A stretch of DNA of 48,076 bases, taken from a virus. Shown here piece after piece: positions 1 through 48,076 of the stretch. The stretch lies in the IMG/VR virus record IMGVR_UViG_3300020203_000023, positions 1 to 48,076 of that record. The stretch is one strand, 5' to 3'. Both the position numbers and the translations under genes were made by a program. Below the pieces are notes generated by a model, which saw only the letters and a list, made by a program, of their open reading frames with translations, did no database searches and was not told where the DNA came from. Position 1 is the first letter of the stretch, and each line of letters starts with the position of its first letter.

Positions 1-1209
1 GTCAAGATCCCCTTAGAGCAAATACTTACAGACGAAGGCATTGAATATAAGACCAATCGCAGGTCTTTAATTCTGAAACATTGCCCCGATTGTGGCCGAA
101 GTAGTTATTCGGTTTGGATGTTCAGGCCCGAAGAAGGCACTAATCGTACTGGCGGTAGTTGCTGGAAATGCGGTTCTAAGTTCAGCACCTATACATACTT
201 CGTTAAATCTGGGTATGAACCAGACGATGCCAGAAAGACACTAGGTATCGGACGACATTCGCCTGATCTACATCCTGATTCATGGAATTTACCAGATTTC
301 AATGTTGCTTCGGAAATAGCAGAGCAACTGGTGACTATGACAGAATCAAAACCAATACCAGACCATTTCATGAAAGTCCGGGACTGGCCTTATCATCCTG
401 CGGGCAAGTACGCTCGCTCGCGAGGCATAGTCGGTGAGCTGGCAGATGTTATCTATATAGATCCTTTGTCTAATGCCGTAGCGTTCCCTGTTACTTCGAA
501 CGGCATACACGTCGGGTTTCAGCGACGGTACGTTAATCCGATAAACAACATGAAAGTCAAGACCGATTCTGGAATTCCTAAATCTAGGAGCTTTATAACA
601 GTTGGCACACCAACGCAGCAGATTTGCGTCGTAGAAGGGCCTGCAGATGCTGTTGCAGCGGCTTGGTTTGGCTATTACGGGGTAGCAACCATGGGTGCAT
701 CCGTAACTAAATCCCAAGCACAAGAAATTGCAATGATGGCAATGGAACAAAATTCTGATAATCCAATTGTGTTTATTGGATTCGACAAAGACGATGCTGG
801 CGAAATAGGAGCCAGAAACCTGGCTCGCTATTTAGACGCATATGGGATTAATTTCTTCAAGATAAAACCGTGTGGCGAATACAAAGATTTCGGCGATGCC
901 TTGATTAAAGGTTCCGGGCTTGATTGGACCACTCAAGACGTTTTCCTTAATATTGATGGGTTAGTAGAACTAGAAGGGCACTGGCATTGGTCTACTCAAA
1001 TGCTAGAAGGCTTTAGGTTCAAGATTGGCACGGACTACACTTGGCAAGATTTCAAAGAAGTGAAACGGAACCACGATGACCGCCGTAGAAACCAATTGGA
1101 AACTATCAAAAAAGAAGATCCCGAGCGGCATGCCGAAATTATTAAAAAAATAGAACAACGTAAAAAAGAGCGCACGAGAGTTCTTAAAATAGAAGGTTTG
1201 CTGGATTAA
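1..1209 (+). CDS. DNA primase, zinc finger plus TOPRIM (5' end outside window)
   Basis: The frame is open from base 1, so the N-terminus lies outside the window. The visible 402 residues begin with a zinc-ribbon (HCPDCG, then CWKCG about 30 residues later), as in the template-recognition domain of CHC2/T7 gp4-type primases. A TOPRIM core follows, with VVEGPADA (the acidic Glu motif) and, about 50 residues on, GFDKDDAGEIGA (the DxD motif). These residues bind catalytic metal during RNA primer synthesis. The C-terminal 120 residues are charged and helical, with no helicase Walker motifs visible, so this looks like a stand-alone primase. The stop is 1 nt before the next gene, which suggests co-transcription. 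The family assignment is firm; whether a helicase is encoded elsewhere cannot be seen. Confidence 0.88.
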   Translation, partial: VKIPLEQILTDEGIEYKTNRRSLILKHCPDCGRSSYSVWMFRPEEGTNRTGGSCWKCGSKFSTYTYFVKSGYEPDDARKTLGIGRHSPDLHPDSWNLPDFNVASEIAEQLVTMTESKPIPDHFMKVRDWPYHPAGKYARSRGIVGELADVIYIDPLSNAVAFPVTSNGIHVGFQRRYVNPINNMKVKTDSGIPKSRSFITVGTPTQQICVVEGPADAVAAAWFGYYGVATMGASVTKSQAQEIAMMAMEQNSDNPIVFIGFDKDDAGEIGARNLARYLDAYGINFFKIKPCGEYKDFGDALIKGSGLDWTTQDVFLNIDGLVELEGHWHWSTQMLEGFRFKIGTDYTWQDFKEVKRNHDDRRRNQLETIKKEDPERHAEIIKKIEQRKKERTRVLKIEGLLD

Positions 1210-1210
1210 T

Positions 1211-1576
1211 ATGCTATATCAACTACGTTTTAAATCATTCATCCTGACTACAGGAACGAAGGTCGGAACAGCTACCCATACTTCTGCGTACACCCCAGTG
1301 CCTACTCCCATGACTAGGACTACAGGAACTGGCACATTCACACTAGGTCCTGTTACTACGCCCCGTGGGTATTTCGTGCTGATTCGCACTACAGGTTCTT
1401 TGAGCAAATTCGAATTAGCCGACGAAACCTTGGGAGAATGGAAGAATTCAGATTTGTCAAGTATAATGGCCACTTCTGGGGTAGAAGTGCAATGGACATC
1501 TTTAGAATCAATGGCAGAAATGTTAAAAATTTACGGTGAACATGAGCTGATTAGGTTTTTGATGAAAGATGTCTAA
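1211..1576 (+). CDS. Small protein, probable outlying MKY-family member
   Basis: 121 residues, starting one base after the primase stop. The first 55 residues are Thr/Gly-rich with repeated TTG.G..T segments (LTTGTKVGT, RTTGTGTFT, RTTGSLSKF). The C-terminus, SLESMAEMLKIYGEHELIRFLMKDV in two pieces, follows the pattern of the family array at 36.6-42.8 kb: Ser-x-Glu..Leu, a spacer, then a hydrophobic helix ending in Val. The N-terminus MLYQLRF also resembles the MKYxY starts there. Membership is inferred from this end pattern only. No function is known, and nothing indicates catalysis. Confidence 0.6.
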   Translation: MLYQLRFKSFILTTGTKVGTATHTSAYTPVPTPMTRTTGTGTFTLGPVTTPRGYFVLIRTTGSLSKFELADETLGEWKNSDLSSIMATSGVEVQWTSLESMAEMLKIYGEHELIRFLMKDV

Positions 1577-1590
1577 ATCTTTGACGATCT

Positions 1591-3150
1591 TTACGCCTTA
1601 TACGGGAACATCAATTTCATTTTCCCGCAATCCCAAATCTTAAAAAGCCCATCCAATTCTGCGTGCTGATCTTCGGTCATTCCCAGAGGTGTTTCTACAG
1701 AAGACTTCTTTCTTGACTGTTTGGTTATGATTTCCATTTTCTGATTGCTGTAGAAATAGTCCGGTTTTGACATGCCAACAATCTCCCATCCTGCAGCCAA
1801 GTAACCTTTGCCATCTGAAATCGATAGATCTGCAAAACTGAAAATATTTTCTTTAAAATGAGAAGTAGCAAGAAGCGCAATTTTAGACAGGCATCCCGAC
1901 ACTGTGACGCCTGACTTAAAACAAAGACGTTTCAGAAAATACTTCTCGACGAGATTCTGGCGATGCGATTTACCGAAAACTGCACAGCCTATAAGGATCC
2001 CATCTCGAAAAACTCCGATATTAAAACTACCAGCGGATGTTGAACCTTGCATGTGATGCATCTTGCAAAACTGGGAAGCAGACGCAGGGGAAATTTGTGT
2101 AAAAACACACTTTCGGCTGCCGATTCGTTCTGGATTGAGTCGCAACGCTGATCGGATAAAATCTTTTGTCTGTTCCTGTCGCTGTGCCCAGAAACATTCA
2201 AAAATGTGGATTATACGAATCCCTTTTTTACGAAAAAAGGCGGTTTTAGCTGCATGATAGGACGGCTTTTTATATTTAGTAGAATGCCAATAAACACCGT
2301 TGTATTCAAACCCGAGATTAAGAGCTGGAACATATACATCAATTTCGAAGCCAGAGTCGTTATGTTTCACAGTTTCTATTCCAAGAGAATTAATCCAATC
2401 TTTCAATTCCTTTTCACCTTTTGATTCAACAATAGAACCAACAGGGAATGTATCAGAACCATACTTTGACTGGCAGGTGAGCTTGGATTTTTCTTGAAAT
2501 TGTGAAACAGCAAACGCAGAACGCTCACCATATTTTTCCAACATGACTTCTTGAGCCTGTTTATTGGCGTTTTTGTGCCATGCGTGCTCCGTCGAATCTC
2601 CTGTGCGGTGCACAAAGCTTTCTTGGGCTTTAACATATCCAAGTTTTGACAATGCAATCGTTCTAGAATCTTTAGACGTGAATCTCCCATCATTGGAGCA
2701 TTTTTCAGAAGGATGAAGGGACTTCTTGGCTTTAGCTACTGCTTTTGGTGTAGCAATAAACGATCCATGCGTCTCGTCTAGAATCGAACATGGTTTGTGG
2801 AATGCCTTATAGGAATCAGCAACAATGGCAACACCAGGAGGCATTAAAGATTGTGCATGATCATACGAATAGCGGTTCTTTTCACTCAACACCCGTTTCT
2901 TATTTTCGGTCCACCAATCAGGATGTCTTTTGCTGCTCCTAGCAATCGAAAACGGAGTTGATTGAAAGATTCCAAAGTCTTTATCGACAAAAAGAGCTGT
3001 TTTACTGAAAGAAACAAATGAAGATTCTATCAATGACACGTCTGATCTGCTGGACAATAATTCCAGCGCTGCCTCTAAACTAATAGAATTGTGAGCTTTT
3101 TGCTTTTTCATTTCTTCATCTGTCTCGTTGTTCCTATTTAACGTAATCAT
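1591..3150 (-). CDS. Homing endonuclease, Vsr-like (EDxHD-type) nuclease
   Basis: About 520 residues. The nuclease core is GEKELKDWINSLG, then FEIDVYVPALNLGFEYNGVYWHS, then GIRIIHIFECFW. This Glu..Asp..Glu-x-Asn..His order is that of Vsr/PD-(D/E)xK-type homing endonucleases of phages. A second conserved domain follows: GSRKC, ..FC..HH.QGS, a fold containing FGKSHR, and the terminal GMTEDQHAELDG..KIWDCGK. The N-terminal third is Lys/Ser-rich and probably contributes target binding. The gene at 4866 has the same architecture. It is transcribed away from the capsid gene, whose promoter region it abuts. The start is uncertain: ATG at 3150 is preferred because longer versions would run into the capsid gene, but ATG at 3111 is possible. 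Confidence 0.8.
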   Translation of the reverse strand: MITLNRNNETDEEMKKQKAHNSISLEAALELLSSRSDVSLIESSFVSFSKTALFVDKDFGIFQSTPFSIARSSKRHPDWWTENKKRVLSEKNRYSYDHAQSLMPPGVAIVADSYKAFHKPCSILDETHGSFIATPKAVAKAKKSLHPSEKCSNDGRFTSKDSRTIALSKLGYVKAQESFVHRTGDSTEHAWHKNANKQAQEVMLEKYGERSAFAVSQFQEKSKLTCQSKYGSDTFPVGSIVESKGEKELKDWINSLGIETVKHNDSGFEIDVYVPALNLGFEYNGVYWHSTKYKKPSYHAAKTAFFRKKGIRIIHIFECFWAQRQEQTKDFIRSALRLNPERIGSRKCVFTQISPASASQFCKMHHMQGSTSAGSFNIGVFRDGILIGCAVFGKSHRQNLVEKYFLKRLCFKSGVTVSGCLSKIALLATSHFKENIFSFADLSISDGKGYLAAGWEIVGMSKPDYFYSNQKMEIITKQSRKKSSVETPLGMTEDQHAELDGLFKIWDCGKMKLMFPYKA

Positions 3151-3163
3151 AACATGTTTTTTC

Positions 3164-3191
3164 TTGAATTCAAACCATTGATGTATATAAT
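3164..3191 (+). promoter_or_regulatory. Sigma-70-type promoter for the capsid gene
   Basis: TTGAAT at 3164-3169 and a perfect TATAAT at 3186-3191 are 16 bp apart, 68 bases upstream of the capsid start. This is the best -35/-10 pair in the structural region and fits the very high expression expected of the gene. Confidence 0.6.
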
Positions 3192-3258
3192 GAATTCTGT
3201 AGACATCGCGGAGATGTCTAAGATTCGTTTTAGACAAATCCCTTTTATGGAGTCCCTT

Positions 3259-4767
3259 ATGTCGTTTAGTCCCCTTAACAGTCAAGAGCTACAGGTAATC
3301 GCCAGCAAACTAGAATCGTTGAATAAATCTTTTGCCGCGGGATTTCCGGGGCTCGCGAATGCAGGGCGCACTGGCACATCTGCTATTGCGATCGATTCGC
3401 TAGACAGCGTTGTTCGTTCGATTACTCTCGAAGACGAAGATTTCCTCCTCACGAAGGAAATCCAGACAATGAAGGCTACACAGTCTACATTCAGCTATGT
3501 TATCAAGACAGCTACCCGTTCCGGTGTCGATACCTGGGGTATCGAGACTTTCCTTCCACAAGAAGACATCGGTCAGTACATGCGTGTTGCTGAAGTCCTT
3601 CGTGTACAGGGCATCCGCAAGACCATTACCCACATGGCACAGTTGATCAACGACGCAGGCGGCTATATGCTCGACCTCGAAGCTGAAAACGACAAGAACG
3701 CAGCTATGTCCATGGCTGAAGGACTTGAGCGCGCTCTTTATGTCGGTGGTGACCTCTATCTCGCCGCTGATGGCTCGATCGACTCCATGCTCGCTGCTAA
3801 CCAGAACGCACCAGTTCGCCACATCCGCGGAATCCAGGCTCAGATCCGTGAAGGAAACAAGTCTGCTCGCGGTATCATCGGTGACTTCGTTGGCTACGGT
3901 AACAACCGCGCTACAATGTTCGACGCCAAGGGCTCTGTCCTTAGCCGCCAGCTTGTTGACAAGGTAGTTGCTTCGGTTCGCGAAAACCGTGGTCGCATCG
4001 TAGAAGCTCACTGTACAGTTGACCAGCTTCGCCATTTCCGCGCTACGTTCTTCCCGTTCGAACGCGGGGACATCGGTTCCAGCTACGCCATCCGTGGTGC
4101 AGGCGTCGAAGCTGAACCTAAGTCCGGCTTCTCGCTTTCCTCGGTTGTTGGTGAAGTTCAGTTCATCCCGTCGGTATTCAAGTATACTCGTTCGTTCCCA
4201 CAGCCACTCTTCACTTCTGCTGGAAATCCTCCTGTAGTCGGTACAGTTGTTGCCGCTGCTCAACAAGCTGGCGTTACCACTTTCAAAGCTGGTGATGTTG
4301 TTCGTTATGTAGTTCAGGCAGTTTCGATTCTCGGCATGAGCGACGTTTCTGTTGAAGTAGCTCAGACTGTTGCTGCTGACGGCAACAAGCTAGTTCTTTC
4401 GGTCCCTGCTTCTGCTACTGCAGAAGAGTTCCATGTCTACCGTACAGAAGTTGGCGGTGCTACTGGCACTTGGAAATTCTGCGGCAAAGTCATTGCAGCT
4501 CGCGGTTCAGCTACTCTCTTCGTTGACGCTCAAGCTATCCTTCCAGGACTTGACAGTATCGTGTTCCTTCCTAAGGCTCAGTTCCGCGCGAAACTCGCAG
4601 TTCTCGGTCAGATGGTAAGCAAGATGAAGCTTGGACTCCGCGGATTGGTCGAAGAAACCGTCTATGTTTCTTACCTTGCTTGCGTACTCGAATATGTTCG
4701 TCATCATGGCCTCCTCGACAACGTGTTCCACGAACTCCAAGACGAGCAGTACGGTATCGCTCCTTAA
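3259..4767 (+). CDS. Probable major capsid protein
   Basis: 502 residues. ATG 3259 is chosen because GGAG lies 6 bases upstream; the open frame extends back to 3154 but without a ribosome site. Evidence for the role: size typical of HK97-fold capsid proteins; codon choice strikingly restricted and uniform, a sign of very high expression; a strong promoter upstream and a strong terminator right after, making a single-gene unit; and an N-terminal half rich in helices followed by beta-rich sequence. Residues about 330-450 look like an inserted Ig/fibronectin-like domain (EFHVYRTEVGGATGTWKFCG). No enzymatic motif is visible. Another abundant virion protein is the main alternative. It sits 6 kb from the portal and terminase cluster, separated by endonuclease and nucleic-acid genes. 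Confidence 0.72.
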   Translation: MSFSPLNSQELQVIASKLESLNKSFAAGFPGLANAGRTGTSAIAIDSLDSVVRSITLEDEDFLLTKEIQTMKATQSTFSYVIKTATRSGVDTWGIETFLPQEDIGQYMRVAEVLRVQGIRKTITHMAQLINDAGGYMLDLEAENDKNAAMSMAEGLERALYVGGDLYLAADGSIDSMLAANQNAPVRHIRGIQAQIREGNKSARGIIGDFVGYGNNRATMFDAKGSVLSRQLVDKVVASVRENRGRIVEAHCTVDQLRHFRATFFPFERGDIGSSYAIRGAGVEAEPKSGFSLSSVVGEVQFIPSVFKYTRSFPQPLFTSAGNPPVVGTVVAAAQQAGVTTFKAGDVVRYVVQAVSILGMSDVSVEVAQTVAADGNKLVLSVPASATAEEFHVYRTEVGGATGTWKFCGKVIAARGSATLFVDAQAILPGLDSIVFLPKAQFRAKLAVLGQMVSKMKLGLRGLVEETVYVSYLACVLEYVRHHGLLDNVFHELQDEQYGIAP

Positions 4768-4787
4768 TCAGCTAGCTGGTTACAATT

Positions 4788-4818
4788 AAACCCACATCTT
4801 TTGATGTGGGTTTTTTTT
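4788..4818 (+). terminator. Rho-independent terminator after the capsid gene
   Basis: Perfect 8-bp stem CCCACATC / GATGTGGG (4791-4798 and 4803-4810) with a TTTT loop, extended by AAA/TTT, followed by eight T. It lies 20 bases after the capsid stop. Confidence 0.92.
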
Positions 4819-4823
4819 ATACT
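4818..4823 (+). promoter_or_regulatory. Possible -10 element for the endonuclease gene
   Basis: TATACT directly follows the terminator T-run and lies 48 bases before the ATG at 4866. No good -35 is visible. It is one of a series of TATAAT/TATACT elements 25-50 bases upstream of plus-strand genes in this window. Confidence 0.35.
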
Positions 4824-4865
4824 CAAAACTAAAGCTTTGTGGTATCCTCTATAAACAGAGGGATC

Positions 4866-6356
4866 ATGAATTTACAAGAATTGAAAATAACTGATCCGAT
4901 AAAAGATCGATACGAATACGCAGAATATGTGATTTCCCAATGTAGTGATTGTGGAACATCCGGAAGAAATAAAGTCGGTAATCTGATAGCACGATTAAAA
5001 TCCAAAGGGTATCCCTGGGCTTGCATCGTATGTCAAAAGAAAAGAGCCTCAGAAGCTGCGAAAATAAGAGAATCTAAATATTCATCAGAAGAGAAAACAG
5101 CCAAGGCTCGAAAATCTCTAGAAATGTTTCGGTTGAAAACTGGACTAAACAATCCTATGGATTTGTCTGGAGCTAGAGATGTTCAAAAACAAGCAACGAG
5201 TACTGAATCTTTCAGAAAGAATTGTTCAGATCGTAACAACAGGTTGAACCTAGATCCAGAATATAAAAAGAAACTGAGCGAAGGGCAGCTCAAAAGGATT
5301 GCAGAAAACCCAGAACAAGCCCTAGAACAAACAAAGAAATTATTAGCTGCTTCTAGAAGCACAGAGGCGCGGACGAAAACAGGTATAGCAATATCAAAGA
5401 TTTTCGTCGAACAACCAGAACGAATGGAAAACGGTACGCTGGAATTACATAAGTGGAATACAGATCCAGAATTAAAATTCGAGCGGTATAAACGATTGCA
5501 AGAATCCAACCGAGCTAATGATTTCACTTCTAAAGGCGAAAAAGAAGTTCTCACTTTTATACATACGTTGTTTCCAGATGCCAAAAAGGGATTCGTAGGG
5601 AATAAAGAAGTAGATATCAAAATAGAAGAAAAGAAACTCTGTATAGAATACAACGGCACATATTGGCATTCTGAAAAAAAAGTAGGTAAAACTTACCATT
5701 TCGATAAAACCGTAATGTGCGAGAAACATGGCTATCGCCTGATCCATATATTTGATTTCGAATGGGCGACTAGGAAGCTGCAAGTAATAGACTTCATTAA
5801 GTCTGCTCTTGGAGTGAATGAGAAAATAGGGGCACGGAAATGTGTGCTCAAGGTTGTAGATAGGGCGGATGCTATTAGCTTCATTAGCCATAACCACATA
5901 CAAGGCTCTATAACACACGGTTTGAACCTATGTTTAGGCTTGTACTACAACGATGAATTAATATCAGTAGCTACGTTCGGAAAGCATCATCGCGGGAATG
6001 GCGAATGGATTCTGAATAGGTTTTGCTGTAAACACGGGGTGAATGTAGTAGGTGGACTCAGTCGTTTAAGCAAGAGAGCTTCAGAAACGCTGGAATCAGA
6101 CATATATTCATGGGCAGATAGAAGATTTTCCCAAGGCACTGGTTACTTAGCATCGGGGTGGGAAATCTCAAGCGAATTGCAGCCAGATTACTTCTATATT
6201 AAAGAAGGTGAAGCCGTGGCTAAACAGTCCCGGATGAAATCCAAGATGAACACGCCTACAGGTATGACAGAAGCGCAACACGCTGCGCTAGACGGGCTAG
6301 AGAAAGTCTGGGACTGCGGCAAGATCAAAATGATATTTAAACGTATTGGGCGATGA
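4866..6356 (+). CDS. Homing endonuclease, Vsr-like (EDxHD-type) nuclease
   Basis: 496 residues. ATG 4866 has AGAGGG just upstream, whereas the upstream in-frame ATG at 4839 has none. An N-terminal Cys pair set (CSDCG and CIVC) suggests a zinc-binding element. The nuclease core GEKEVLTFIHTLFPD, EVDIKIEEKKLCIEYNGTYWHS and GYRLIHIFDFEW matches the endonuclease at 1591-3150, and the C-terminal halves align throughout (GARKC, HNHIQGS, FGKHHR, GWEI, QPDYFY, KQSR, GMTEAQHAALDGLEKVWDCGK). The two genes are clear paralogues on either side of the capsid gene, which suggests that locus is, or was, a homing target. The 3' end overlaps the convergent gene at 6337 by 20 nt. Confidence 0.85.
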   Translation: MNLQELKITDPIKDRYEYAEYVISQCSDCGTSGRNKVGNLIARLKSKGYPWACIVCQKKRASEAAKIRESKYSSEEKTAKARKSLEMFRLKTGLNNPMDLSGARDVQKQATSTESFRKNCSDRNNRLNLDPEYKKKLSEGQLKRIAENPEQALEQTKKLLAASRSTEARTKTGIAISKIFVEQPERMENGTLELHKWNTDPELKFERYKRLQESNRANDFTSKGEKEVLTFIHTLFPDAKKGFVGNKEVDIKIEEKKLCIEYNGTYWHSEKKVGKTYHFDKTVMCEKHGYRLIHIFDFEWATRKLQVIDFIKSALGVNEKIGARKCVLKVVDRADAISFISHNHIQGSITHGLNLCLGLYYNDELISVATFGKHHRGNGEWILNRFCCKHGVNVVGGLSRLSKRASETLESDIYSWADRRFSQGTGYLASGWEISSELQPDYFYIKEGEAVAKQSRMKSKMNTPTGMTEAQHAALDGLEKVWDCGKIKMIFKRIGR

Positions 6357-6615
6357 AATGTTGCAGCACAAACGGTTCTGGGTCTAAAGCAAGACGTGAC
6401 AATAGATCTTCGATGCTGTAGAAAACCTCACCAGTTTCGTTGCCTCGGAATGGTCCAGGAAGGTCGAAATAACCATCCATAGTAAACGAATAGACTCGGG
6501 TCTTAGTGTTACCACGAGGTGAAATCGTAGTTACGGCTATGCCTTGAGTTTGCGGGTAAAACACATACACCCTGAGCTTACTTGTTTTTTTCCGCCCAGT
6601 GTTTGTGGATTCCAA
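6337..6615 (-). CDS. MKY-family small protein, dispersed member
   Basis: 92 residues ending YSIEDLLSRLALDPEPFVLQHFIAQYV in two pieces, which fits the class A C-terminal pattern of the 36.6-42.8 kb array (S-I-E-[ED]-L-L, then DP, then a hydrophobic helix). It is the last gene of the minus-strand operon 8521-6337. ATG 6615 overlaps the exonuclease gene by 38 nt. A GTG at 6570 just after the exonuclease stop would give a start nearer the family norm (VYVFY), so the N-terminus is uncertain. No function is recognised. Confidence 0.62.
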   Translation of the reverse strand: MESTNTGRKKTSKLRVYVFYPQTQGIAVTTISPRGNTKTRVYSFTMDGYFDLPGPFRGNETGEVFYSIEDLLSRLALDPEPFVLQHFIAQYV

Positions 6616-7207
6616 TGAGAGCCTCCAGGGTCAAATTCATTTCATCTTTAACGTCCATGAGAGCATCGTGGTGCGTACCGGCAGGTTGCTTTGTTGCCGA
6701 TTTGACTTTATCCATAGAAGGCAAACGGCCAGCAGTAGACTCACGCGCCAACGCACAATACATCAACGCAAAATCTTGGCACTTGAACGGAGTCAGGCCA
6801 ATGGCTTTACGGACATGTTCCGAGAAGCAATTGTAGTCAAATTCGGGGTTCCTGCCTACCATGGTCCAACCAGGAAATCCACCGCCTGGATAACATCCCT
6901 GGCTCTGGAACCATGCGATAGTGCGCTCCTCAAATTGCTCTAAAGAAAAGATTTCGTGCGGACATTCAGTCTTGCCTAGAATCCAATCGAACGCTTCAGG
7001 CGTGTGCTGTGTAGTGAAATCGATAGAGCGTTTCGGTATGACGCTCATATCTCTACCTCGCCAATCGATGATACCTGAAAAGAATGCAGCCTTTTTCCAA
7101 AATTCAGGCGTTGAAGTATCCATGGTGCCGTATGCGAACTGCCAAATATTCTGTGGCGTCCCGGGAATCCCAAAAGTTTCAAAATCAATAAAAACTAATT
7201 TTGCCAT
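6578..7207 (-). CDS. DEDD-family 3'-5' exonuclease
   Basis: 209 residues. Motif I is FIDFETFG (Asp8, Glu10). Motif II lies in GRNPEFDYNCF (Asp). Motif III is GTHHDALMDVKDE (His and Asp), so the four metal-binding acids and the general-base His of the DEDDh class are all present. It probably trims or degrades single-stranded DNA or RNA during phage replication. ATG 7207 overlaps the upstream stop by one base, indicating translational coupling with the HAD phosphatase gene. The exact substrate (exonuclease I-like, oligoribonuclease-like or proofreading subunit-like) cannot be decided. Confidence 0.8.
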   Translation of the reverse strand: MAKLVFIDFETFGIPGTPQNIWQFAYGTMDTSTPEFWKKAAFFSGIIDWRGRDMSVIPKRSIDFTTQHTPEAFDWILGKTECPHEIFSLEQFEERTIAWFQSQGCYPGGGFPGWTMVGRNPEFDYNCFSEHVRKAIGLTPFKCQDFALMYCALARESTAGRLPSMDKVKSATKQPAGTHHDALMDVKDEMNLTLEALIGIHKHWAEKNK

Positions 7208-7653
7208 TATTCTGAATCTTTGCATTGTAAGGCAGTGATGCCATGTTTTCTGAACATATCACAATTACTCTTTTTATCGTCAATAGCAAATTCTATCAAA
7301 AAAGCAGGAAGAATTTTGCTGACTAGCAGTTCCTCTTTGATGATATGGTCGCTCGAGAAGTCTTTCGGGGTTCTCATGAACAGATGTGTAATAGGGAAGT
7401 AGAAAGCTTTGTTTAGCCAGGCTAGGGTAGCCGCCCTCGTGCGTGCAGAATCGTCTCTCGCCGTTAAAAACACTATTTCGTAACCAGCTTTATGGTACAA
7501 GTCAACTAACTTGGCACACCACACAAATTCTTTGGCTGTGATGTTTTTTTCGTTATATTCTTCCCAATCAATCAAGGCGTATTGATCGGGTGATATGGGT
7601 GGCGTGTCTATGAGCGTGCCGTCAAGATCAATGATGATTGCGTTCTTCTTCAT
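7207..7653 (-). CDS. HAD-superfamily phosphatase, polynucleotide 3'-phosphatase-like
   Basis: 148 residues from the ATG at 7653, which overlaps the upstream stop in an ATGA. HAD motif I is IIDLDGTLID (Asp9 nucleophile, Asp11), motif II is FLTARD, the motif III Lys is in the IIKEELL region, and motif IV is AIDDKKSN. The order and the spacing between FLTARD, RTPKDF, IIKEELL and IDDK resemble the phosphatase half of T4-type polynucleotide kinase, but the kinase half is absent. A role in healing 3'-phosphate ends of RNA or DNA is inferred from this likeness and from the adjacent exonuclease. A nucleotidase is the alternative. Confidence 0.76.
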   Translation of the reverse strand: MKKNAIIIDLDGTLIDTPPISPDQYALIDWEEYNEKNITAKEFVWCAKLVDLYHKAGYEIVFLTARDDSARTRAATLAWLNKAFYFPITHLFMRTPKDFSSDHIIKEELLVSKILPAFLIEFAIDDKKSNCDMFRKHGITALQCKDSE

Positions 7654-8222
7654 ACTATAAATTCCGCATCTACAAGAGTTCCGTAAATTAGCATCATAGC
7701 TAAAACGTAAATTGGACTGAAGTGACAATCAGGATCGTTCAGAGCAGCTTTCAAGGACTTGTGCGTAACCGGCAATGATGGGTCTAGAAGTTCTAGATAT
7801 CCAAATTTGTCGTAATGTATTTGTATCAGTTTCCATTCGCGAGTCTTGGAAACAGCATCTGCGTACATAGGTATTAGAATTGATTTTCTCATTTCTATTA
7901 AACCCACAATGCCAGACCCTAGGACCCAACCTAGTGGCTGCTGGCCTTCCACTGTAATAGACGAGCTTTTTTGGTATTTCTGCATCTTAGAAAGCCAGAC
8001 TTTATATTCTGGTTCTAGAATCTGCCCGTCTTTCGCGAACCGGTCATAAGCCGTTAATGCCGCGAGGGCGGTATCGACGTTTTTAAAGACAAAACCCCTG
8101 TCGTGGGCTATAGAACCCACTTTAGAATAACAAAGATTTTTCCCGTATGAGGATGTCCTGTTAGAAATTTCTATCGTATGTGGAGTGCGTTTATGGTCCG
8201 AACCGCATAATTTGATTGTCAT
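7650..8222 (-). CDS. Hypothetical protein in nucleic-acid enzyme operon
   Basis: 190 residues, unrecognised. Both ends overlap neighbours by 4 nt (ATGA), which makes it a genuine member of the operon 8521-6337. The N-terminus is basic and polar (KLCGSDHKRTPHTIE); the C-terminal 60 residues are hydrophobic and helical but not clearly membrane-spanning. No catalytic motif is visible. Confidence 0.7.
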   Translation of the reverse strand: MTIKLCGSDHKRTPHTIEISNRTSSYGKNLCYSKVGSIAHDRGFVFKNVDTALAALTAYDRFAKDGQILEPEYKVWLSKMQKYQKSSSITVEGQQPLGWVLGSGIVGLIEMRKSILIPMYADAVSKTREWKLIQIHYDKFGYLELLDPSLPVTHKSLKAALNDPDCHFSPIYVLAMMLIYGTLVDAEFIV

Positions 8223-8521
8223 ATGAACTCTTTAATTAAGAAATCTCGCACTCTATCACTTGGGAGTTTGTTGATTTTTTCCTGCACCGAACAATAATAT
8301 AAAACCTGTTCAAGAGACATTTGAAAGTATGTTGCGTTTTCTGCGGGGTATTCATTGACAGTCATATGCCATATCCACTGCACCACACCAGAACTCGAAT
8401 TTAGGCCCCCAAGGAAGCAGCCATGGTAAATTGGAAGCGTATCTAAGCTGCCTAGTACCAGTTGTTTGAACATTTCTATACCTACGACTGCGTCTTGTCT
8501 CCAAAAAACATACAATTGCAT
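8219..8521 (-). CDS. Small protein, probable MKY-family member
   Basis: 100 residues, first gene of the minus operon. It starts MQLYVFWRQD and ends SLEQVLYYCSVQEKI and RVRDFLIKEFI, the same Ser-x-Glu-x-[VL]-Leu plus terminal helix seen in the family array. The middle is Trp/Tyr-rich. An AGGTG ribosome site precedes the ATG, and the stop overlaps the next ATG by 4 nt. Function unknown. Confidence 0.6.
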   Translation of the reverse strand: MQLYVFWRQDAVVGIEMFKQLVLGSLDTLPIYHGCFLGGLNSSSGVVQWIWHMTVNEYPAENATYFQMSLEQVLYYCSVQEKINKLPSDRVRDFLIKEFI

Positions 8522-8598
8522 TTTTCACCTACTATTTGTTTGTACCATTTAAAAAACCTGCAGACATTGCCCCAAACGCCGAAATATAGAAAAGTGTA

Positions 8599-8627
8599 TT
8601 GTCAAACGATGAGCTGCGGCTTATATT
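8599..8627 (+). promoter_or_regulatory. Sigma-70-type promoter
   Basis: TTGTCA at 8599-8604, an exact 17-bp spacer, and TATATT at 8622-8627, about 20 bases before the ATG at 8648 with AGGAGG between. It lies in the divergent gap between the minus operon and the plus-strand genes at 8648-9747. Confidence 0.6.
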
Positions 8628-8647
8628 TAAACAGGAGGACATTAAAA

Positions 8648-8851
8648 ATGTCGAAAACAGTGGTTGTTAGGTTCGGGAAAACAGTTAAACGGTTCGAAAG
8701 CATTCGCGCTTCTGTAGAATATCTTGCTAGGTTCACTAAAACAGACTACACTTACCCGGAAAAGAGTGGCAGTTTCCATCTTGGCTCTTTGGCTCTCAGG
8801 ATCCCTTCGATTACTTCAGTAACTATCGATTCTACAACATACAGGAAATAA
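8648..8851 (+). CDS. Small hypothetical protein
   Basis: 67 residues. The ATG at 8648 has a perfect AGGAGG 9 bases upstream and a promoter before it; in-frame ATGs further upstream lack both. The protein is basic with short beta-like stretches (KTVVVRFGKTVKRF) and is not recognised. It is the first of three closely spaced genes (1-nt gap to the next). Confidence 0.68.
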   Translation: MSKTVVVRFGKTVKRFESIRASVEYLARFTKTDYTYPEKSGSFHLGSLALRIPSITSVTIDSTTYRK

Positions 8852-8852
8852 C

Positions 8853-9368
8853 ATGGTAAAGACAATCGTACTTAAATCTTCTCTTCTCGTTTTTCTCTCC
8901 GAAGCAGTTCGCAAAAATGTTGTTAGTAGTTCTGCAACAAGTCTTTCTAGCGAAGAAAGCGAAGAATTCGTTAAAGCCAAGGAGTTCTTCGGCGTCGAAG
9001 ACCTCAATGTAGTTGGAGAATTTTCGTCTACTCTCGAGAACGTTCTCTGGAGTCTGTTCGAAAAGATTCCTGCACCGGAATCCCCTCTGCGTCTCAAAGC
9101 ACACGAGAGATTTTTGCAAGAAACTGCTGCAGAACTAGAAAAGACTCTGAAAAGCGAGGACCTCCCCGCGCTCAGTACTAAGGCGCTTCTGTCTGTAGTT
9201 GATATGGTTGAAGATCCTGAAAAGTTCAAGGCAATCACTTTCCCGTTTGAATATAAACTGGTTGATGGCACCTCTAGGATCCTGCAGCTTCCCTCGGTTA
9301 ATATTCTCTCTAATGACGACTTCGTTTCCACACTCGACACAGTATTTGGACCAACAAAAGAAGCCTAA
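8853..9368 (+). CDS. Hypothetical protein
   Basis: 171 residues, acidic, largely helical by composition, with the segment SSATSLSSEESEEFVKAKEFFG near residue 27. No catalytic or membrane signature is seen. It starts 1 nt after the preceding stop and ends 1 nt before the next ATG, so the three genes form one transcript. Confidence 0.66.
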   Translation: MVKTIVLKSSLLVFLSEAVRKNVVSSSATSLSSEESEEFVKAKEFFGVEDLNVVGEFSSTLENVLWSLFEKIPAPESPLRLKAHERFLQETAAELEKTLKSEDLPALSTKALLSVVDMVEDPEKFKAITFPFEYKLVDGTSRILQLPSVNILSNDDFVSTLDTVFGPTKEA

Positions 9369-9369
9369 A

Positions 9370-9747
9370 ATGAATATTGTAAATTTTGCTGATTACAAAA
9401 AAAACAAGCAAAATTTAATGAACAGAGCGATTAACACAGAGCTGCAACAAAGCGTTGCGGCTCTTGTTTTGCAGTCTGCATTAAATAAGAACGGCTTTCA
9501 GAAAGCACTTGTATACCACCAGGATCATAATTTTGCCGTTATTCTAAATATCAGCAAATTCGATCTGCTATTGATTCGAGTTTCGCTGTTCATGAGAGGC
9601 CAGAAGACGTTAAAACAGACATTTCGGAAAATGCTCTTTGCAGAGGATCCGAAAATCAAAGAAATCATTATTTTGAATGTGTGGCCGTCTGTGAAAGTGG
9701 CGACCAAGATTATGAAAAGGTGGGGAGTTACTTCCCAGAATTCTTGA
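9370..9747 (+). CDS. Hypothetical protein with VNFADYKK N-terminus
   Basis: 125 residues. ATG 9370 follows the previous stop by one base; a longer in-frame version from 9199 would sit inside the preceding gene. It begins MNIVNFADYKKNKQ, which resembles the start of the unrelated-looking protein at 10417-10866 (NVVNFAQFQKKQKE). The rest is basic, with a hydrophobic centre (VILNISKFDLLLIRVSLF). The 3' end overlaps the convergent gene by 20 nt. Function unknown. Confidence 0.64.
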   Translation: MNIVNFADYKKNKQNLMNRAINTELQQSVAALVLQSALNKNGFQKALVYHQDHNFAVILNISKFDLLLIRVSLFMRGQKTLKQTFRKMLFAEDPKIKEIIILNVWPSVKVATKIMKRWGVTSQNS

Positions 9748-10267
9748 GCGAATCGGTTAGATCTTCGATAGTGCCCTCTGCCGATACTGCTTCTGCTTGA
9801 AATTCTTCGTGGAAATAAATATCGTCTTCTACTTCGTTGTCTTTGAACAATCCACCGTCTGCATGCAATTTCTGCAATTCTGCAATCAGTGGGTTGTCTT
9901 TTAGCTTGTAGAACGCAGTAGATGTGATTTTATTGATCTGCTCTTTGCTCAGCATCAACATCCTGACCATTTCATCTTCAGTCAGTGCTCGGTCCACGTT
10001 AGCCATCAATTTGAACAAACAGTACCCATATTTGTCTTCGGTTAGAAGGCCAAAGGGACACCCTCTTGCTTCATGTTTTTCTTCATAAGCAAGATAATTG
10101 GGGTTGTCTGCAGTCCATCGCGCTCGTTCGAGCCCGAATTTGCAAATACCTATTGGCAATTCTGTAAAGTTTTTGGGACAAGCTTCCTTGAAACGAGCTA
10201 CGTTACTCTGGGAGGACGAGCTCTCCGCTTTTTTCTTCTTGTCCGGTTTGTTCTTGCTGTGCTGCAT
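9728..10267 (-). CDS. Zinc-binding protein with sigma region 4-like helix-turn-helix
   Basis: 179 residues. A Lys/Ser-rich tail (1-22) precedes four cysteines (30, 42, 70, 83) in CPKNF, ICKFG, GCPFG and YCLF contexts that could bind one zinc. Residues 95-124 (LTEDEMVRMLMLSKEQINKI and then TSTAFYKLKDNP) follow the sigma-70 region 4 / LuxR-type pattern: L-T..E-[MI]-[VA]..L.[LI]-S-[KR]-E-[QR]-[IV]...I...A..KL. An acidic C-terminus follows. A role as a phage transcription factor is inferred, perhaps a late-gene regulator since it heads away from the portal gene. A structural role cannot be excluded. The start overlaps the upstream gene by 65 nt. Confidence 0.55.
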   Translation of the reverse strand: MQHSKNKPDKKKKAESSSSQSNVARFKEACPKNFTELPIGICKFGLERARWTADNPNYLAYEEKHEARGCPFGLLTEDKYGYCLFKLMANVDRALTEDEMVRMLMLSKEQINKITSTAFYKLKDNPLIAELQKLHADGGLFKDNEVEDDIYFHEEFQAEAVSAEGTIEDLTDSLKNSGK

Positions 10268-10424
10268 TAAAATTTGCCATCCATTGTGGGTCTTTTGAAA
10301 GGAGATAAGCGAGAGCTGTTTCTAGCTCGGCCATGCGGTTGTGCATATGTACAACCTGGCCCATGAATTCTTCAAGGCGTTCTACGAACTGTGGGAATAC
10401 TTCATCGGGGCTGAGTTCACTCAT
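10203..10424 (-). CDS. Small coiled-coil hypothetical protein
   Basis: 73 residues from the ATG at 10424, which has GAGGAT upstream; the longer frame to 10454 lacks a ribosome site. Residues about 10-45 (VERLEEFMGQVVHMHNRMAE) have heptad-like hydrophobics consistent with a short coiled coil, followed by a Gln/Glu-rich tail. It overlaps its neighbours on both sides (8 nt and 65 nt). Function unknown. Confidence 0.6.
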   Translation of the reverse strand: MSELSPDEVFPQFVERLEEFMGQVVHMHNRMAELETALAYLLSKDPQWMANFNAAQQEQTGQEEKSGELVLPE

Positions 10425-10866
10425 CTTGTTTATCCTCGAAATTGTTAAAATCATCAGACATTAAATCTTCTAGATGCTTAGATTCCAAAATAGCAGCAAT
10501 GGAATTCTTTTTAAACTTCATAAACACTTCTTTAGAAATATTTGGCTGCATACCAATCGAAGTTAGCTGGTCAGACACTTCTTGTGACATTGCTTGCACT
10601 AGTAGACCTGAAAATGCAGCGCTGAAACCAGTTTGGTGTGAATAGTCATAAACTACACGTTCGATTTCTGCCTGGAACGACGATAGTAGTACCAACCAAG
10701 TGGAAGCTTCATCTATAGAAATGCCAAGATGCTTAATAACGTGTTGAAGATGTTGATCTTTTTCAACAATTTGACGTGCAAAAGTTAGATCAAAACTCGC
10801 CGCGTCTGCCGCGTCCTCTTTTTGTTTTTTCTGAAACTGAGCAAAATTTACAACATTGTCTTTCAT
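10417..10866 (-). CDS. Hypothetical protein with VNFAQFQKK N-terminus
   Basis: 149 residues, acidic at the C-terminus (DDFNNFEDKQDE), predicted mostly helical. The N-terminus MKDNVVNFAQFQKKQKED shares the VNFA-[DQ]-[YF]-x-K pattern with the 9370-9747 protein. It lies directly downstream of the portal gene. The ribosome site AGAGAGG sits in a possible hairpin, so translation may be regulated. No family recognised. Confidence 0.66.
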   Translation of the reverse strand: MKDNVVNFAQFQKKQKEDAADAASFDLTFARQIVEKDQHLQHVIKHLGISIDEASTWLVLLSSFQAEIERVVYDYSHQTGFSAAFSGLLVQAMSQEVSDQLTSIGMQPNISKEVFMKFKKNSIAAILESKHLEDLMSDDFNNFEDKQDE

Positions 10867-10872
10867 GTTTCA

Positions 10873-10900
10873 CCTCTCTCAAATCATCTGCAAAGAGAGG
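10873..10900 (-). promoter_or_regulatory. Hairpin covering the ribosome binding site
   Basis: On the minus strand CCTCTCT (10900-10894) can pair fully with AGAGAGG (10879-10873), which is the ribosome binding site 6 bases before the ATG at 10866. The loop is 14 nt and no T-run follows, so sequestration of the start is more likely than termination. Confidence 0.4.
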
Positions 10901-10915
10901 CCGTAAAACAATGTC

Positions 10916-12976
10916 TTATTTTTTATACAAGTCTTTGAGTGTTTTCGGGCGATTCATGACTAGATCCTTAAGAATGCCTAAAGAAGCTTGATTATTAGGA
11001 GTAGCAGCGGCCTTTTCGGTTTCTAAAGCCGACGCTTCTTTTTCAAGATTCATTTCATGGCTCTGCTTGTCCATGTCATGTTGCTCTTGGCCGTGAGACA
11101 TCTCCATATCGTGCTTTTCCTGGGCTCTCACTGATTCTTGAAGTTCTTCTTCAGTAGGCTGCGGCTCTTCTACCGGAGCTTCTTCAGGAGGCGGCTGTGC
11201 ATTCATTTGCATCTGTTGTTCTTGCATAGCCATTTGCTGCTGTTGCATTTCAAGACCAAGTTTCGCAGCATCGGCATTAACTTTTGTCATTCCGTATTTT
11301 TCAGCCTGATACATTTCATTGCGAGTTGGATCGACGAAAAAATCTAACGTTGGATCGTTCAGAGCATTTGCATCACCGAAAAAATGAAACCGAATTTCTG
11401 ACATTTTCATGTAAACGGCTACTGATGAGTGGAACACTGGCGAAGCTGGCATATTGCCGCCGAAAGGGAATGACTCAATCCTTTCGCTGTCTGACCAGAT
11501 TTTCCCGAATGTACCGGATGTCTGTAGTTCTTCTTTGTATATAGCAAGATCTGCTTCTTTGGTATTCTGACCTAACCCGATAGGGCTAAATGTGAATATG
11601 CTTTGGCTTTCTGGGAAAGTTTCGTAAACAATCCCGTTTAGAACTCCAAACAGGCATTCCAGAATCTGGCGGAGGCCTCTTTCTTCGCCCTGAACGATGT
11701 CATCTTGTTTACCGTCATTGGTGGATGCTGCTCCAGAATCTAAACTTCCAAAACCTATTTCTTGTGGCGCCATCTGGAAGCATGCGCAGAGAATCGAAAT
11801 AACTTTGTTATAAAGTAAGACGAATTCCATGTCTTTAGAAGTTGCATTGAGTTCGATGAAGCTGACATCAATAGGGCCGCTGATAACTGGAATCGTAGCC
11901 GAATTGTCATTACGAGCGACGTAGTTGCTGAATGTCTTGCGGAACATTTCAGTCTGTTCAGGAGAGACAACTCCGCCTTCTTGGGTCTTTAGGTTAATGA
12001 TGCCTTTGGAAGCTAGCCCCTTAGTGAACATGTTTTGCATGAACTGTTGAGCGTAAAAATGCATCGTTACTGTATAGTACGCCTGCTCGATAGGAGCCAA
12101 AGGGTATCCATCAAGATCTTCGTAAGCTTGTTTGCGAAGATGCGTCATGATGATTTCTTCTTCAGTGAAGAAAGCTACATTTTTGCCGTCCATGCGCTGG
12201 ACATAAGCAGCAGGACGACGACCTTTTTCTATTTTCTTATATTCTGCATAATCTAGAACCGATTGTTCTTGTACGTCGTCACCACCAGAAATAGAAATTT
12301 CTTCTTGGTCTATGACTGGGTGGATAGATTCGACTGGAAGCGGTCGGAACATAATGGGAATACCCTCTTTGTTCCTAATAATCTGAGTCGCGCAACGGCC
12401 AAACACTAGAAGGTTCAAAGTCTGAGCAGACAAATAATCCGGCAACGAACAATTCTTGAAAAAAGAATCAGATCCTTTGAAAACATGATCCACAACCATC
12501 TTGTTAGATGTGCCACAGCTCACGATGTATTCAGAAATCTGAGCGGCCAGTGCCAGCCGGTATTGGACTTCTTTATTCTTCTGTTCCGGCGCTAGGTTCG
12601 ACTCTTGAATTGGAAGTTTCTCTTGCAATATGAAGCCGCGTTCGTATTTACCACGAGATTTCTTGCCAAACGGCATGACTTGGTTTGATCGTGTGTTAAC
12701 AATCAGACCTACGATGGCATCGTAACTTGCAATATCTTTTAGATCTTTATCTGATAAACGGCCCTTTTTTTGATAAATTCTATCGGTATTGAGCATTCGA
12801 GAATCAAGGCTGAAGACAGCTTTAGAATTTTCTACTTGCCCATTTAGGAAATTAGTATTGGGGATGGGCTTGACAGACTTGTCTAGCATCTCGCCATCAG
12901 AACTAATCGTGATGTCTACGTTTTTTGTAGTTTTATCTAAATTAATAGTCTTTTTTAAGAAATCAAAAATAGCCAT
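10916..12976 (-). CDS. Portal protein
   Basis: 686 residues, within the size range of myovirus portals. Features typical of the family: an N-terminal MAIFDFLKK start; the segment SYDAIVGLIVNTRSNQV near residue 85; the LVFGRCATQIIRN...IMFRPLP stretch (about 190-215) that forms the stem and wing; HLRKQAYEDLDGYPLAPIEQ (about 285); and the clip/crown region LYNKVISILCACFQMAPQEIGFG (about 385), where portals carry the conserved P-x-x-[IL]-G turn. The last 130 residues are Met/Gln/Glu-rich and probably coiled coil. As the dodecameric vertex ring, it is the channel for DNA and docks terminase, whose gene lies 1 kb upstream on the same strand. AAGAGG precedes the ATG. Confidence 0.87.
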   Translation of the reverse strand: MAIFDFLKKTINLDKTTKNVDITISSDGEMLDKSVKPIPNTNFLNGQVENSKAVFSLDSRMLNTDRIYQKKGRLSDKDLKDIASYDAIVGLIVNTRSNQVMPFGKKSRGKYERGFILQEKLPIQESNLAPEQKNKEVQYRLALAAQISEYIVSCGTSNKMVVDHVFKGSDSFFKNCSLPDYLSAQTLNLLVFGRCATQIIRNKEGIPIMFRPLPVESIHPVIDQEEISISGGDDVQEQSVLDYAEYKKIEKGRRPAAYVQRMDGKNVAFFTEEEIIMTHLRKQAYEDLDGYPLAPIEQAYYTVTMHFYAQQFMQNMFTKGLASKGIINLKTQEGGVVSPEQTEMFRKTFSNYVARNDNSATIPVISGPIDVSFIELNATSKDMEFVLLYNKVISILCACFQMAPQEIGFGSLDSGAASTNDGKQDDIVQGEERGLRQILECLFGVLNGIVYETFPESQSIFTFSPIGLGQNTKEADLAIYKEELQTSGTFGKIWSDSERIESFPFGGNMPASPVFHSSVAVYMKMSEIRFHFFGDANALNDPTLDFFVDPTRNEMYQAEKYGMTKVNADAAKLGLEMQQQQMAMQEQQMQMNAQPPPEEAPVEEPQPTEEELQESVRAQEKHDMEMSHGQEQHDMDKQSHEMNLEKEASALETEKAAATPNNQASLGILKDLVMNRPKTLKDLYKK

Positions 12977-12985
12977 AGCAACCTC

Positions 12986-13972
12986 TTAGAAAGAACAACT
13001 TTGAACAGCTACCGTAATCGGGTAGTTGGTAGAATTGACTGCGTGAATAGAAATAGCATTCAGAGTCGAAACAAACATCGCGGATCCAGGAGTGAATTCT
13101 TTGAGTTGGATCTCCTCAGTTCCATCGTTGAATTTAAGCTTGATGGGGCCGGAAGCTTCGATAGATACGAAATTGATCAATCGATCGAAAACTGCAAACG
13201 GAGACGAAACTCCAGCTACGACAGTTTCAGCAATCAGATTGGGGTTGTAAAAATGGATATCTCGATCAGATACCTGCAAAACTTCTAGATCAGATGATTT
13301 ATTTTCGAGATTAAAAGCCGAAGCATCGGCGATCCTGAATTTATCGCCAATCTGCACTCCAGCAGTTGAAAAGATGCGCAGGACTGAATCGAAATTAGCG
13401 CCAAGAACAATTGCTGTTTCTGCCGACACTGACCCGTTATCGCGAATAATTACGCTAGAAACTGTTGACGACAGAATTAAAAATCTCTGATTGATTGAAG
13501 AAGTGTTTAGCGGCGAAGTGAAAGACGTGTCGTTACCTTGAAAATAAAGTTCGTCGCCGACAAGAGCCGAAGAAAGATCGACTCCTGCACCAGACAATGT
13601 GATTTGTACAGAATTTGCCGAAAGGCGGGAGGCGGCATACGTAGTAGTCGCTGGAACCGTACCGTAGTTTATTGGTCGAGCAGCCCTGAATGCGGGGGTA
13701 GGGCCAACTCCAGTCCAACGCAACCTTCCAATATCAGAACCAATAAATGATATTGCAAATTGTGAGGTATTTAGCCCTGAAGCTATTGTTCTCGCAGTGG
13801 AATCCAGAAGCACCGTTTGGCCTGGAAGTATTTCTTTGACTAACGAAACCGGGCTGGAAACGGATAATCCTTCTTTCGCAGTGACGAAATCGAAGAATTT
13901 CTGTTTAGGATTTTGAAGCGGCGCGGCGTCGGCGTACGCCATTCTACCGACATAAAAATTTAAAAATGGCAT
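12986..13972 (-). CDS. Probable virion structural protein
   Basis: 328 residues from the ATG at 13972, with AAGGAG 7 bases upstream; the longer frame to 14014 overlaps terminase and lacks a site. The composition is beta-rich with many Ser/Thr/Val, and there is no catalytic motif. Its place between the terminase large subunit and the portal suggests a head, neck or tail-associated role, but no family is recognised. Confidence 0.68.
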   Translation of the reverse strand: MPFLNFYVGRMAYADAAPLQNPKQKFFDFVTAKEGLSVSSPVSLVKEILPGQTVLLDSTARTIASGLNTSQFAISFIGSDIGRLRWTGVGPTPAFRAARPINYGTVPATTTYAASRLSANSVQITLSGAGVDLSSALVGDELYFQGNDTSFTSPLNTSSINQRFLILSSTVSSVIIRDNGSVSAETAIVLGANFDSVLRIFSTAGVQIGDKFRIADASAFNLENKSSDLEVLQVSDRDIHFYNPNLIAETVVAGVSSPFAVFDRLINFVSIEASGPIKLKFNDGTEEIQLKEFTPGSAMFVSTLNAISIHAVNSTNYPITVAVQSCSF

Positions 13973-13982
13973 TGGGCACTCC

Positions 13983-15896
13983 TTAGAAGCATATGGTGAT
14001 ACCACCGGCTGCATTAATTATCTTCTCTTCTTGACTAGGATTCACACGTATTCCGTATTCTTTGTACATATGCTCGTCTATTAATTTTTTCATACCATCG
14101 ACAGAATCAACAAGAACAGGGTTAGTAGCGATTTCATGTTCCTTCTGCCCTCCTGCTAGATGGGACACCTGACTCGAAATGAAAGGATCTATTGCGTAAC
14201 GGAGGGCATCGCACCTATGAGTAAAATCATCATCGGCGAAATGGTTGAAATCGAACCCCATTGCTGTTTTTAGATATTGCCAAGATTCCATGTCTTTAAC
14301 CAGAGACATCGACAGGGCGTTGTAGGGATCATCCAATATCATGAATTGGGCTTCTTGCTTAGAAGCATTCCACAGGCGGGTGCGTATCCAGGAAACTCCA
14401 GTTTCAATTCTTGGTGGCTTTGTCCCGCGAGAAGGCATGCCGATAGAAGCAGCGAACGTTGGAGAAGACTTGTCAGCGGTGTCAGGACATACCAGGTCGA
14501 ACCCATAGACATCATAAATTCTGTTTTTTACATAGACTAACCAGTCCTGATTAGAAATACCTGGAGCAGTCTCGACGTGCAATACGAGGAGTTTGTCAGA
14601 ACTTTTCTGATACGCGACCAGGACGGCGGCGGCATAATCCACCCAGCCAAAGTCAACGCCGCAATTCAGTCTCCAGCCTTCATTCCGCAATTCTTGAATA
14701 AATTCTTTCTTAGTCGGAATCCGCAATGAACCATCGTGGTTCGTTGGATAGACGTTAAACGCAAAATTCCAGCATTCCTGCACTTTCTGGTAATGCTTGT
14801 TTTTATCGAATTTATTGTAGACGACGCCTCCAGACTCTGGGCGCAGATTGATTAACTGTGCATTGATTTTATCTGAATCCGCAACTTCTCGAATCAAATT
14901 CCCCACGAAGTCGACAGTTCTTAGATTCGGAGACGTGCTAGTTTGATTGATTGCGTCTGTCCTGCAGGTGACAAATATCGGGCATTTCCTGCAACCTTCG
15001 TACGCGGGGACTAAGTCGTAGGAATCCCTCATGGATTCAGACAACTCTGTGTGGGCGACGATATCCAAGACCGCCAATGTTTCTTTATGTATAAACAGGT
15101 CTATACGGGGCAATTCAGGCAAGTGCCGTTCTGGGAGGCAAGGTTTTGTCCAATCCGTAACGTTCCACCTGTGCAGGTGAATACCATTGGCAGGATCCTC
15201 TGACAAATTGATCTTTTCTTGCATCGGACCAACGGCTGTTTTTCTTGACGATAGATACACGAAAATCGGCGGTCTGCCGTTGGCGTCAGGGTCGGCGATG
15301 AATGTCGATTCAGAAAGAATATCTTTATCAATCAAGTCTGTTTCGTCGAAAATCAATAACGACGCACGGCTAGAGTTAGCACCTTTTTTGGTAGCGGTGA
15401 TCACCTTTAATTTTGCGTAATTAGATTTCTTGTATTCGTTGACAGGCATCGAACGCAATAATTTGAGACGTTTGTTATCCGACTTGAAATGTTTGTTTAT
15501 AATCGGGTTGTCTAGGAAGCGATCCAAGTAGTCGATGCACGCGATTGATTGATCTAGGATGGCTGCTAGATGGACGATATTGCGCCCGAGGTGAACCATG
15601 AAAAGGAATTCTAGTACTGACGCACAGAGCGTTTTCGCGCTATTTCGGCTGGCCGCCACTACGAACGTAGTCTTATTGGGGTTGCCAGTGAGCCCCGATT
15701 CGTAAACTTCCCATATAAAATCCATTGGATTAGAATTGCTGAAAGTACTTACGACCTTATCAGGTAATCGAATACTCAAGAAAGTTTCCAACCATTGCTG
15801 CAATTCTTTCTTAGAACGACAGGGCGTCCAAAACTTCTGTTCGTACAGACGTTCTAGGCGTTTTTGGAGTTCTTCTTGATTCGATTCTACTGTCAT
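13983..15896 (-). CDS. terL: Terminase large subunit
   Basis: 637 residues. The ATPase domain has a Walker A variant AASRNSAKT (81-89), Walker B LLIFDETD (180-187) and a coupling motif VYLSSRKT (213-220). The RNase H-like nuclease domain has GVDFGWVDYA (Asp415), CPDTAD (about 470-475) and a final acid in DALRYAID (about 575), the three metal-binding positions. An extra cluster CRKCPIFVTC (302-311) may bind zinc between the domains. The protein pumps DNA through the portal and cuts the concatemer. ATG 15896 overlaps the upstream stop by 4 nt. Confidence 0.92.
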   Translation of the reverse strand: MTVESNQEELQKRLERLYEQKFWTPCRSKKELQQWLETFLSIRLPDKVVSTFSNSNPMDFIWEVYESGLTGNPNKTTFVVAASRNSAKTLCASVLEFLFMVHLGRNIVHLAAILDQSIACIDYLDRFLDNPIINKHFKSDNKRLKLLRSMPVNEYKKSNYAKLKVITATKKGANSSRASLLIFDETDLIDKDILSESTFIADPDANGRPPIFVYLSSRKTAVGPMQEKINLSEDPANGIHLHRWNVTDWTKPCLPERHLPELPRIDLFIHKETLAVLDIVAHTELSESMRDSYDLVPAYEGCRKCPIFVTCRTDAINQTSTSPNLRTVDFVGNLIREVADSDKINAQLINLRPESGGVVYNKFDKNKHYQKVQECWNFAFNVYPTNHDGSLRIPTKKEFIQELRNEGWRLNCGVDFGWVDYAAAVLVAYQKSSDKLLVLHVETAPGISNQDWLVYVKNRIYDVYGFDLVCPDTADKSSPTFAASIGMPSRGTKPPRIETGVSWIRTRLWNASKQEAQFMILDDPYNALSMSLVKDMESWQYLKTAMGFDFNHFADDDFTHRCDALRYAIDPFISSQVSHLAGGQKEHEIATNPVLVDSVDGMKKLIDEHMYKEYGIRVNPSQEEKIINAAGGITICF

Positions 15897-16834
15897 ATTC
15901 TATAAAGTCTTTGCCGTGGAGTTTTGCCTTTCAGGCCAGTGCCAGACAGCAAATTTTTGTATTTCCTGAATTCACACGAACAGTTTTCGAGATTAGACGC
16001 AGTGATAAATACAGGCTTCCCCCTGATCATCAAGGGGTTAAGATCTGTGATTGGCTGCGTGTGCATCAATGTCTGAATAACGTCTGTCGCTTTGGCTTTC
16101 GGATTGAACGCCAGGGCCGAAGGAGTAGCACCTGGCCCGATGAACACTTTGTGGAATTCATTAATGAATTCAGGGAATTGGTAAGCAACGTCCATTAGAA
16201 CTTCCATAGACATGAATCTGGCGTTGAAGCCAACCAACGGGATTATGGCTTCGACTAATTGGATGATAGACCAATCATTTTTGCTAGAAATTATTGCAGC
16301 AATTTGTTTGACTCGTTTTGGGAGAAAATCAAAAATAAATTCTTGACGAGTCGAGCAGCCAGTGCTAATTATGCCTGCAATCGCGCTGTTGTAGGCTGAA
16401 GTCCACCGGACCCCTTCGATGCTGTCGAATTTGTCTCGGGCGGCTTGTAACGTGGACTCGGAAAAATCCAACAAGCCAACTTGTTCCACTATGTTGGGCA
16501 AACCTACCCAACGCATGTAGAAGAAATTCAGCAGAGTTAATTCTAGATCGTGCAATACCGGGGCAGCTAGCTGATGAAGCGCGACAGTGGTCTTATCCAA
16601 TTCTCGATACACATTGCAGAATTTATTCTTTTTCAAGATAATATCTTCTGTCCAAGGGAACGCTTGGCCTGAATCTTTTTTATGAAAAATGTTCATGCGT
16701 TCAGAAACAAAATCCCAAAATTCTTGCTCTAGCTTAGAATCGACAGCTACAAGATCAATTTTCGTATCTCTCGGGTCAATTTGACATTTATTCCAATGAT
16801 TATAAAGAACCGAAATAGCGGGGATTACAGTCAT
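15893..16834 (-). CDS. Thymine-hypermodification-type protein (5-hmdU DNA kinase helical domain / aGPT-Pplase-like)
   Basis: 313 residues. Residues 39-82 read FWDFVSERMNIF, HKKDSGQAFPWTEDIIL and KFCNVYRELD. This is the hallmark of the all-helical domain found in phage alpha-glutamyl/putrescinyl thymine pyrophosphorylases and in 5-hydroxymethyl-dU DNA kinases. Those enzymes act on 5-hmdU-containing phage DNA to install bulky thymine modifications after replication. No P-loop is visible, so the pyrophosphorylase/transferase side of the family is the better guess. The C-terminus has CSC and a basic tail. The gene is coupled by 4-nt overlaps to the terminase genes on both sides, so it is expressed at packaging time. 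Family membership is recognised from memory of the motif; activity is inferred. Confidence 0.66.
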   Translation of the reverse strand: MTVIPAISVLYNHWNKCQIDPRDTKIDLVAVDSKLEQEFWDFVSERMNIFHKKDSGQAFPWTEDIILKKNKFCNVYRELDKTTVALHQLAAPVLHDLELTLLNFFYMRWVGLPNIVEQVGLLDFSESTLQAARDKFDSIEGVRWTSAYNSAIAGIISTGCSTRQEFIFDFLPKRVKQIAAIISSKNDWSIIQLVEAIIPLVGFNARFMSMEVLMDVAYQFPEFINEFHKVFIGPGATPSALAFNPKAKATDVIQTLMHTQPITDLNPLMIRGKPVFITASNLENCSCEFRKYKNLLSGTGLKGKTPRQRLYRI

Positions 16835-17520
16835 TCTTTGACCCTTGCAAGCAAACGAAGAAGTTCAATTCTGTCTTTTTCATCATCTTCCGAAGCCGGA
16901 AGTTCAGCAAGGTTGACTATAGCCGCCTGCACTTGAGTAGCTTGGTTTCCCTGACCCATATTAGCAATATTCACGTTAACGACAGGAGTCGAATTGCCGA
17001 TCTTGCTAGATTCGACTTCTTTAGTCTGAAGCGATTGCATCATCTGAAGCAGAACCATGAAATCTTTGTAATTTTTAGGAATCATCGGACAATTCTTGGC
17101 GTTTTCAGGATTCTTTATGACTTCGGCTAATTGGATTTTGTACAACGATGCAGTGGCGACGATTGCGTCAGATATCAAATCAATAGCAGCAGAATCCGCT
17201 CTTTTAATCTTCTCTCCAGCACGAACAGAACCAGCAAGTTTCTTTTTAGTCCACCAACCGAAATGTACGGCAGTGTACAAGACCATGCCAATTGGGATGT
17301 TAAGTTTATCGGCAATTTCTTCCCATGTAGAGCCCATATAGTAAAAATAAAAGGCACTGTCCGCCATTTGTTGGGGCATACACGCACCAACTTTTAATGC
17401 AATTTCCTTGGCCCATTCCCAGTGCTCGTCTGTGAAATCATCAGGTTGCTCTATGAACCTAGCTAATCTGTCGGTTTCCGGCCTCAGAGAAGGAGCGGGC
17501 CTGAATGTTGGAGTAACCAT
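16831..17520 (-). CDS. Probable terminase small subunit
   Basis: 229 residues. A helix-turn-helix lies near residues 63-88 (GSTWEEIADKLNIPIGMVLY, then TAVHFGWWTKKK). A helical central region (100-165) could form the oligomer core, and the acidic C-terminal tail (SEDDEKDRIELLRLLARVKE) is suited to contact the large subunit. Position at the head of the terS-like, modification, terL operon supports the call, though sequence similarity to a named small-terminase family was not evident. The Asn/Val-rich segment 175-200 is odd. Confidence 0.66.
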   Translation of the reverse strand: MVTPTFRPAPSLRPETDRLARFIEQPDDFTDEHWEWAKEIALKVGACMPQQMADSAFYFYYMGSTWEEIADKLNIPIGMVLYTAVHFGWWTKKKLAGSVRAGEKIKRADSAAIDLISDAIVATASLYKIQLAEVIKNPENAKNCPMIPKNYKDFMVLLQMMQSLQTKEVESSKIGNSTPVVNVNIANMGQGNQATQVQAAIVNLAELPASEDDEKDRIELLRLLARVKE

Positions 17521-17537
17521 TTTGTACCTCGAGATAT

Positions 17538-17543
17538 ATTATA
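17538..17543 (-). promoter_or_regulatory. -10 element upstream of the terminase operon
   Basis: TATAAT on the minus strand, about 18 bases before the ATG at 17520, in a very AT-rich stretch. No convincing -35 is present, as with several other promoters in this window. Confidence 0.4.
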
Positions 17544-17594
17544 CTAATATTATTACTTATTTTATTAAATAAATACTTCGTCCACCATGAAACG

Positions 17595-17621
17595 AAAAAA
17601 GCCAGGCCGAAGCCTGGCTTA
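17595..17621 (-). terminator. Rho-independent terminator after the tail sheath gene
   Basis: On the minus strand GCCAGGC-TTCG-GCCTGGC followed by TTTTTT: a 7-bp perfect stem with a stable TTCG tetraloop, about 20 bases after the sheath stop. Confidence 0.92.
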
Positions 17622-17639
17622 ATTTGCGTGGGACGGTGA

Positions 17640-20486
17640 TTATGCAGAGTCGCCGACTGAACGCTGGGCCAGAACATCGAGAACAATGAATTCAAGTGCT
17701 TCAACAGGCTTGATGCTCAATGTCACTTTAGCAGTATTCCCATCAATCCTGACTGCATCGATCGAGAACGAACGGAGTGCGCCACCCGATATGAACAGAG
17801 CCATGATGTCATTTATAGCCTTACGAACAACGCTAGGAGAAACATCAGAGGTGCGCTCGCCGATGTAGCTTTCCAGAGTTGTACGACAAGTTTTCAGGAC
17901 TTCGTCTGTAACGAACTGGACTGAAACGCGCTCGAAGTACCATCCCTTTGGATCGTTTTCGCGGGACCTTGTGGAAAGGTCAGGAGATTCGCAACGGACT
18001 CCGAAGCCAGTAACCGGACGAAGCACAAGTAGCCCTGCTTCGATCGCGCGATCAAGATCCTTGGTGTCTGGATCGAAATCAGAGATTAGGCTGTCGCTAA
18101 AGACGCTGAGGTCGCCGATGTGCTTGACATCGGAAACTTGGAAACTCTTGCGGAGCATCGAGGTTCCGAGAGCGGCCTGGACCCGGCCTGCGGCCACTGC
18201 GCAGGAAAGCATCCATGGTTGGAACCATTGGATCACTCCGCTAGAACCGACGGCGCGAGCCATCTGGAAGACCATTTGAAGACGCTCAGCGGCGAGTTCG
18301 GCAGCTTTGAGTTGCGCGTCTGCGAACGTACCATGGAAGCTAACTTCTCCGAAACGTTCTTTCCTGTAATCGGCGTTGGACGCAGTCGCAACGTGAGACT
18401 TGACCAGAGCATTGATCGCGTCGATCGAATACACTGAAGTAGGCTCAGTGAGACCATCGTCGATATCTTTAGCTGCATCGCGGCTGAACAGCGGAACGAC
18501 CTGGGTCACTTCAATTTTCAGAGCTGCATCTAAAGCGGCTGCGATAGAAGCGTTAGTAGTTGCGCCTACGGAACCGCCAGACAAGAACTGGGCCGAAGCT
18601 TCTGCATCAGGGAGACCGACATAAGAAACCGAAGCTGTGTTCTGGACATAAGAGATTAGTCCGAAGTTGTCGTCAACCAATCTCTTGAAATCTGCATAAT
18701 CCGACTTAACACGTCCTGGAAGCGAATTCAGCGAATGGCCAGAAAGAATTCCAACAGCAGCAACATGATCCAACACCGCTTTAGGAGCGAGTGAATTGAA
18801 TTGGACAGAAGGAATGCGAGCCTTGTAGCCAGTTTTCGAATTGATGAAAGCAACCAGGTCGCCCATCGTAGCGTATTTCGCAAGCTGGATGTCGATGTTA
18901 GCGCCTGAACCACCGGCTACAGTAGTCTGAAGACGTCCAGATTTGGTGATAGTCAGAGTAGCAGCCGAACCTACGTAACCAATTTCAAGAACTACGCGGC
19001 CGCCTACAGTTGCGGCAGGGAATGCGAGACCGTCAGATTGGCGTGAAGCGACTAGACGAACTTGGCGTTCTGAAGCAGATGCATGAACCTTTGCGCCCAG
19101 AGCCGTAGAACCCAAAGCGGGCTGTACAGAAAATGGGTTTTCTTGTCCAGCGAGAGCGACAGAGGCCACGGCGACGCCACCAGAAACTGCTTTAGTGGCT
19201 ACTACAGAAGTAGAACCAGCAGCAGTTACGATCCATGCACCAACGTTTGCGTCAGCGGCTCCAGCAAGCAGAGAAGCGGGAGCAACCCAAACAACATCGC
19301 CGAGTTTTGGAAGATTTTGGAATGCGCCGAGTGTGATAGAAAACGTTCCGACCGATGCAGCAACTGCCAATGCTACGGATGCAGAAAGTGCTACTGCGGA
19401 TGAAATAGGGGAGCTCTGGGCAGAAGCAAGATACAAGCGCTGTGCAAGATTCTTGTCGCCTGCTGTGAGATACAGTTCGAGTGAAGCTCCGACGCCTACA
19501 GCGGAAGTCTGCAGGACCGACAGAACGATTGGAGTGTGTGCCATGATCTCAGCAGTGGCAACGGAGGTCTGAGCGCCTGCGAGTGGTACTGCGGCTACGG
19601 CTACAGGTAGCACAGGAGCGACTTCAACACCAGCCGCAGAAGAACTGATTTTGCTCATTGACATGGTCGTAGCAGTTTTTGCAGTCAACACGTAAGCGCC
19701 AACATTTTGAGACAAAGCGCCAGCGATAGCAGAAGCTGCCGGAATATACAGAACTTGTCCGGCGAGAGCAGCAGCATAACCTGCACCAGCGAAAGGGGCC
19801 GAACAGGTCACGACTATGCTAGAACCAGAAACGGTTACAGACAGAGAATCAAGGCCGACTTGGCTGCCAGAAATAAGTTCTAGCTGTACGCCGCCAGTCG
19901 CATCTATAGTTGGAGACAAAAGACCACTAACGACGTCCGAAGCCACTGATTGCGCAACAAGGTTACCGGTGGTAACAGTAGCGCCAGAAACTCTGGCAGC
20001 AAGGGTCATAGCTTCATTTTTTGGAACCCAGAAACCCGTCAACGAAGGCTTGATTTCGACAGTAGCATTTTGGACCTGAGCGCTGATAAGATTACCATCT
20101 TCGCCGTATTCGGCTGCCGACAGAGTCGCATAAGTTGACATATTTGCGGTGAGTGGCCTGCCTGCGAGAGCGCTGGCGTTTGTCTTATAGACATACAAGC
20201 GATTTACAGAACTAGTGAAAACTGGCGAAGCTTGATTTTGGAAAATCATGCGTCCAGCATCAACGATTGGCCCTGAACCATAAAACGCTTTCAGCGATTC
20301 ATAATCAGAGAAAAACAACTTGGTCAGATCCAAAAGAGATCCTGGTACTCCTTTAGCAGCCTCGCCGAAAATAACAATGTTCCTAGGGCCTGGAGTAATA
20401 TTCGCCAGGTTGTCTTCTACAGAAAGAGTACTGTAAGTTCCAGGAACTACTACTCTCACACCGGCAACAGTGGTTGCTAAAGTCAT
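17640..20486 (-). CDS. Tail sheath protein
   Basis: 948 residues, longer than most sheaths. The N-terminus has the sheath-type opening VRVVVPGTYSTLSVED and then GPRNIVIFGEAAKGVPG with SDYESLKAFYGSG. The C-terminal about 330 residues hold the conserved domain: GRVQAALGTSMLRKSFQVSD, LDRAIEAGLLVLRPVTGFGV, a stretch on partner regions (WYFERVSVQFVTDEVLKTCR) and the final beta strands (AVRIDGNTAKVTLSIKPVEA). Between them lie roughly 400 Ala/Ser/Val-rich residues with repeated beta-sandwich-like segments, probably surface-exposed decoration domains. The protein forms the contractile tube and so defines the phage as myovirus-like. Restricted codon choice indicates high expression. Confidence 0.84.
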   Translation of the reverse strand: MTLATTVAGVRVVVPGTYSTLSVEDNLANITPGPRNIVIFGEAAKGVPGSLLDLTKLFFSDYESLKAFYGSGPIVDAGRMIFQNQASPVFTSSVNRLYVYKTNASALAGRPLTANMSTYATLSAAEYGEDGNLISAQVQNATVEIKPSLTGFWVPKNEAMTLAARVSGATVTTGNLVAQSVASDVVSGLLSPTIDATGGVQLELISGSQVGLDSLSVTVSGSSIVVTCSAPFAGAGYAAALAGQVLYIPAASAIAGALSQNVGAYVLTAKTATTMSMSKISSSAAGVEVAPVLPVAVAAVPLAGAQTSVATAEIMAHTPIVLSVLQTSAVGVGASLELYLTAGDKNLAQRLYLASAQSSPISSAVALSASVALAVAASVGTFSITLGAFQNLPKLGDVVWVAPASLLAGAADANVGAWIVTAAGSTSVVATKAVSGGVAVASVALAGQENPFSVQPALGSTALGAKVHASASERQVRLVASRQSDGLAFPAATVGGRVVLEIGYVGSAATLTITKSGRLQTTVAGGSGANIDIQLAKYATMGDLVAFINSKTGYKARIPSVQFNSLAPKAVLDHVAAVGILSGHSLNSLPGRVKSDYADFKRLVDDNFGLISYVQNTASVSYVGLPDAEASAQFLSGGSVGATTNASIAAALDAALKIEVTQVVPLFSRDAAKDIDDGLTEPTSVYSIDAINALVKSHVATASNADYRKERFGEVSFHGTFADAQLKAAELAAERLQMVFQMARAVGSSGVIQWFQPWMLSCAVAAGRVQAALGTSMLRKSFQVSDVKHIGDLSVFSDSLISDFDPDTKDLDRAIEAGLLVLRPVTGFGVRCESPDLSTRSRENDPKGWYFERVSVQFVTDEVLKTCRTTLESYIGERTSDVSPSVVRKAINDIMALFISGGALRSFSIDAVRIDGNTAKVTLSIKPVEALEFIVLDVLAQRSVGDSA

Positions 20487-20498
20487 ATAATCGTCCTT

Positions 20499-20539
20499 CT
20501 ATATAATGACGGAGGGGAATCACGTATTTTATTATATAG
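20499..20539 (-). promoter_or_regulatory. Sheath promoter with 9-bp inverted repeat
   Basis: Minus-strand TATAAT at 20536-20531, about 45 bases before the sheath ATG, with a moderate CTAACA at 20559-20554 (17-bp spacing). The -10 lies inside a perfect inverted repeat CTATATAAT (20499-20507) / ATTATATAG (20531-20539), whose other arm abuts the ribosome site GAAGGA. Confidence 0.42.
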
Positions 20540-20555
20540 GACGGATGTCGAGATG

Positions 20556-20810
20556 TTAGATTTTATAACCGTATTTGCGCAATACTTCTAACATTTCTTT
20601 CAGTGTACCAGATTCTGGAAGCCCGCTGCTCCGGCAAAACGCTTTTATAGATTGCAGATGTTGGCTTTTGTACAATGGCTCCATTTTCTGGGACAGCGCC
20701 ACTTGTTCGAGAGAAATCGCTACTGCAATCGGCGCAGTGACTGGCGCGGCTTCGACCACAGCTTCTTCTGCTTGCTCTTCAATTTCTAACGGTTTGCGAT
20801 TTTTTGCCAT
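20556..20810 (-). CDS. Small hypothetical protein
   Basis: 84 residues. A Glu/Ala/Val-rich low-complexity N-terminal half (EEQAEEAVVEAAPVTAPIAV) is followed by a helical C-terminal domain (LYKSQHLQSIKAFCRSSGLP, TLKEMLEVLRKYGYKI). AGAGG precedes the ATG. Unrecognised; it lies between the ClpP-like protease and the sheath. Confidence 0.62.
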   Translation of the reverse strand: MAKNRKPLEIEEQAEEAVVEAAPVTAPIAVAISLEQVALSQKMEPLYKSQHLQSIKAFCRSSGLPESGTLKEMLEVLRKYGYKI

Positions 20811-20819
20811 GTGATCCTC

Positions 20820-21380
20820 TTAAATAAACAAAGGTTGAATAATACCAATTTCATGAACAATATTATACTCTAGTGCCTTTGTTGCATCAAAGTCCATATC
20901 TTTCGAACCGTTCTTCTTGAAATCATTTATGAAATTTCTGAAAGAAACATCGCCCATCTGCTTTTTCATGAAATCCAAAGATTTCTTTTCTGACTTTTTG
21001 GTCCGACGCAGAATCGCGTCAAGATCTTCGAGGCTCATGGTAGGCGTTTCTAATTGGAACGAGTGATGCATGAATTCTGCGTCGGGCCAAGATACTCTTT
21101 CAGCACCCACACAAGCAAAAATAAGGCCATAACTAACGGCTGAAGTCATGACTTGGGTTTTAAAAGGTTTGGTCGAAGAAAGCAGAAGGGTTAAAATCGC
21201 CGCAGAATATCTGGAATCTTGTGAACCGTCGCAGCAAACGTTCAAAAGAATCCATGGGACTTTGGGGTTGTTTTGCAAACTGAAAAATCTGGAATAGACA
21301 GCTTGGAGTCCTTCCAGAGAATCGACATTGTCAGAAAGCCACAAGATATTGGTTTCTTTAGATTTTAGTCCTGTGGCCAT
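20820..21380 (-). CDS. ClpP-like serine peptidase (S14 family)
   Basis: 186 residues with the ClpP/crotonase fold order: LLNVCCDGSQDSRYSA (the Gly-rich strand and oxyanion region), SAVSYGLIFACVG (Ser83 as nucleophile), AEFMHHSF (His105 or His106) and DFDATKALEYNIVHEIG, which matches the ClpP A-x-E-A-x-x-Y-G-[LI]-[VI]-D ending and supplies the Asp. Phage proteins of this type process capsid or scaffold proteins during head maturation. That role fits the structural neighbourhood but is inferred. The canonical G-x-S is changed to A-V-S. The start overlaps the upstream gene by 16 nt. Confidence 0.76.
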   Translation of the reverse strand: MATGLKSKETNILWLSDNVDSLEGLQAVYSRFFSLQNNPKVPWILLNVCCDGSQDSRYSAAILTLLLSSTKPFKTQVMTSAVSYGLIFACVGAERVSWPDAEFMHHSFQLETPTMSLEDLDAILRRTKKSEKKSLDFMKKQMGDVSFRNFINDFKKNGSKDMDFDATKALEYNIVHEIGIIQPLFI

Positions 21381-22270
21381 ATCTTAACTTCCTCTAAATC
21401 TGCTGTGGGAGGTTTCGCTACCACCACAAGTTCCAATTTATCAGCATTTGTCGATTCTGACATTATCCACTGATCGTGCAGAAGACCAGAGATTGAAAAT
21501 TCAACAGCCCAAACTTGGGATTCGTCGAAATCAGAAGATTTGCTCAAAGCAGAGTGGGTCATTGTGGTTTCGTAGAGTCCATTGGTCTCGAGGAAAAGAT
21601 GCGCCTGCTTCAGCAAATAGCGGATGATGGTCGAAATCATGTCTGCGATTTCCGGATCCCCATCAATCGTCAAATAGATCTTAACCGTCACAGCATCCAT
21701 GCTCGAGCCGATGCTTCTAATCTTAGTGACCACCGGCGATTCTGCAGTCCAATGACGCAATTCTACAAGATCCAGAGTAGCTTTCTTCGACAGGATCAAT
21801 CTGACGTCATTGCCTTCAGGCAGGATGTCAACAATCTTACTAGAGAATTTGCCCTGGCGGACAATCAGACCGCGCCAGATTTTCGATTTGATGTCTTCTG
21901 CCGGAGACACGAGCAGGTCTCCCTCGATCAAGCCCTTGATAGAAAAAGCAGCATACTGACGCTTGGGGATTTTGACGTTCTCCGTTCCGCCAAACTGCCC
22001 GATAAACTTCTCTCGCTCAGAGCCGCCTTCGTACGTGACGCAGATAGAAGGGAGCTTGTCGATGTCTAGGCGAGACCCGAGCATGAAGAATATTTCTCGA
22101 TTCTTGAATGCTTGGATGGCTTTGCAGATGTAGTCTGCACCGTAAATATCAGACAGAACACACGAATCGTAACCGCACAACAAGAATTCGAGCTCTTGCG
22201 GGTGGTTCCTAAGGTGTTCACATTGCTTCTTAAGATACTGAAGCACGAAAAGATGCGGTAAAAGTATCAT
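21365..22270 (-). CDS. Probable virion or tail-associated protein
   Basis: 301 residues, unrecognised. Mixed alpha/beta composition with no catalytic motif. The N-terminal 35 residues are helical (LFVLQYLKKQCEHLRNHPQE) and the C-terminal part contains regular beta stretches (QVWAVEFSISGLLHDQWIM, LELVVVAKPP). It is flanked by the ClpP-like gene and 22271 with no intergenic space, within the morphogenesis operon. Confidence 0.64.
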   Translation of the reverse strand: MILLPHLFVLQYLKKQCEHLRNHPQELEFLLCGYDSCVLSDIYGADYICKAIQAFKNREIFFMLGSRLDIDKLPSICVTYEGGSEREKFIGQFGGTENVKIPKRQYAAFSIKGLIEGDLLVSPAEDIKSKIWRGLIVRQGKFSSKIVDILPEGNDVRLILSKKATLDLVELRHWTAESPVVTKIRSIGSSMDAVTVKIYLTIDGDPEIADMISTIIRYLLKQAHLFLETNGLYETTMTHSALSKSSDFDESQVWAVEFSISGLLHDQWIMSESTNADKLELVVVAKPPTADLEEVKIWPQD

Positions 22271-23008
22271 TTAGGCTCCAAAGAACTGTGCCATCAAATT
22301 ATCTAACACTTCGTTGAAGATAACATCCTCATTGGAAGATAACCATTTGTCTATTTTACCCTTGATGTTCTTTCCAGATACACCTGGGTGCTGCCATTCA
22401 GAAGTCCCCGGCCGTTGGGACATAGTCCTGAAAATGACTACTTGACTTTTCTTGGGTTTCTCGTCTGCGTTGAAAGAATCCTTGGATTCGAAAACACGAG
22501 TCCTGGATAAACCCCTGGTTCTATCAACAACCACGTATTCTTTAGTTTTCTTATTTGTAAATGCCATCTTGAGAGCCATGTTCGCCCCAGCCAAAATGTC
22601 TTTGATCTGACTTTGGATTTCTTCTTCTTTCTGAGAAATCTTCTTGCCTTCTACGGGTGCGTCTTTGTTCAGAGCCACAGATCGATACAGATAGCCTGCT
22701 TTAGACATCTTTACTCCTGGCTTTCCAGCTTGAAGCATTTTTTCTTTGATCGAATACGACGAAATCCCGCGTTCTAAAGTTTTGATTTTATCCGAAGCAG
22801 CCACGAATCGGACCATACGTTTTTCGGTAGTAAGATTTTCTACTCTGAAGCTTTGGATGTATTGGACAGCTAGATCTGTATCTCCAACTTCTGAAACTAC
22901 GATAGCAGTGAGAGCTATTTGAGTTTCCTTAGTCGTTACTTCGTCTGCTACTTCCATCATGTACGGGAACAGAGCTTGGAACTGCTGGTAGATGTCGTCT
23001 TGGTTCAT
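22271..23008 (-). CDS. Hypothetical morphogenesis-operon protein
   Basis: 245 residues. An acidic helical N-terminal domain is followed by a strongly basic, Lys-rich region (VEGKKISQKEEEIQSQIKDI) and a basic C-terminal domain (RPGTSEWQHPGVSGKNIKGK). The tail-completion or neck class is a guess from position only. Its stop directly abuts the next ATG. Confidence 0.63.
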   Translation of the reverse strand: MNQDDIYQQFQALFPYMMEVADEVTTKETQIALTAIVVSEVGDTDLAVQYIQSFRVENLTTEKRMVRFVAASDKIKTLERGISSYSIKEKMLQAGKPGVKMSKAGYLYRSVALNKDAPVEGKKISQKEEEIQSQIKDILAGANMALKMAFTNKKTKEYVVVDRTRGLSRTRVFESKDSFNADEKPKKSQVVIFRTMSQRPGTSEWQHPGVSGKNIKGKIDKWLSSNEDVIFNEVLDNLMAQFFGA

Positions 23009-23023
23009 TAGAGTTTCTCTTTC

Positions 23024-23146
23024 CTATTCTTCTTTACCTTCTTCTTCACTTACTAAAGCCAAGTGTTCAGGAATACAGCACAATAAACACCCAAAAACAG
23101 AAAGTCCAATGATTACTCTGAAAATGTCAAGAACCAGACAATCCAA
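23024..23146 (-). CDS. Possible small membrane peptide with non-ATG start
   Basis: An open frame in the 118-base gap between 22271-23008 and 23127-23660 encodes about 40 residues if TTG at 23146 is the start. It has a hydrophobic segment VIIGLSVFGCLLCCIP followed by an acidic tail SEEEGKEE, the pattern of a small single-span membrane protein. No ATG and no good ribosome site are present. The coding potential may be accidental. Confidence 0.28.
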   Translation of the reverse strand: MDCLVLDIFRVIIGLSVFGCLLCCIPEHLALVSEEEGKEE

Positions 23147-23660
23147 AGTGCTTACCAATAAGTTCAATAAGCTTCAAATCAGTCGAAGAGAGCCCCTCAG
23201 ACGCGTTTTTGATTTGGTCGTAGACGCTGCCACCTTGGCCAAGCAAACTGCCTCTCACGAGCTCGATAACGGCTTCGATGGCCGTAGTGCTCGGAGTACC
23301 AAGGTCGTTGGGCTGTTCTTCAGCACTTTTGAACACTGGAGTCGCCAAAGCGCCCTTAAGAGTTTCTACTTCCATCTTCAAACTCTGGATCTTGCGATAC
23401 AAAATTTCAAGTTCTTCAGGAATCATCTTTTGCTGGCTGAGACATTCGAAATCTTCTCCAGACACCTGATTGTGCATAATCACGTTGCTGAGGTCTTCTG
23501 GACCGATATCTTTTCGTTGAAACATCGCAATGTAGGACGGTTTGTCCACAACACATTTGTCGATCAGCGAATAGACGGATGGTTCTTCGTCGTAACCGCA
23601 AAAGACTGGTTTGCCAGCGATCTGCCAAATTTTCATGTTCAAGATTCTAGGCGTTTCCAT
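23127..23660 (-). CDS. Hypothetical protein with coiled-coil segment
   Basis: 177 residues. AGGAG lies 4 bases before the ATG at 23660. The centre contains a heptad-rich stretch (PEELEILYRKIQSLKMEVET) suggesting a coiled coil. The C-terminal 50 residues are helical. It overlaps nothing and is separated by one base from the upstream structural gene. Not recognised. Confidence 0.64.
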   Translation of the reverse strand: METPRILNMKIWQIAGKPVFCGYDEEPSVYSLIDKCVVDKPSYIAMFQRKDIGPEDLSNVIMHNQVSGEDFECLSQQKMIPEELEILYRKIQSLKMEVETLKGALATPVFKSAEEQPNDLGTPSTTAIEAVIELVRGSLLGQGGSVYDQIKNASEGLSSTDLKLIELIGKHFGLSGS

Positions 23661-23661
23661 T

Positions 23662-24534
23662 TTAGCTCCTTGTCATCAATGTACGATCAGGTTCTGTTTC
23701 TCGTGGCCACCCAGGAAGATCAGCCCGGAACGCGCTATCCAGCCAAATGGCCTTCAGAACAGCAGAACCGGAAATATAAGTGCCTTGGCTGGGTTTATTG
23801 GCATCTCCAGTTGGATTCGTGAACACTTCTCGCATCACTCGTGGAGTTTCTACGACGCTGAAATAGGGTCTGGTCCAATAATTGATGCTAAGAACGTCGC
23901 CCCTGCCTTTTGCAGCATCCCAACAAGGACGGCGGTCTCCGATCCATTCGATCATGCCATCTTTTACAGAAAAATCAATGTTTTCTTCGTATCTATTTTT
24001 ATTTCCATCAGATAAGTAGTCAACTTCTAAGACGGGAAACTTAAGACGCTGCGGACCAGCAGGTTTGTATTCAAAAAGTTGCCCAACCATGACTGTGTGC
24101 CCGGAATCTACCATGACGACATCATATTTGCGCAGAAAAACGCGTTCTTTTTGAGATCCTTCGTAATATGTCGTGTAATTCACGGACGAAATGTTCATAG
24201 AGCCGTGAATTCCTTGGATTATTGCCTGATCTTGCCACCCCAATTGCTGGATTGCCACGTAAAAACAACGTGGATCATAGACGTTCATCGCTCCTACGTC
24301 TGCCTGGTCAGTCAAATCAACTCCAGCTTCGATAGTGGTCCTATTGGGGTTCAAAGCGTGCCGCCAATGGACGGATTTGAAGCCTTTGGTCTTGATCAGC
24401 TCGTCGTGAACGTCAGAACTGAAAATTCCAGCGGGTGCGAAGGCTCCGAAAGGATGGAACCCTGCTGATATTTGTCTTTGATCTGTAGGACTCTTGCCTT
24501 GAGTCAAATAAGTTGGTGGCAATCGGTTTCCCAT
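23662..24534 (-). CDS. Probable virion structural protein
   Basis: 290 residues, first gene of the leftward block 24534-20556. A perfect AGGAGG precedes the ATG. It is rich in Tyr, Trp and Pro with beta-type segments (YDVVMVDSGHTVMVGQLFEY, INYWTRPYFSVVETPRVMRE). A neck, tail-tube-associated or tail-terminator role is possible, but no family is recognised. Confidence 0.66.
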   Translation of the reverse strand: MGNRLPPTYLTQGKSPTDQRQISAGFHPFGAFAPAGIFSSDVHDELIKTKGFKSVHWRHALNPNRTTIEAGVDLTDQADVGAMNVYDPRCFYVAIQQLGWQDQAIIQGIHGSMNISSVNYTTYYEGSQKERVFLRKYDVVMVDSGHTVMVGQLFEYKPAGPQRLKFPVLEVDYLSDGNKNRYEENIDFSVKDGMIEWIGDRRPCWDAAKGRGDVLSINYWTRPYFSVVETPRVMREVFTNPTGDANKPSQGTYISGSAVLKAIWLDSAFRADLPGWPRETEPDRTLMTRS

Positions 24535-24604
24535 CTGTAATCCTCCTACTTCATTATCGCTCCGAATCTTTAATTTGATTGTATGTAGTAAACAGTTGGC
24601 CGAC

Positions 24605-24613
24605 TGGTATACT
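24605..24613 (+). promoter_or_regulatory. Extended -10 promoter element
   Basis: TGGTATACT (TG-n-TATACT) lies 32 bases upstream of the ATG at 24645 in the divergent gap. The extended -10 could compensate for the missing -35. Confidence 0.45.
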
Positions 24614-24644
24614 GAATAAAGAATCTCGATTTGGGAGACATGAA

Positions 24645-25157
24645 ATGCACAGAGTTCAGTTTGATTTCTATATTGTCCGTTCCAACCCTACCTACCCAGA
24701 AACTCCTCGACTTTTTTTCGTAAAAACACTCAATTCCAAAATTTCATGGGCCATCGAAATAGACGAAGTCGAAGACTCGTTGCTGCCCACGGCGTTCGAC
24801 CTGGACGAAGCGGAATTGTGGGGCGCATTGGAAGAAATCAATCCAGACGGCCTGGCTAAAGTCAAGTTGGAAGACAAGAGCCTAGAAGAAGCAGTGTTTT
24901 CCGAGAAAATGGCTTGGACCCTGGAAACGCTGATGTCGGAAAACCATGCAATCGCGAGGTTGCCTAGTCAGATGCACGCCATGAAAGCTATTTCGCGCGA
25001 CAAGTACAGGAATGACCCAGCGGTGCTCCGAGAAGAACTGAGGCAGTTTCGACATGCAGCAGGAAATACGGCGGGTGCAGGCAAGCATTACGATTTGTAC
25101 ATTGATGAACCTAAAATCCAAAATCTGAACAAGAAAAAAGCTCGGGGTGGACGGTGA
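24645..25157 (+). CDS. Hypothetical protein
   Basis: 170 residues. ATG 24645 has GGGAGA 6 bases upstream; the frame's earlier ATG at 24579 precedes the promoter element. The N-terminal half is acidic (IEIDEVEDSLLPTAFDLDEA) and the C-terminal end basic (IQNLNKKKARGGR). It begins the rightward structural block and its stop overlaps the next start (GTGA). No family recognised; a head-tail connector or assembly role is possible. Confidence 0.64.
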   Translation: MHRVQFDFYIVRSNPTYPETPRLFFVKTLNSKISWAIEIDEVEDSLLPTAFDLDEAELWGALEEINPDGLAKVKLEDKSLEEAVFSEKMAWTLETLMSENHAIARLPSQMHAMKAISRDKYRNDPAVLREELRQFRHAAGNTAGAGKHYDLYIDEPKIQNLNKKKARGGR

Positions 25158-25642
25158 AAGACGTCGCACTAGATATCGCCCTAGAGTTGATCAACAACAC
25201 GACAAATACCGAAGAAGCTATGGATATCTACGATTTGGTTGAATCCGGAGTCAGCGGCACTCTACTGCGGGAAGTGCTCCAGTACCTGACAAAATTCGGA
25301 TATGTCGTAGACACGCATTTTTCGGAAAGCTTTAAGAAAGTTGCCGAAAACAATATTCGAGAATGCAAAAACATCTTATCGAGGTCAGAAATTCCTTCCG
25401 TCAGAGCCGAACTTGACCTGTTGCAGGCAAAGCCGAATATCCTTCTTGGCGTGATGTTCGGAACTGTCGACAATATCCGGACCGAAGCAGATTCTGGCAT
25501 TCCGCTGCTGATCAACAAATACGGCCGAACGTCTACTTCATTGATGAAACTCTCCGGATCAGCTTCGAAACAAGTAATCTTGGTGGATGGCGAAATTGTT
25601 TCGTTCGATGCCAGCATGCTTGACCATAAAAACATGAATTGA
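25154..25642 (+). CDS. Hypothetical protein, GTG start
   Basis: 162 residues starting at GTG 25154, which overlaps the upstream stop by 4 nt. It is helical and acidic in the N-terminal 100 residues, with a C-terminal beta-rich tail (SASKQVILVDGEIVSFDASM). Unrecognised. It is co-translated with the preceding gene. Confidence 0.63.
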   Translation: MKDVALDIALELINNTTNTEEAMDIYDLVESGVSGTLLREVLQYLTKFGYVVDTHFSESFKKVAENNIRECKNILSRSEIPSVRAELDLLQAKPNILLGVMFGTVDNIRTEADSGIPLLINKYGRTSTSLMKLSGSASKQVILVDGEIVSFDASMLDHKNMN

Positions 25643-25645
25643 CTG

Positions 25646-25651
25646 TATAAT
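25646..25651 (+). promoter_or_regulatory. -10 element upstream of the prohead-protease gene
   Basis: A perfect TATAAT 32 bases before the ATG at 25684. A TTGACC at 25620-25625 is 20 bp away, too far for a standard -35. Confidence 0.42.
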
Positions 25652-25683
25652 TTCAATTTGGACTCGTTTGCTTTGGAGACAAA

Positions 25684-26448
25684 ATGGAAATTTATGGCAT
25701 AGCGTCTACCGAAGACGTTGATAGAACTGGCGAAAGAGTACATCTGAAAGGTATGGACGTTGCGGACATACGTCTCTGGGTAGACGAGCATCAGTCAGAT
25801 ACTATGTTCCAGATTCTGGGAAAAATCTCACAATGCACGAAAATCTTTTCAATCAAAGATTGCGTCGACGAATATCAACTGAAATGTTGGAATTTGGTCA
25901 AGCGCCCGTACCTGTATGTTCGCGGTGCTCTCGCTAATGACGAAGGTCATCCCAACGCAGCCGCAGCAGCAGCCCTGATTCAATTCAGTGTTAAGAACCC
26001 CGACTTTGCCGTAGGCTTTTCGATTGAAGGTTCCACCATCCACCGGGAAGGACCAGAATTAATCCAGACTAAAGTCAAGAACGTTGCGCTTACAGTCCGT
26101 CCAGCGAATCCACACACTTGCATTTTCCCCATTATGGATCTGGCTAAATCGTTCACCACCCCAGAACTCCCAGAGTGCTACAAGGGCGTCGAAGGCCGCA
26201 AGCAATTCAGAAACATCCCTACAGTCGAACAGAAAATTCTTGCTAAATCAGAATTTATAAAAGATATTAAGGATCTAGCCAAGAGCGATGCGGAAACTAT
26301 GGATTCTGCAGCGGTTATCAAATGCTGGAATTGCGGCCAGAACAAGCTGTTTATGAAATCTAGGTTGCCAAATCGTTGTTCTGCGTGTTCCGAAGCATTC
26401 ACTATGAGCGATATTTTTAAAGCTAGATCGAGCAAATCAATTTTTTAA
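25684..26448 (+). CDS. Prohead-type serine protease (U35/XkdF-like) with C-terminal zinc ribbon
   Basis: 254 residues. It opens MEIYGIASTEDVDRTGERVH, the usual start of caudovirus prohead proteases (G-x-A-[ST]....D..G). His36 is in WVDEHQSD and Ser113 in VGFSIEGS, the conserved S-I-x-G motif of this fold; both are likely catalytic. TVRPANPH follows, as in the family. The last 45 residues carry C214-x2-C217 and C232-x2-C235 (CWNCG, CSAC), a zinc ribbon not needed for catalysis. It probably cleaves scaffold and capsid precursors. It is the second protease in the window, the other being ClpP-like at 20820. Confidence 0.66.
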   Translation: MEIYGIASTEDVDRTGERVHLKGMDVADIRLWVDEHQSDTMFQILGKISQCTKIFSIKDCVDEYQLKCWNLVKRPYLYVRGALANDEGHPNAAAAAALIQFSVKNPDFAVGFSIEGSTIHREGPELIQTKVKNVALTVRPANPHTCIFPIMDLAKSFTTPELPECYKGVEGRKQFRNIPTVEQKILAKSEFIKDIKDLAKSDAETMDSAAVIKCWNCGQNKLFMKSRLPNRCSACSEAFTMSDIFKARSSKSIF

Positions 26449-26457
26449 GGAGTTTTT

Positions 26458-26814
26458 ATGTCTAGTGGTTTAGGAAAAGGCGCGCGAGTTGGTATCAGAA
26501 GCGAATACGCCGAAAAGCAATTTGGCGACGTCACGGGAACTACTCTGCTGACAGCGACACGATTGATCAAGCTATCGCAAATGGCGAAAGTGTTCTATCT
26601 CGACAATTCGACTAACAGGCAAATTAAAATTGCAGTTGTCACCGCAGAAGATACAACATTTACGAAAGTAGATTGGTTGACGATTCAACCAGGCAGAATC
26701 ATCAACTTCGAGCTTGCTTCGAACAATCTTACTCTAGAAGCTGGTACCGAAGTTTGGATTTACGCTCCGGTAGCTCCTGCAAGTGGAAACCTCTCCATGT
26801 TTACGTGGGGCTAA
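26458..26814 (+). CDS. Small virion-type hypothetical protein
   Basis: 118 residues, beta-rich (VFYLDNSTNRQIKIAVVTAE, PGRIINFELASNNLTLEAGT). AAGGAG precedes the ATG. A head-decoration or baseplate role is plausible from the setting, but no family is recognised. Confidence 0.62.
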   Translation: MSSGLGKGARVGIRSEYAEKQFGDVTGTTLLTATRLIKLSQMAKVFYLDNSTNRQIKIAVVTAEDTTFTKVDWLTIQPGRIINFELASNNLTLEAGTEVWIYAPVAPASGNLSMFTWG

Positions 26815-26817
26815 CAA

Positions 26818-27327
26818 ATGGGTTTTCATCGGGGGAGTATAACCCCTGCGGAATTAGAAACAGGAACACCAATAGTCGTAATCGGACCTGGTGATATTTT
26901 TGTTGGTTCCGTGGAAGGCAATCCCTCTTTAAGAATCCAATCAACAGGCGTTGTAGGAAATGTAGTTTCTTTGTTCGCTTCTGTGAACAACATAGATTAC
27001 GTCCTGATTGAACAAATTGACGGCCCTGGAACGTTTCTGTCGTCTCTAGGCGGCTTTAACACTGCGAAAGTAACAGTCGGTCCTTATGTTGGTCCATCTT
27101 TCACGGTGGCTCTGAACGAATATGACAAAGATACGGCTGACCAGTTCAACCCTGCAGAATACGAAGCAGGTATACGACCTCCGCGCTTCGATCGAGTGAC
27201 TTTAACTAGAAATTCCTTGACTAAGGATTTGTCTTTAGCTACGTTTTATCAACGCGGTGTGTCCATCAAGCAGTTGGAGTTGTCTTATGACATCGACGGC
27301 GATTTGATCGAGGTTAAAACTTTATGA
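26818..27327 (+). CDS. Hypothetical virion-type protein
   Basis: 169 residues with beta-sandwich-like composition (TPIVVIGPGDIFVGSVEGNP, KVTVGPYVGPSFTVALNEYD). It starts 3 bases after the previous stop, and its end overlaps the next gene by 4 nt. Located just upstream of the fibre genes; a fibre- or baseplate-associated protein is inferred. Confidence 0.63.
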   Translation: MGFHRGSITPAELETGTPIVVIGPGDIFVGSVEGNPSLRIQSTGVVGNVVSLFASVNNIDYVLIEQIDGPGTFLSSLGGFNTAKVTVGPYVGPSFTVALNEYDKDTADQFNPAEYEAGIRPPRFDRVTLTRNSLTKDLSLATFYQRGVSIKQLELSYDIDGDLIEVKTL

Positions 27328-27596
27328 GAATCTTGGTAGATTCAAACGGTGATCCACTAGACGGTTCTGATTGGATCCCTAGTAACAAACGAGAAAAAGA
27401 CAAAGAAGTATTTTTGTTCAATTCTATTACGGGCGAGCTGGACTTGGCTTTGAAGTTCAACGAAAATAGAATCATCACACATCTTTATAATGAAGCTGGG
27501 ACTCGTCTACAGGCATATGATAAGAACACAAATATGCATTTGGATTCTGGCCCTTTAGTTGTAGTCGATCGAAATGGCAATGTCATAGTAATTTGA
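27324..27596 (+). CDS. Small hypothetical protein of the fibre module
   Basis: 90 residues, starting in an ATGA overlap. It alternates short beta strands and turns (SITGELDLALKFNENRIITH, GPLVVVDRNGNVIVI). Unrecognised. It lies between two virion-type proteins in the same transcript. Confidence 0.62.
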   Translation: MRILVDSNGDPLDGSDWIPSNKREKDKEVFLFNSITGELDLALKFNENRIITHLYNEAGTRLQAYDKNTNMHLDSGPLVVVDRNGNVIVI

Positions 27597-27604
27597 GGTA
27601 GATC

Positions 27605-28576
27605 ATGAGTTTCCACAGCCGCCTTAAATCACAGGATTTGCACTCTCCATCTAGAGAGTTGGTTGCAAACACAACTGGATCAACTATTGAAGCTCTACGC
27701 TGCGTTGCTTTAGTTTCTCAGCCAGGAACAATCCCTTTAGTAGCAAAAATAAATAACCCGACTATCCAAGTAGTTCGAGGAGTTACAGAACTAGAGATCA
27801 CTACTGGGCAAGCCGGTTTCATGACGTCTTTAGGTTTTATGCAAAACGTGGACACTTCGCCATGGACTGTAGGCACCAGATTATATTCGTCAATTACTGG
27901 ATCTTTATCTATAGTTCAAGCAGGGTTGCCTGTGGCGACAGTTTTGCGACAAAACGCTACTACCGGCATCTTGTATGTCGATAATACTGGTATCACACAA
28001 GCAGATATCGCTTCTTCGGTTATCACGTCTGGATGGAAAACTGACGGAAACGTCGGGACAAATCCAACTGTTAACTTCGTAGGTACCGCCGACGCAGAAG
28101 GGCTAGCTTTCAGGACGTCGAATTCTGAACGTATGAGGATCGACGAAAATGGCCGTTTCGGTTTCGGCACACAACCAGAAAATTTCTTTCACATAAAATC
28201 ACATGCGAATTTTCCATTGTCTGGCCACCAAACTGCAACGTTCGCTGGAGTAACTAATTCAACTTCTTTGACTCCAATTTATTCATATGGCGTTCCAATA
28301 GGCGCTACGTGTATTGTCACTGTCGTAGTGGCCGCACGCGAGAGTTCCAATAACAGAGCTGTGTTTAGAAAAACTGTAGGAGTTTTTAGAGACGGGCCAA
28401 CTGCACAAAAAATTCAACAAGAACAATCAGATTTCACTAGCAGATCTGATGGAGCTTTTGAAGCAAAATTCATTATTTCTGGCCCTAATATAACTCTTAG
28501 GGTCAAAGCACCCAATGCTAATGAAACGTCTTGGACGGGCACTGTAACCATAGATTGTGTTTCTACGCCTACGTGA
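27605..28576 (+). CDS. Tail fibre-like protein
   Basis: 323 residues. It contains the fibre segment NSERMRIDENGRFGFGT, followed by FFHIKSHANF. This R-[MF]-R-I-[DT]-x-x-G-x-[FV]-G-[FI]-G-T block is common in trimeric fibre shafts and chaperone-adjacent regions. A C-terminal beta domain follows (GATCIVTVVVAARESSNNRA, ITLRVKAPNANETSWTGTVT) that resembles the C-terminus of the 29998 protein. The role in receptor binding is inferred. The stop overlaps the convergent endonuclease gene by 8 nt. Confidence 0.7.
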   Translation: MSFHSRLKSQDLHSPSRELVANTTGSTIEALRCVALVSQPGTIPLVAKINNPTIQVVRGVTELEITTGQAGFMTSLGFMQNVDTSPWTVGTRLYSSITGSLSIVQAGLPVATVLRQNATTGILYVDNTGITQADIASSVITSGWKTDGNVGTNPTVNFVGTADAEGLAFRTSNSERMRIDENGRFGFGTQPENFFHIKSHANFPLSGHQTATFAGVTNSTSLTPIYSYGVPIGATCIVTVVVAARESSNNRAVFRKTVGVFRDGPTAQKIQQEQSDFTSRSDGAFEAKFIISGPNITLRVKAPNANETSWTGTVTIDCVSTPT

Positions 28577-29927
28577 TCACGATAGAATACAATTTCTGAC
28601 CAGCATCATAAATTTTGTGCCAACCAAGTTCATCTGCGTGTTGTTTTTCGCTTAATTTTCTGATGTCCATATTGGCTCTGCACCTGAGACGATTGAAAGT
28701 ATGTCTGAAATCAGTCCATTTCCACGACATGACTGTTTTTTGTGATTCCCACCCAATGTGTTCCAGGAACGTCCCAGTACCGTATCTCAGATCAGTCCAG
28801 AAAGTCCATTTCTGATGCAGATGTTTTATATATTTAAATAATTTAGAAAATCCACCAACCACATACACATTTATCCGAGTACACAATCTGGAAATATCTC
28901 CTATACCATCTTTCTTTTTGTAAGAAAGAATCATTACTAATTTCGATTCATGAAATAGCCCAACATGTTTGGCGTTAAAGCTGCCCATTAAATGGTTCTC
29001 GTTTAAGAAACTAGTCGCGTCTGCTTGGCTGACTGTACGTATTTCACATTTTCTCGCTTGTATTTTGATATTCTGGCCAAGAAGGTTCTTGCACATAGAC
29101 GCAACAATATTCGGCTTATCGATTATTTCATCTTCTCTGAACTGCAAGAGCCTGATATTCCGTGATTCAAGCTGTTCTCTGGCAGCGAAATGGCGATGAC
29201 GATTTTCTTCTTTAGAAGCAACGGAATGCCAATACAGACCGTCTACGTTAACGAATATGTTTTCGGCTAATTGGAAATCTGGCCTCTGACGCCCAATATA
29301 TTTATCGTATCTCGTGCCAATATTCATTTGTTGAAAAAATAATTCTATATTCGTAAGATGTTTTTCCAAGGGCAACCCTGCGGCTAGTCTAGCCCGGATG
29401 CAGCTCTCAGAAAGCTGAGTTGCGTCTTTCAATTGAACCATGGAAAGTTCTTCGCCTTGATGTTTATGCAAAACACGAGCCTTGCCTTTAGTTCTGTTAG
29501 AGAATTTCTCAACCCAACCATCTGGATGCCCAGATGTTTCACTGTATAAAAGACTCGAAGGCTTGGCCCAAAAAGTACCAACATGTCCTGCCTCAGTAAA
29601 TTCTGCTATACTGTCTAGACTCTTGTAAGTTTCTGGAACAATTTGTATCCCGCGAGATGCTAGCCTTTTCTGGATGATGTCGACTCGTATCTTTTCTTGG
29701 AGTTTAGAAGCACATAAACTTCTATTCATTTTACTTCGATCTGGGTGATTCCCTTTTCCTCTAGCCATATCGGTAGGTTTTCTCCAGAAAAGACCGAATT
29801 GAATATCTTCAAATTGGCAAAGAGTTTGAGAATCTATAAAAGATTCAGGGATCAGTCTAACGATAAAAGGATTGACCATTTTAATTTTGGTTTCAAAAAA
29901 AGACCAATCTTTACGAATGAACGTCAT
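28569..29927 (-). CDS. Homing endonuclease, Vsr-like, third copy
   Basis: 452 residues. ATG 29927 has GAGGA 7 bases upstream. The core motifs are QRPDFQLAENIFVNVDGLYWHS and NIRLLQFREDEI, with the shared second domain QARKCEIRTVSQADATSFLN, ENHLMGSF, LSYKKKDG, CTRINVYVVGGFSKL and WTDLRYGTG. It is more distant from the other two than they are from each other: the EYNGVYWHS form is VDGLYWHS, and the GMTE..H..LDG tail is replaced by KLSEKQHADELGWHKIYDAG. It is inserted, in reverse orientation, between two fibre genes. N-terminal repeats of a DFSSDH-like type were not found. Confidence 0.77.
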   Translation of the reverse strand: MTFIRKDWSFFETKIKMVNPFIVRLIPESFIDSQTLCQFEDIQFGLFWRKPTDMARGKGNHPDRSKMNRSLCASKLQEKIRVDIIQKRLASRGIQIVPETYKSLDSIAEFTEAGHVGTFWAKPSSLLYSETSGHPDGWVEKFSNRTKGKARVLHKHQGEELSMVQLKDATQLSESCIRARLAAGLPLEKHLTNIELFFQQMNIGTRYDKYIGRQRPDFQLAENIFVNVDGLYWHSVASKEENRHRHFAAREQLESRNIRLLQFREDEIIDKPNIVASMCKNLLGQNIKIQARKCEIRTVSQADATSFLNENHLMGSFNAKHVGLFHESKLVMILSYKKKDGIGDISRLCTRINVYVVGGFSKLFKYIKHLHQKWTFWTDLRYGTGTFLEHIGWESQKTVMSWKWTDFRHTFNRLRCRANMDIRKLSEKQHADELGWHKIYDAGQKLYSIVIT

Positions 29928-29968
29928 ATAATGTTCCTCGAACAAGAAAGTTGTTTGTATTAAAGTAG

Positions 29969-29974
29969 CATAAT
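29969..29974 (+). promoter_or_regulatory. -10-like element upstream of fibre gene
   Basis: CATAAT 23 bases upstream of the ATG at 29998, with AGGAGAG downstream of it. No -35 at a usable distance. Confidence 0.32.
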
Positions 29975-29997
29975 TTTAACAGGAGAGATATTTCTTT

Positions 29998-31347
29998 ATG
30001 GCTAACATCTTAGATCAGATTACGATAGGCGATAAGAAGCATCTTTCCGTCGATGCAGATCCCGCAGGAGGCGGTGGTACCGCTGCTGAGATTGGTTCTA
30101 TTGCGGCGTGGGACAACGGCTCCGGCGTCGGTCGCGTTTACATCAAAGTCGGTACTGCCGATACAGCTTGGGACAAAGTCTCTACTGCAGAATCTGGCCC
30201 AGTTGCCCAAGGTGCTTTCAGGCGTCTTGCAATCTATTCCACGAGCCCCACAGGATTCGTAGTCGACGACCAAATCCAATTGAACGCGCAGAACGTACAA
30301 GTTGAAGTTGTAAACCAAGCAACGCGTACACAGCCAATCACTTATACAGTTCCGAATCCGGGTGACGCAGTCACCGGCGCTGATTTTGTTTTATCTGAAG
30401 GCGCACAGACAATTAACGGAAACAAGACTTTCGGAAACAACGTTGTTGTTACCGGAAACCTTACTGTTAACGGTGCACTCACAGCTCTCAGCACTACGAA
30501 TACAGAAATCGTCGATAAACTCATCACGCTGAACAAAAACGGCTTGGCGAACTCGTCAGGCGGCGCTGGTCTCGAATTCGAAGAAGCAGCGGCGATTGCA
30601 GCATTCTGGAAAATTTCTGCTGCTCGTTCGGGTATGGACTGGAAAGTTCCTACTCTTACTGGAGTTCTAACTCTTACACAGTTGCTTGCAGCAAGTGACC
30701 GTACTCAGAATTTCGCAAATGCCAGCGGTACTCTGGTACTTCAGCCGTTAGCTCCTGCTGGAGTTGCAAATCAAATTCCATACTGGACTTCGACAACTTC
30801 TATTACTTCTCCTGCTGGCTCAGCAGCGGATTTCCTCACGTGGGATTCTAACAACTTCCGCCTTGGCGTTGGAACTGGCGCTCCTACTCATGCACTTCAT
30901 GTTGCTGGAACATCACGAGTATCTGGAACTGGTTCACTTCAATTGTTCCAAGCTGCTTCTGATGACCGGAAAGATCAAGCTGCTGCTTCTTATCCGAATG
31001 CAAGCACTGCTGTTCAGACTTTGTGGTCTCTTGCAGTTCCAAATAACTCGGTTGTCCTGGTCACAGCTAATACAATGAACAGGAAAACAGCCGGTGGCGG
31101 TACTGGTGTTATCGGAGTTGGCAGCGCTTACATCCGAACCGTTCGCGTATACAATATCGCTGGCGTTCTGACTCTCGGAGTAGTTCAATCTGACTACACT
31201 TCCGAAGCGGTTGGCTTGACAGCTCTTGATTGTACATTTGACACTTCAGGCACTGACCTTCGTCTCCGAGTAACAACAGGTTCGGGTAACGCGACCGCAA
31301 ACACCATCGCCTGGGAAACCACAGTTTCATATCAAATCCTTGATTAA
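29998..31347 (+). CDS. Tail fibre protein
   Basis: 449 residues with a restricted, highly expressed codon pattern. The N-terminal 60 residues are Gly/Ala-rich (DPAGGGGTAAEIGSIAAWDN). Residues 130-145 carry the fibre repeat FVLSEGAQTINGNKTF, followed by NVVVTGNLTVNGALTALST (beta-helical shaft) and LGVGTGAPTHALHVAGTSRV. The C-terminal 110 residues form a beta head domain related to the end of 27605. It ends at a strong terminator. Whether it is the long or short fibre is unknown. Confidence 0.76.
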   Translation: MANILDQITIGDKKHLSVDADPAGGGGTAAEIGSIAAWDNGSGVGRVYIKVGTADTAWDKVSTAESGPVAQGAFRRLAIYSTSPTGFVVDDQIQLNAQNVQVEVVNQATRTQPITYTVPNPGDAVTGADFVLSEGAQTINGNKTFGNNVVVTGNLTVNGALTALSTTNTEIVDKLITLNKNGLANSSGGAGLEFEEAAAIAAFWKISAARSGMDWKVPTLTGVLTLTQLLAASDRTQNFANASGTLVLQPLAPAGVANQIPYWTSTTSITSPAGSAADFLTWDSNNFRLGVGTGAPTHALHVAGTSRVSGTGSLQLFQAASDDRKDQAAASYPNASTAVQTLWSLAVPNNSVVLVTANTMNRKTAGGGTGVIGVGSAYIRTVRVYNIAGVLTLGVVQSDYTSEAVGLTALDCTFDTSGTDLRLRVTTGSGNATANTIAWETTVSYQILD

Positions 31348-31367
31348 TTTTAATTAAATCAATCTTT

Positions 31368-31396
31368 AAAGCCACTCAGTAATGGGTGGCTTTTTT
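31368..31396 (+). terminator. Rho-independent terminator after fibre gene
   Basis: Stem AAAGCCAC (31368-31375) / GTGGCTTT with TTTTTT at the 3' side and a 10-nt loop, 20 bases after the stop. Confidence 0.88.
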
Positions 31397-31408
31397 GGTT
31401 TCATAGAC

Positions 31409-31414
31409 TATAAT
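31409..31414 (+). promoter_or_regulatory. -10 element upstream of the large fibre gene
   Basis: A perfect TATAAT 19 bases before the ATG at 31434, immediately after the terminator; no clear -35. CGGAGG lies between it and the start codon. Confidence 0.42.
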
Positions 31415-31433
31415 TTTTGTAGTCGGAGGTATT

Positions 31434-33740
31434 ATGGCTGAGTTAGGCACGATCACAATAGATGGGTTAGAAGTCACTAATACAAATACCGATCCAACTT
31501 CAATTGGAGTAGCCAAGCCCATTGGCTCGTTGGTTCTGTTCACCGATGGTACAACCACAGGTTTTTATCAAAAAACTGGATCCGCCAGTATAGATTGGCG
31601 AAAAACTTCTATTAATCCTGTTGGCGGATATGTATCAGGTAGAATCCCTTTTGGAAGCTCTGGCGATTTAATAGTCACTGCGACTACATTGTTCTGGGAT
31701 ACTGCGAATACTAGACTCGGGATTTCGACTGAATCTCCTGCTGGCAAGATCCACGCTGTTCAAATAATCAATGCAGATCCTATTTTAGTTCTTCAGCAAC
31801 CAGGCGTTCCAACTGGCAGCATCCTTTCAATAAGAAATTCTGCTAATACAACAGTATACCGAATTACGGCAGACGGGTTGATAACTTTTGCATCCGGAAC
31901 AGCCGCTGCTCCAGCATACAGTTTCTTTACCGAACCTGATTCAGGAACTTATTTGTCTGCTACGGGTGTAGTTTCGACTTCTACGGCAGGGGTTCAGAGA
32001 CTAGCAGTATCGGCGACGGGGACACAATCGACTGTAGTGTTCATCGCGCCCGCCGGAGCTGTCGGAGCCCCTGCATATACTTTTTCTGGAACTACAAACA
32101 CAGGTTTCTATTCTACTGGCGCTTCGATCATAAATGCATCGAACAACGGAGTAGAAAGTTTTAGAATTGATGCTTCAGGCGTCGTGACTACAGTAGGGCG
32201 AATCCACAGATTTGGCTCTGTCAACTACATAGAATTAAACGCTTCAGCTGCGGCAGCTAATAGAATTTACACGCTGCCAGACGTTGGGGCAAACGCTAAT
32301 TTCATCATGTCCCAAAGTGCCCAGACTATCGCAGGTGTGAAGACGTTCAGTTCTGGGATTCCCATTTCTGCAACGACTAACCAATTCGTTCTTGGTACTA
32401 CTAACACTGTAACAATCACTTCGCCAGCTCCGGTAGCTTCTCGAGTTTACACGATTCCCGATGTGCTATTGGCAGCAAGCTTCATAATGTCTGAAGGAAT
32501 TCAAACATTAAACGGCGCTAAAACTTTTTCTGCAAATCCGACTTTTTCTGATATTTTGCCGAATAGAGTTTTGTTTGCTGGCACAGGCGGATTGATTTCG
32601 CAATCAGCGAATCTTACTTGGAATAACGGCACTTCCCGACTTTCTGCTACTAACGGCACGCTGTTTTCCACAAACGGATATATCTTAGGATCTGACATTT
32701 CTTTGCTCCCCGTGGTCGGCGGACAATCTGTCATATCGTCTTATTGGGGCTTGCAGCTAGCTGGAAATATTCAAAGTACCATAGAATACACCCCAATAAA
32801 TGTGGGCGCTAACAACATCGCTACAGTTATCATTCCTAATGTTCAATCTGCCAGTATTGGTCTTTTGATCAGAGCAGAAGCGGCTCAATCTGTCAATATT
32901 TTTGATATTCAGGATGCTGGTGGAACTTCTTGGGTAAATGTTTCGAGCGCGGGACTATTGGTTGCAAACAATGCAATGAGACTAGGAACCACGGCGAATG
33001 CAACAAATGGAAATATTAGATATAACGGCCTAGATGTACAATTTTATCGAGATACGTGGCGCAATTTAACGTTTCCTAAAATGCAATATGATGATTTTCT
33101 GTGGACCACTACAGCGACATCTAATCCTTTTGCTTGGGTTTCTACTGTGGCTAACGGTGGTACGACAGCTTTCAACACGACTAACTTTAATACCTCGGTT
33201 GGAACTGCAAACATATCCACCGGAACGTCCAACAACACGACTGGTGTTAGCGCTTTGCAGTCTAATAACGGAACTAACAACATTTTATTGACTGGGCTTC
33301 CTCTTACTTGCGAATGGCGCGTTAGACTTCCTGTTGTGTCTACTGCGGCAGTAAATTATCGATTAAGAATTGGATTACAGGATTCTGGAGCTGCGGGCGA
33401 TCCTGCTAATGGAGTATATTTCACTTATTCGCATGGCCTGAATGGCGGACAATGGCAAGGAGTTACAAGAAATGCATCAACTTCTACGCTAGTAAATTCA
33501 GCCGTTGCTGTCGTTGCTGGAACTTGGTATCGGTTACGCGCAGAAGTTGTTATCACACCTAGCCTAGCTATTAATTTTTATATTCATAATGGTGATGATT
33601 TTACGTTTATTGGATCATCCACTACTAATATCACTACTAACGAATTACGATTAGTATCTAAAATAAATAAACAAACCACTTCGACAGGCACTTCGTCTAC
33701 GGCAATTTTGGATTACGTCTTAATTTCGATGGAGAGATAA
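31434..33740 (+). CDS. Large tail fibre / tail spike-like protein
   Basis: 768 residues. Fibre-type modules include GFYSTGASI and SFRIDASGVVTTVGRI, and two copies of a long repeat around residues 275-310 and 340-375 (RIYTLPDVGANANFIMS, QSAQTIAGVKTF; and RVYTIPDVLLAASFIMS, EGIQTLNGAKTF). These match the SEGAQTINGNKTF unit of the 29998 fibre. The C-terminal 200 residues are a Thr/Asn-rich beta domain with a concanavalin-like look (VSTVANGGTTAFNTTNFNTS, GTWYRLRAEVVITPSLAINF), possibly glycan-binding. Receptor recognition is inferred. Confidence 0.74.
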   Translation: MAELGTITIDGLEVTNTNTDPTSIGVAKPIGSLVLFTDGTTTGFYQKTGSASIDWRKTSINPVGGYVSGRIPFGSSGDLIVTATTLFWDTANTRLGISTESPAGKIHAVQIINADPILVLQQPGVPTGSILSIRNSANTTVYRITADGLITFASGTAAAPAYSFFTEPDSGTYLSATGVVSTSTAGVQRLAVSATGTQSTVVFIAPAGAVGAPAYTFSGTTNTGFYSTGASIINASNNGVESFRIDASGVVTTVGRIHRFGSVNYIELNASAAAANRIYTLPDVGANANFIMSQSAQTIAGVKTFSSGIPISATTNQFVLGTTNTVTITSPAPVASRVYTIPDVLLAASFIMSEGIQTLNGAKTFSANPTFSDILPNRVLFAGTGGLISQSANLTWNNGTSRLSATNGTLFSTNGYILGSDISLLPVVGGQSVISSYWGLQLAGNIQSTIEYTPINVGANNIATVIIPNVQSASIGLLIRAEAAQSVNIFDIQDAGGTSWVNVSSAGLLVANNAMRLGTTANATNGNIRYNGLDVQFYRDTWRNLTFPKMQYDDFLWTTTATSNPFAWVSTVANGGTTAFNTTNFNTSVGTANISTGTSNNTTGVSALQSNNGTNNILLTGLPLTCEWRVRLPVVSTAAVNYRLRIGLQDSGAAGDPANGVYFTYSHGLNGGQWQGVTRNASTSTLVNSAVAVVAGTWYRLRAEVVITPSLAINFYIHNGDDFTFIGSSTTNITTNELRLVSKINKQTTSTGTSSTAILDYVLISMER

Positions 33741-34448
33741 ATGAAAAAATATGCATTGCGTCTTTACGGTAGTGAGCCGAATCCAACAGGAGCTCCAGCA
33801 CTATGGCCCAAAGAAGTTATTGAAATTCTATATGATTGGGAAGCCCCAGCGGGTACTATCATCCAAACTCAGCCACAATATGATTCGTATTTGGCGCAAC
33901 ACAAACCATCATACGATGCATGGTATGTGGGATATCTGGCTTCTCTGCCAGCGAACCAGCCAATCATACAGCAACTAGTCATTTCGCAATTGCCATTATT
34001 CGAACCGTTTGCCGCTCCAACTTACAGAACTAAACACAACTCGGCGGCTGCGCTAGTTTCAGTACAACCAGGCGCAATTGGCGAAATTGATTTCACGCTA
34101 ACACAAGAAAGATTCGTTTCGGGCGGTTCATTGATTATCGAAAATGCAGAATTCGGTGATTATTTAATTGCCGTCGTAGAAGACGAATCAGGCTTGATCC
34201 CTGTGCAATACCGCGCGGTGCTGTGTGAAGATTGGCCGATAGTCGCTAAATACATTGAAAAAGCATTCGTAGAAGTTGTAGTTCCAGGAACGATAACGCC
34301 TGGTTCAATCACAGTACACAGAATAGATACTGCTCCATTGAACGCCAAGATTTCAGCAGGACTGACACTGTCAATTCGTTATCATTCTGCAAATACTGGT
34401 TTAACACGTCGAATTGCGGTCAACTACCATTTAACCAAAAAACTGTGA
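33741..34448 (+). CDS. Fibre-module protein
   Basis: 235 residues, starting directly after the large fibre stop. The N-terminal 90 residues are Tyr/Pro/Gln-rich (YDWEAPAGTIIQTQPQYDSY). The C-terminal 140 residues are beta-rich (PGAIGEIDFTLTQERFVSGG). A fibre-attachment, assembly or second receptor-binding protein is plausible; not recognised. Confidence 0.62.
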   Translation: MKKYALRLYGSEPNPTGAPALWPKEVIEILYDWEAPAGTIIQTQPQYDSYLAQHKPSYDAWYVGYLASLPANQPIIQQLVISQLPLFEPFAAPTYRTKHNSAAALVSVQPGAIGEIDFTLTQERFVSGGSLIIENAEFGDYLIAVVEDESGLIPVQYRAVLCEDWPIVAKYIEKAFVEVVVPGTITPGSITVHRIDTAPLNAKISAGLTLSIRYHSANTGLTRRIAVNYHLTKKL

Positions 34449-34455
34449 GGGCGTC

Positions 34456-34881
34456 GTGATCATTGGCTTTAGTACCAGAACTGGTTTTATATCTTGGTTA
34501 ATTAGAAAAATCACGAAATCTGCATGTTCCCATTGTTACATGTATGATCCAGAAATGGGTTTAATTTATCACGCGCAAGGAATGTCTGTTCACGCTCTGT
34601 CATACACGAATTTCTTGAAAAAGAACAAAATTGTATGGGAAACGGAAGCAGTGGCGTTAGATTGGATCTGGTTACGCGAGCAACTAGGAAAACCATACGG
34701 AACTCTGACGTTGCTGGGCTTCATCCTTCCTATGCTTTTTAAGGCTAAAAATCCATTTTCTGATTCAGAACACAGCTTTGTATGCTCTGAATTAGTGGCC
34801 CGATCTATGAATATTGCGGATTCGGAAAAAGCAACCCCAGCATCGCTGCTGTCGCATCTTCGTGACGGTAAACCTTTGTAA
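34456..34881 (+). CDS. Papain/NlpC-P60-like (YiiX-type) putative cysteine hydrolase
   Basis: 141 residues from GTG 34456. The order is that of permuted NlpC/P60 proteins: SWLIRKITKSACSHCYMYDP (the His after Ser/Cys), IYHAQGMSVHALSYTNF, REQLGKPYGTLTLLGF and the nucleophile motif HSFVCSELVARSM (Cys in F-[VI]-C-S-E-L). Such enzymes cleave amide bonds in peptidoglycan or lipoproteins. A role in entry or lysis is inferred from the adjacent membrane gene. A catalytically inactive version cannot be ruled out. Confidence 0.6.
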   Translation: MIIGFSTRTGFISWLIRKITKSACSHCYMYDPEMGLIYHAQGMSVHALSYTNFLKKNKIVWETEAVALDWIWLREQLGKPYGTLTLLGFILPMLFKAKNPFSDSEHSFVCSELVARSMNIADSEKATPASLLSHLRDGKPL

Positions 34882-34887
34882 TCAAGC

Positions 34888-34893
34888 TATAAT
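34888..34893 (+). promoter_or_regulatory. -10 element upstream of membrane protein gene
   Basis: A perfect TATAAT 29 bases before the ATG at 34923; no clear -35. It may allow expression independent of the upstream fibre transcript. Confidence 0.38.
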
Positions 34894-34922
34894 GATAACA
34901 AAGCTTTTTTATTGGGGATGTT

Positions 34923-35243
34923 ATGGACGATAAAGATTTTCAATCATTTGTAATCGTTAAACTAAATTCTTTAGATGAAAAAACAAATGGTCTTGCAATC
35001 GTTTCTGGGACACAGACTGTTATTCTGGAACAGCAATCAGAAATTCTATCTAGGAATACAGATTCTCTGGAAGAACACATGAAGCGAACGGATATTCTAG
35101 AAAAACACGTTGCGGTGACAGAAGCCAAAATTACATCTAGTTGGAAAACTGTAAAAGTTGTTGTAATGATTATTGGTTCTGTACTAAGCCTTATTGGTAT
35201 CGGTGGATTGGTCGCTATGGCAAGAGCATTGCTCGGAGTATAA
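34923..35243 (+). CDS. XhlA-like coiled-coil membrane protein, possible holin component
   Basis: 106 residues. Residues 1-75 are polar with heptad-type spacing (ILEQQSEILSRNTDSLEEHM), then a single C-terminal membrane span (VKVVVMIIGSVLSLIGIGGL and onward). This architecture resembles XhlA-type phage lysis-associated proteins. The neighbouring papain/NlpC-like gene supports a lysis function, but no second holin-like span is present, so confidence is moderate. Confidence 0.55.
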   Translation: MDDKDFQSFVIVKLNSLDEKTNGLAIVSGTQTVILEQQSEILSRNTDSLEEHMKRTDILEKHVAVTEAKITSSWKTVKVVVMIIGSVLSLIGIGGLVAMARALLGV

Positions 35244-35244
35244 A

Positions 35245-36075
35245 ATGGATTTTAAGAATCCCTATCCAAAAAACACCAGCGTCGCGCAGGACGGTAATCT
35301 AGAAATTGAAGGCAATTTCGTTAGGTTCAAGCCTATGGTACAACCTGCGGACATTCTCAAATTCGGTCTTGTAGGAATTCCTAAAGTTTTCCCAATGACT
35401 AACGAACCTATCACAGAAGAATACATAGCTAACCATCTCGAAGCTTCTGTAGCGGAACTAGAAATGATGGGACTTATATTGTCTGCATCGATATTCCACC
35501 ATATCGACGACCTCATGTCTGGTGGCATGGGAACGACTAGATTCTTCCCCACGTTGCTGAAGAAGTATCCAGTTCGAGAAATCATCACAATCAGTTTGCG
35601 ATATCCGAACGCTCAAACATCAAACCCAACTTTGCTCTATACGATCCCGGCACATTGGATAACTTTTGAAAATAACAAAGTGAACGTGATTGCGACAACA
35701 GGTTTTTTGGGACCTAATTTAGTTCAAGGATCAGGTAATATCCCTTTAGTGAACATGTTTCACTCGGGCTACAAACCGTCGGGCTACAGAATAGACTATA
35801 AAGCAGGATTCGAGCAAGACCAACTTCCAGTCATTCTATGGCAATTACTAGTCGACATGACTACATTTGCAATTCTTACAGAAATTGGTCCGTTGTTGTT
35901 TTTCAGCACCGGCATTTCGGTTGGTATAGACGGCGTGGCTCAGTCTGCGCAGTTGCCGGGTCCGAAAATATTCGAAGCTAGAATCTCTGCGTTGATGAAA
36001 AAGATAGAAAAAAGCCGCAATTTGATCGCCAGTTATTATGGTGTGTCGATTGACATGGAATTTCTAGGGCTGTAA
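35245..36075 (+). CDS. Hypothetical virion-type protein
   Basis: 276 residues. ATG 35245 has CGGAG 7 bases upstream and follows the previous stop by 1 nt; the longer frame starts inside the preceding gene. Mixed alpha/beta, with a hydrophobic stretch near 200-240 (LLVDMTTFAILTEIGPLLFF) that could be membrane-active or buried. Unrecognised. Confidence 0.63.
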   Translation: MDFKNPYPKNTSVAQDGNLEIEGNFVRFKPMVQPADILKFGLVGIPKVFPMTNEPITEEYIANHLEASVAELEMMGLILSASIFHHIDDLMSGGMGTTRFFPTLLKKYPVREIITISLRYPNAQTSNPTLLYTIPAHWITFENNKVNVIATTGFLGPNLVQGSGNIPLVNMFHSGYKPSGYRIDYKAGFEQDQLPVILWQLLVDMTTFAILTEIGPLLFFSTGISVGIDGVAQSAQLPGPKIFEARISALMKKIEKSRNLIASYYGVSIDMEFLGL

Positions 36076-36120
36076 GCTTTCTCTTGGATGTTAGTTGTGC
36101 TAACATTGCGTAGAGGCTTT

Positions 36121-36600
36121 ATGAACAAACTAACGTGTTTTGCAGACGGTTCTTGTTACGACAATGGCAAACCAACATCGAAGGGTGGCTGGGCCTTTAT
36201 CTTATTGGCAGAAGACGGCTCGACTACACACGAAGCCGTAGGGGCTGTACTAGGTGCTACTAACAATTCAATGGAGCTCATGGCCGTTATAGAGGCCCTC
36301 AAGAGCCTTACTGAACCAACTGAAGTACTAGTCAAAACTGACAGCCTGTATGTCATAGATGCGTTCGTTAAGAATTGGATCGTGCAATGGAAGAAGCACG
36401 ACTACAAATTGAAGAATGGCGAACAACGGAAAAATGAAATCTTATGGAGAGAACTCGACGTCTTGGTAGCTTTTCACACTATCAAATGGGAATGGGTCAA
36501 AGGGCATTCTGGGGTTTTCCATAACGAATACGTCGACATGCGTGCATATGAAGCTTGGAACAAATTCCAACATCCCGTAAACACTCGAACATACAAATAG
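36121..36600 (+). CDS. rnhA: Ribonuclease HI
   Basis: 159 residues, full length. Catalytic residues are all visible: Asp9 in CFADGS, Glu52 in NNSMELMAV, Asp74 in KTDSLYVIDA, His129 in VKGHSG and Asp139 in NEYVDMRA. It degrades the RNA strand of RNA-DNA hybrids, for example primers left by the phage primase. TAGAGG precedes ATG 36121; the upstream ATG at 36088 lacks a ribosome site. It ends 10 bases before the MKY-family array. Confidence 0.92.
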   Translation: MNKLTCFADGSCYDNGKPTSKGGWAFILLAEDGSTTHEAVGAVLGATNNSMELMAVIEALKSLTEPTEVLVKTDSLYVIDAFVKNWIVQWKKHDYKLKNGEQRKNEILWRELDVLVAFHTIKWEWVKGHSGVFHNEYVDMRAYEAWNKFQHPVNTRTYK

Positions 36601-36610
36601 ATTGTCTAAT

Positions 36611-36889
36611 ATGATTAATTTTTTCTGGTATCGTGACACCGAGGAAACGAAAAACGCGCTAGCATGGATGATCTTATCAGATGATCGTGCAGCGGTTTGG
36701 GTGTTCATAGAATCAAGATATCAAACAAGAATGCCGTTTCCGATTTTAAATTTAAAGGGTGATGAGTTAGATGGTTTTTTCGAAGACAATCAATGGGTCA
36801 AAATAGAAGAATTACCAGAATTTCTATCAGAACATAGAGCTCTATTCGACCACACTGAAGTGGCATACCTAGAAAAAGAATTCATCTGA
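36611..36889 (+). CDS. MKY-family protein, class B
   Basis: 92 residues from ATG 36611; a TTG at 36602 is an alternative and neither has a good ribosome site. It starts MINFFWYRDTEE and ends LPEFLSEHRALFDHTEVAYLEKEFI in two parts, with the class B Glu-His pair. The middle (WMILSDDRAAVWVFIESRY) is beta-type. First gene of the array, just after rnhA. Confidence 0.6.
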   Translation: MINFFWYRDTEETKNALAWMILSDDRAAVWVFIESRYQTRMPFPILNLKGDELDGFFEDNQWVKIEELPEFLSEHRALFDHTEVAYLEKEFI

Positions 36890-37131
36890 TGAGTGATATT
36901 GTAGTCGAAATAAAAACATTTCATTGGGGGCCAACGTATGAAGTTCGAACAATCAACTGTAGCGGAATTTTAGAGACACAAGTCTATATAGACGTCGTAT
37001 ATGAGCAAGTCGATGTAAAATCCTACACTGCGCTTGTTATAGAACCAGAAATTTTATACGAATTTTTATGTGAATATTTCAAATCTCACCCACAGAATAT
37101 TATTGATGCGATAACTAAACTGATGGTTTAA
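36889..37131 (+). CDS. MKY-family protein, diverged class A
   Basis: 80 residues, overlapping the upstream stop by one base (TGATG). It ends ILYEFLCEYFKSHPQNIIDA then ITKLMV, keeping the class A Pro and terminal helix but not the Ser-Ile-Glu. The N-terminus is beta-like (IVVEIKTFHWGPTYEVRTIN). Confidence 0.57.
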   Translation: MSDIVVEIKTFHWGPTYEVRTINCSGILETQVYIDVVYEQVDVKSYTALVIEPEILYEFLCEYFKSHPQNIIDAITKLMV

Positions 37132-37292
37132 GCTAGCCGCCAGTTATAGCCCTTGTGCTTTATTCCGGACGCTATGGCGCGCCTGATGCTTTTTTTGTCG
37201 AAACCGGCAATTGAGGCTGCATACAAAGAATCAAACAATAGCTCTTCGACCGCGCTATATGCTACTATCGGCTTACTAATATCTTTTGGCAT
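37128..37292 (-). CDS. NUMOD/IENR1-like helix-turn-helix peptide, possible homing-endonuclease remnant
   Basis: 54 residues on the opposite strand of the array, from ATG 37292 with GGA upstream. The whole peptide (SKPIVAYSAVEELLFDSLYA, then ASIAGFDKKSIRRAIASG and YNWRLA) matches the NUMOD1/IENR1 pattern, in which A-A-x-x-G-[FIV]-x-x-[KRS]-S-I-x-x-[AC] is followed by G-Y-x-W-R. This domain is normally the DNA-binding tail of GIY-YIG or HNH homing endonucleases. No nuclease lies upstream, so it may be a stand-alone piece or a relic. Confidence 0.48.
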   Translation of the reverse strand: MPKDISKPIVAYSAVEELLFDSLYAASIAGFDKKSIRRAIASGIKHKGYNWRLA

Positions 37293-37321
37293 AAGAAATC
37301 CTATAAATGAAGAGTCACACA

Positions 37322-37468
37322 ATGATGCAGAACCATGTTATAGCAGAAATCATCGTGAAACAAAAGAAACAAGAATTAGGCCGAAATCTGAATCAAGAAG
37401 ATATACTTCAATTACTCGAACATTTGTCTAAAAATTTGCAAGATGAAGTTATAAAAATTCTAATATGA
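37322..37468 (+). CDS. MKY-family protein, very short
   Basis: 48 residues from ATG 37322 (or 37325) with GAAGAG upstream; the stop overlaps the next ATG by 4 nt. It lacks the N-terminal beta region and consists mainly of the helical module (LNQEDILQLLEHLSKNLQDE, VIKILI). Polar and Lys-rich N-terminus. The coupling to the next gene supports that it is expressed. Confidence 0.6.
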   Translation: MMQNHVIAEIIVKQKKQELGRNLNQEDILQLLEHLSKNLQDEVIKILI

Positions 37469-37671
37469 AACTTTTCTTCTCCGAAAGAACAAGACGTCTG
37501 TATTATATGGTTGATTCAGAAACCCAGGCCCTTTTCTACTCTACATACGACGATTCGTGGCTCAGCCATTATTTCGTGAAATCGGAAACGCTAATACCTT
37601 TTTGCGTAGAAATTCATTTGGAGCTGTTGAAAGACGCAGATAGAAAATCGTTCATTGAGGATTTCATATGA
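37465..37671 (+). CDS. MKY-family protein, class B
   Basis: 68 residues. MKLFFSERTRRLYYMVDSE opens the beta region; LIPFCVEIHLELLKDADRKS and FIEDFI form the class B end. Followed by a 58-base gap with TATAAA (37695-37700) before the next gene, possibly an internal promoter. Confidence 0.66.
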   Translation: MKLFFSERTRRLYYMVDSETQALFYSTYDDSWLSHYFVKSETLIPFCVEIHLELLKDADRKSFIEDFI

Positions 37672-37729
37672 GCGGCGCCCCCCGATTTTTTTCGTATAAA
37701 ATACAATATGTTATATAACTAGGCGATTT

Positions 37730-37972
37730 ATGTACTTTTTCTGCAAAGACACACGATTATTGGCTTCAGACGAAGATTTAAGCATGTACATGCAGCTCGA
37801 TTCCAAAACTCATGTGTGCCTTCGTGTTTACATATACTCCGAGTATGCTCCTGGGTGCATGTGGATGATTACCAGATGTGGGCGCTCGGTGTGCGTGCCA
37901 TTTGTTGTCGACGAACATTTTGATCTTTTGGATGCTCACACGAAAGAAATGGTGCTGGAGCGTTTCGTATGA
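37730..37972 (+). CDS. MKY-family protein, class B
   Basis: 80 residues. MYFFCKDTRLLASDEDLSMY at the start and VPFVVDEHFDLLDAHTKEMV then LERFV at the end. Cys- and Tyr-rich middle. Overlaps the next gene by 4 nt. Confidence 0.66.
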   Translation: MYFFCKDTRLLASDEDLSMYMQLDSKTHVCLRVYIYSEYAPGCMWMITRCGRSVCVPFVVDEHFDLLDAHTKEMVLERFV

Positions 37973-38181
37973 AATATTCTTTCTTCGGTTTGATCTTACT
38001 GCGATGCCACGGATCTGTGTTGATGGTCTGGGACCCAGACGTTTTTCGCTGGGAGAACGTTTCCCACCCAGCACCGACTACGTTCGACCGCAACAAATGG
38101 TTTACGGACTCAGAGATGGTCGAGCATTTCGCCTCCAACCAGTTACGCAGTCAAATTATATCTGACGCAGGATTAGTTTAA
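37969..38181 (+). CDS. MKY-family protein, diverged
   Basis: 70 residues starting MKYSFFG in an ATGA overlap. The C-terminus (FTDSEMVEHFASNQLRSQII, SDAGLV) keeps D-S-E and a terminal helix but deviates from both main classes. Its stop overlaps the next start by one base. Confidence 0.63.
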   Translation: MKYSFFGLILLRCHGSVLMVWDPDVFRWENVSHPAPTTFDRNKWFTDSEMVEHFASNQLRSQIISDAGLV

Positions 38182-38423
38182 TGTATTTCATTGTAGCTGG
38201 CGATCTTGAGGCTTTTGAAATCTACAAGCAACACGATTTGTTCAAAGGCGTTTTGCAGGTATTGAGGTTCAATAGCCACGGCTGTACTAGGCAGGACCTG
38301 CATTGGTCGATGTGCCAGAAGTCAGAAGATACACTCAGCGCTTGGCCACATTTCGACATAGAAAAACATCTTCATCTGCTCCCCGCGCCCATGCAGGAAT
38401 ACATGATAGAAGAACTTCTATGA
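38181..38423 (+). CDS. MKY-family protein, class B
   Basis: 80 residues. MYFIVAGDLEAFEIYKQHD start; end PHFDIEKHLHLLPAPMQEYM and IEELL. One of the clearest class B ends. It overlaps the next gene by 4 nt. Confidence 0.66.
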   Translation: MYFIVAGDLEAFEIYKQHDLFKGVLQVLRFNSHGCTRQDLHWSMCQKSEDTLSAWPHFDIEKHLHLLPAPMQEYMIEELL

Positions 38424-38623
38424 AGTACTGTTACGATTGCCTCCTTCACCGACAATACGAAAATGGAACTATCGAATGGTTCTACGAATATGATGGAAGC
38501 TGGCGTGCTTCACAAGGCTTGCGCGGTCCGCGTTGGGCTCAGTGGCGCGATTTTGATGACTTGATGGACGCTTTTGAGGATCACCCAACCCTCATCGAAC
38601 TCATAGTCCTGGCACTGGTCTGA
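38420..38623 (+). CDS. MKY-family protein, class A
   Basis: 67 residues from the ATG at 38420 in an ATGA overlap; the open frame further upstream lies inside the previous gene. MKYCYDCLLHRQY start; WFYEYDGSWRASQG beta region; end FDDLMDAFEDHPTLIELIVL then ALV. Confidence 0.64.
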   Translation: MKYCYDCLLHRQYENGTIEWFYEYDGSWRASQGLRGPRWAQWRDFDDLMDAFEDHPTLIELIVLALV

Positions 38624-38853
38624 TGGAGACTTACTTGCATCTTCCGGGTTGCTCACGGCTATACATCGAAGTTTCCGTGTCTAAATACTATGACTGCTAC
38701 AATGTTTGTTATTATGCAGAGCACGAAATCGACGGGCCATATTGGAAAATCCATATAGTAGACCCGGCGCTCCTCGTACCGTTTTCCTTTGAGGAACATT
38801 TTGGTATGCTAGAACCAATATGCCGAGCATACCTACTGAAAGTTTACGTATGA
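38623..38853 (+). CDS. MKY-family protein, class B
   Basis: 76 residues, one-base overlap with the previous stop. METYLHLPGCSRLYIEV start, Tyr/Cys-rich middle (YYDCYNVCYYAEHE), class B end VPFSFEEHFGMLEPICRAYL and LKVYV. Confidence 0.65.
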   Translation: METYLHLPGCSRLYIEVSVSKYYDCYNVCYYAEHEIDGPYWKIHIVDPALLVPFSFEEHFGMLEPICRAYLLKVYV

Positions 38854-39086
38854 AATACCACTACGACGGCGATCTGTTTAGAACACTTGACGGGCACATC
38901 GAACTCTTTGATGAAAGAAGCAGTGCGTGGTACCCCGGCATCCCGCGAGCCTTTGAAGCATACGTCGCGCGCAGACTCACCGGCGGGAGCGTTGACCCAG
39001 TAGCATGGCACGATTTCGATTTCTTCATGTTTCTATATGCGGATCAGCCCATCGTACTTGCGAGAATCATAAAGGCGTTGGTATGA
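38850..39086 (+). CDS. MKY-family protein, class A-like
   Basis: 78 residues from ATG 38850 (4-nt overlap). MKYHYDGDLFRTLDGHIELF start, RSSAWYPGIPRAF middle, end WHDFDFFMFLYADQPIVLAR and IIKALV, where the Ser-Ile-Glu is replaced by Asp-Phe-Asp. Confidence 0.64.
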   Translation: MKYHYDGDLFRTLDGHIELFDERSSAWYPGIPRAFEAYVARRLTGGSVDPVAWHDFDFFMFLYADQPIVLARIIKALV

Positions 39087-39310
39087 AATACCAATATGAA
39101 GCTACAGCGTATAGAATGCCAGCAGACAATTCTTCAGTGGAACAGTTTCACGTCGGGCTCAATAAGTGAATCCCTATTGCGATCTATGGCCCCAACGAGC
39201 GGGCCAGTCGAGCGGAACTCTCCGAGATATTCCTCGATATCGAGGAGCTGCTGGAGCTACACGTTGATCAGCCCGAAGCGATTGCGTTCCTAACGAATGT
39301 GGTGTTCTGA
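39083..39310 (+). pseudogene. MKY-family gene interrupted by in-frame TGA
   Basis: The ATG at 39083 (4-nt overlap) gives MKYQYEATAYRMPADNSSVE then QFHVGLNK and stops at TGA 39164-39166. The same frame then stays open to 39310 and encodes a perfect class A end (FLDIEELLELHVDQPEAIAF, LTNVVF), whose stop overlaps the next start. The TGA falls where relatives carry Trp (TGG). A nonsense mutation, sequencing error or readthrough are all possible. Confidence 0.68.
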
Positions 39311-39537
39311 TGAAATACTACTACGGGCACTCCCGCGTGCTGTACAGACTGTCCCGCTGCGAAACTGCCATCGATCTTTTCCTTCCGTCCGACATGCGTT
39401 GGGCTCGGGTGAACCTGCGCTCGCAGACAACCGAACCACCGCTCCGCACAACGCAATACCACGATGTTGAGACTTTGTTGAATATGCACTCTAACGACCC
39501 GGTCGCTATTAGAGACATAGTAGAGGTTTTGGTGTGA
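39310..39537 (+). CDS. MKY-family protein, class A
   Basis: 75 residues starting MKYYYGHSRVLYRLSRCETA; end YHDVETLLNMHSNDPVAIRD and IVEVLV. It begins with a one-base overlap with the interrupted copy, so readthrough or reinitiation would affect its translation. Its N-terminus is close to that of the next gene (MKYYYGH). Confidence 0.68.
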   Translation: MKYYYGHSRVLYRLSRCETAIDLFLPSDMRWARVNLRSQTTEPPLRTTQYHDVETLLNMHSNDPVAIRDIVEVLV

Positions 39538-39767
39538 AGTACTACTACGGGCACGACACGCTGTACAGGTCAGGCGCCGACGAAATTACATTTGAGTGTC
39601 ACAACATAACCACCGGACACTGGGTCCTGCTCGCCCCGATTTCGTCTGGGTTCAAGAACGCTTACCCGCAGCGTCGACGAGAGCAATACCGCAATATCGA
39701 GGCGTTACTAGAGCGCCACTCTGACGATCCAGACGCCATTAGATACATAACAACGGTCTTGATATGA
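39534..39767 (+). CDS. MKY-family protein, class A, GTG start
   Basis: 77 residues beginning at GTG 39534, fixed by the 4-nt overlap and by alignment of MKYYYGHDTLYRSG with neighbours. End YRNIEALLERHSDDPDAIRY then ITTVLI. Confidence 0.68.
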   Translation: MKYYYGHDTLYRSGADEITFECHNITTGHWVLLAPISSGFKNAYPQRRREQYRNIEALLERHSDDPDAIRYITTVLI

Positions 39768-39991
39768 AGTATTGCGTGTTCGACGAATCCATTTGCCGAA
39801 CTGAAGATTTTGAAACAATAGACGTCTGGATTGATTATCAGCAGCGCTGGTTCGCCGAGACGGCCGAAGCCGTCGCTTACAAGAGACTGGCGTTCAAACA
39901 CAGCATCTGGGCAGATTCTGTTCAAGAACTTTTAGAGCTTTGGTCTCACGACCCAAGCGTGTGTAGAGTGATTCTACGAGGGTTCGTGTGA
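39764..39991 (+). CDS. MKY-family protein, class A
   Basis: 75 residues. MKYCVFDESICRTEDFETID start; end WADSVQELLELWSHDPSVCR then VILRGFV. The last eight residues (CRVILRGFV type) are the same as in the gene at 41330 although the N-termini differ, a sign of module exchange. Confidence 0.68.
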   Translation: MKYCVFDESICRTEDFETIDVWIDYQQRWFAETAEAVAYKRLAFKHSIWADSVQELLELWSHDPSVCRVILRGFV

Positions 39992-40221
39992 AATATTGCT
40001 TCAGTTCTACGCTCTTGCTCAGGACATCAAACTTTAAAGATTTCGAATACTTCTCGGCTGCGGGCAAAGTTGCAGGTTGGAGCGGGTGGTTGGAATTGTA
40101 TGGTTCGACTCCGATGAGAGAGGCACTCACACCAGATGTTTGGAAGTCTGCTGAAGAATTGTTCGACAGTCTTAAAGATGATCCAATTCGAATGGCTTAC
40201 TTAGTGAAGGTGTTGATCTGA
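39988..40221 (+). CDS. MKY-family protein, class A, GTG start
   Basis: 77 residues from GTG 39988 in a 4-nt overlap. MKYCFSSTLLLRTSNFKDFE start; end WKSAEELFDSLKDDPIRMAY then LVKVLI. It pairs best with 40641 (TADFETFEYFEPF, WKSAEELLEMY). Confidence 0.67.
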   Translation: MKYCFSSTLLLRTSNFKDFEYFSAAGKVAGWSGWLELYGSTPMREALTPDVWKSAEELFDSLKDDPIRMAYLVKVLI

Positions 40222-40430
40222 TGAAATACTCCTATTGCGGCGGCCGGGTGTTCAGAAAACCCCATGCTGGCGCGCCGAAGCAGTGCTGGATGAGTGCGAC
40301 CCAAACTTGGTCGGCCGGCGCCTTCCACATAGCCGATAACTGGCAGTGGTATGATTCTGTTGAAGATTTGTTAGATTTCTGGAAACGCAAACCAAAAATC
40401 ACGAGATTCATAGTGGAAGAACTTGTATGA
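40221..40430 (+). CDS. MKY-family protein, class A
   Basis: 69 residues. MKYSYCGGRVFRKPHAGAPK start, NWQWYDSVEDLLDFWKRKPK then ITRFIVEELV end. The end is shared with 40427 and 41551 (ITRFI[VT]E[EA]L). Confidence 0.68.
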   Translation: MKYSYCGGRVFRKPHAGAPKQCWMSATQTWSAGAFHIADNWQWYDSVEDLLDFWKRKPKITRFIVEELV

Positions 40431-40639
40431 AGTACTACGTTTGCGGCCACCGCTTGTACAGAATACCCTATGGTACCTCTGTGCAGTTCTGGAGAATGGA
40501 GGACAAAACGTGGCTGTACCCGTTCATGGACATTGCCTCACGCCTTGACTGGGAGTGGCAGGATTCTATTGAAGATTTGTTGGACGTCTGGAAAGACAAC
40601 CCAGAAATCACTAGATTCATAGTGGAAGCACTTCTATAG
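40427..40639 (+). CDS. MKY-family protein, class A
   Basis: 70 residues. MKYYVCGHRLYRIPYGTSVQ, FWRMEDKTWLYPFMDIASRL, then WEWQDSIEDLLDVWKDNPEI and TRFIVEALL. Close relative of 41551, about two-thirds of residues shared by eye. Confidence 0.68.
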   Translation: MKYYVCGHRLYRIPYGTSVQFWRMEDKTWLYPFMDIASRLDWEWQDSIEDLLDVWKDNPEITRFIVEALL

Positions 40640-40640
40640 T

Positions 40641-40859
40641 ATGAAATTTTACTTCCACGGCTATTTTCTAATTAAGACAGCAGACTTTGAAACTTTCGAA
40701 TACTTTGAGCCGTTCGAGAGACCGGGGTGGCAACAATTGAATCGAAAGCCGGTGGGAGACGAAGCCGACCAAAAACATTGGAAGTCTGCCGAAGAACTGT
40801 TGGAAATGTATAGTGGTAACCCCGTTGCAGGTCGCACGCTCATAAGGGCTTTGATCTGA
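40641..40859 (+). CDS. MKY-family protein, class A
   Basis: 72 residues, one base after the previous stop. MKFYFHGYFLIKTADFETFE start; end WKSAEELLEMYSGNPVAGRT then LIRALI. Overlaps the next start by one base. Confidence 0.67.
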   Translation: MKFYFHGYFLIKTADFETFEYFEPFERPGWQQLNRKPVGDEADQKHWKSAEELLEMYSGNPVAGRTLIRALI

Positions 40860-41083
40860 TGAAATACCACTACTTGAAAGGCGTGAATGTTTATCGAAAA
40901 GCGGCAGGCGCCCGCGAGCCCGTAGAATATTGGCACGCGAAAGAAGGAATCTGGAGACAGTCAACGAATGAATGGCCGATGCGCGACTTCTCCGATCCCG
41001 ACTGGTTAGATTCTTTTGAAGAACTGCTAGAGCATTGGTCTCACGACCCAGTCGCCGTTAAAAATATACTACTCTTAGTATAA
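40859..41083 (+). CDS. MKY-family protein, class A
   Basis: 74 residues. MKYHYLKGVNVYRKAAGARE, PVEYWHAKEGIWRQSTNEW, then WLDSFEELLEHWSHDPVAVK and NILLLV. First of four genes with the N-VYR...VEYW..K...WR core (40859, 41098, 41330, 41763). Confidence 0.68.
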   Translation: MKYHYLKGVNVYRKAAGAREPVEYWHAKEGIWRQSTNEWPMRDFSDPDWLDSFEELLEHWSHDPVAVKNILLLV

Positions 41084-41097
41084 GAAAGCCAATGCAT

Positions 41098-41316
41098 ATG
41101 AGGTTCCACTACGCTCTCGACGTGAATGTTTATCGGATGGTGGACGCCGTGTATGTGGAGTATTGGCACGAGAAAACAGGAGTCTGGAGGCAGACAACGA
41201 CCCAGTGGACGGGGACCAACTTCTCCGGCCCCCTCTGGACAGATTCTATTGAAGAACTGCTAGAGCTTTGGTCTCACGACCCCCGAGCCGTTAAGTGTAT
41301 ATTACGTCTAGTGTAG
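41098..41316 (+). CDS. MKY-family protein, class A
   Basis: 72 residues from ATG 41098. An in-frame ATG at 41092 exists, but the shared leader AAAGCC..GTATATG-type sequence before 41330 and 41997 places the start at 41098 (MRFHYALDVNVYRMV). VEYWHEKTGVWRQTT core; end WTDSIEELLELWSHDPRAVK then CILRLV. Confidence 0.67.
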   Translation: MRFHYALDVNVYRMVDAVYVEYWHEKTGVWRQTTTQWTGTNFSGPLWTDSIEELLELWSHDPRAVKCILRLV

Positions 41317-41329
41317 AAAGCCTACGTAT

Positions 41330-41551
41330 ATGAAGTACCACTACTCTGAAGCTGAGAACGTTTATCGGACCATGGATTACTTGTATGTAGAGTATTGGAA
41401 CGAGAAAGCAAGAAGCTGGAGAGAATCAACAGCTAACTGGACGAGAACCGATTTCTCCCACCACTGCTGGCAAGATTCTATTGAAGAACTGCTAGCACAT
41501 TGGTCTCACGACCCTGCAGCGTGTAGAGTAATACTACGAGGGTTCGTTTGA
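41330..41551 (+). CDS. MKY-family protein, class A, recent duplicate
   Basis: 73 residues. The first about 100 bases are almost identical to those of 41763 (two or three differences), giving MKYHYSEAENVYRTMDYLYV and EYWNEKARSWREST. The end WQDSIEELLAHWSHDPAACR, VILRGFV instead matches 39764. The leader repeats AGAAAGCCTACGTAT. Confidence 0.7.
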   Translation: MKYHYSEAENVYRTMDYLYVEYWNEKARSWRESTANWTRTDFSHHCWQDSIEELLAHWSHDPAACRVILRGFV

Positions 41552-41766
41552 TGAAGTACTGCGTTCGCGGCCATACCTTGTACAGAATTCCTCGTCCTGG
41601 TGCCACCGTGCAGTTCTGGAGAATAGAGAACAAAACCTGGGTGGGGCCGCTCCTTGACATTGCCAACCGCGTTGGCTGGGAGTGGCAGGATTCTATTGAA
41701 GATTTGTTGGACTTCTGGAAAGACGACCCAGAAATCACGAGATTCATAACAGAGGAACTTGTATGA
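41551..41766 (+). CDS. MKY-family protein, class A
   Basis: 71 residues from ATG 41551 (one-base overlap; an in-frame TTG just before is ignored). MKYCVRGHTLYRIPRPGATV, QFWRIENKTWVGPLLDIANR, WEWQDSIEDLLDFWKDDPEI, TRFITEELV. Near relative of 40427. Confidence 0.68.
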   Translation: MKYCVRGHTLYRIPRPGATVQFWRIENKTWVGPLLDIANRVGWEWQDSIEDLLDFWKDDPEITRFITEELV

Positions 41767-41981
41767 AGTACCACTACTCTGAAGGTGAGAACGTTTATCG
41801 GACCATGGATTACTTGTATGTAGAGTATTGGAACGAGAAAGCAAGAAGCTGGAGAGAGTCAACGCTCCGCTGGCGAACGCCCCCCATCGTCGAACGCGTC
41901 TGGACAGATTCTATTGAAGAACTGTTAGAGCACCACTCTGAAGACCCCGACGCCACTAAGTGTATACTACGCCTAGTATAG
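41763..41981 (+). CDS. MKY-family protein, class A, recent duplicate
   Basis: 72 residues, 4-nt overlap. The N-terminal half is nearly identical to 41330. The C-terminal half is different (WTDSIEELLEHHSEDPDATK, CILRLV) and closer to 41098. This is direct evidence for duplication followed by recombination inside the array. Confidence 0.7.
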   Translation: MKYHYSEGENVYRTMDYLYVEYWNEKARSWRESTLRWRTPPIVERVWTDSIEELLEHHSEDPDATKCILRLV

Positions 41982-41996
41982 AAAGCTCTCACGTAT

Positions 41997-42260
41997 ATGC
42001 CGAATTCCGATCTTCCGCACCCTCGCTATTTTATAGACCTAAATTATAATATCTTGTACGTATTGTCGTATTATTGGGACGGCCCACTCCGCGTGGGCGA
42101 CGCATCGCAGGTCGTCGGCACGGAGCAAGGCGCCAAGCTCTTGAAGAGCCACGCCTCAGAAGAGATGATAGTTAGGTGGTGCGACCCTTTCAGCCTAGAA
42201 GAACACGCTCCGCGCCTCCCTCCTTCAACTCTAGAATACATGATAAAGGTACTCGTCTAA
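41997..42260 (+). CDS. MKY-family protein, class B
   Basis: 87 residues. MPNSDLPHPRYFIDLNYNIL start with an extended N-terminus; end CDPFSLEEHAPRLPPSTLEY then MIKVLV. The leader AGAAAGC..ACGTATATG is shared with 41098 and 41330. Overlaps the next start by one base. Confidence 0.65.
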   Translation: MPNSDLPHPRYFIDLNYNILYVLSYYWDGPLRVGDASQVVGTEQGAKLLKSHASEEMIVRWCDPFSLEEHAPRLPPSTLEYMIKVLV

Positions 42261-42811
42261 TGTCTACTGCTTGGGAATATGCAATAGCGCAACACGACTT
42301 TGCCGTGTATCGTCGCGCCAAATTGGATAAGCGTCGCATCGATTTCTTCTGCGACGCTCTCCGGAAGTGGCGCACCGTGGAACAGTGGTGGGTTGAAAAC
42401 GACAGTCGCTATCTCGGATTGAAGTGGAGCGACACAGCAGAAGGAGCATTCGCAAAACGCAAGACTCCAAGAAGTTTTAAAGCAATCTGCATAGCTCTCT
42501 ACAACGATAAGAGCACGACTGCCTACTATATAAGTTTTCGAACGTGTGAGCTTCATAGCGTGGAAAGCTTTGGAACTAGCACACCCTCTGAGAACAATAG
42601 CCTCATCCAGAAAGTGAGTCCAGTCCTGAGTGTTCGAGGCAAATTAGACTGCTATCCAGTCGATGCGACTCTAACGTTCGTTCAAAGAATGGCCCGCTTC
42701 TTTAGATATCCTAGGGTTTCTTATTTCGACACTCTAATTCCATTCGATCTGGTGGAACATGGTTCGTTAATCTCGCCCGAAGTACTAGAGCTCTTTATCA
42801 GAAAAATCTGA
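42260..42811 (+). CDS. Long MKY-family protein, class B end with N-terminal extension
   Basis: 183 residues from ATG 42260, the longest in the array. Residues about 97-115 contain STTAYYISFRTCELHSVESF, like the start of the 46985 protein (MTAYYISLKRPNS), and the end LIPFDLVEHGSLISPEVLEL is class B. The first 90 residues (AIAQHDFAVYRRAKLDKRRI, KWRTVEQWWVENDSRYL) look like a second module, so this may be a fusion of two members. Last gene before the island. Confidence 0.65.
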   Translation: MSTAWEYAIAQHDFAVYRRAKLDKRRIDFFCDALRKWRTVEQWWVENDSRYLGLKWSDTAEGAFAKRKTPRSFKAICIALYNDKSTTAYYISFRTCELHSVESFGTSTPSENNSLIQKVSPVLSVRGKLDCYPVDATLTFVQRMARFFRYPRVSYFDTLIPFDLVEHGSLISPEVLELFIRKI

Positions 42812-42880
42812 ATCGAGAGATCTCTACAGAAGAGTTTTCTAGTCCGGAGACTCTATATAGGGGGCGTTTTTCTCAAGGGG

Positions 42881-42941
42881 GATCTCTATTCGAGAGATCT
42901 CTATTCGAGAGATCTCTATTCGAGAGATCTCTATTCGAGAG
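42881..42941. repeat. 15-bp tandem repeat, four copies
   Basis: Unit ATCTCTATTCGAGAG repeated four times without change, each containing the palindrome AGAGATCTCT across the junction. A fifth partial unit lies at about 42814. The array is flanked by GAGACTCTATATAGGGGGC (about 42847) and GAGACTCTATATGGGGGGC (about 42939). The iterated palindromes suggest a binding array for a replication or regulatory protein. Confidence 0.85.
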
Positions 42942-43005
42942 ACTCTATATGGGGGGCATTAGTTTGTTGGGTTCGATTAAATGATTTTTGGGGTACCCCG
43001 CCAGT

Positions 43006-43020
43006 TGGCACGCTTTTTGC
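43006..43020 (+). promoter_or_regulatory. Sigma-54-like promoter element 1
   Basis: TGGCAC-N5-TTGC, preceded by T and followed by A: an exact match to the -24/-12 consensus, 190 bases upstream of the first island gene. It could also be one of several TTGGCAC binding sites. Confidence 0.42.
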
Positions 43021-43053
43021 ATAGCAAAAATGTCGTTTTGTACAAAAGACAAT

Positions 43054-43068
43054 TGGCACAACATTTGC
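43054..43068 (+). promoter_or_regulatory. Sigma-54-like promoter element 2
   Basis: A second exact TGGCAC-N5-TTGC match 48 bases after the first and in the same orientation, followed by the palindrome GCATGCATGC. Confidence 0.42.
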
Positions 43069-43083
43069 ATGCATGCAATTTCC

Positions 43084-43101
43084 GTGCCACCGGTTTGGCA
43101 C
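43084..43101. repeat. GTGCCA / TGGCAC inverted repeat
   Basis: Perfect 6-bp arms with a 6-bp centre ccggtt. Together with the two sigma-54-like elements there are four GTGCCA/TGGCAC sites in 96 bases, as expected for an operator cluster. Confidence 0.6.
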
Positions 43102-43118
43102 GAAATAAACTTTTGGGC

Positions 43119-43161
43119 GGTGCTTAAGCCAGGTGCACGTAACGCCGTTACATTACTGTAG
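43119..43161 (+). promoter_or_regulatory. Promoter-like repeat, copy 1 (diverged)
   Basis: GGTGCTTAAGCC..GTGCACGTAACGCCGT lines up with copy 6 at 46245 (GGTGCTAAAGCT..ATGCCCTTAACGCCGT), but its 3' part is TACATTACTGTAG instead of AGAGTATATGTA. It also lacks GA/TC, as if rewritten to avoid them: the AGAG and GGATG bases are the ones changed. It lies 53 bases before the first island gene. Confidence 0.55.
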
Positions 43162-43213
43162 CCAATGCAAGGTGCAAGGGCTATAACACCAAAACGCTAG
43201 GGGTGCCTACCAA

Positions 43214-43612
43214 ATGCAAGTTACACAAAACGCTACCAATAACACCACGTTAATTGTTACGCCTGCAGGCCAAGCAACTTTGCCCACCGCGCTGTTTAAT
43301 ATTTTTGCAGCGTGCACCGCGCCCACCGCCTTGGTACAAATTGTGCAGGCGGGCGTAGCGGCTGGGTTTACAAACGGGTTTATTAGGGCGCAAGTGCAAG
43401 TGTTAGCCCAGCCCGGCCAATATAACGGTAGCCCGTGCATAGGGGCAATTTGTACCAGTACACAGGGTAAGCGCGTGTTTGTGCAGTTTGCGGTAGCGGG
43501 CGCCGCCCGGCCCAAGTTAACACGTACGGGTAGCAACCAGCCCGCCGCGCACGCCTTGGCCGCCGCCCCCACCAGCGTTGCCCCCGCCGTAGCCTTGCCC
43601 ACCGTAGCGTAA
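43214..43612 (+). CDS. Island protein lacking all Asp and Glu
   Basis: 132 residues from ATG 43214. It has no Asp, no Glu and only AGY serines, because every codon containing GA or TC is absent; the stop is TAA. It is therefore strongly basic, Ala/Thr/Val/Gln-rich with hydrophobic segments (LFNIFAACTAPTALVQIVQA, AAGFTNGFIRAQVQVLAQPG). The C-terminal 35 residues are Ala/Pro-rich. Reality as a gene is supported by the upstream promoter-like repeat and a terminator 9 bases after the stop. Unrecognised. Confidence 0.62.
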   Translation: MQVTQNATNNTTLIVTPAGQATLPTALFNIFAACTAPTALVQIVQAGVAAGFTNGFIRAQVQVLAQPGQYNGSPCIGAICTSTQGKRVFVQFAVAGAARPKLTRTGSNQPAAHALAAAPTSVAPAVALPTVA

Positions 43613-43620
43613 CACCAACC

Positions 43621-43647
43621 GGGCGCCGCCCGCTGGGCGCCCTTTTT
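43621..43647 (+). terminator. Rho-independent terminator
   Basis: GGGCGCC-gcccgct-GGGCGCCC followed by TTTTT: a 7-bp GC-only stem directly after the first island gene. It too is free of GA/TC. Confidence 0.88.
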
Positions 43648-43676
43648 AAACACTGGTTAACAGGGGTATACATACC

Positions 43677-44111
43677 ATGGCCAAAGTTACACTTGCCAAT
43701 GTTATTGCAATGTTACAGGCTACCCGCTACCCCCAGGTACGTTGGTACAGTATTATACAAACCGTACCAGGTAGCGGTATGGGCCACCACCTTAGCCGCG
43801 CCCTAGGTATAGTAATTAACGGCCAACCGTATATTATTAGTTACAAGGGTACCGTGCACGGCCACGGGCGCCCCAACCGGGCCAATGATTTAGGTATACG
43901 CGCCCAAGTAAGCCAAGCCTTGCGCGCCCTACCAAGCTACGGCGTTACATCTGAGACAACGCACGGCTGTAGTATGGCGGTAGCCTACACCAAGCACCCT
44001 ACCGTAAACGCGGCCCTGCAAGCCCTATTGGCCGGGCGCCGGGTAAGCGCCCGCTACGGGGCCGGGCTAACGCAAGTTATGCAAGCCTTTAACAAAGTAC
44101 ACCCGTTTTAA
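43677..44111 (+). CDS. Island protein with near-total GA/TC avoidance
   Basis: 144 residues with one Asp (RANDLG) and one Glu (TSETTHG), the only places where GA or TC occur in the gene. Basic, His/Gly-rich (GSGMGHHLSRALGIVINGQP, YKGTVHGHGRPNRANDLGIR) with a helical C-terminus. CAGGGG lies upstream of the ATG and a terminator follows the stop. No catalytic family is recognised. The conserved-looking His, Asp and Glu could be functionally required exceptions. Confidence 0.64.
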   Translation: MAKVTLANVIAMLQATRYPQVRWYSIIQTVPGSGMGHHLSRALGIVINGQPYIISYKGTVHGHGRPNRANDLGIRAQVSQALRALPSYGVTSETTHGCSMAVAYTKHPTVNAALQALLAGRRVSARYGAGLTQVMQAFNKVHPF

Positions 44112-44114
44112 TAG

Positions 44115-44141
44115 CCGCCCGCCCGCTGGGCGGTTTTTTTT
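44115..44141 (+). terminator. Rho-independent terminator
   Basis: CCGCCC (44115-44120) / GGGCGG (44128-44133) with a 7-nt loop, then eight T. Confidence 0.9.
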
Positions 44142-44152
44142 GGTGGCCGGGC

Positions 44153-44169
44153 CAGATTCTCAGAATCTC
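44153..44169. repeat. Palindrome AGATTCTCAGAATCT, site 1
   Basis: A near-perfect palindrome (CAGATTCTCAGAATCTC) 3 bases before promoter-like repeat copy 2. It is identical, with its following 24 bases, to the sequence at 44562-44601. Confidence 0.75.
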
Positions 44170-44171
44170 GA

Positions 44172-44218
44172 ACTATTTACTAATGCTAGATGCATGTATT
44201 GCCGTAGAGTATATGTAA
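44172..44218 (+). promoter_or_regulatory. Promoter-like repeat, copy 2
   Basis: Contains TACTAATGCTAGATGC and then ATTGCCGTAGAGTATATG. It lies 32 bases before the ATG at 44250, with AAGGAG between. Conserved core in all later copies: GCTAATGCT-GATGC, TAATGCCGTAGAGT, TATATG. Confidence 0.65.
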
Positions 44219-44249
44219 ACAATGACCCAAACCGCAAAGGAGTCCAGCG

Positions 44250-44519
44250 ATGCAAGTATTAAATTTTGTAGCCGTGAACGTTAGCCAAGGTTACGAAGCA
44301 TTTAGTTATTTGATGGTCACAGATTGCGGTAGTTATTTTAGCTGCAACGCTACTGTGTTGCCTGTTATTGGCCACGCCCTCCCAGACGCCGCCCTACCCA
44401 TCTCCCCACGCAACGGTGCAGCCTACGCTACGTTGCAGGCTTGCCTGGGCAACGCCCGTGCAATTGCAAGCGCCCACGCCAGAGGCTTTAAGGTTAAACA
44501 GTTTGGCTTGGTACGCTAA
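44250..44519 (+). CDS. Island protein, partly GA/TC-depleted
   Basis: 89 residues from ATG 44250 with AAGGAG upstream. About ten GA/TC dinucleotides occur in 270 bases, against roughly 34 at random, so it is intermediate between the two genes before it and ordinary sequence. Only one Glu and two Asp. Ala/Val-rich; MQVLNFVAVNVSQGYEAFSY start; no family recognised. Confidence 0.66.
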   Translation: MQVLNFVAVNVSQGYEAFSYLMVTDCGSYFSCNATVLPVIGHALPDAALPISPRNGAAYATLQACLGNARAIASAHARGFKVKQFGLVR

Positions 44520-44524
44520 CACGC

Positions 44525-44548
44525 AAGGCCCTTCTGGGACCTTTTATT
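44525..44548 (+). terminator. Probable terminator
   Basis: AAGGCCC-TTCT-GGGACCTT (one C/A mismatch) followed by TTATTTA, a few bases after the stop. Weaker than the two before it. Confidence 0.6.
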
Positions 44549-44560
44549 TAGTTGCTGGTT

Positions 44561-44577
44561 GAGATTCTCAGAATCTC
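44561..44577. repeat. Palindrome GAGATTCTCAGAATCTC, site 2
   Basis: A perfect 8-bp arm palindrome around a single C, directly upstream of promoter-like repeat copy 3; same arrangement as site 1. Confidence 0.8.
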
Positions 44578-44579
44578 GA

Positions 44580-44625
44580 ACTATTTACTAATGCTAGATG
44601 CTCGTAATGCCGTAGAGTATTTGTA
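44580..44625 (+). promoter_or_regulatory. Promoter-like repeat, copy 3
   Basis: ACTATTTACTAATGCTAGATGC then GTAATGCCGTAGAGTATTTGTA; 42 bases before the ATG at 44667. Confidence 0.66.
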
Positions 44626-44666
44626 CGCAACGACCCACGTTTGACTGACCAATTGGAGTGATTGCA

Positions 44667-44873
44667 ATGCAATGTGGAACATCTATTAGATATTACGCTC
44701 AGTTGATTAACAAACGCTTAGACAAGAAGATCGACCTTGCGACTGTCAGACTCGACGATATGTATAAGTTTGTTGTGGATCATTCTGAGATGCTGTCATT
44801 CTCAGAGCAGGTATCCGCCCGTCCCGCTATCCAGACCTTCTGTAAAATAGTTGCTAATGCTAGATGCACTTAA
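44667..44873 (+). CDS. Small island protein
   Basis: 68 residues from ATG 44667 with GGAG 10 bases upstream (a GTG at 44658 is less likely). Helical, mixed charge (YYAQLINKRLDKKIDLATVR, LDDMYKFVVDHSEMLSFSEQ). Its last nine codons run through promoter-like repeat copy 4, so regulatory and coding sequence overlap. Normal GA/TC content. Unrecognised. Confidence 0.58.
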   Translation: MQCGTSIRYYAQLINKRLDKKIDLATVRLDDMYKFVVDHSEMLSFSEQVSARPAIQTFCKIVANARCT

Positions 44874-44890
44874 TGCCGTAGAGTGTATAG
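44846..44890 (+). promoter_or_regulatory. Promoter-like repeat, copy 4
   Basis: AATAGTTGCTAATGCTAGATGC then TTAATGCCGTAGAGTGTATAG; overlaps the end of the 44667 gene and lies 32 bases before the ATG at 44922. Confidence 0.66.
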
Positions 44891-44921
44891 CCACCCACCC
44901 CACCACAGGAGTACGGACCAC

Positions 44922-45101
44922 ATGAAGTATATTGCTTGGGTACGGAAGGAAGACGGCAAGATTGTGGTGAAGCCTTGGTTGGTTGCACTCGCGGTAGGAG
45001 AGATGCGCCAGGTATTCCACCTCGCTCTCTGGAAGTTTTCTGGGGTATGGGCGTCAGAATCTGAAGCTCGTGAGAATGCTCTAGACTACATTACACCTTA
45101 A
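44922..45101 (+). CDS. Small island protein
   Basis: 59 residues from ATG 44922 with AGGAG upstream. MKYIAWVRKEDGKIVVKPWL start, Trp-rich middle (LALWKFSGVWASESEARENA). The MKY start is probably coincidence because the C-terminal family module is absent. The next gene starts 11 bases on with its own AAGGAG and no repeat, so both are on one transcript. Confidence 0.63.
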   Translation: MKYIAWVRKEDGKIVVKPWLVALAVGEMRQVFHLALWKFSGVWASESEARENALDYITP

Positions 45102-45112
45102 GGAGAACACAT

Positions 45113-45334
45113 ATGAGAGTGTTAATTGAAATCAATGGCTTCAACATTCATGGACGCTCCTACCTCGCCGACTGGAACTGGGTAGCCGTGAAGGTAGCGC
45201 AGGGCGGAGCTCTGGAGCTCGGCATCCAGCAGGCCATGCTCCAGGCCACGTACCCGGACTCCAAGTATGTCCTTCTGAGTGATCAGGAATCTAAGGATTG
45301 GTTTGATGATGAAGTCCAAGGAAGCTCGATGTAA
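45113..45334 (+). CDS. Small island protein
   Basis: 73 residues. AAGGAG precedes the ATG. MRVLIEINGFNIHGRSYLAD start; short alpha/beta; acidic end (DQESKDWFDDEVQGSSM). Unrecognised. Its stop touches promoter-like repeat copy 5. Confidence 0.63.
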   Translation: MRVLIEINGFNIHGRSYLADWNWVAVKVAQGGALELGIQQAMLQATYPDSKYVLLSDQESKDWFDDEVQGSSM

Positions 45335-45377
45335 ATAGTTGCTAATGTTGGATGCCTGTATTGCCGTAGAGTATATG
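45334..45377 (+). promoter_or_regulatory. Promoter-like repeat, copy 5
   Basis: AATAGTTGCTAATGTTGGATGC then TATTGCCGTAGAGTATATG; 28 bases before the ATG at 45406. It heads a four-gene group of small, mostly membrane proteins. Confidence 0.66.
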
Positions 45378-45405
45378 CCACCAGTAACCACAAAGGAGCA
45401 CCCCC

Positions 45406-45594
45406 ATGGATCCACAAGTTCTCGCTTCTCTGCTCAACCTCTCGCAGCTCTTAGCTGGACTCGCTCTTCTGTTCGTGATCTCTCTAGCTCTCATCTCTTT
45501 CACTGTCTATACGCTCAACATCATTCGGACTCCAGACTACAAGAAGTTGGCTCAAGAAGCAGAGGAAGAAGTCAACGGACAGTTCCAGGACTAA
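45406..45594 (+). CDS. Small single-span membrane protein
   Basis: 62 residues. The membrane segment is about residues 13-38 (LSQLLAGLALLFVISLALIS), with a charged cytoplasm-type tail (IRTPDYKKLAQEAEEEVNGQ). AAAGGAG lies upstream. Could be a holin, a superinfection-exclusion factor or an envelope-acting early protein; nothing distinguishes these. Confidence 0.66.
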   Translation: MDPQVLASLLNLSQLLAGLALLFVISLALISFTVYTLNIIRTPDYKKLAQEAEEEVNGQFQD

Positions 45595-45616
45595 TCTAAT
45601 CCCAAGGAGATATACC

Positions 45617-45721
45617 ATGGACTACGATGATGATTGCCTCGACGTGTCAGAGTTCGGTGAAGAAGAAATGGAATACCTCGAGCGCACATGGATCACTGGA
45701 GACGAAGATGAAGATGAATAA
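45617..45721 (+). CDS. Tiny acidic protein
   Basis: 34 residues, ATG 45617 with AAGGAGATATACC just upstream, an ideal ribosome site. MDYDDDCLDVSEFGEEEMEY then LERTWITGDEDEDE: about half of the residues are Asp or Glu. DNA-mimic-like acidity is noted, but length makes this speculative. Overlaps the next gene by 14 nt. Confidence 0.6.
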   Translation: MDYDDDCLDVSEFGEEEMEYLERTWITGDEDEDE

Positions 45722-45932
45722 GCCTTGTTGGCCGATCGTGTTTCTCGACGCCTTCATATTCTGTGCACTCGCTGCTTTCGCCGCTCTGATCTGCTACCTC
45801 GTGTTTCTTATGTTCAAGGCCGCGTCGGCTTTCTCGGTCGGGGCAGTCGTCATCTTTGTTTCTGTTTCGTTCATCGTAACTCTAGTGCATCATCTATTCA
45901 GGAAAGGCCCATTTTCTAAGGATGACATATGA
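45708..45932 (+). CDS. Small two-span membrane protein
   Basis: 74 residues from ATG 45708 (GGAG 6 bases upstream; ATG 45714 also possible). Two hydrophobic segments (IVFLDAFIFCALAAFAALIC and FSVGAVVIFVSVSFIVTLVH) separated by a short polar turn, with a basic end. Holin-like topology but no further evidence. Stop overlaps the next ATG by 4 nt. Confidence 0.63.
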   Translation: MKMNKPCWPIVFLDAFIFCALAAFAALICYLVFLMFKAASAFSVGAVVIFVSVSFIVTLVHHLFRKGPFSKDDI

Positions 45933-46111
45933 ACATAGGAGAGCAATACGTGACTATAGGAGAGCTACTAGGTTACTTCATCTATCTACTCTCATTCATA
46001 CTGTTGGCAATAGCCTTCTCAGTAGGTCCAAGCTGGTTAACCTATATAGGGCTAAGTTGGATCTGTCTATTGCTCGGACGCCATCTCACGAAAACCACGA
46101 TGAAACCCTAA
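45929..46111 (+). CDS. Small membrane protein
   Basis: 60 residues with two closely spaced hydrophobic segments (LLGYFIYLLSFILLAIAFSV, WLTYIGLSWICLLLG). Coupled to the preceding membrane gene; ends before a terminator. Function unknown. Confidence 0.62.
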   Translation: MNIGEQYVTIGELLGYFIYLLSFILLAIAFSVGPSWLTYIGLSWICLLLGRHLTKTTMKP

Positions 46112-46117
46112 ACAAAG

Positions 46118-46155
46118 GCCCTTGCTACTATACTAATAGCGGCAAGGGCTTCTCT
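46118..46155 (+). terminator. Probable rho-independent terminator
   Basis: GCCCTTGC (46118-46125) / GCAAGGGC (46142-46149), an 8-bp stem with a further GCTA/TAGC pairing inside the loop, followed by TTCTCTT. Confidence 0.72.
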
Positions 46156-46165
46156 TGATACATAT

Positions 46166-46212
46166 AGACTCTCAGATTCTCAGAGTCTGAAATCGATTTT
46201 GAGATTCTGAGA
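46166..46212. repeat. Cluster of AGATTCT/AGAGTCT inverted repeats
   Basis: AGACTCT (46166-46172) and AGAGTCT (46182-46188) form a hairpin. CAGATTCTCAGAG overlaps it, and TTTGAGATTCTGAGAC (to 46212) is an inverted version across a central ATCGAT. Related to the palindromes at 44153 and 44561. Confidence 0.6.
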
Positions 46213-46244
46213 CATTAGCAATCTTCGTGCCAAAAATACTTGCA

Positions 46245-46290
46245 AATAGGTGCTAAAGCTGGATGCCCTTAACGCCGTAGAGTATATGTA
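46245..46290 (+). promoter_or_regulatory. Promoter-like repeat, copy 6
   Basis: AATAGGTGCTAAAGCTGGATGC then TTAACGCCGTAGAGTATATGTA; 51 bases before the ATG at 46341. Confidence 0.65.
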
Positions 46291-46340
46291 AGTAAGGCGC
46301 GGTGCTGACGCTTACAACACCAGGTTCTAGGAGAATCACA

Positions 46341-46913
46341 ATGACAGCTACCACACTTTCCTTCACGGTTTCCGATGCAAATGGCAAGACGATCATTGAA
46401 GCTAAGAATGGTGAAATCTCAGTCAAGAAGATTGACCTTCCCACAGCAGCGTTCGATGTCCTCTCGCAGCTCACCGATCCCACCCCTAACAAGGAAGTCC
46501 AGCAGCTTATCGCACACGCCATGGGATGGGGCCTCAACGAAGCAGGACGCTGCCCAAAAGCAGCAGCCCTCCTGGAGCGCGTGACTCACGGATACGGTGT
46601 GTTCAATGGTGTAATTGCAGTGATGGTTGCTTCTAGTGTCGGCAAGTCCCGGTTCTTTAGCTTCAATGAGAACCTGGCAGCAGCCGGTGCAGCCCCGATG
46701 CTCACCCGTCAGAAGAAAGCAGAAACAGTAGTAGTCGATGACGGCATGGTACTGGTAGAAGCTCCCGACGCTCCGGCTTCAAAGTTCTCCGAAGAAGTAA
46801 TCACAGAGCTCACCCATCTCCAGCAAGTGCTCTCGGAAGACTTTACAGAAGTAGTTTACCCTGATGATGAAGCAGCGCCCTTCGAAGCTCGTGGGATTGA
46901 AGACGCAGTCTAA
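46341..46913 (+). CDS. Abundant-looking hypothetical island protein
   Basis: 190 residues from ATG 46341 with AGGAG upstream; the frame's earlier ATG at 46302 has none. Restricted codon use suggests high expression. A beta-rich N-terminus (TTLSFTVSDANGKTIIEAKN) is followed by a helical domain (LLERVTHGYGVFNGVIAVMV) and a long acidic tail (VVDDGMVLVEAPDAPASKFS, ending DDEAAPFEARGIEDAV). No family recognised; an early-expressed host-interaction or DNA-associated protein is possible. Confidence 0.66.
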   Translation: MTATTLSFTVSDANGKTIIEAKNGEISVKKIDLPTAAFDVLSQLTDPTPNKEVQQLIAHAMGWGLNEAGRCPKAAALLERVTHGYGVFNGVIAVMVASSVGKSRFFSFNENLAAAGAAPMLTRQKKAETVVVDDGMVLVEAPDAPASKFSEEVITELTHLQQVLSEDFTEVVYPDDEAAPFEARGIEDAV

Positions 46914-46922
46914 TAGATCGAA

Positions 46923-46958
46923 ACCCAGGACCTCCTGGGTCGGAGAGTGATACTCTCC
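46923..46958 (+). promoter_or_regulatory. Tandem hairpins between genes
   Basis: ACCCAGGA-cc-TCCTGGGT (46923-46940) and GGAGAGT-gat-ACTCTCC (46942-46958), back to back with no T-run. They may be mRNA-stabilising or processing hairpins between 46341-46913 and the MKY genes that follow. Confidence 0.55.
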
Positions 46959-46984
46959 CTGATGAGATCTCGAGGAGATAGTAT

Positions 46985-47248
46985 ATGACAGCCTACTATA
47001 TCAGTCTGAAAAGGCCGAACAGTGCGCAGCGGCTAACTAGGGAAGGCCCATCAGGGGCGTCTCATCGACTGGGATGGAACTACGCTACAGAAAAGACCGA
47101 ATGGATGCAGAAGCTCACGCGCCAGTTCGCGGCCCACCTTGGCTTCGAGTATCAGACAGCAGGGCCGTTCTATTCTCTCGAGGAAGTGCTAGAGTGTGAT
47201 TTACTTTGCTCAGAACTCAGAGCAACAATCATAAAAGACTTGTTATGA
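46985..47248 (+). CDS. MKY-family protein, class C
   Basis: 87 residues with GAGGAG upstream. MTAYYISLKRPNSAQRLTRE start; end FYSLEEVLECDLLCSELRAT then IIKDLL. First member after the island; its start resembles the internal module of the long 42260 protein. Overlaps the next gene by 4 nt. Confidence 0.66.
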   Translation: MTAYYISLKRPNSAQRLTREGPSGASHRLGWNYATEKTEWMQKLTRQFAAHLGFEYQTAGPFYSLEEVLECDLLCSELRATIIKDLL

Positions 47249-47523
47249 AGTATCAGCTCTGGACAGTCAACGGGCTTCTTACGCCTCCAGGCTGGATACT
47301 GTCCAAGACAGACCTCGTCACTGGAGAATACTGGGACTTCATCATCTGGGCAAACAAAAGGCTTCAACCATCATGGCGTCCGTCTGACTGGCATAAGCCC
47401 ATCCACCACCCTAGCGACTTCATTCGATGCGTCATAGGAGAATACGATACTCTAGATGAAGTGATTGAAGCATGTTGTACAGACCAAGATAAAGGTGCTA
47501 CGGTTCTCAAGGCATTAATCTAA
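47245..47523 (+). CDS. MKY-family protein, class C
   Basis: 92 residues from ATG 47245. MKYQLWTVNGLLTPPGWILS, KTDLVTGEYWDFIIWANKRL, end YDTLDEVIEACCTDQDKGAT then VLKALI. The core K-[TM]-D-x-V-[TS]-G-[ED]-x-W-D-F is shared with the next gene. Confidence 0.67.
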   Translation: MKYQLWTVNGLLTPPGWILSKTDLVTGEYWDFIIWANKRLQPSWRPSDWHKPIHHPSDFIRCVIGEYDTLDEVIEACCTDQDKGATVLKALI

Positions 47524-47801
47524 TGAAGTACGAGCTCTACTACGTCGAGATGCAAGGAAAGTTCTATAGACGTTTGATGCTGTCTAAGATGGACCCCGTG
47601 AGTGGAGATCACTGGGACTTCGTGGGGCTTGATGTATTCAGCCCTCGGCGGCAGTGGAAACAGACTAATTGGGAAAACCCGAATTCGCCGATGTACCACT
47701 GTAGTGAGATGTTAGGCTCGTTCGACTCTCTAGAGCAGGTGCTTGAGAGCAAGCATCTAGATTCTGAATTGAGAGAACAGATCATCGAGGTATTGGTCTA
47801 A
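47523..47801 (+). CDS. MKY-family protein, class C
   Basis: 92 residues, one-base overlap on each side. MKYELYYVEMQGKFYRRLML, SKMDPVSGDHWDFVGLDVFS, end FDSLEQVLESKHLDSELREQ then IIEVLV. Duplicate-like relation to 47245. Confidence 0.67.
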   Translation: MKYELYYVEMQGKFYRRLMLSKMDPVSGDHWDFVGLDVFSPRRQWKQTNWENPNSPMYHCSEMLGSFDSLEQVLESKHLDSELREQIIEVLV

Positions 47802-48037
47802 TGAAGTATCAGATAACTACATTCGATCTCAGTTGGCCACTACTAAACACTCAGTGTTTGATCAGAGCAGATGTCAACTCTTGGTCTGCTTTGTCTACTC
47901 GTGGATTCGAATACTGGAACCCTACAGAGCGGCCAGGGCGTATCATTGTCGCAGAGTTCGACTCTATTGAGGAAGTCTTAGAGTACAAAGATCTGGGAGT
48001 CGATCTTAGAGCTCGAATCATTAAGCACCTCTTATGA
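47801..48037 (+). CDS. MKY-family protein, class C
   Basis: 78 residues. MKYQITTFDLSWPLLNTQCL start, FEYWNPTERPGRIIVAE middle, end FDSIEEVLEYKDLGVDLRAR then IIKHLL. Overlaps the next start by 4 nt. Confidence 0.67.
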   Translation: MKYQITTFDLSWPLLNTQCLIRADVNSWSALSTRGFEYWNPTERPGRIIVAEFDSIEEVLEYKDLGVDLRARIIKHLL

Positions 48038-48076
48038 AATACCGAATAACCAGATTCCGTACAGTCGGTGAGCGAC
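48034..48076 (+). CDS. MKY-family protein, cut by the right edge
   Basis: ATG 48034 in a 4-nt overlap; the visible 14 residues MKYRITRFRTVGER follow the family start. The array therefore continues beyond the window. Confidence 0.6.
   Translation, partial: MKYRITRFRTVGER

Follow-up and report, generated by a model that had tools for sequence, protein, structure and literature searches.

GA and its complement TC are excluded from a single transcription unit of a contractile-tailed phage, and this exclusion is a real, very strong and unexplained rule that is confined to the one unit. The unit lies in the IMG/VR record IMGVR_UViG_3300020203_000023, the whole of which (48,076 bases) was analysed and is called the window below. 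The desert matches a leader, a gene (D1), an intrinsic terminator, a second gene (D2) and a further terminator; its end lies some 12 bases past the latter, at the start of ordinary repeat sequence (Table 1). Motif avoidance as such is a known kind of phenomenon; the exclusion of a single dinucleotide from one cassette only has, to our knowledge, apparently not been described before, and no description of it was found in the literature searched.

Table 1. Features of the D1-D2 cassette, its surroundings and related loci in the window.
Feature	Position	Strand	Remarks
PF18723 (HMUDK_hel) protein	15893..16834	-	thymidine-hypermodification pathway gene; adjoins terminase
Palindromic tandem repeat (TATTCGAGAGATCTC)	42881..42945		GA/TC-dense; directly upstream of cassette
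Wider depleted cassette	42984..44154		promoter region to just past second terminator; only 8 GA/TC
TGGCAC-N5-TTGC element, sigma-54 -24/-12-like	43005..43021	+	perfect match
Second TGGCAC-N5-TTGC element	43053..43069	+	perfect match
Third TGGCAC-N5-TTGC element	43074..43090	-	same place and strand as p46 leader element 46217-46233 (-)
Strict desert	43104..43886	both	0 GA, 0 TC
GA-purged copy of leader motif TAATGCTAGATGCNNNTAATGCCGTAGAGTATAT	43124..43157	+	GATGC to GGTGC, TAGAGT to TTACAT
Gene D1, 132 aa	43214..43612	+	no Asp or Glu; Shine-Dalgarno AGGGG; p46 paralogue
D1 intrinsic terminator	43621..43647	+	GA/TC-free
Gene D2, 144 aa, orphan	43677..44111	+	one Asp, one Glu
D2 intrinsic terminator	44113..44142	+	GA/TC-free; aligns with ordinary terminator after D3
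104-nt repeat	44126..44229	+	84% to 44534-44637; overlaps desert end
Gene D3, 89 aa	44250..44519	+	partly purged, behind ordinary leader
p46 leader	46205..46340	+	homologous to D1 leader
p46, ordinary D1 paralogue	46341..46913	+	first ATG after Shine-Dalgarno AGGAG; GA/TC normal

Extent of the GA/TC desert

About 48 GA and 48 TC (96 in total) are expected in the strict desert from its base composition (C233 G202 A188 T160), and none of either was counted, as the first-pass annotation had claimed. Its statements that gene D1 contains neither Asp nor Glu and that only four exceptions occur before position 44153 also proved correct, GA/TC being found at 43887, 43950, 43953 and 43955 and next at 44155. 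The strict GA/TC-free run measures 784 bases. Simulated first-order Markov sequences of 48 kb (n = 60) had longest runs of this kind with a mean of 50 and a maximum of 76 bases, so that simple chance can be rejected. None of the other symmetric dinucleotide pairs has a comparable gap (longest 219 for AT, 187 for CG and at most 155 for all others), and in the remainder of the window GA/TC has an observed/expected ratio of about 1.1. The G+C content is 0.55 in the desert vs 0.48 in its surroundings. Depletion is weaker on both flanks, namely in the partly depleted D3 on the right and, on the left, in 42984-43103, which holds 4 GA/TC vs 15 expected and where AG/CT are equally low.

The genes were tested individually by holding the protein fixed and drawing codons from the usage of the rest of the window. 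Under these conditions D1 (0 GA/TC vs 32 expected) and D2 (4 vs 43) both have a z of -8.0 and D3 (10 vs 27) has a z of -4.9, while all other genes tested are no lower than -2.8. All four GA/TC of D2 lie within or adjoining its Asp codon and its Ser-Glu codons. Codon bias is rejected on account of these values and because non-coding DNA follows the rule too. The simplest cause is therefore a process at the DNA level, which the first-pass annotation had already proposed alongside one at the RNA level: genes and non-coding parts obey the rule alike, on either strand, which argues against codon bias and protein composition.

An ordinary sister cassette in the same genome

The purged cassette has an ordinary sister about 3 kb away. 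D1 and p46 share 28% identity (BLASTP E-value 2e-5 in pairwise comparison and 1e-3 among the 576 ORFs of the window), and their leaders align with a score of 50, while 380 segments drawn at random from the window never exceeded 36. None of the nine GA/TC of the p46 leader that could be aligned survives in the D1 leader, vs 48 of 114 for other dinucleotides. The leader motif TAATGCTAGATGCNNNTAATGCCGTAGAGTATAT is common to five ordinary leaders, that of p46 included; both of its GA sites are kept in all five and both are lost in D1. The Shine-Dalgarno sequence is AGGGG in D1 and D2 vs AGGAG in most other cassettes, and alignment of the D2 terminator with that of D3 reveals that GA/TC has been replaced in the former. 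The element TGGCAC-N5-TTGC has four perfect matches in the window, all upstream of D1 or p46; these look like sigma-54 promoters, a resemblance that is a match to a consensus and not proof of a promoter.

Based on the paralogous protein, the homologous leader and the related terminator, we interpret the D1-D2 cassette as a purged form of the phage's own kind of cassette. The homology of D1 and p46 in both protein and leader, the changed Shine-Dalgarno sequence and the D2/D3 terminators together make it most likely that the ordinary state came first and that the purge is derived. It is an extreme case, as a rule at the DNA level appears to set the composition of a protein: Asp and Glu make up 13% of p46 and are absent from the 132 residues of D1.

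These relationships bear on two expectations of the first-pass annotation. Import from an unrelated genome, which it had offered as an option, is rejected, given the leader alignment score, the paralogy of D1 and p46 and the related terminators. It had also supposed that a homologue with ordinary GA/TC content would reduce the local loss to a chance effect of one lineage; such a homologue does exist, as p46 in the same genome, but the comparison reveals a derived rewriting rather than a chance loss. An assembly chimera or a piece of synthetic DNA is highly improbable. The region is known from a single contig and no second copy of it was found, yet the paralogy of D1 and p46 in protein and leader, the repeat running across the edge of the desert and the graded depletion of D2 and D3 would not be expected of a contaminant.

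We also regard as unlikely a different kind of import, in which the donor is a closely related sister phage, or a satellite, that has the same type of cassette and avoids GA/TC throughout its genome. D1, D2 and part of D3 would in that case have recombined at the shared leader and terminator repeats, GA/TC being slowly regained thereafter. The right edge of the desert indeed lies inside the 104-nt repeat that is shared with the next cassette and in which the 3' part, an ordinary leader, contains GA/TC, and the remaining GA/TC are clustered and rise in number from D2 to D3, as in mosaics. However, every Asp and Glu codon contains GA, so that avoidance throughout the genome is impossible for a phage with enzymes and such a sister is hard to accept; moreover, no relative of D1, of D2 or of the surrounding gene array was found in the collections searched.

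How the dinucleotides were replaced

Twelve replacements could be aligned, and these are of nine kinds (GA to GG, AC, AG, GT, GC or CA, and TC to TT, CC or GC); C-to-T or G-to-A alone accounts for one of the twelve. As a null model we used random sequences of the composition of the desert in which GA and TC are forbidden. Most dinucleotides agree with this model (z of 0.0 for AA, AC and CA, -0.2 for TA), while CT (z -3.5) and TG (z -2.5) are low and TT is slightly high (z 2.8). TG and CA are still present (39 vs 52 and 66 vs 66 expected, respectively). The statement in the first-pass annotation that AG and CT remain common thus holds for AG, which is near expectation, but not for CT, which is also low when compared to composition (22 vs 48).

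These data are best explained by selection that acts against GA/TC on duplex DNA, as the mixed replacements and the expected values of most other dinucleotides point to selection and not to one mutagenic chemistry. A mutator with a single chemistry, such as a 5'-TC deaminase, is unlikely in view of the chemical variety of the replacements and the lack of an AA excess. In particular, it is highly improbable that the desert is a mutational scar, be it of a cytosine deaminase with 5'-TC specificity (TC to TT, GA to AA) or of another mutator of this kind. The lost dinucleotide is the exact target of DddA and APOBEC3, and TT is indeed slightly high; DddA is specific for 5'-TC in duplex DNA (PMC10442228), and an enzyme of this type would, like the observed rule, affect both strands. 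It would be expected to leave TT and AA scars, however, while AA is exactly as expected, the G+C content is raised and only one of the twelve replacements fits. As TC to TT and GA to AA are not dominant, hypermutation by such an enzyme was rejected.

GA and TC have been lost alike from the sense strand (0 of about 48 each), and the simplest explanation is a reader of duplex DNA rather than of mRNA. This equal loss largely disfavours avoidance at the RNA level, which we consider quite improbable. An enzyme like CmdT would ADP-ribosylate GA in mRNA, and the nearly GA-free mRNA of D1 and D2 would escape it. CmdT carries out GA-specific ADP-ribosylation of mRNA, acting on GA in single-stranded RNA, and the GA of the Shine-Dalgarno sequence has been suggested as its target (PMC11618068); D1 and D2 lack precisely this GA, with AGGGG in place of the usual AGGAG. 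The CmdTAC system differs in that a reader of GA in single-stranded RNA does not require the removal of TC from the same strand. Loss of GA with retention of UC in the mRNA would be the signature of CmdT avoidance, but TC has gone as completely as GA.

What may read GA/TC on the DNA

The purge of D1-D2 and the normal GA/TC of its sister cassette suggest that something which reads GA/TC on DNA acts against this unit. A word that is excluded from one cassette and free in the sister implies a reader of that word on the DNA, with each occurrence being costly in the purged unit. Our judgement is evenly balanced on whether the phage keeps one unit permanently free of a dinucleotide that is targeted by its own DNA-modifying machinery or by a DNA-damaging defence of the host. 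If it does, gene expression is partitioned by a sequence rule of two bases, and DNA chemistry dictates the composition of a protein that has neither Asp nor Glu. Identification of the reader would uncover a regulatory function of phage base modification, with exempt genes staying readable, or else a dinucleotide-specific host defence, and the presence of purged and ordinary sisters in one genome makes the rule directly testable.

Of the possible explanations, we tentatively favour one where the D1-D2 cassette is a transcription unit exempt from modification. The phage would hypermodify T wherever C follows it; a unit that lacks TC on either strand would then carry no bulky modified T, and D1 and D2 would stay readable by the host RNA polymerase, or escape a modification-dependent attack, while the remaining genome is modified. 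Both may be genes whose products are required at this stage, such as immediate-early or counter-defence genes, and selection at each site would have removed GA/TC by whatever substitution was available. We infer each step of this chain, from the presence of the PF18723 gene to the marking of TC and the usefulness of an exemption.

Several observations are consistent with this explanation. The depletion is equal on both strands, runs through the leader, both genes and both terminators, and stops shortly past the second of these terminators; the mixed replacements and the expected values of the other dinucleotides favour selection. The record encodes a protein of the thymidine-hypermodification pathway, with a match to PF18723 at an E-value of 1.3e-21 and 77.6 bits (cutoff 25). 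Relatives of PF18723 occur in 171 phage records, including phages of Pseudomonas, Klebsiella, Salmonella and Dickeya and both the M6-like and the ViI-like groups, and in the M6-like Pseudomonas phage Ab18 the gene adjoins a P-loop kinase and a thymidylate-synthase-like gene. Hypermodified T is carried by the phages M6, ViI and PhiW-14, in each of which the sites that resist restriction indicate TC or TG as its context (PMC6449724). Phosphorylation of 5hmU by HMUDK lowers transcription by E. coli RNA polymerase in vitro to 10% of that from the unphosphorylated template and 37% of that from natural DNA (PMC6457204).

Other observations weigh against an exempt unit. The published contexts are TC and TG, yet TG/CA is not absent from the desert. 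GA/TC is retained in at least 18 cassettes nearby, several of which have the same leader motif. Neither a 5-hmdU P-loop DNA kinase nor a dUMP hydroxymethylase was found among the proteins searched in this 48-kb fragment. No desert exists in the parts covered of Ab18 (50 kb), PhiW-14 (100 kb) and Vi01 (50 kb), where the longest GA/TC-free run is 47–52 bases. M6, ViI and PhiW-14 share with the present phage the PF18723 gene and, under this proposal, a context that includes TC and a mark on both DNA strands; they differ in having TG as a second context and in that the parts of Ab18, ViI and PhiW-14 examined contain no desert.

The main rival is an attack by a host enzyme on duplex or single-stranded DNA at GA/TC, with D1-D2 as an emergency counter-defence unit that has been purged by selection. 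The unit would have to function while the enzyme is active. We consider this rather doubtful; although it accounts for the symmetry and the limits of the desert nearly as well as an exempt unit does, nothing specific speaks for it. Candidate enzymes include a DNA ADP-ribosyltransferase, a cytosine deaminase acting at 5'-TC and a nuclease; DddA has the appropriate target, and CmdT, which modifies GA, acts weakly on single-stranded DNA too (PMC11618068). The symmetry of both strands, the coverage of the whole transcription unit and the mixed spectrum of replacements are consistent with such an attack, and small orphan cassettes in a variable array, as D1-D2 is, are a usual site of anti-defence genes. 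On the other hand, GA/TC is at ordinary levels in the genes for replication and structure, and the unit alone could rescue the phage only if the enzyme is stopped by its products.

A 7-deazaguanine modification of the preQ0 type at GA, from which the cassette would be exempt or protected, is very unlikely. Such a mark also acts at the DNA level and is dinucleotide-specific, and in phage CAjan preQ0 is reportedly found at GA motifs. However, no match to a queuosine-pathway (Que) or DpdA-type family was obtained among the window proteins searched, which is weak evidence in a genome fragment.

With respect to known systems, the first-pass annotation knew of none with this signature. This statement has to be qualified, as three systems do read GA or TC (T hypermodification, CmdT and DddA), though none is known to produce such a desert. 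Avoidance of restriction sites is similar in that a recognition word is lost by diverse substitutions, but it concerns palindromes of 4–6 bases throughout a genome and not a two-base word in one transcription unit, and the rest of the window, with an observed/expected ratio of about 1.1, shows no overall depletion. Moron-type phage cargo resembles the cassette in having its own upstream elements and terminators and in occupying a variable region; D1-D2 differs from it in being paralogous to resident cassettes and not foreign. Avoidance of a CRISPR PAM was set aside by argument, as zeroing 1 kb of an otherwise ordinary genome would be useless.

Genomic context and searches for relatives

The record is a 48-kb fragment, and profile searches covered part of its ORFs. 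It encodes a primase, a major head protein, a portal protein, a terminase, a tail sheath protein and RNase H. The terminase has one relative among phage records, in Myxococcus phage Mx1 (31% identity), as well as relatives in two fragments of the same phage. The carrier of the PF18723 protein (5-hmdU DNA kinase, helical domain) is a phage distantly related to Mx1. Mx1 itself, read whole, has no GA/TC-free run of more than 46 bases.

For D1, D2, p46 and the array proteins, no homologue was found in phage records, IMG/VR or GTDB genomes where these were tried, nor for D2 in plasmids. DNA searches with the desert and the leader motif gave nothing but two chance matches (L008 and L009), both inside an unrelated coding region. 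The predicted structures are too weak for use (pLDDT 55 for D1 and 43 for D2), and a comparison of that of D1 with the PDB yielded no significant fold match.

Rightwards from about 38 kb the genome holds an array of small genes in which paralogues belonging to one MKYxY family are numerous, and the D1-D2 cassette lies inside this array. Around 18 paralogous MKYxY genes of 60–100 aa are arranged in tandem at 38181-42260 and 46985-48037; no IMG/VR relative of these was found. Two array genes, 45406-45594 and 45630-45932, show the opposite of the desert, a GA/TC excess with z of 5.1 and 4.2 at fixed protein. The repeat that adjoins the GA/TC-free cassette on its left consists of four copies of the GA/TC-dense unit GATCTCTATTCGAGA with a period of 15. 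Elsewhere in the genome, three proteins belong to PHROG homing-endonuclease families (1591-3285, 4839-6356 and 28569-29945); two of the three match the Pfam Mom DNA-modification family at their C-terminus, and two of the three genes flank that of the major head protein.
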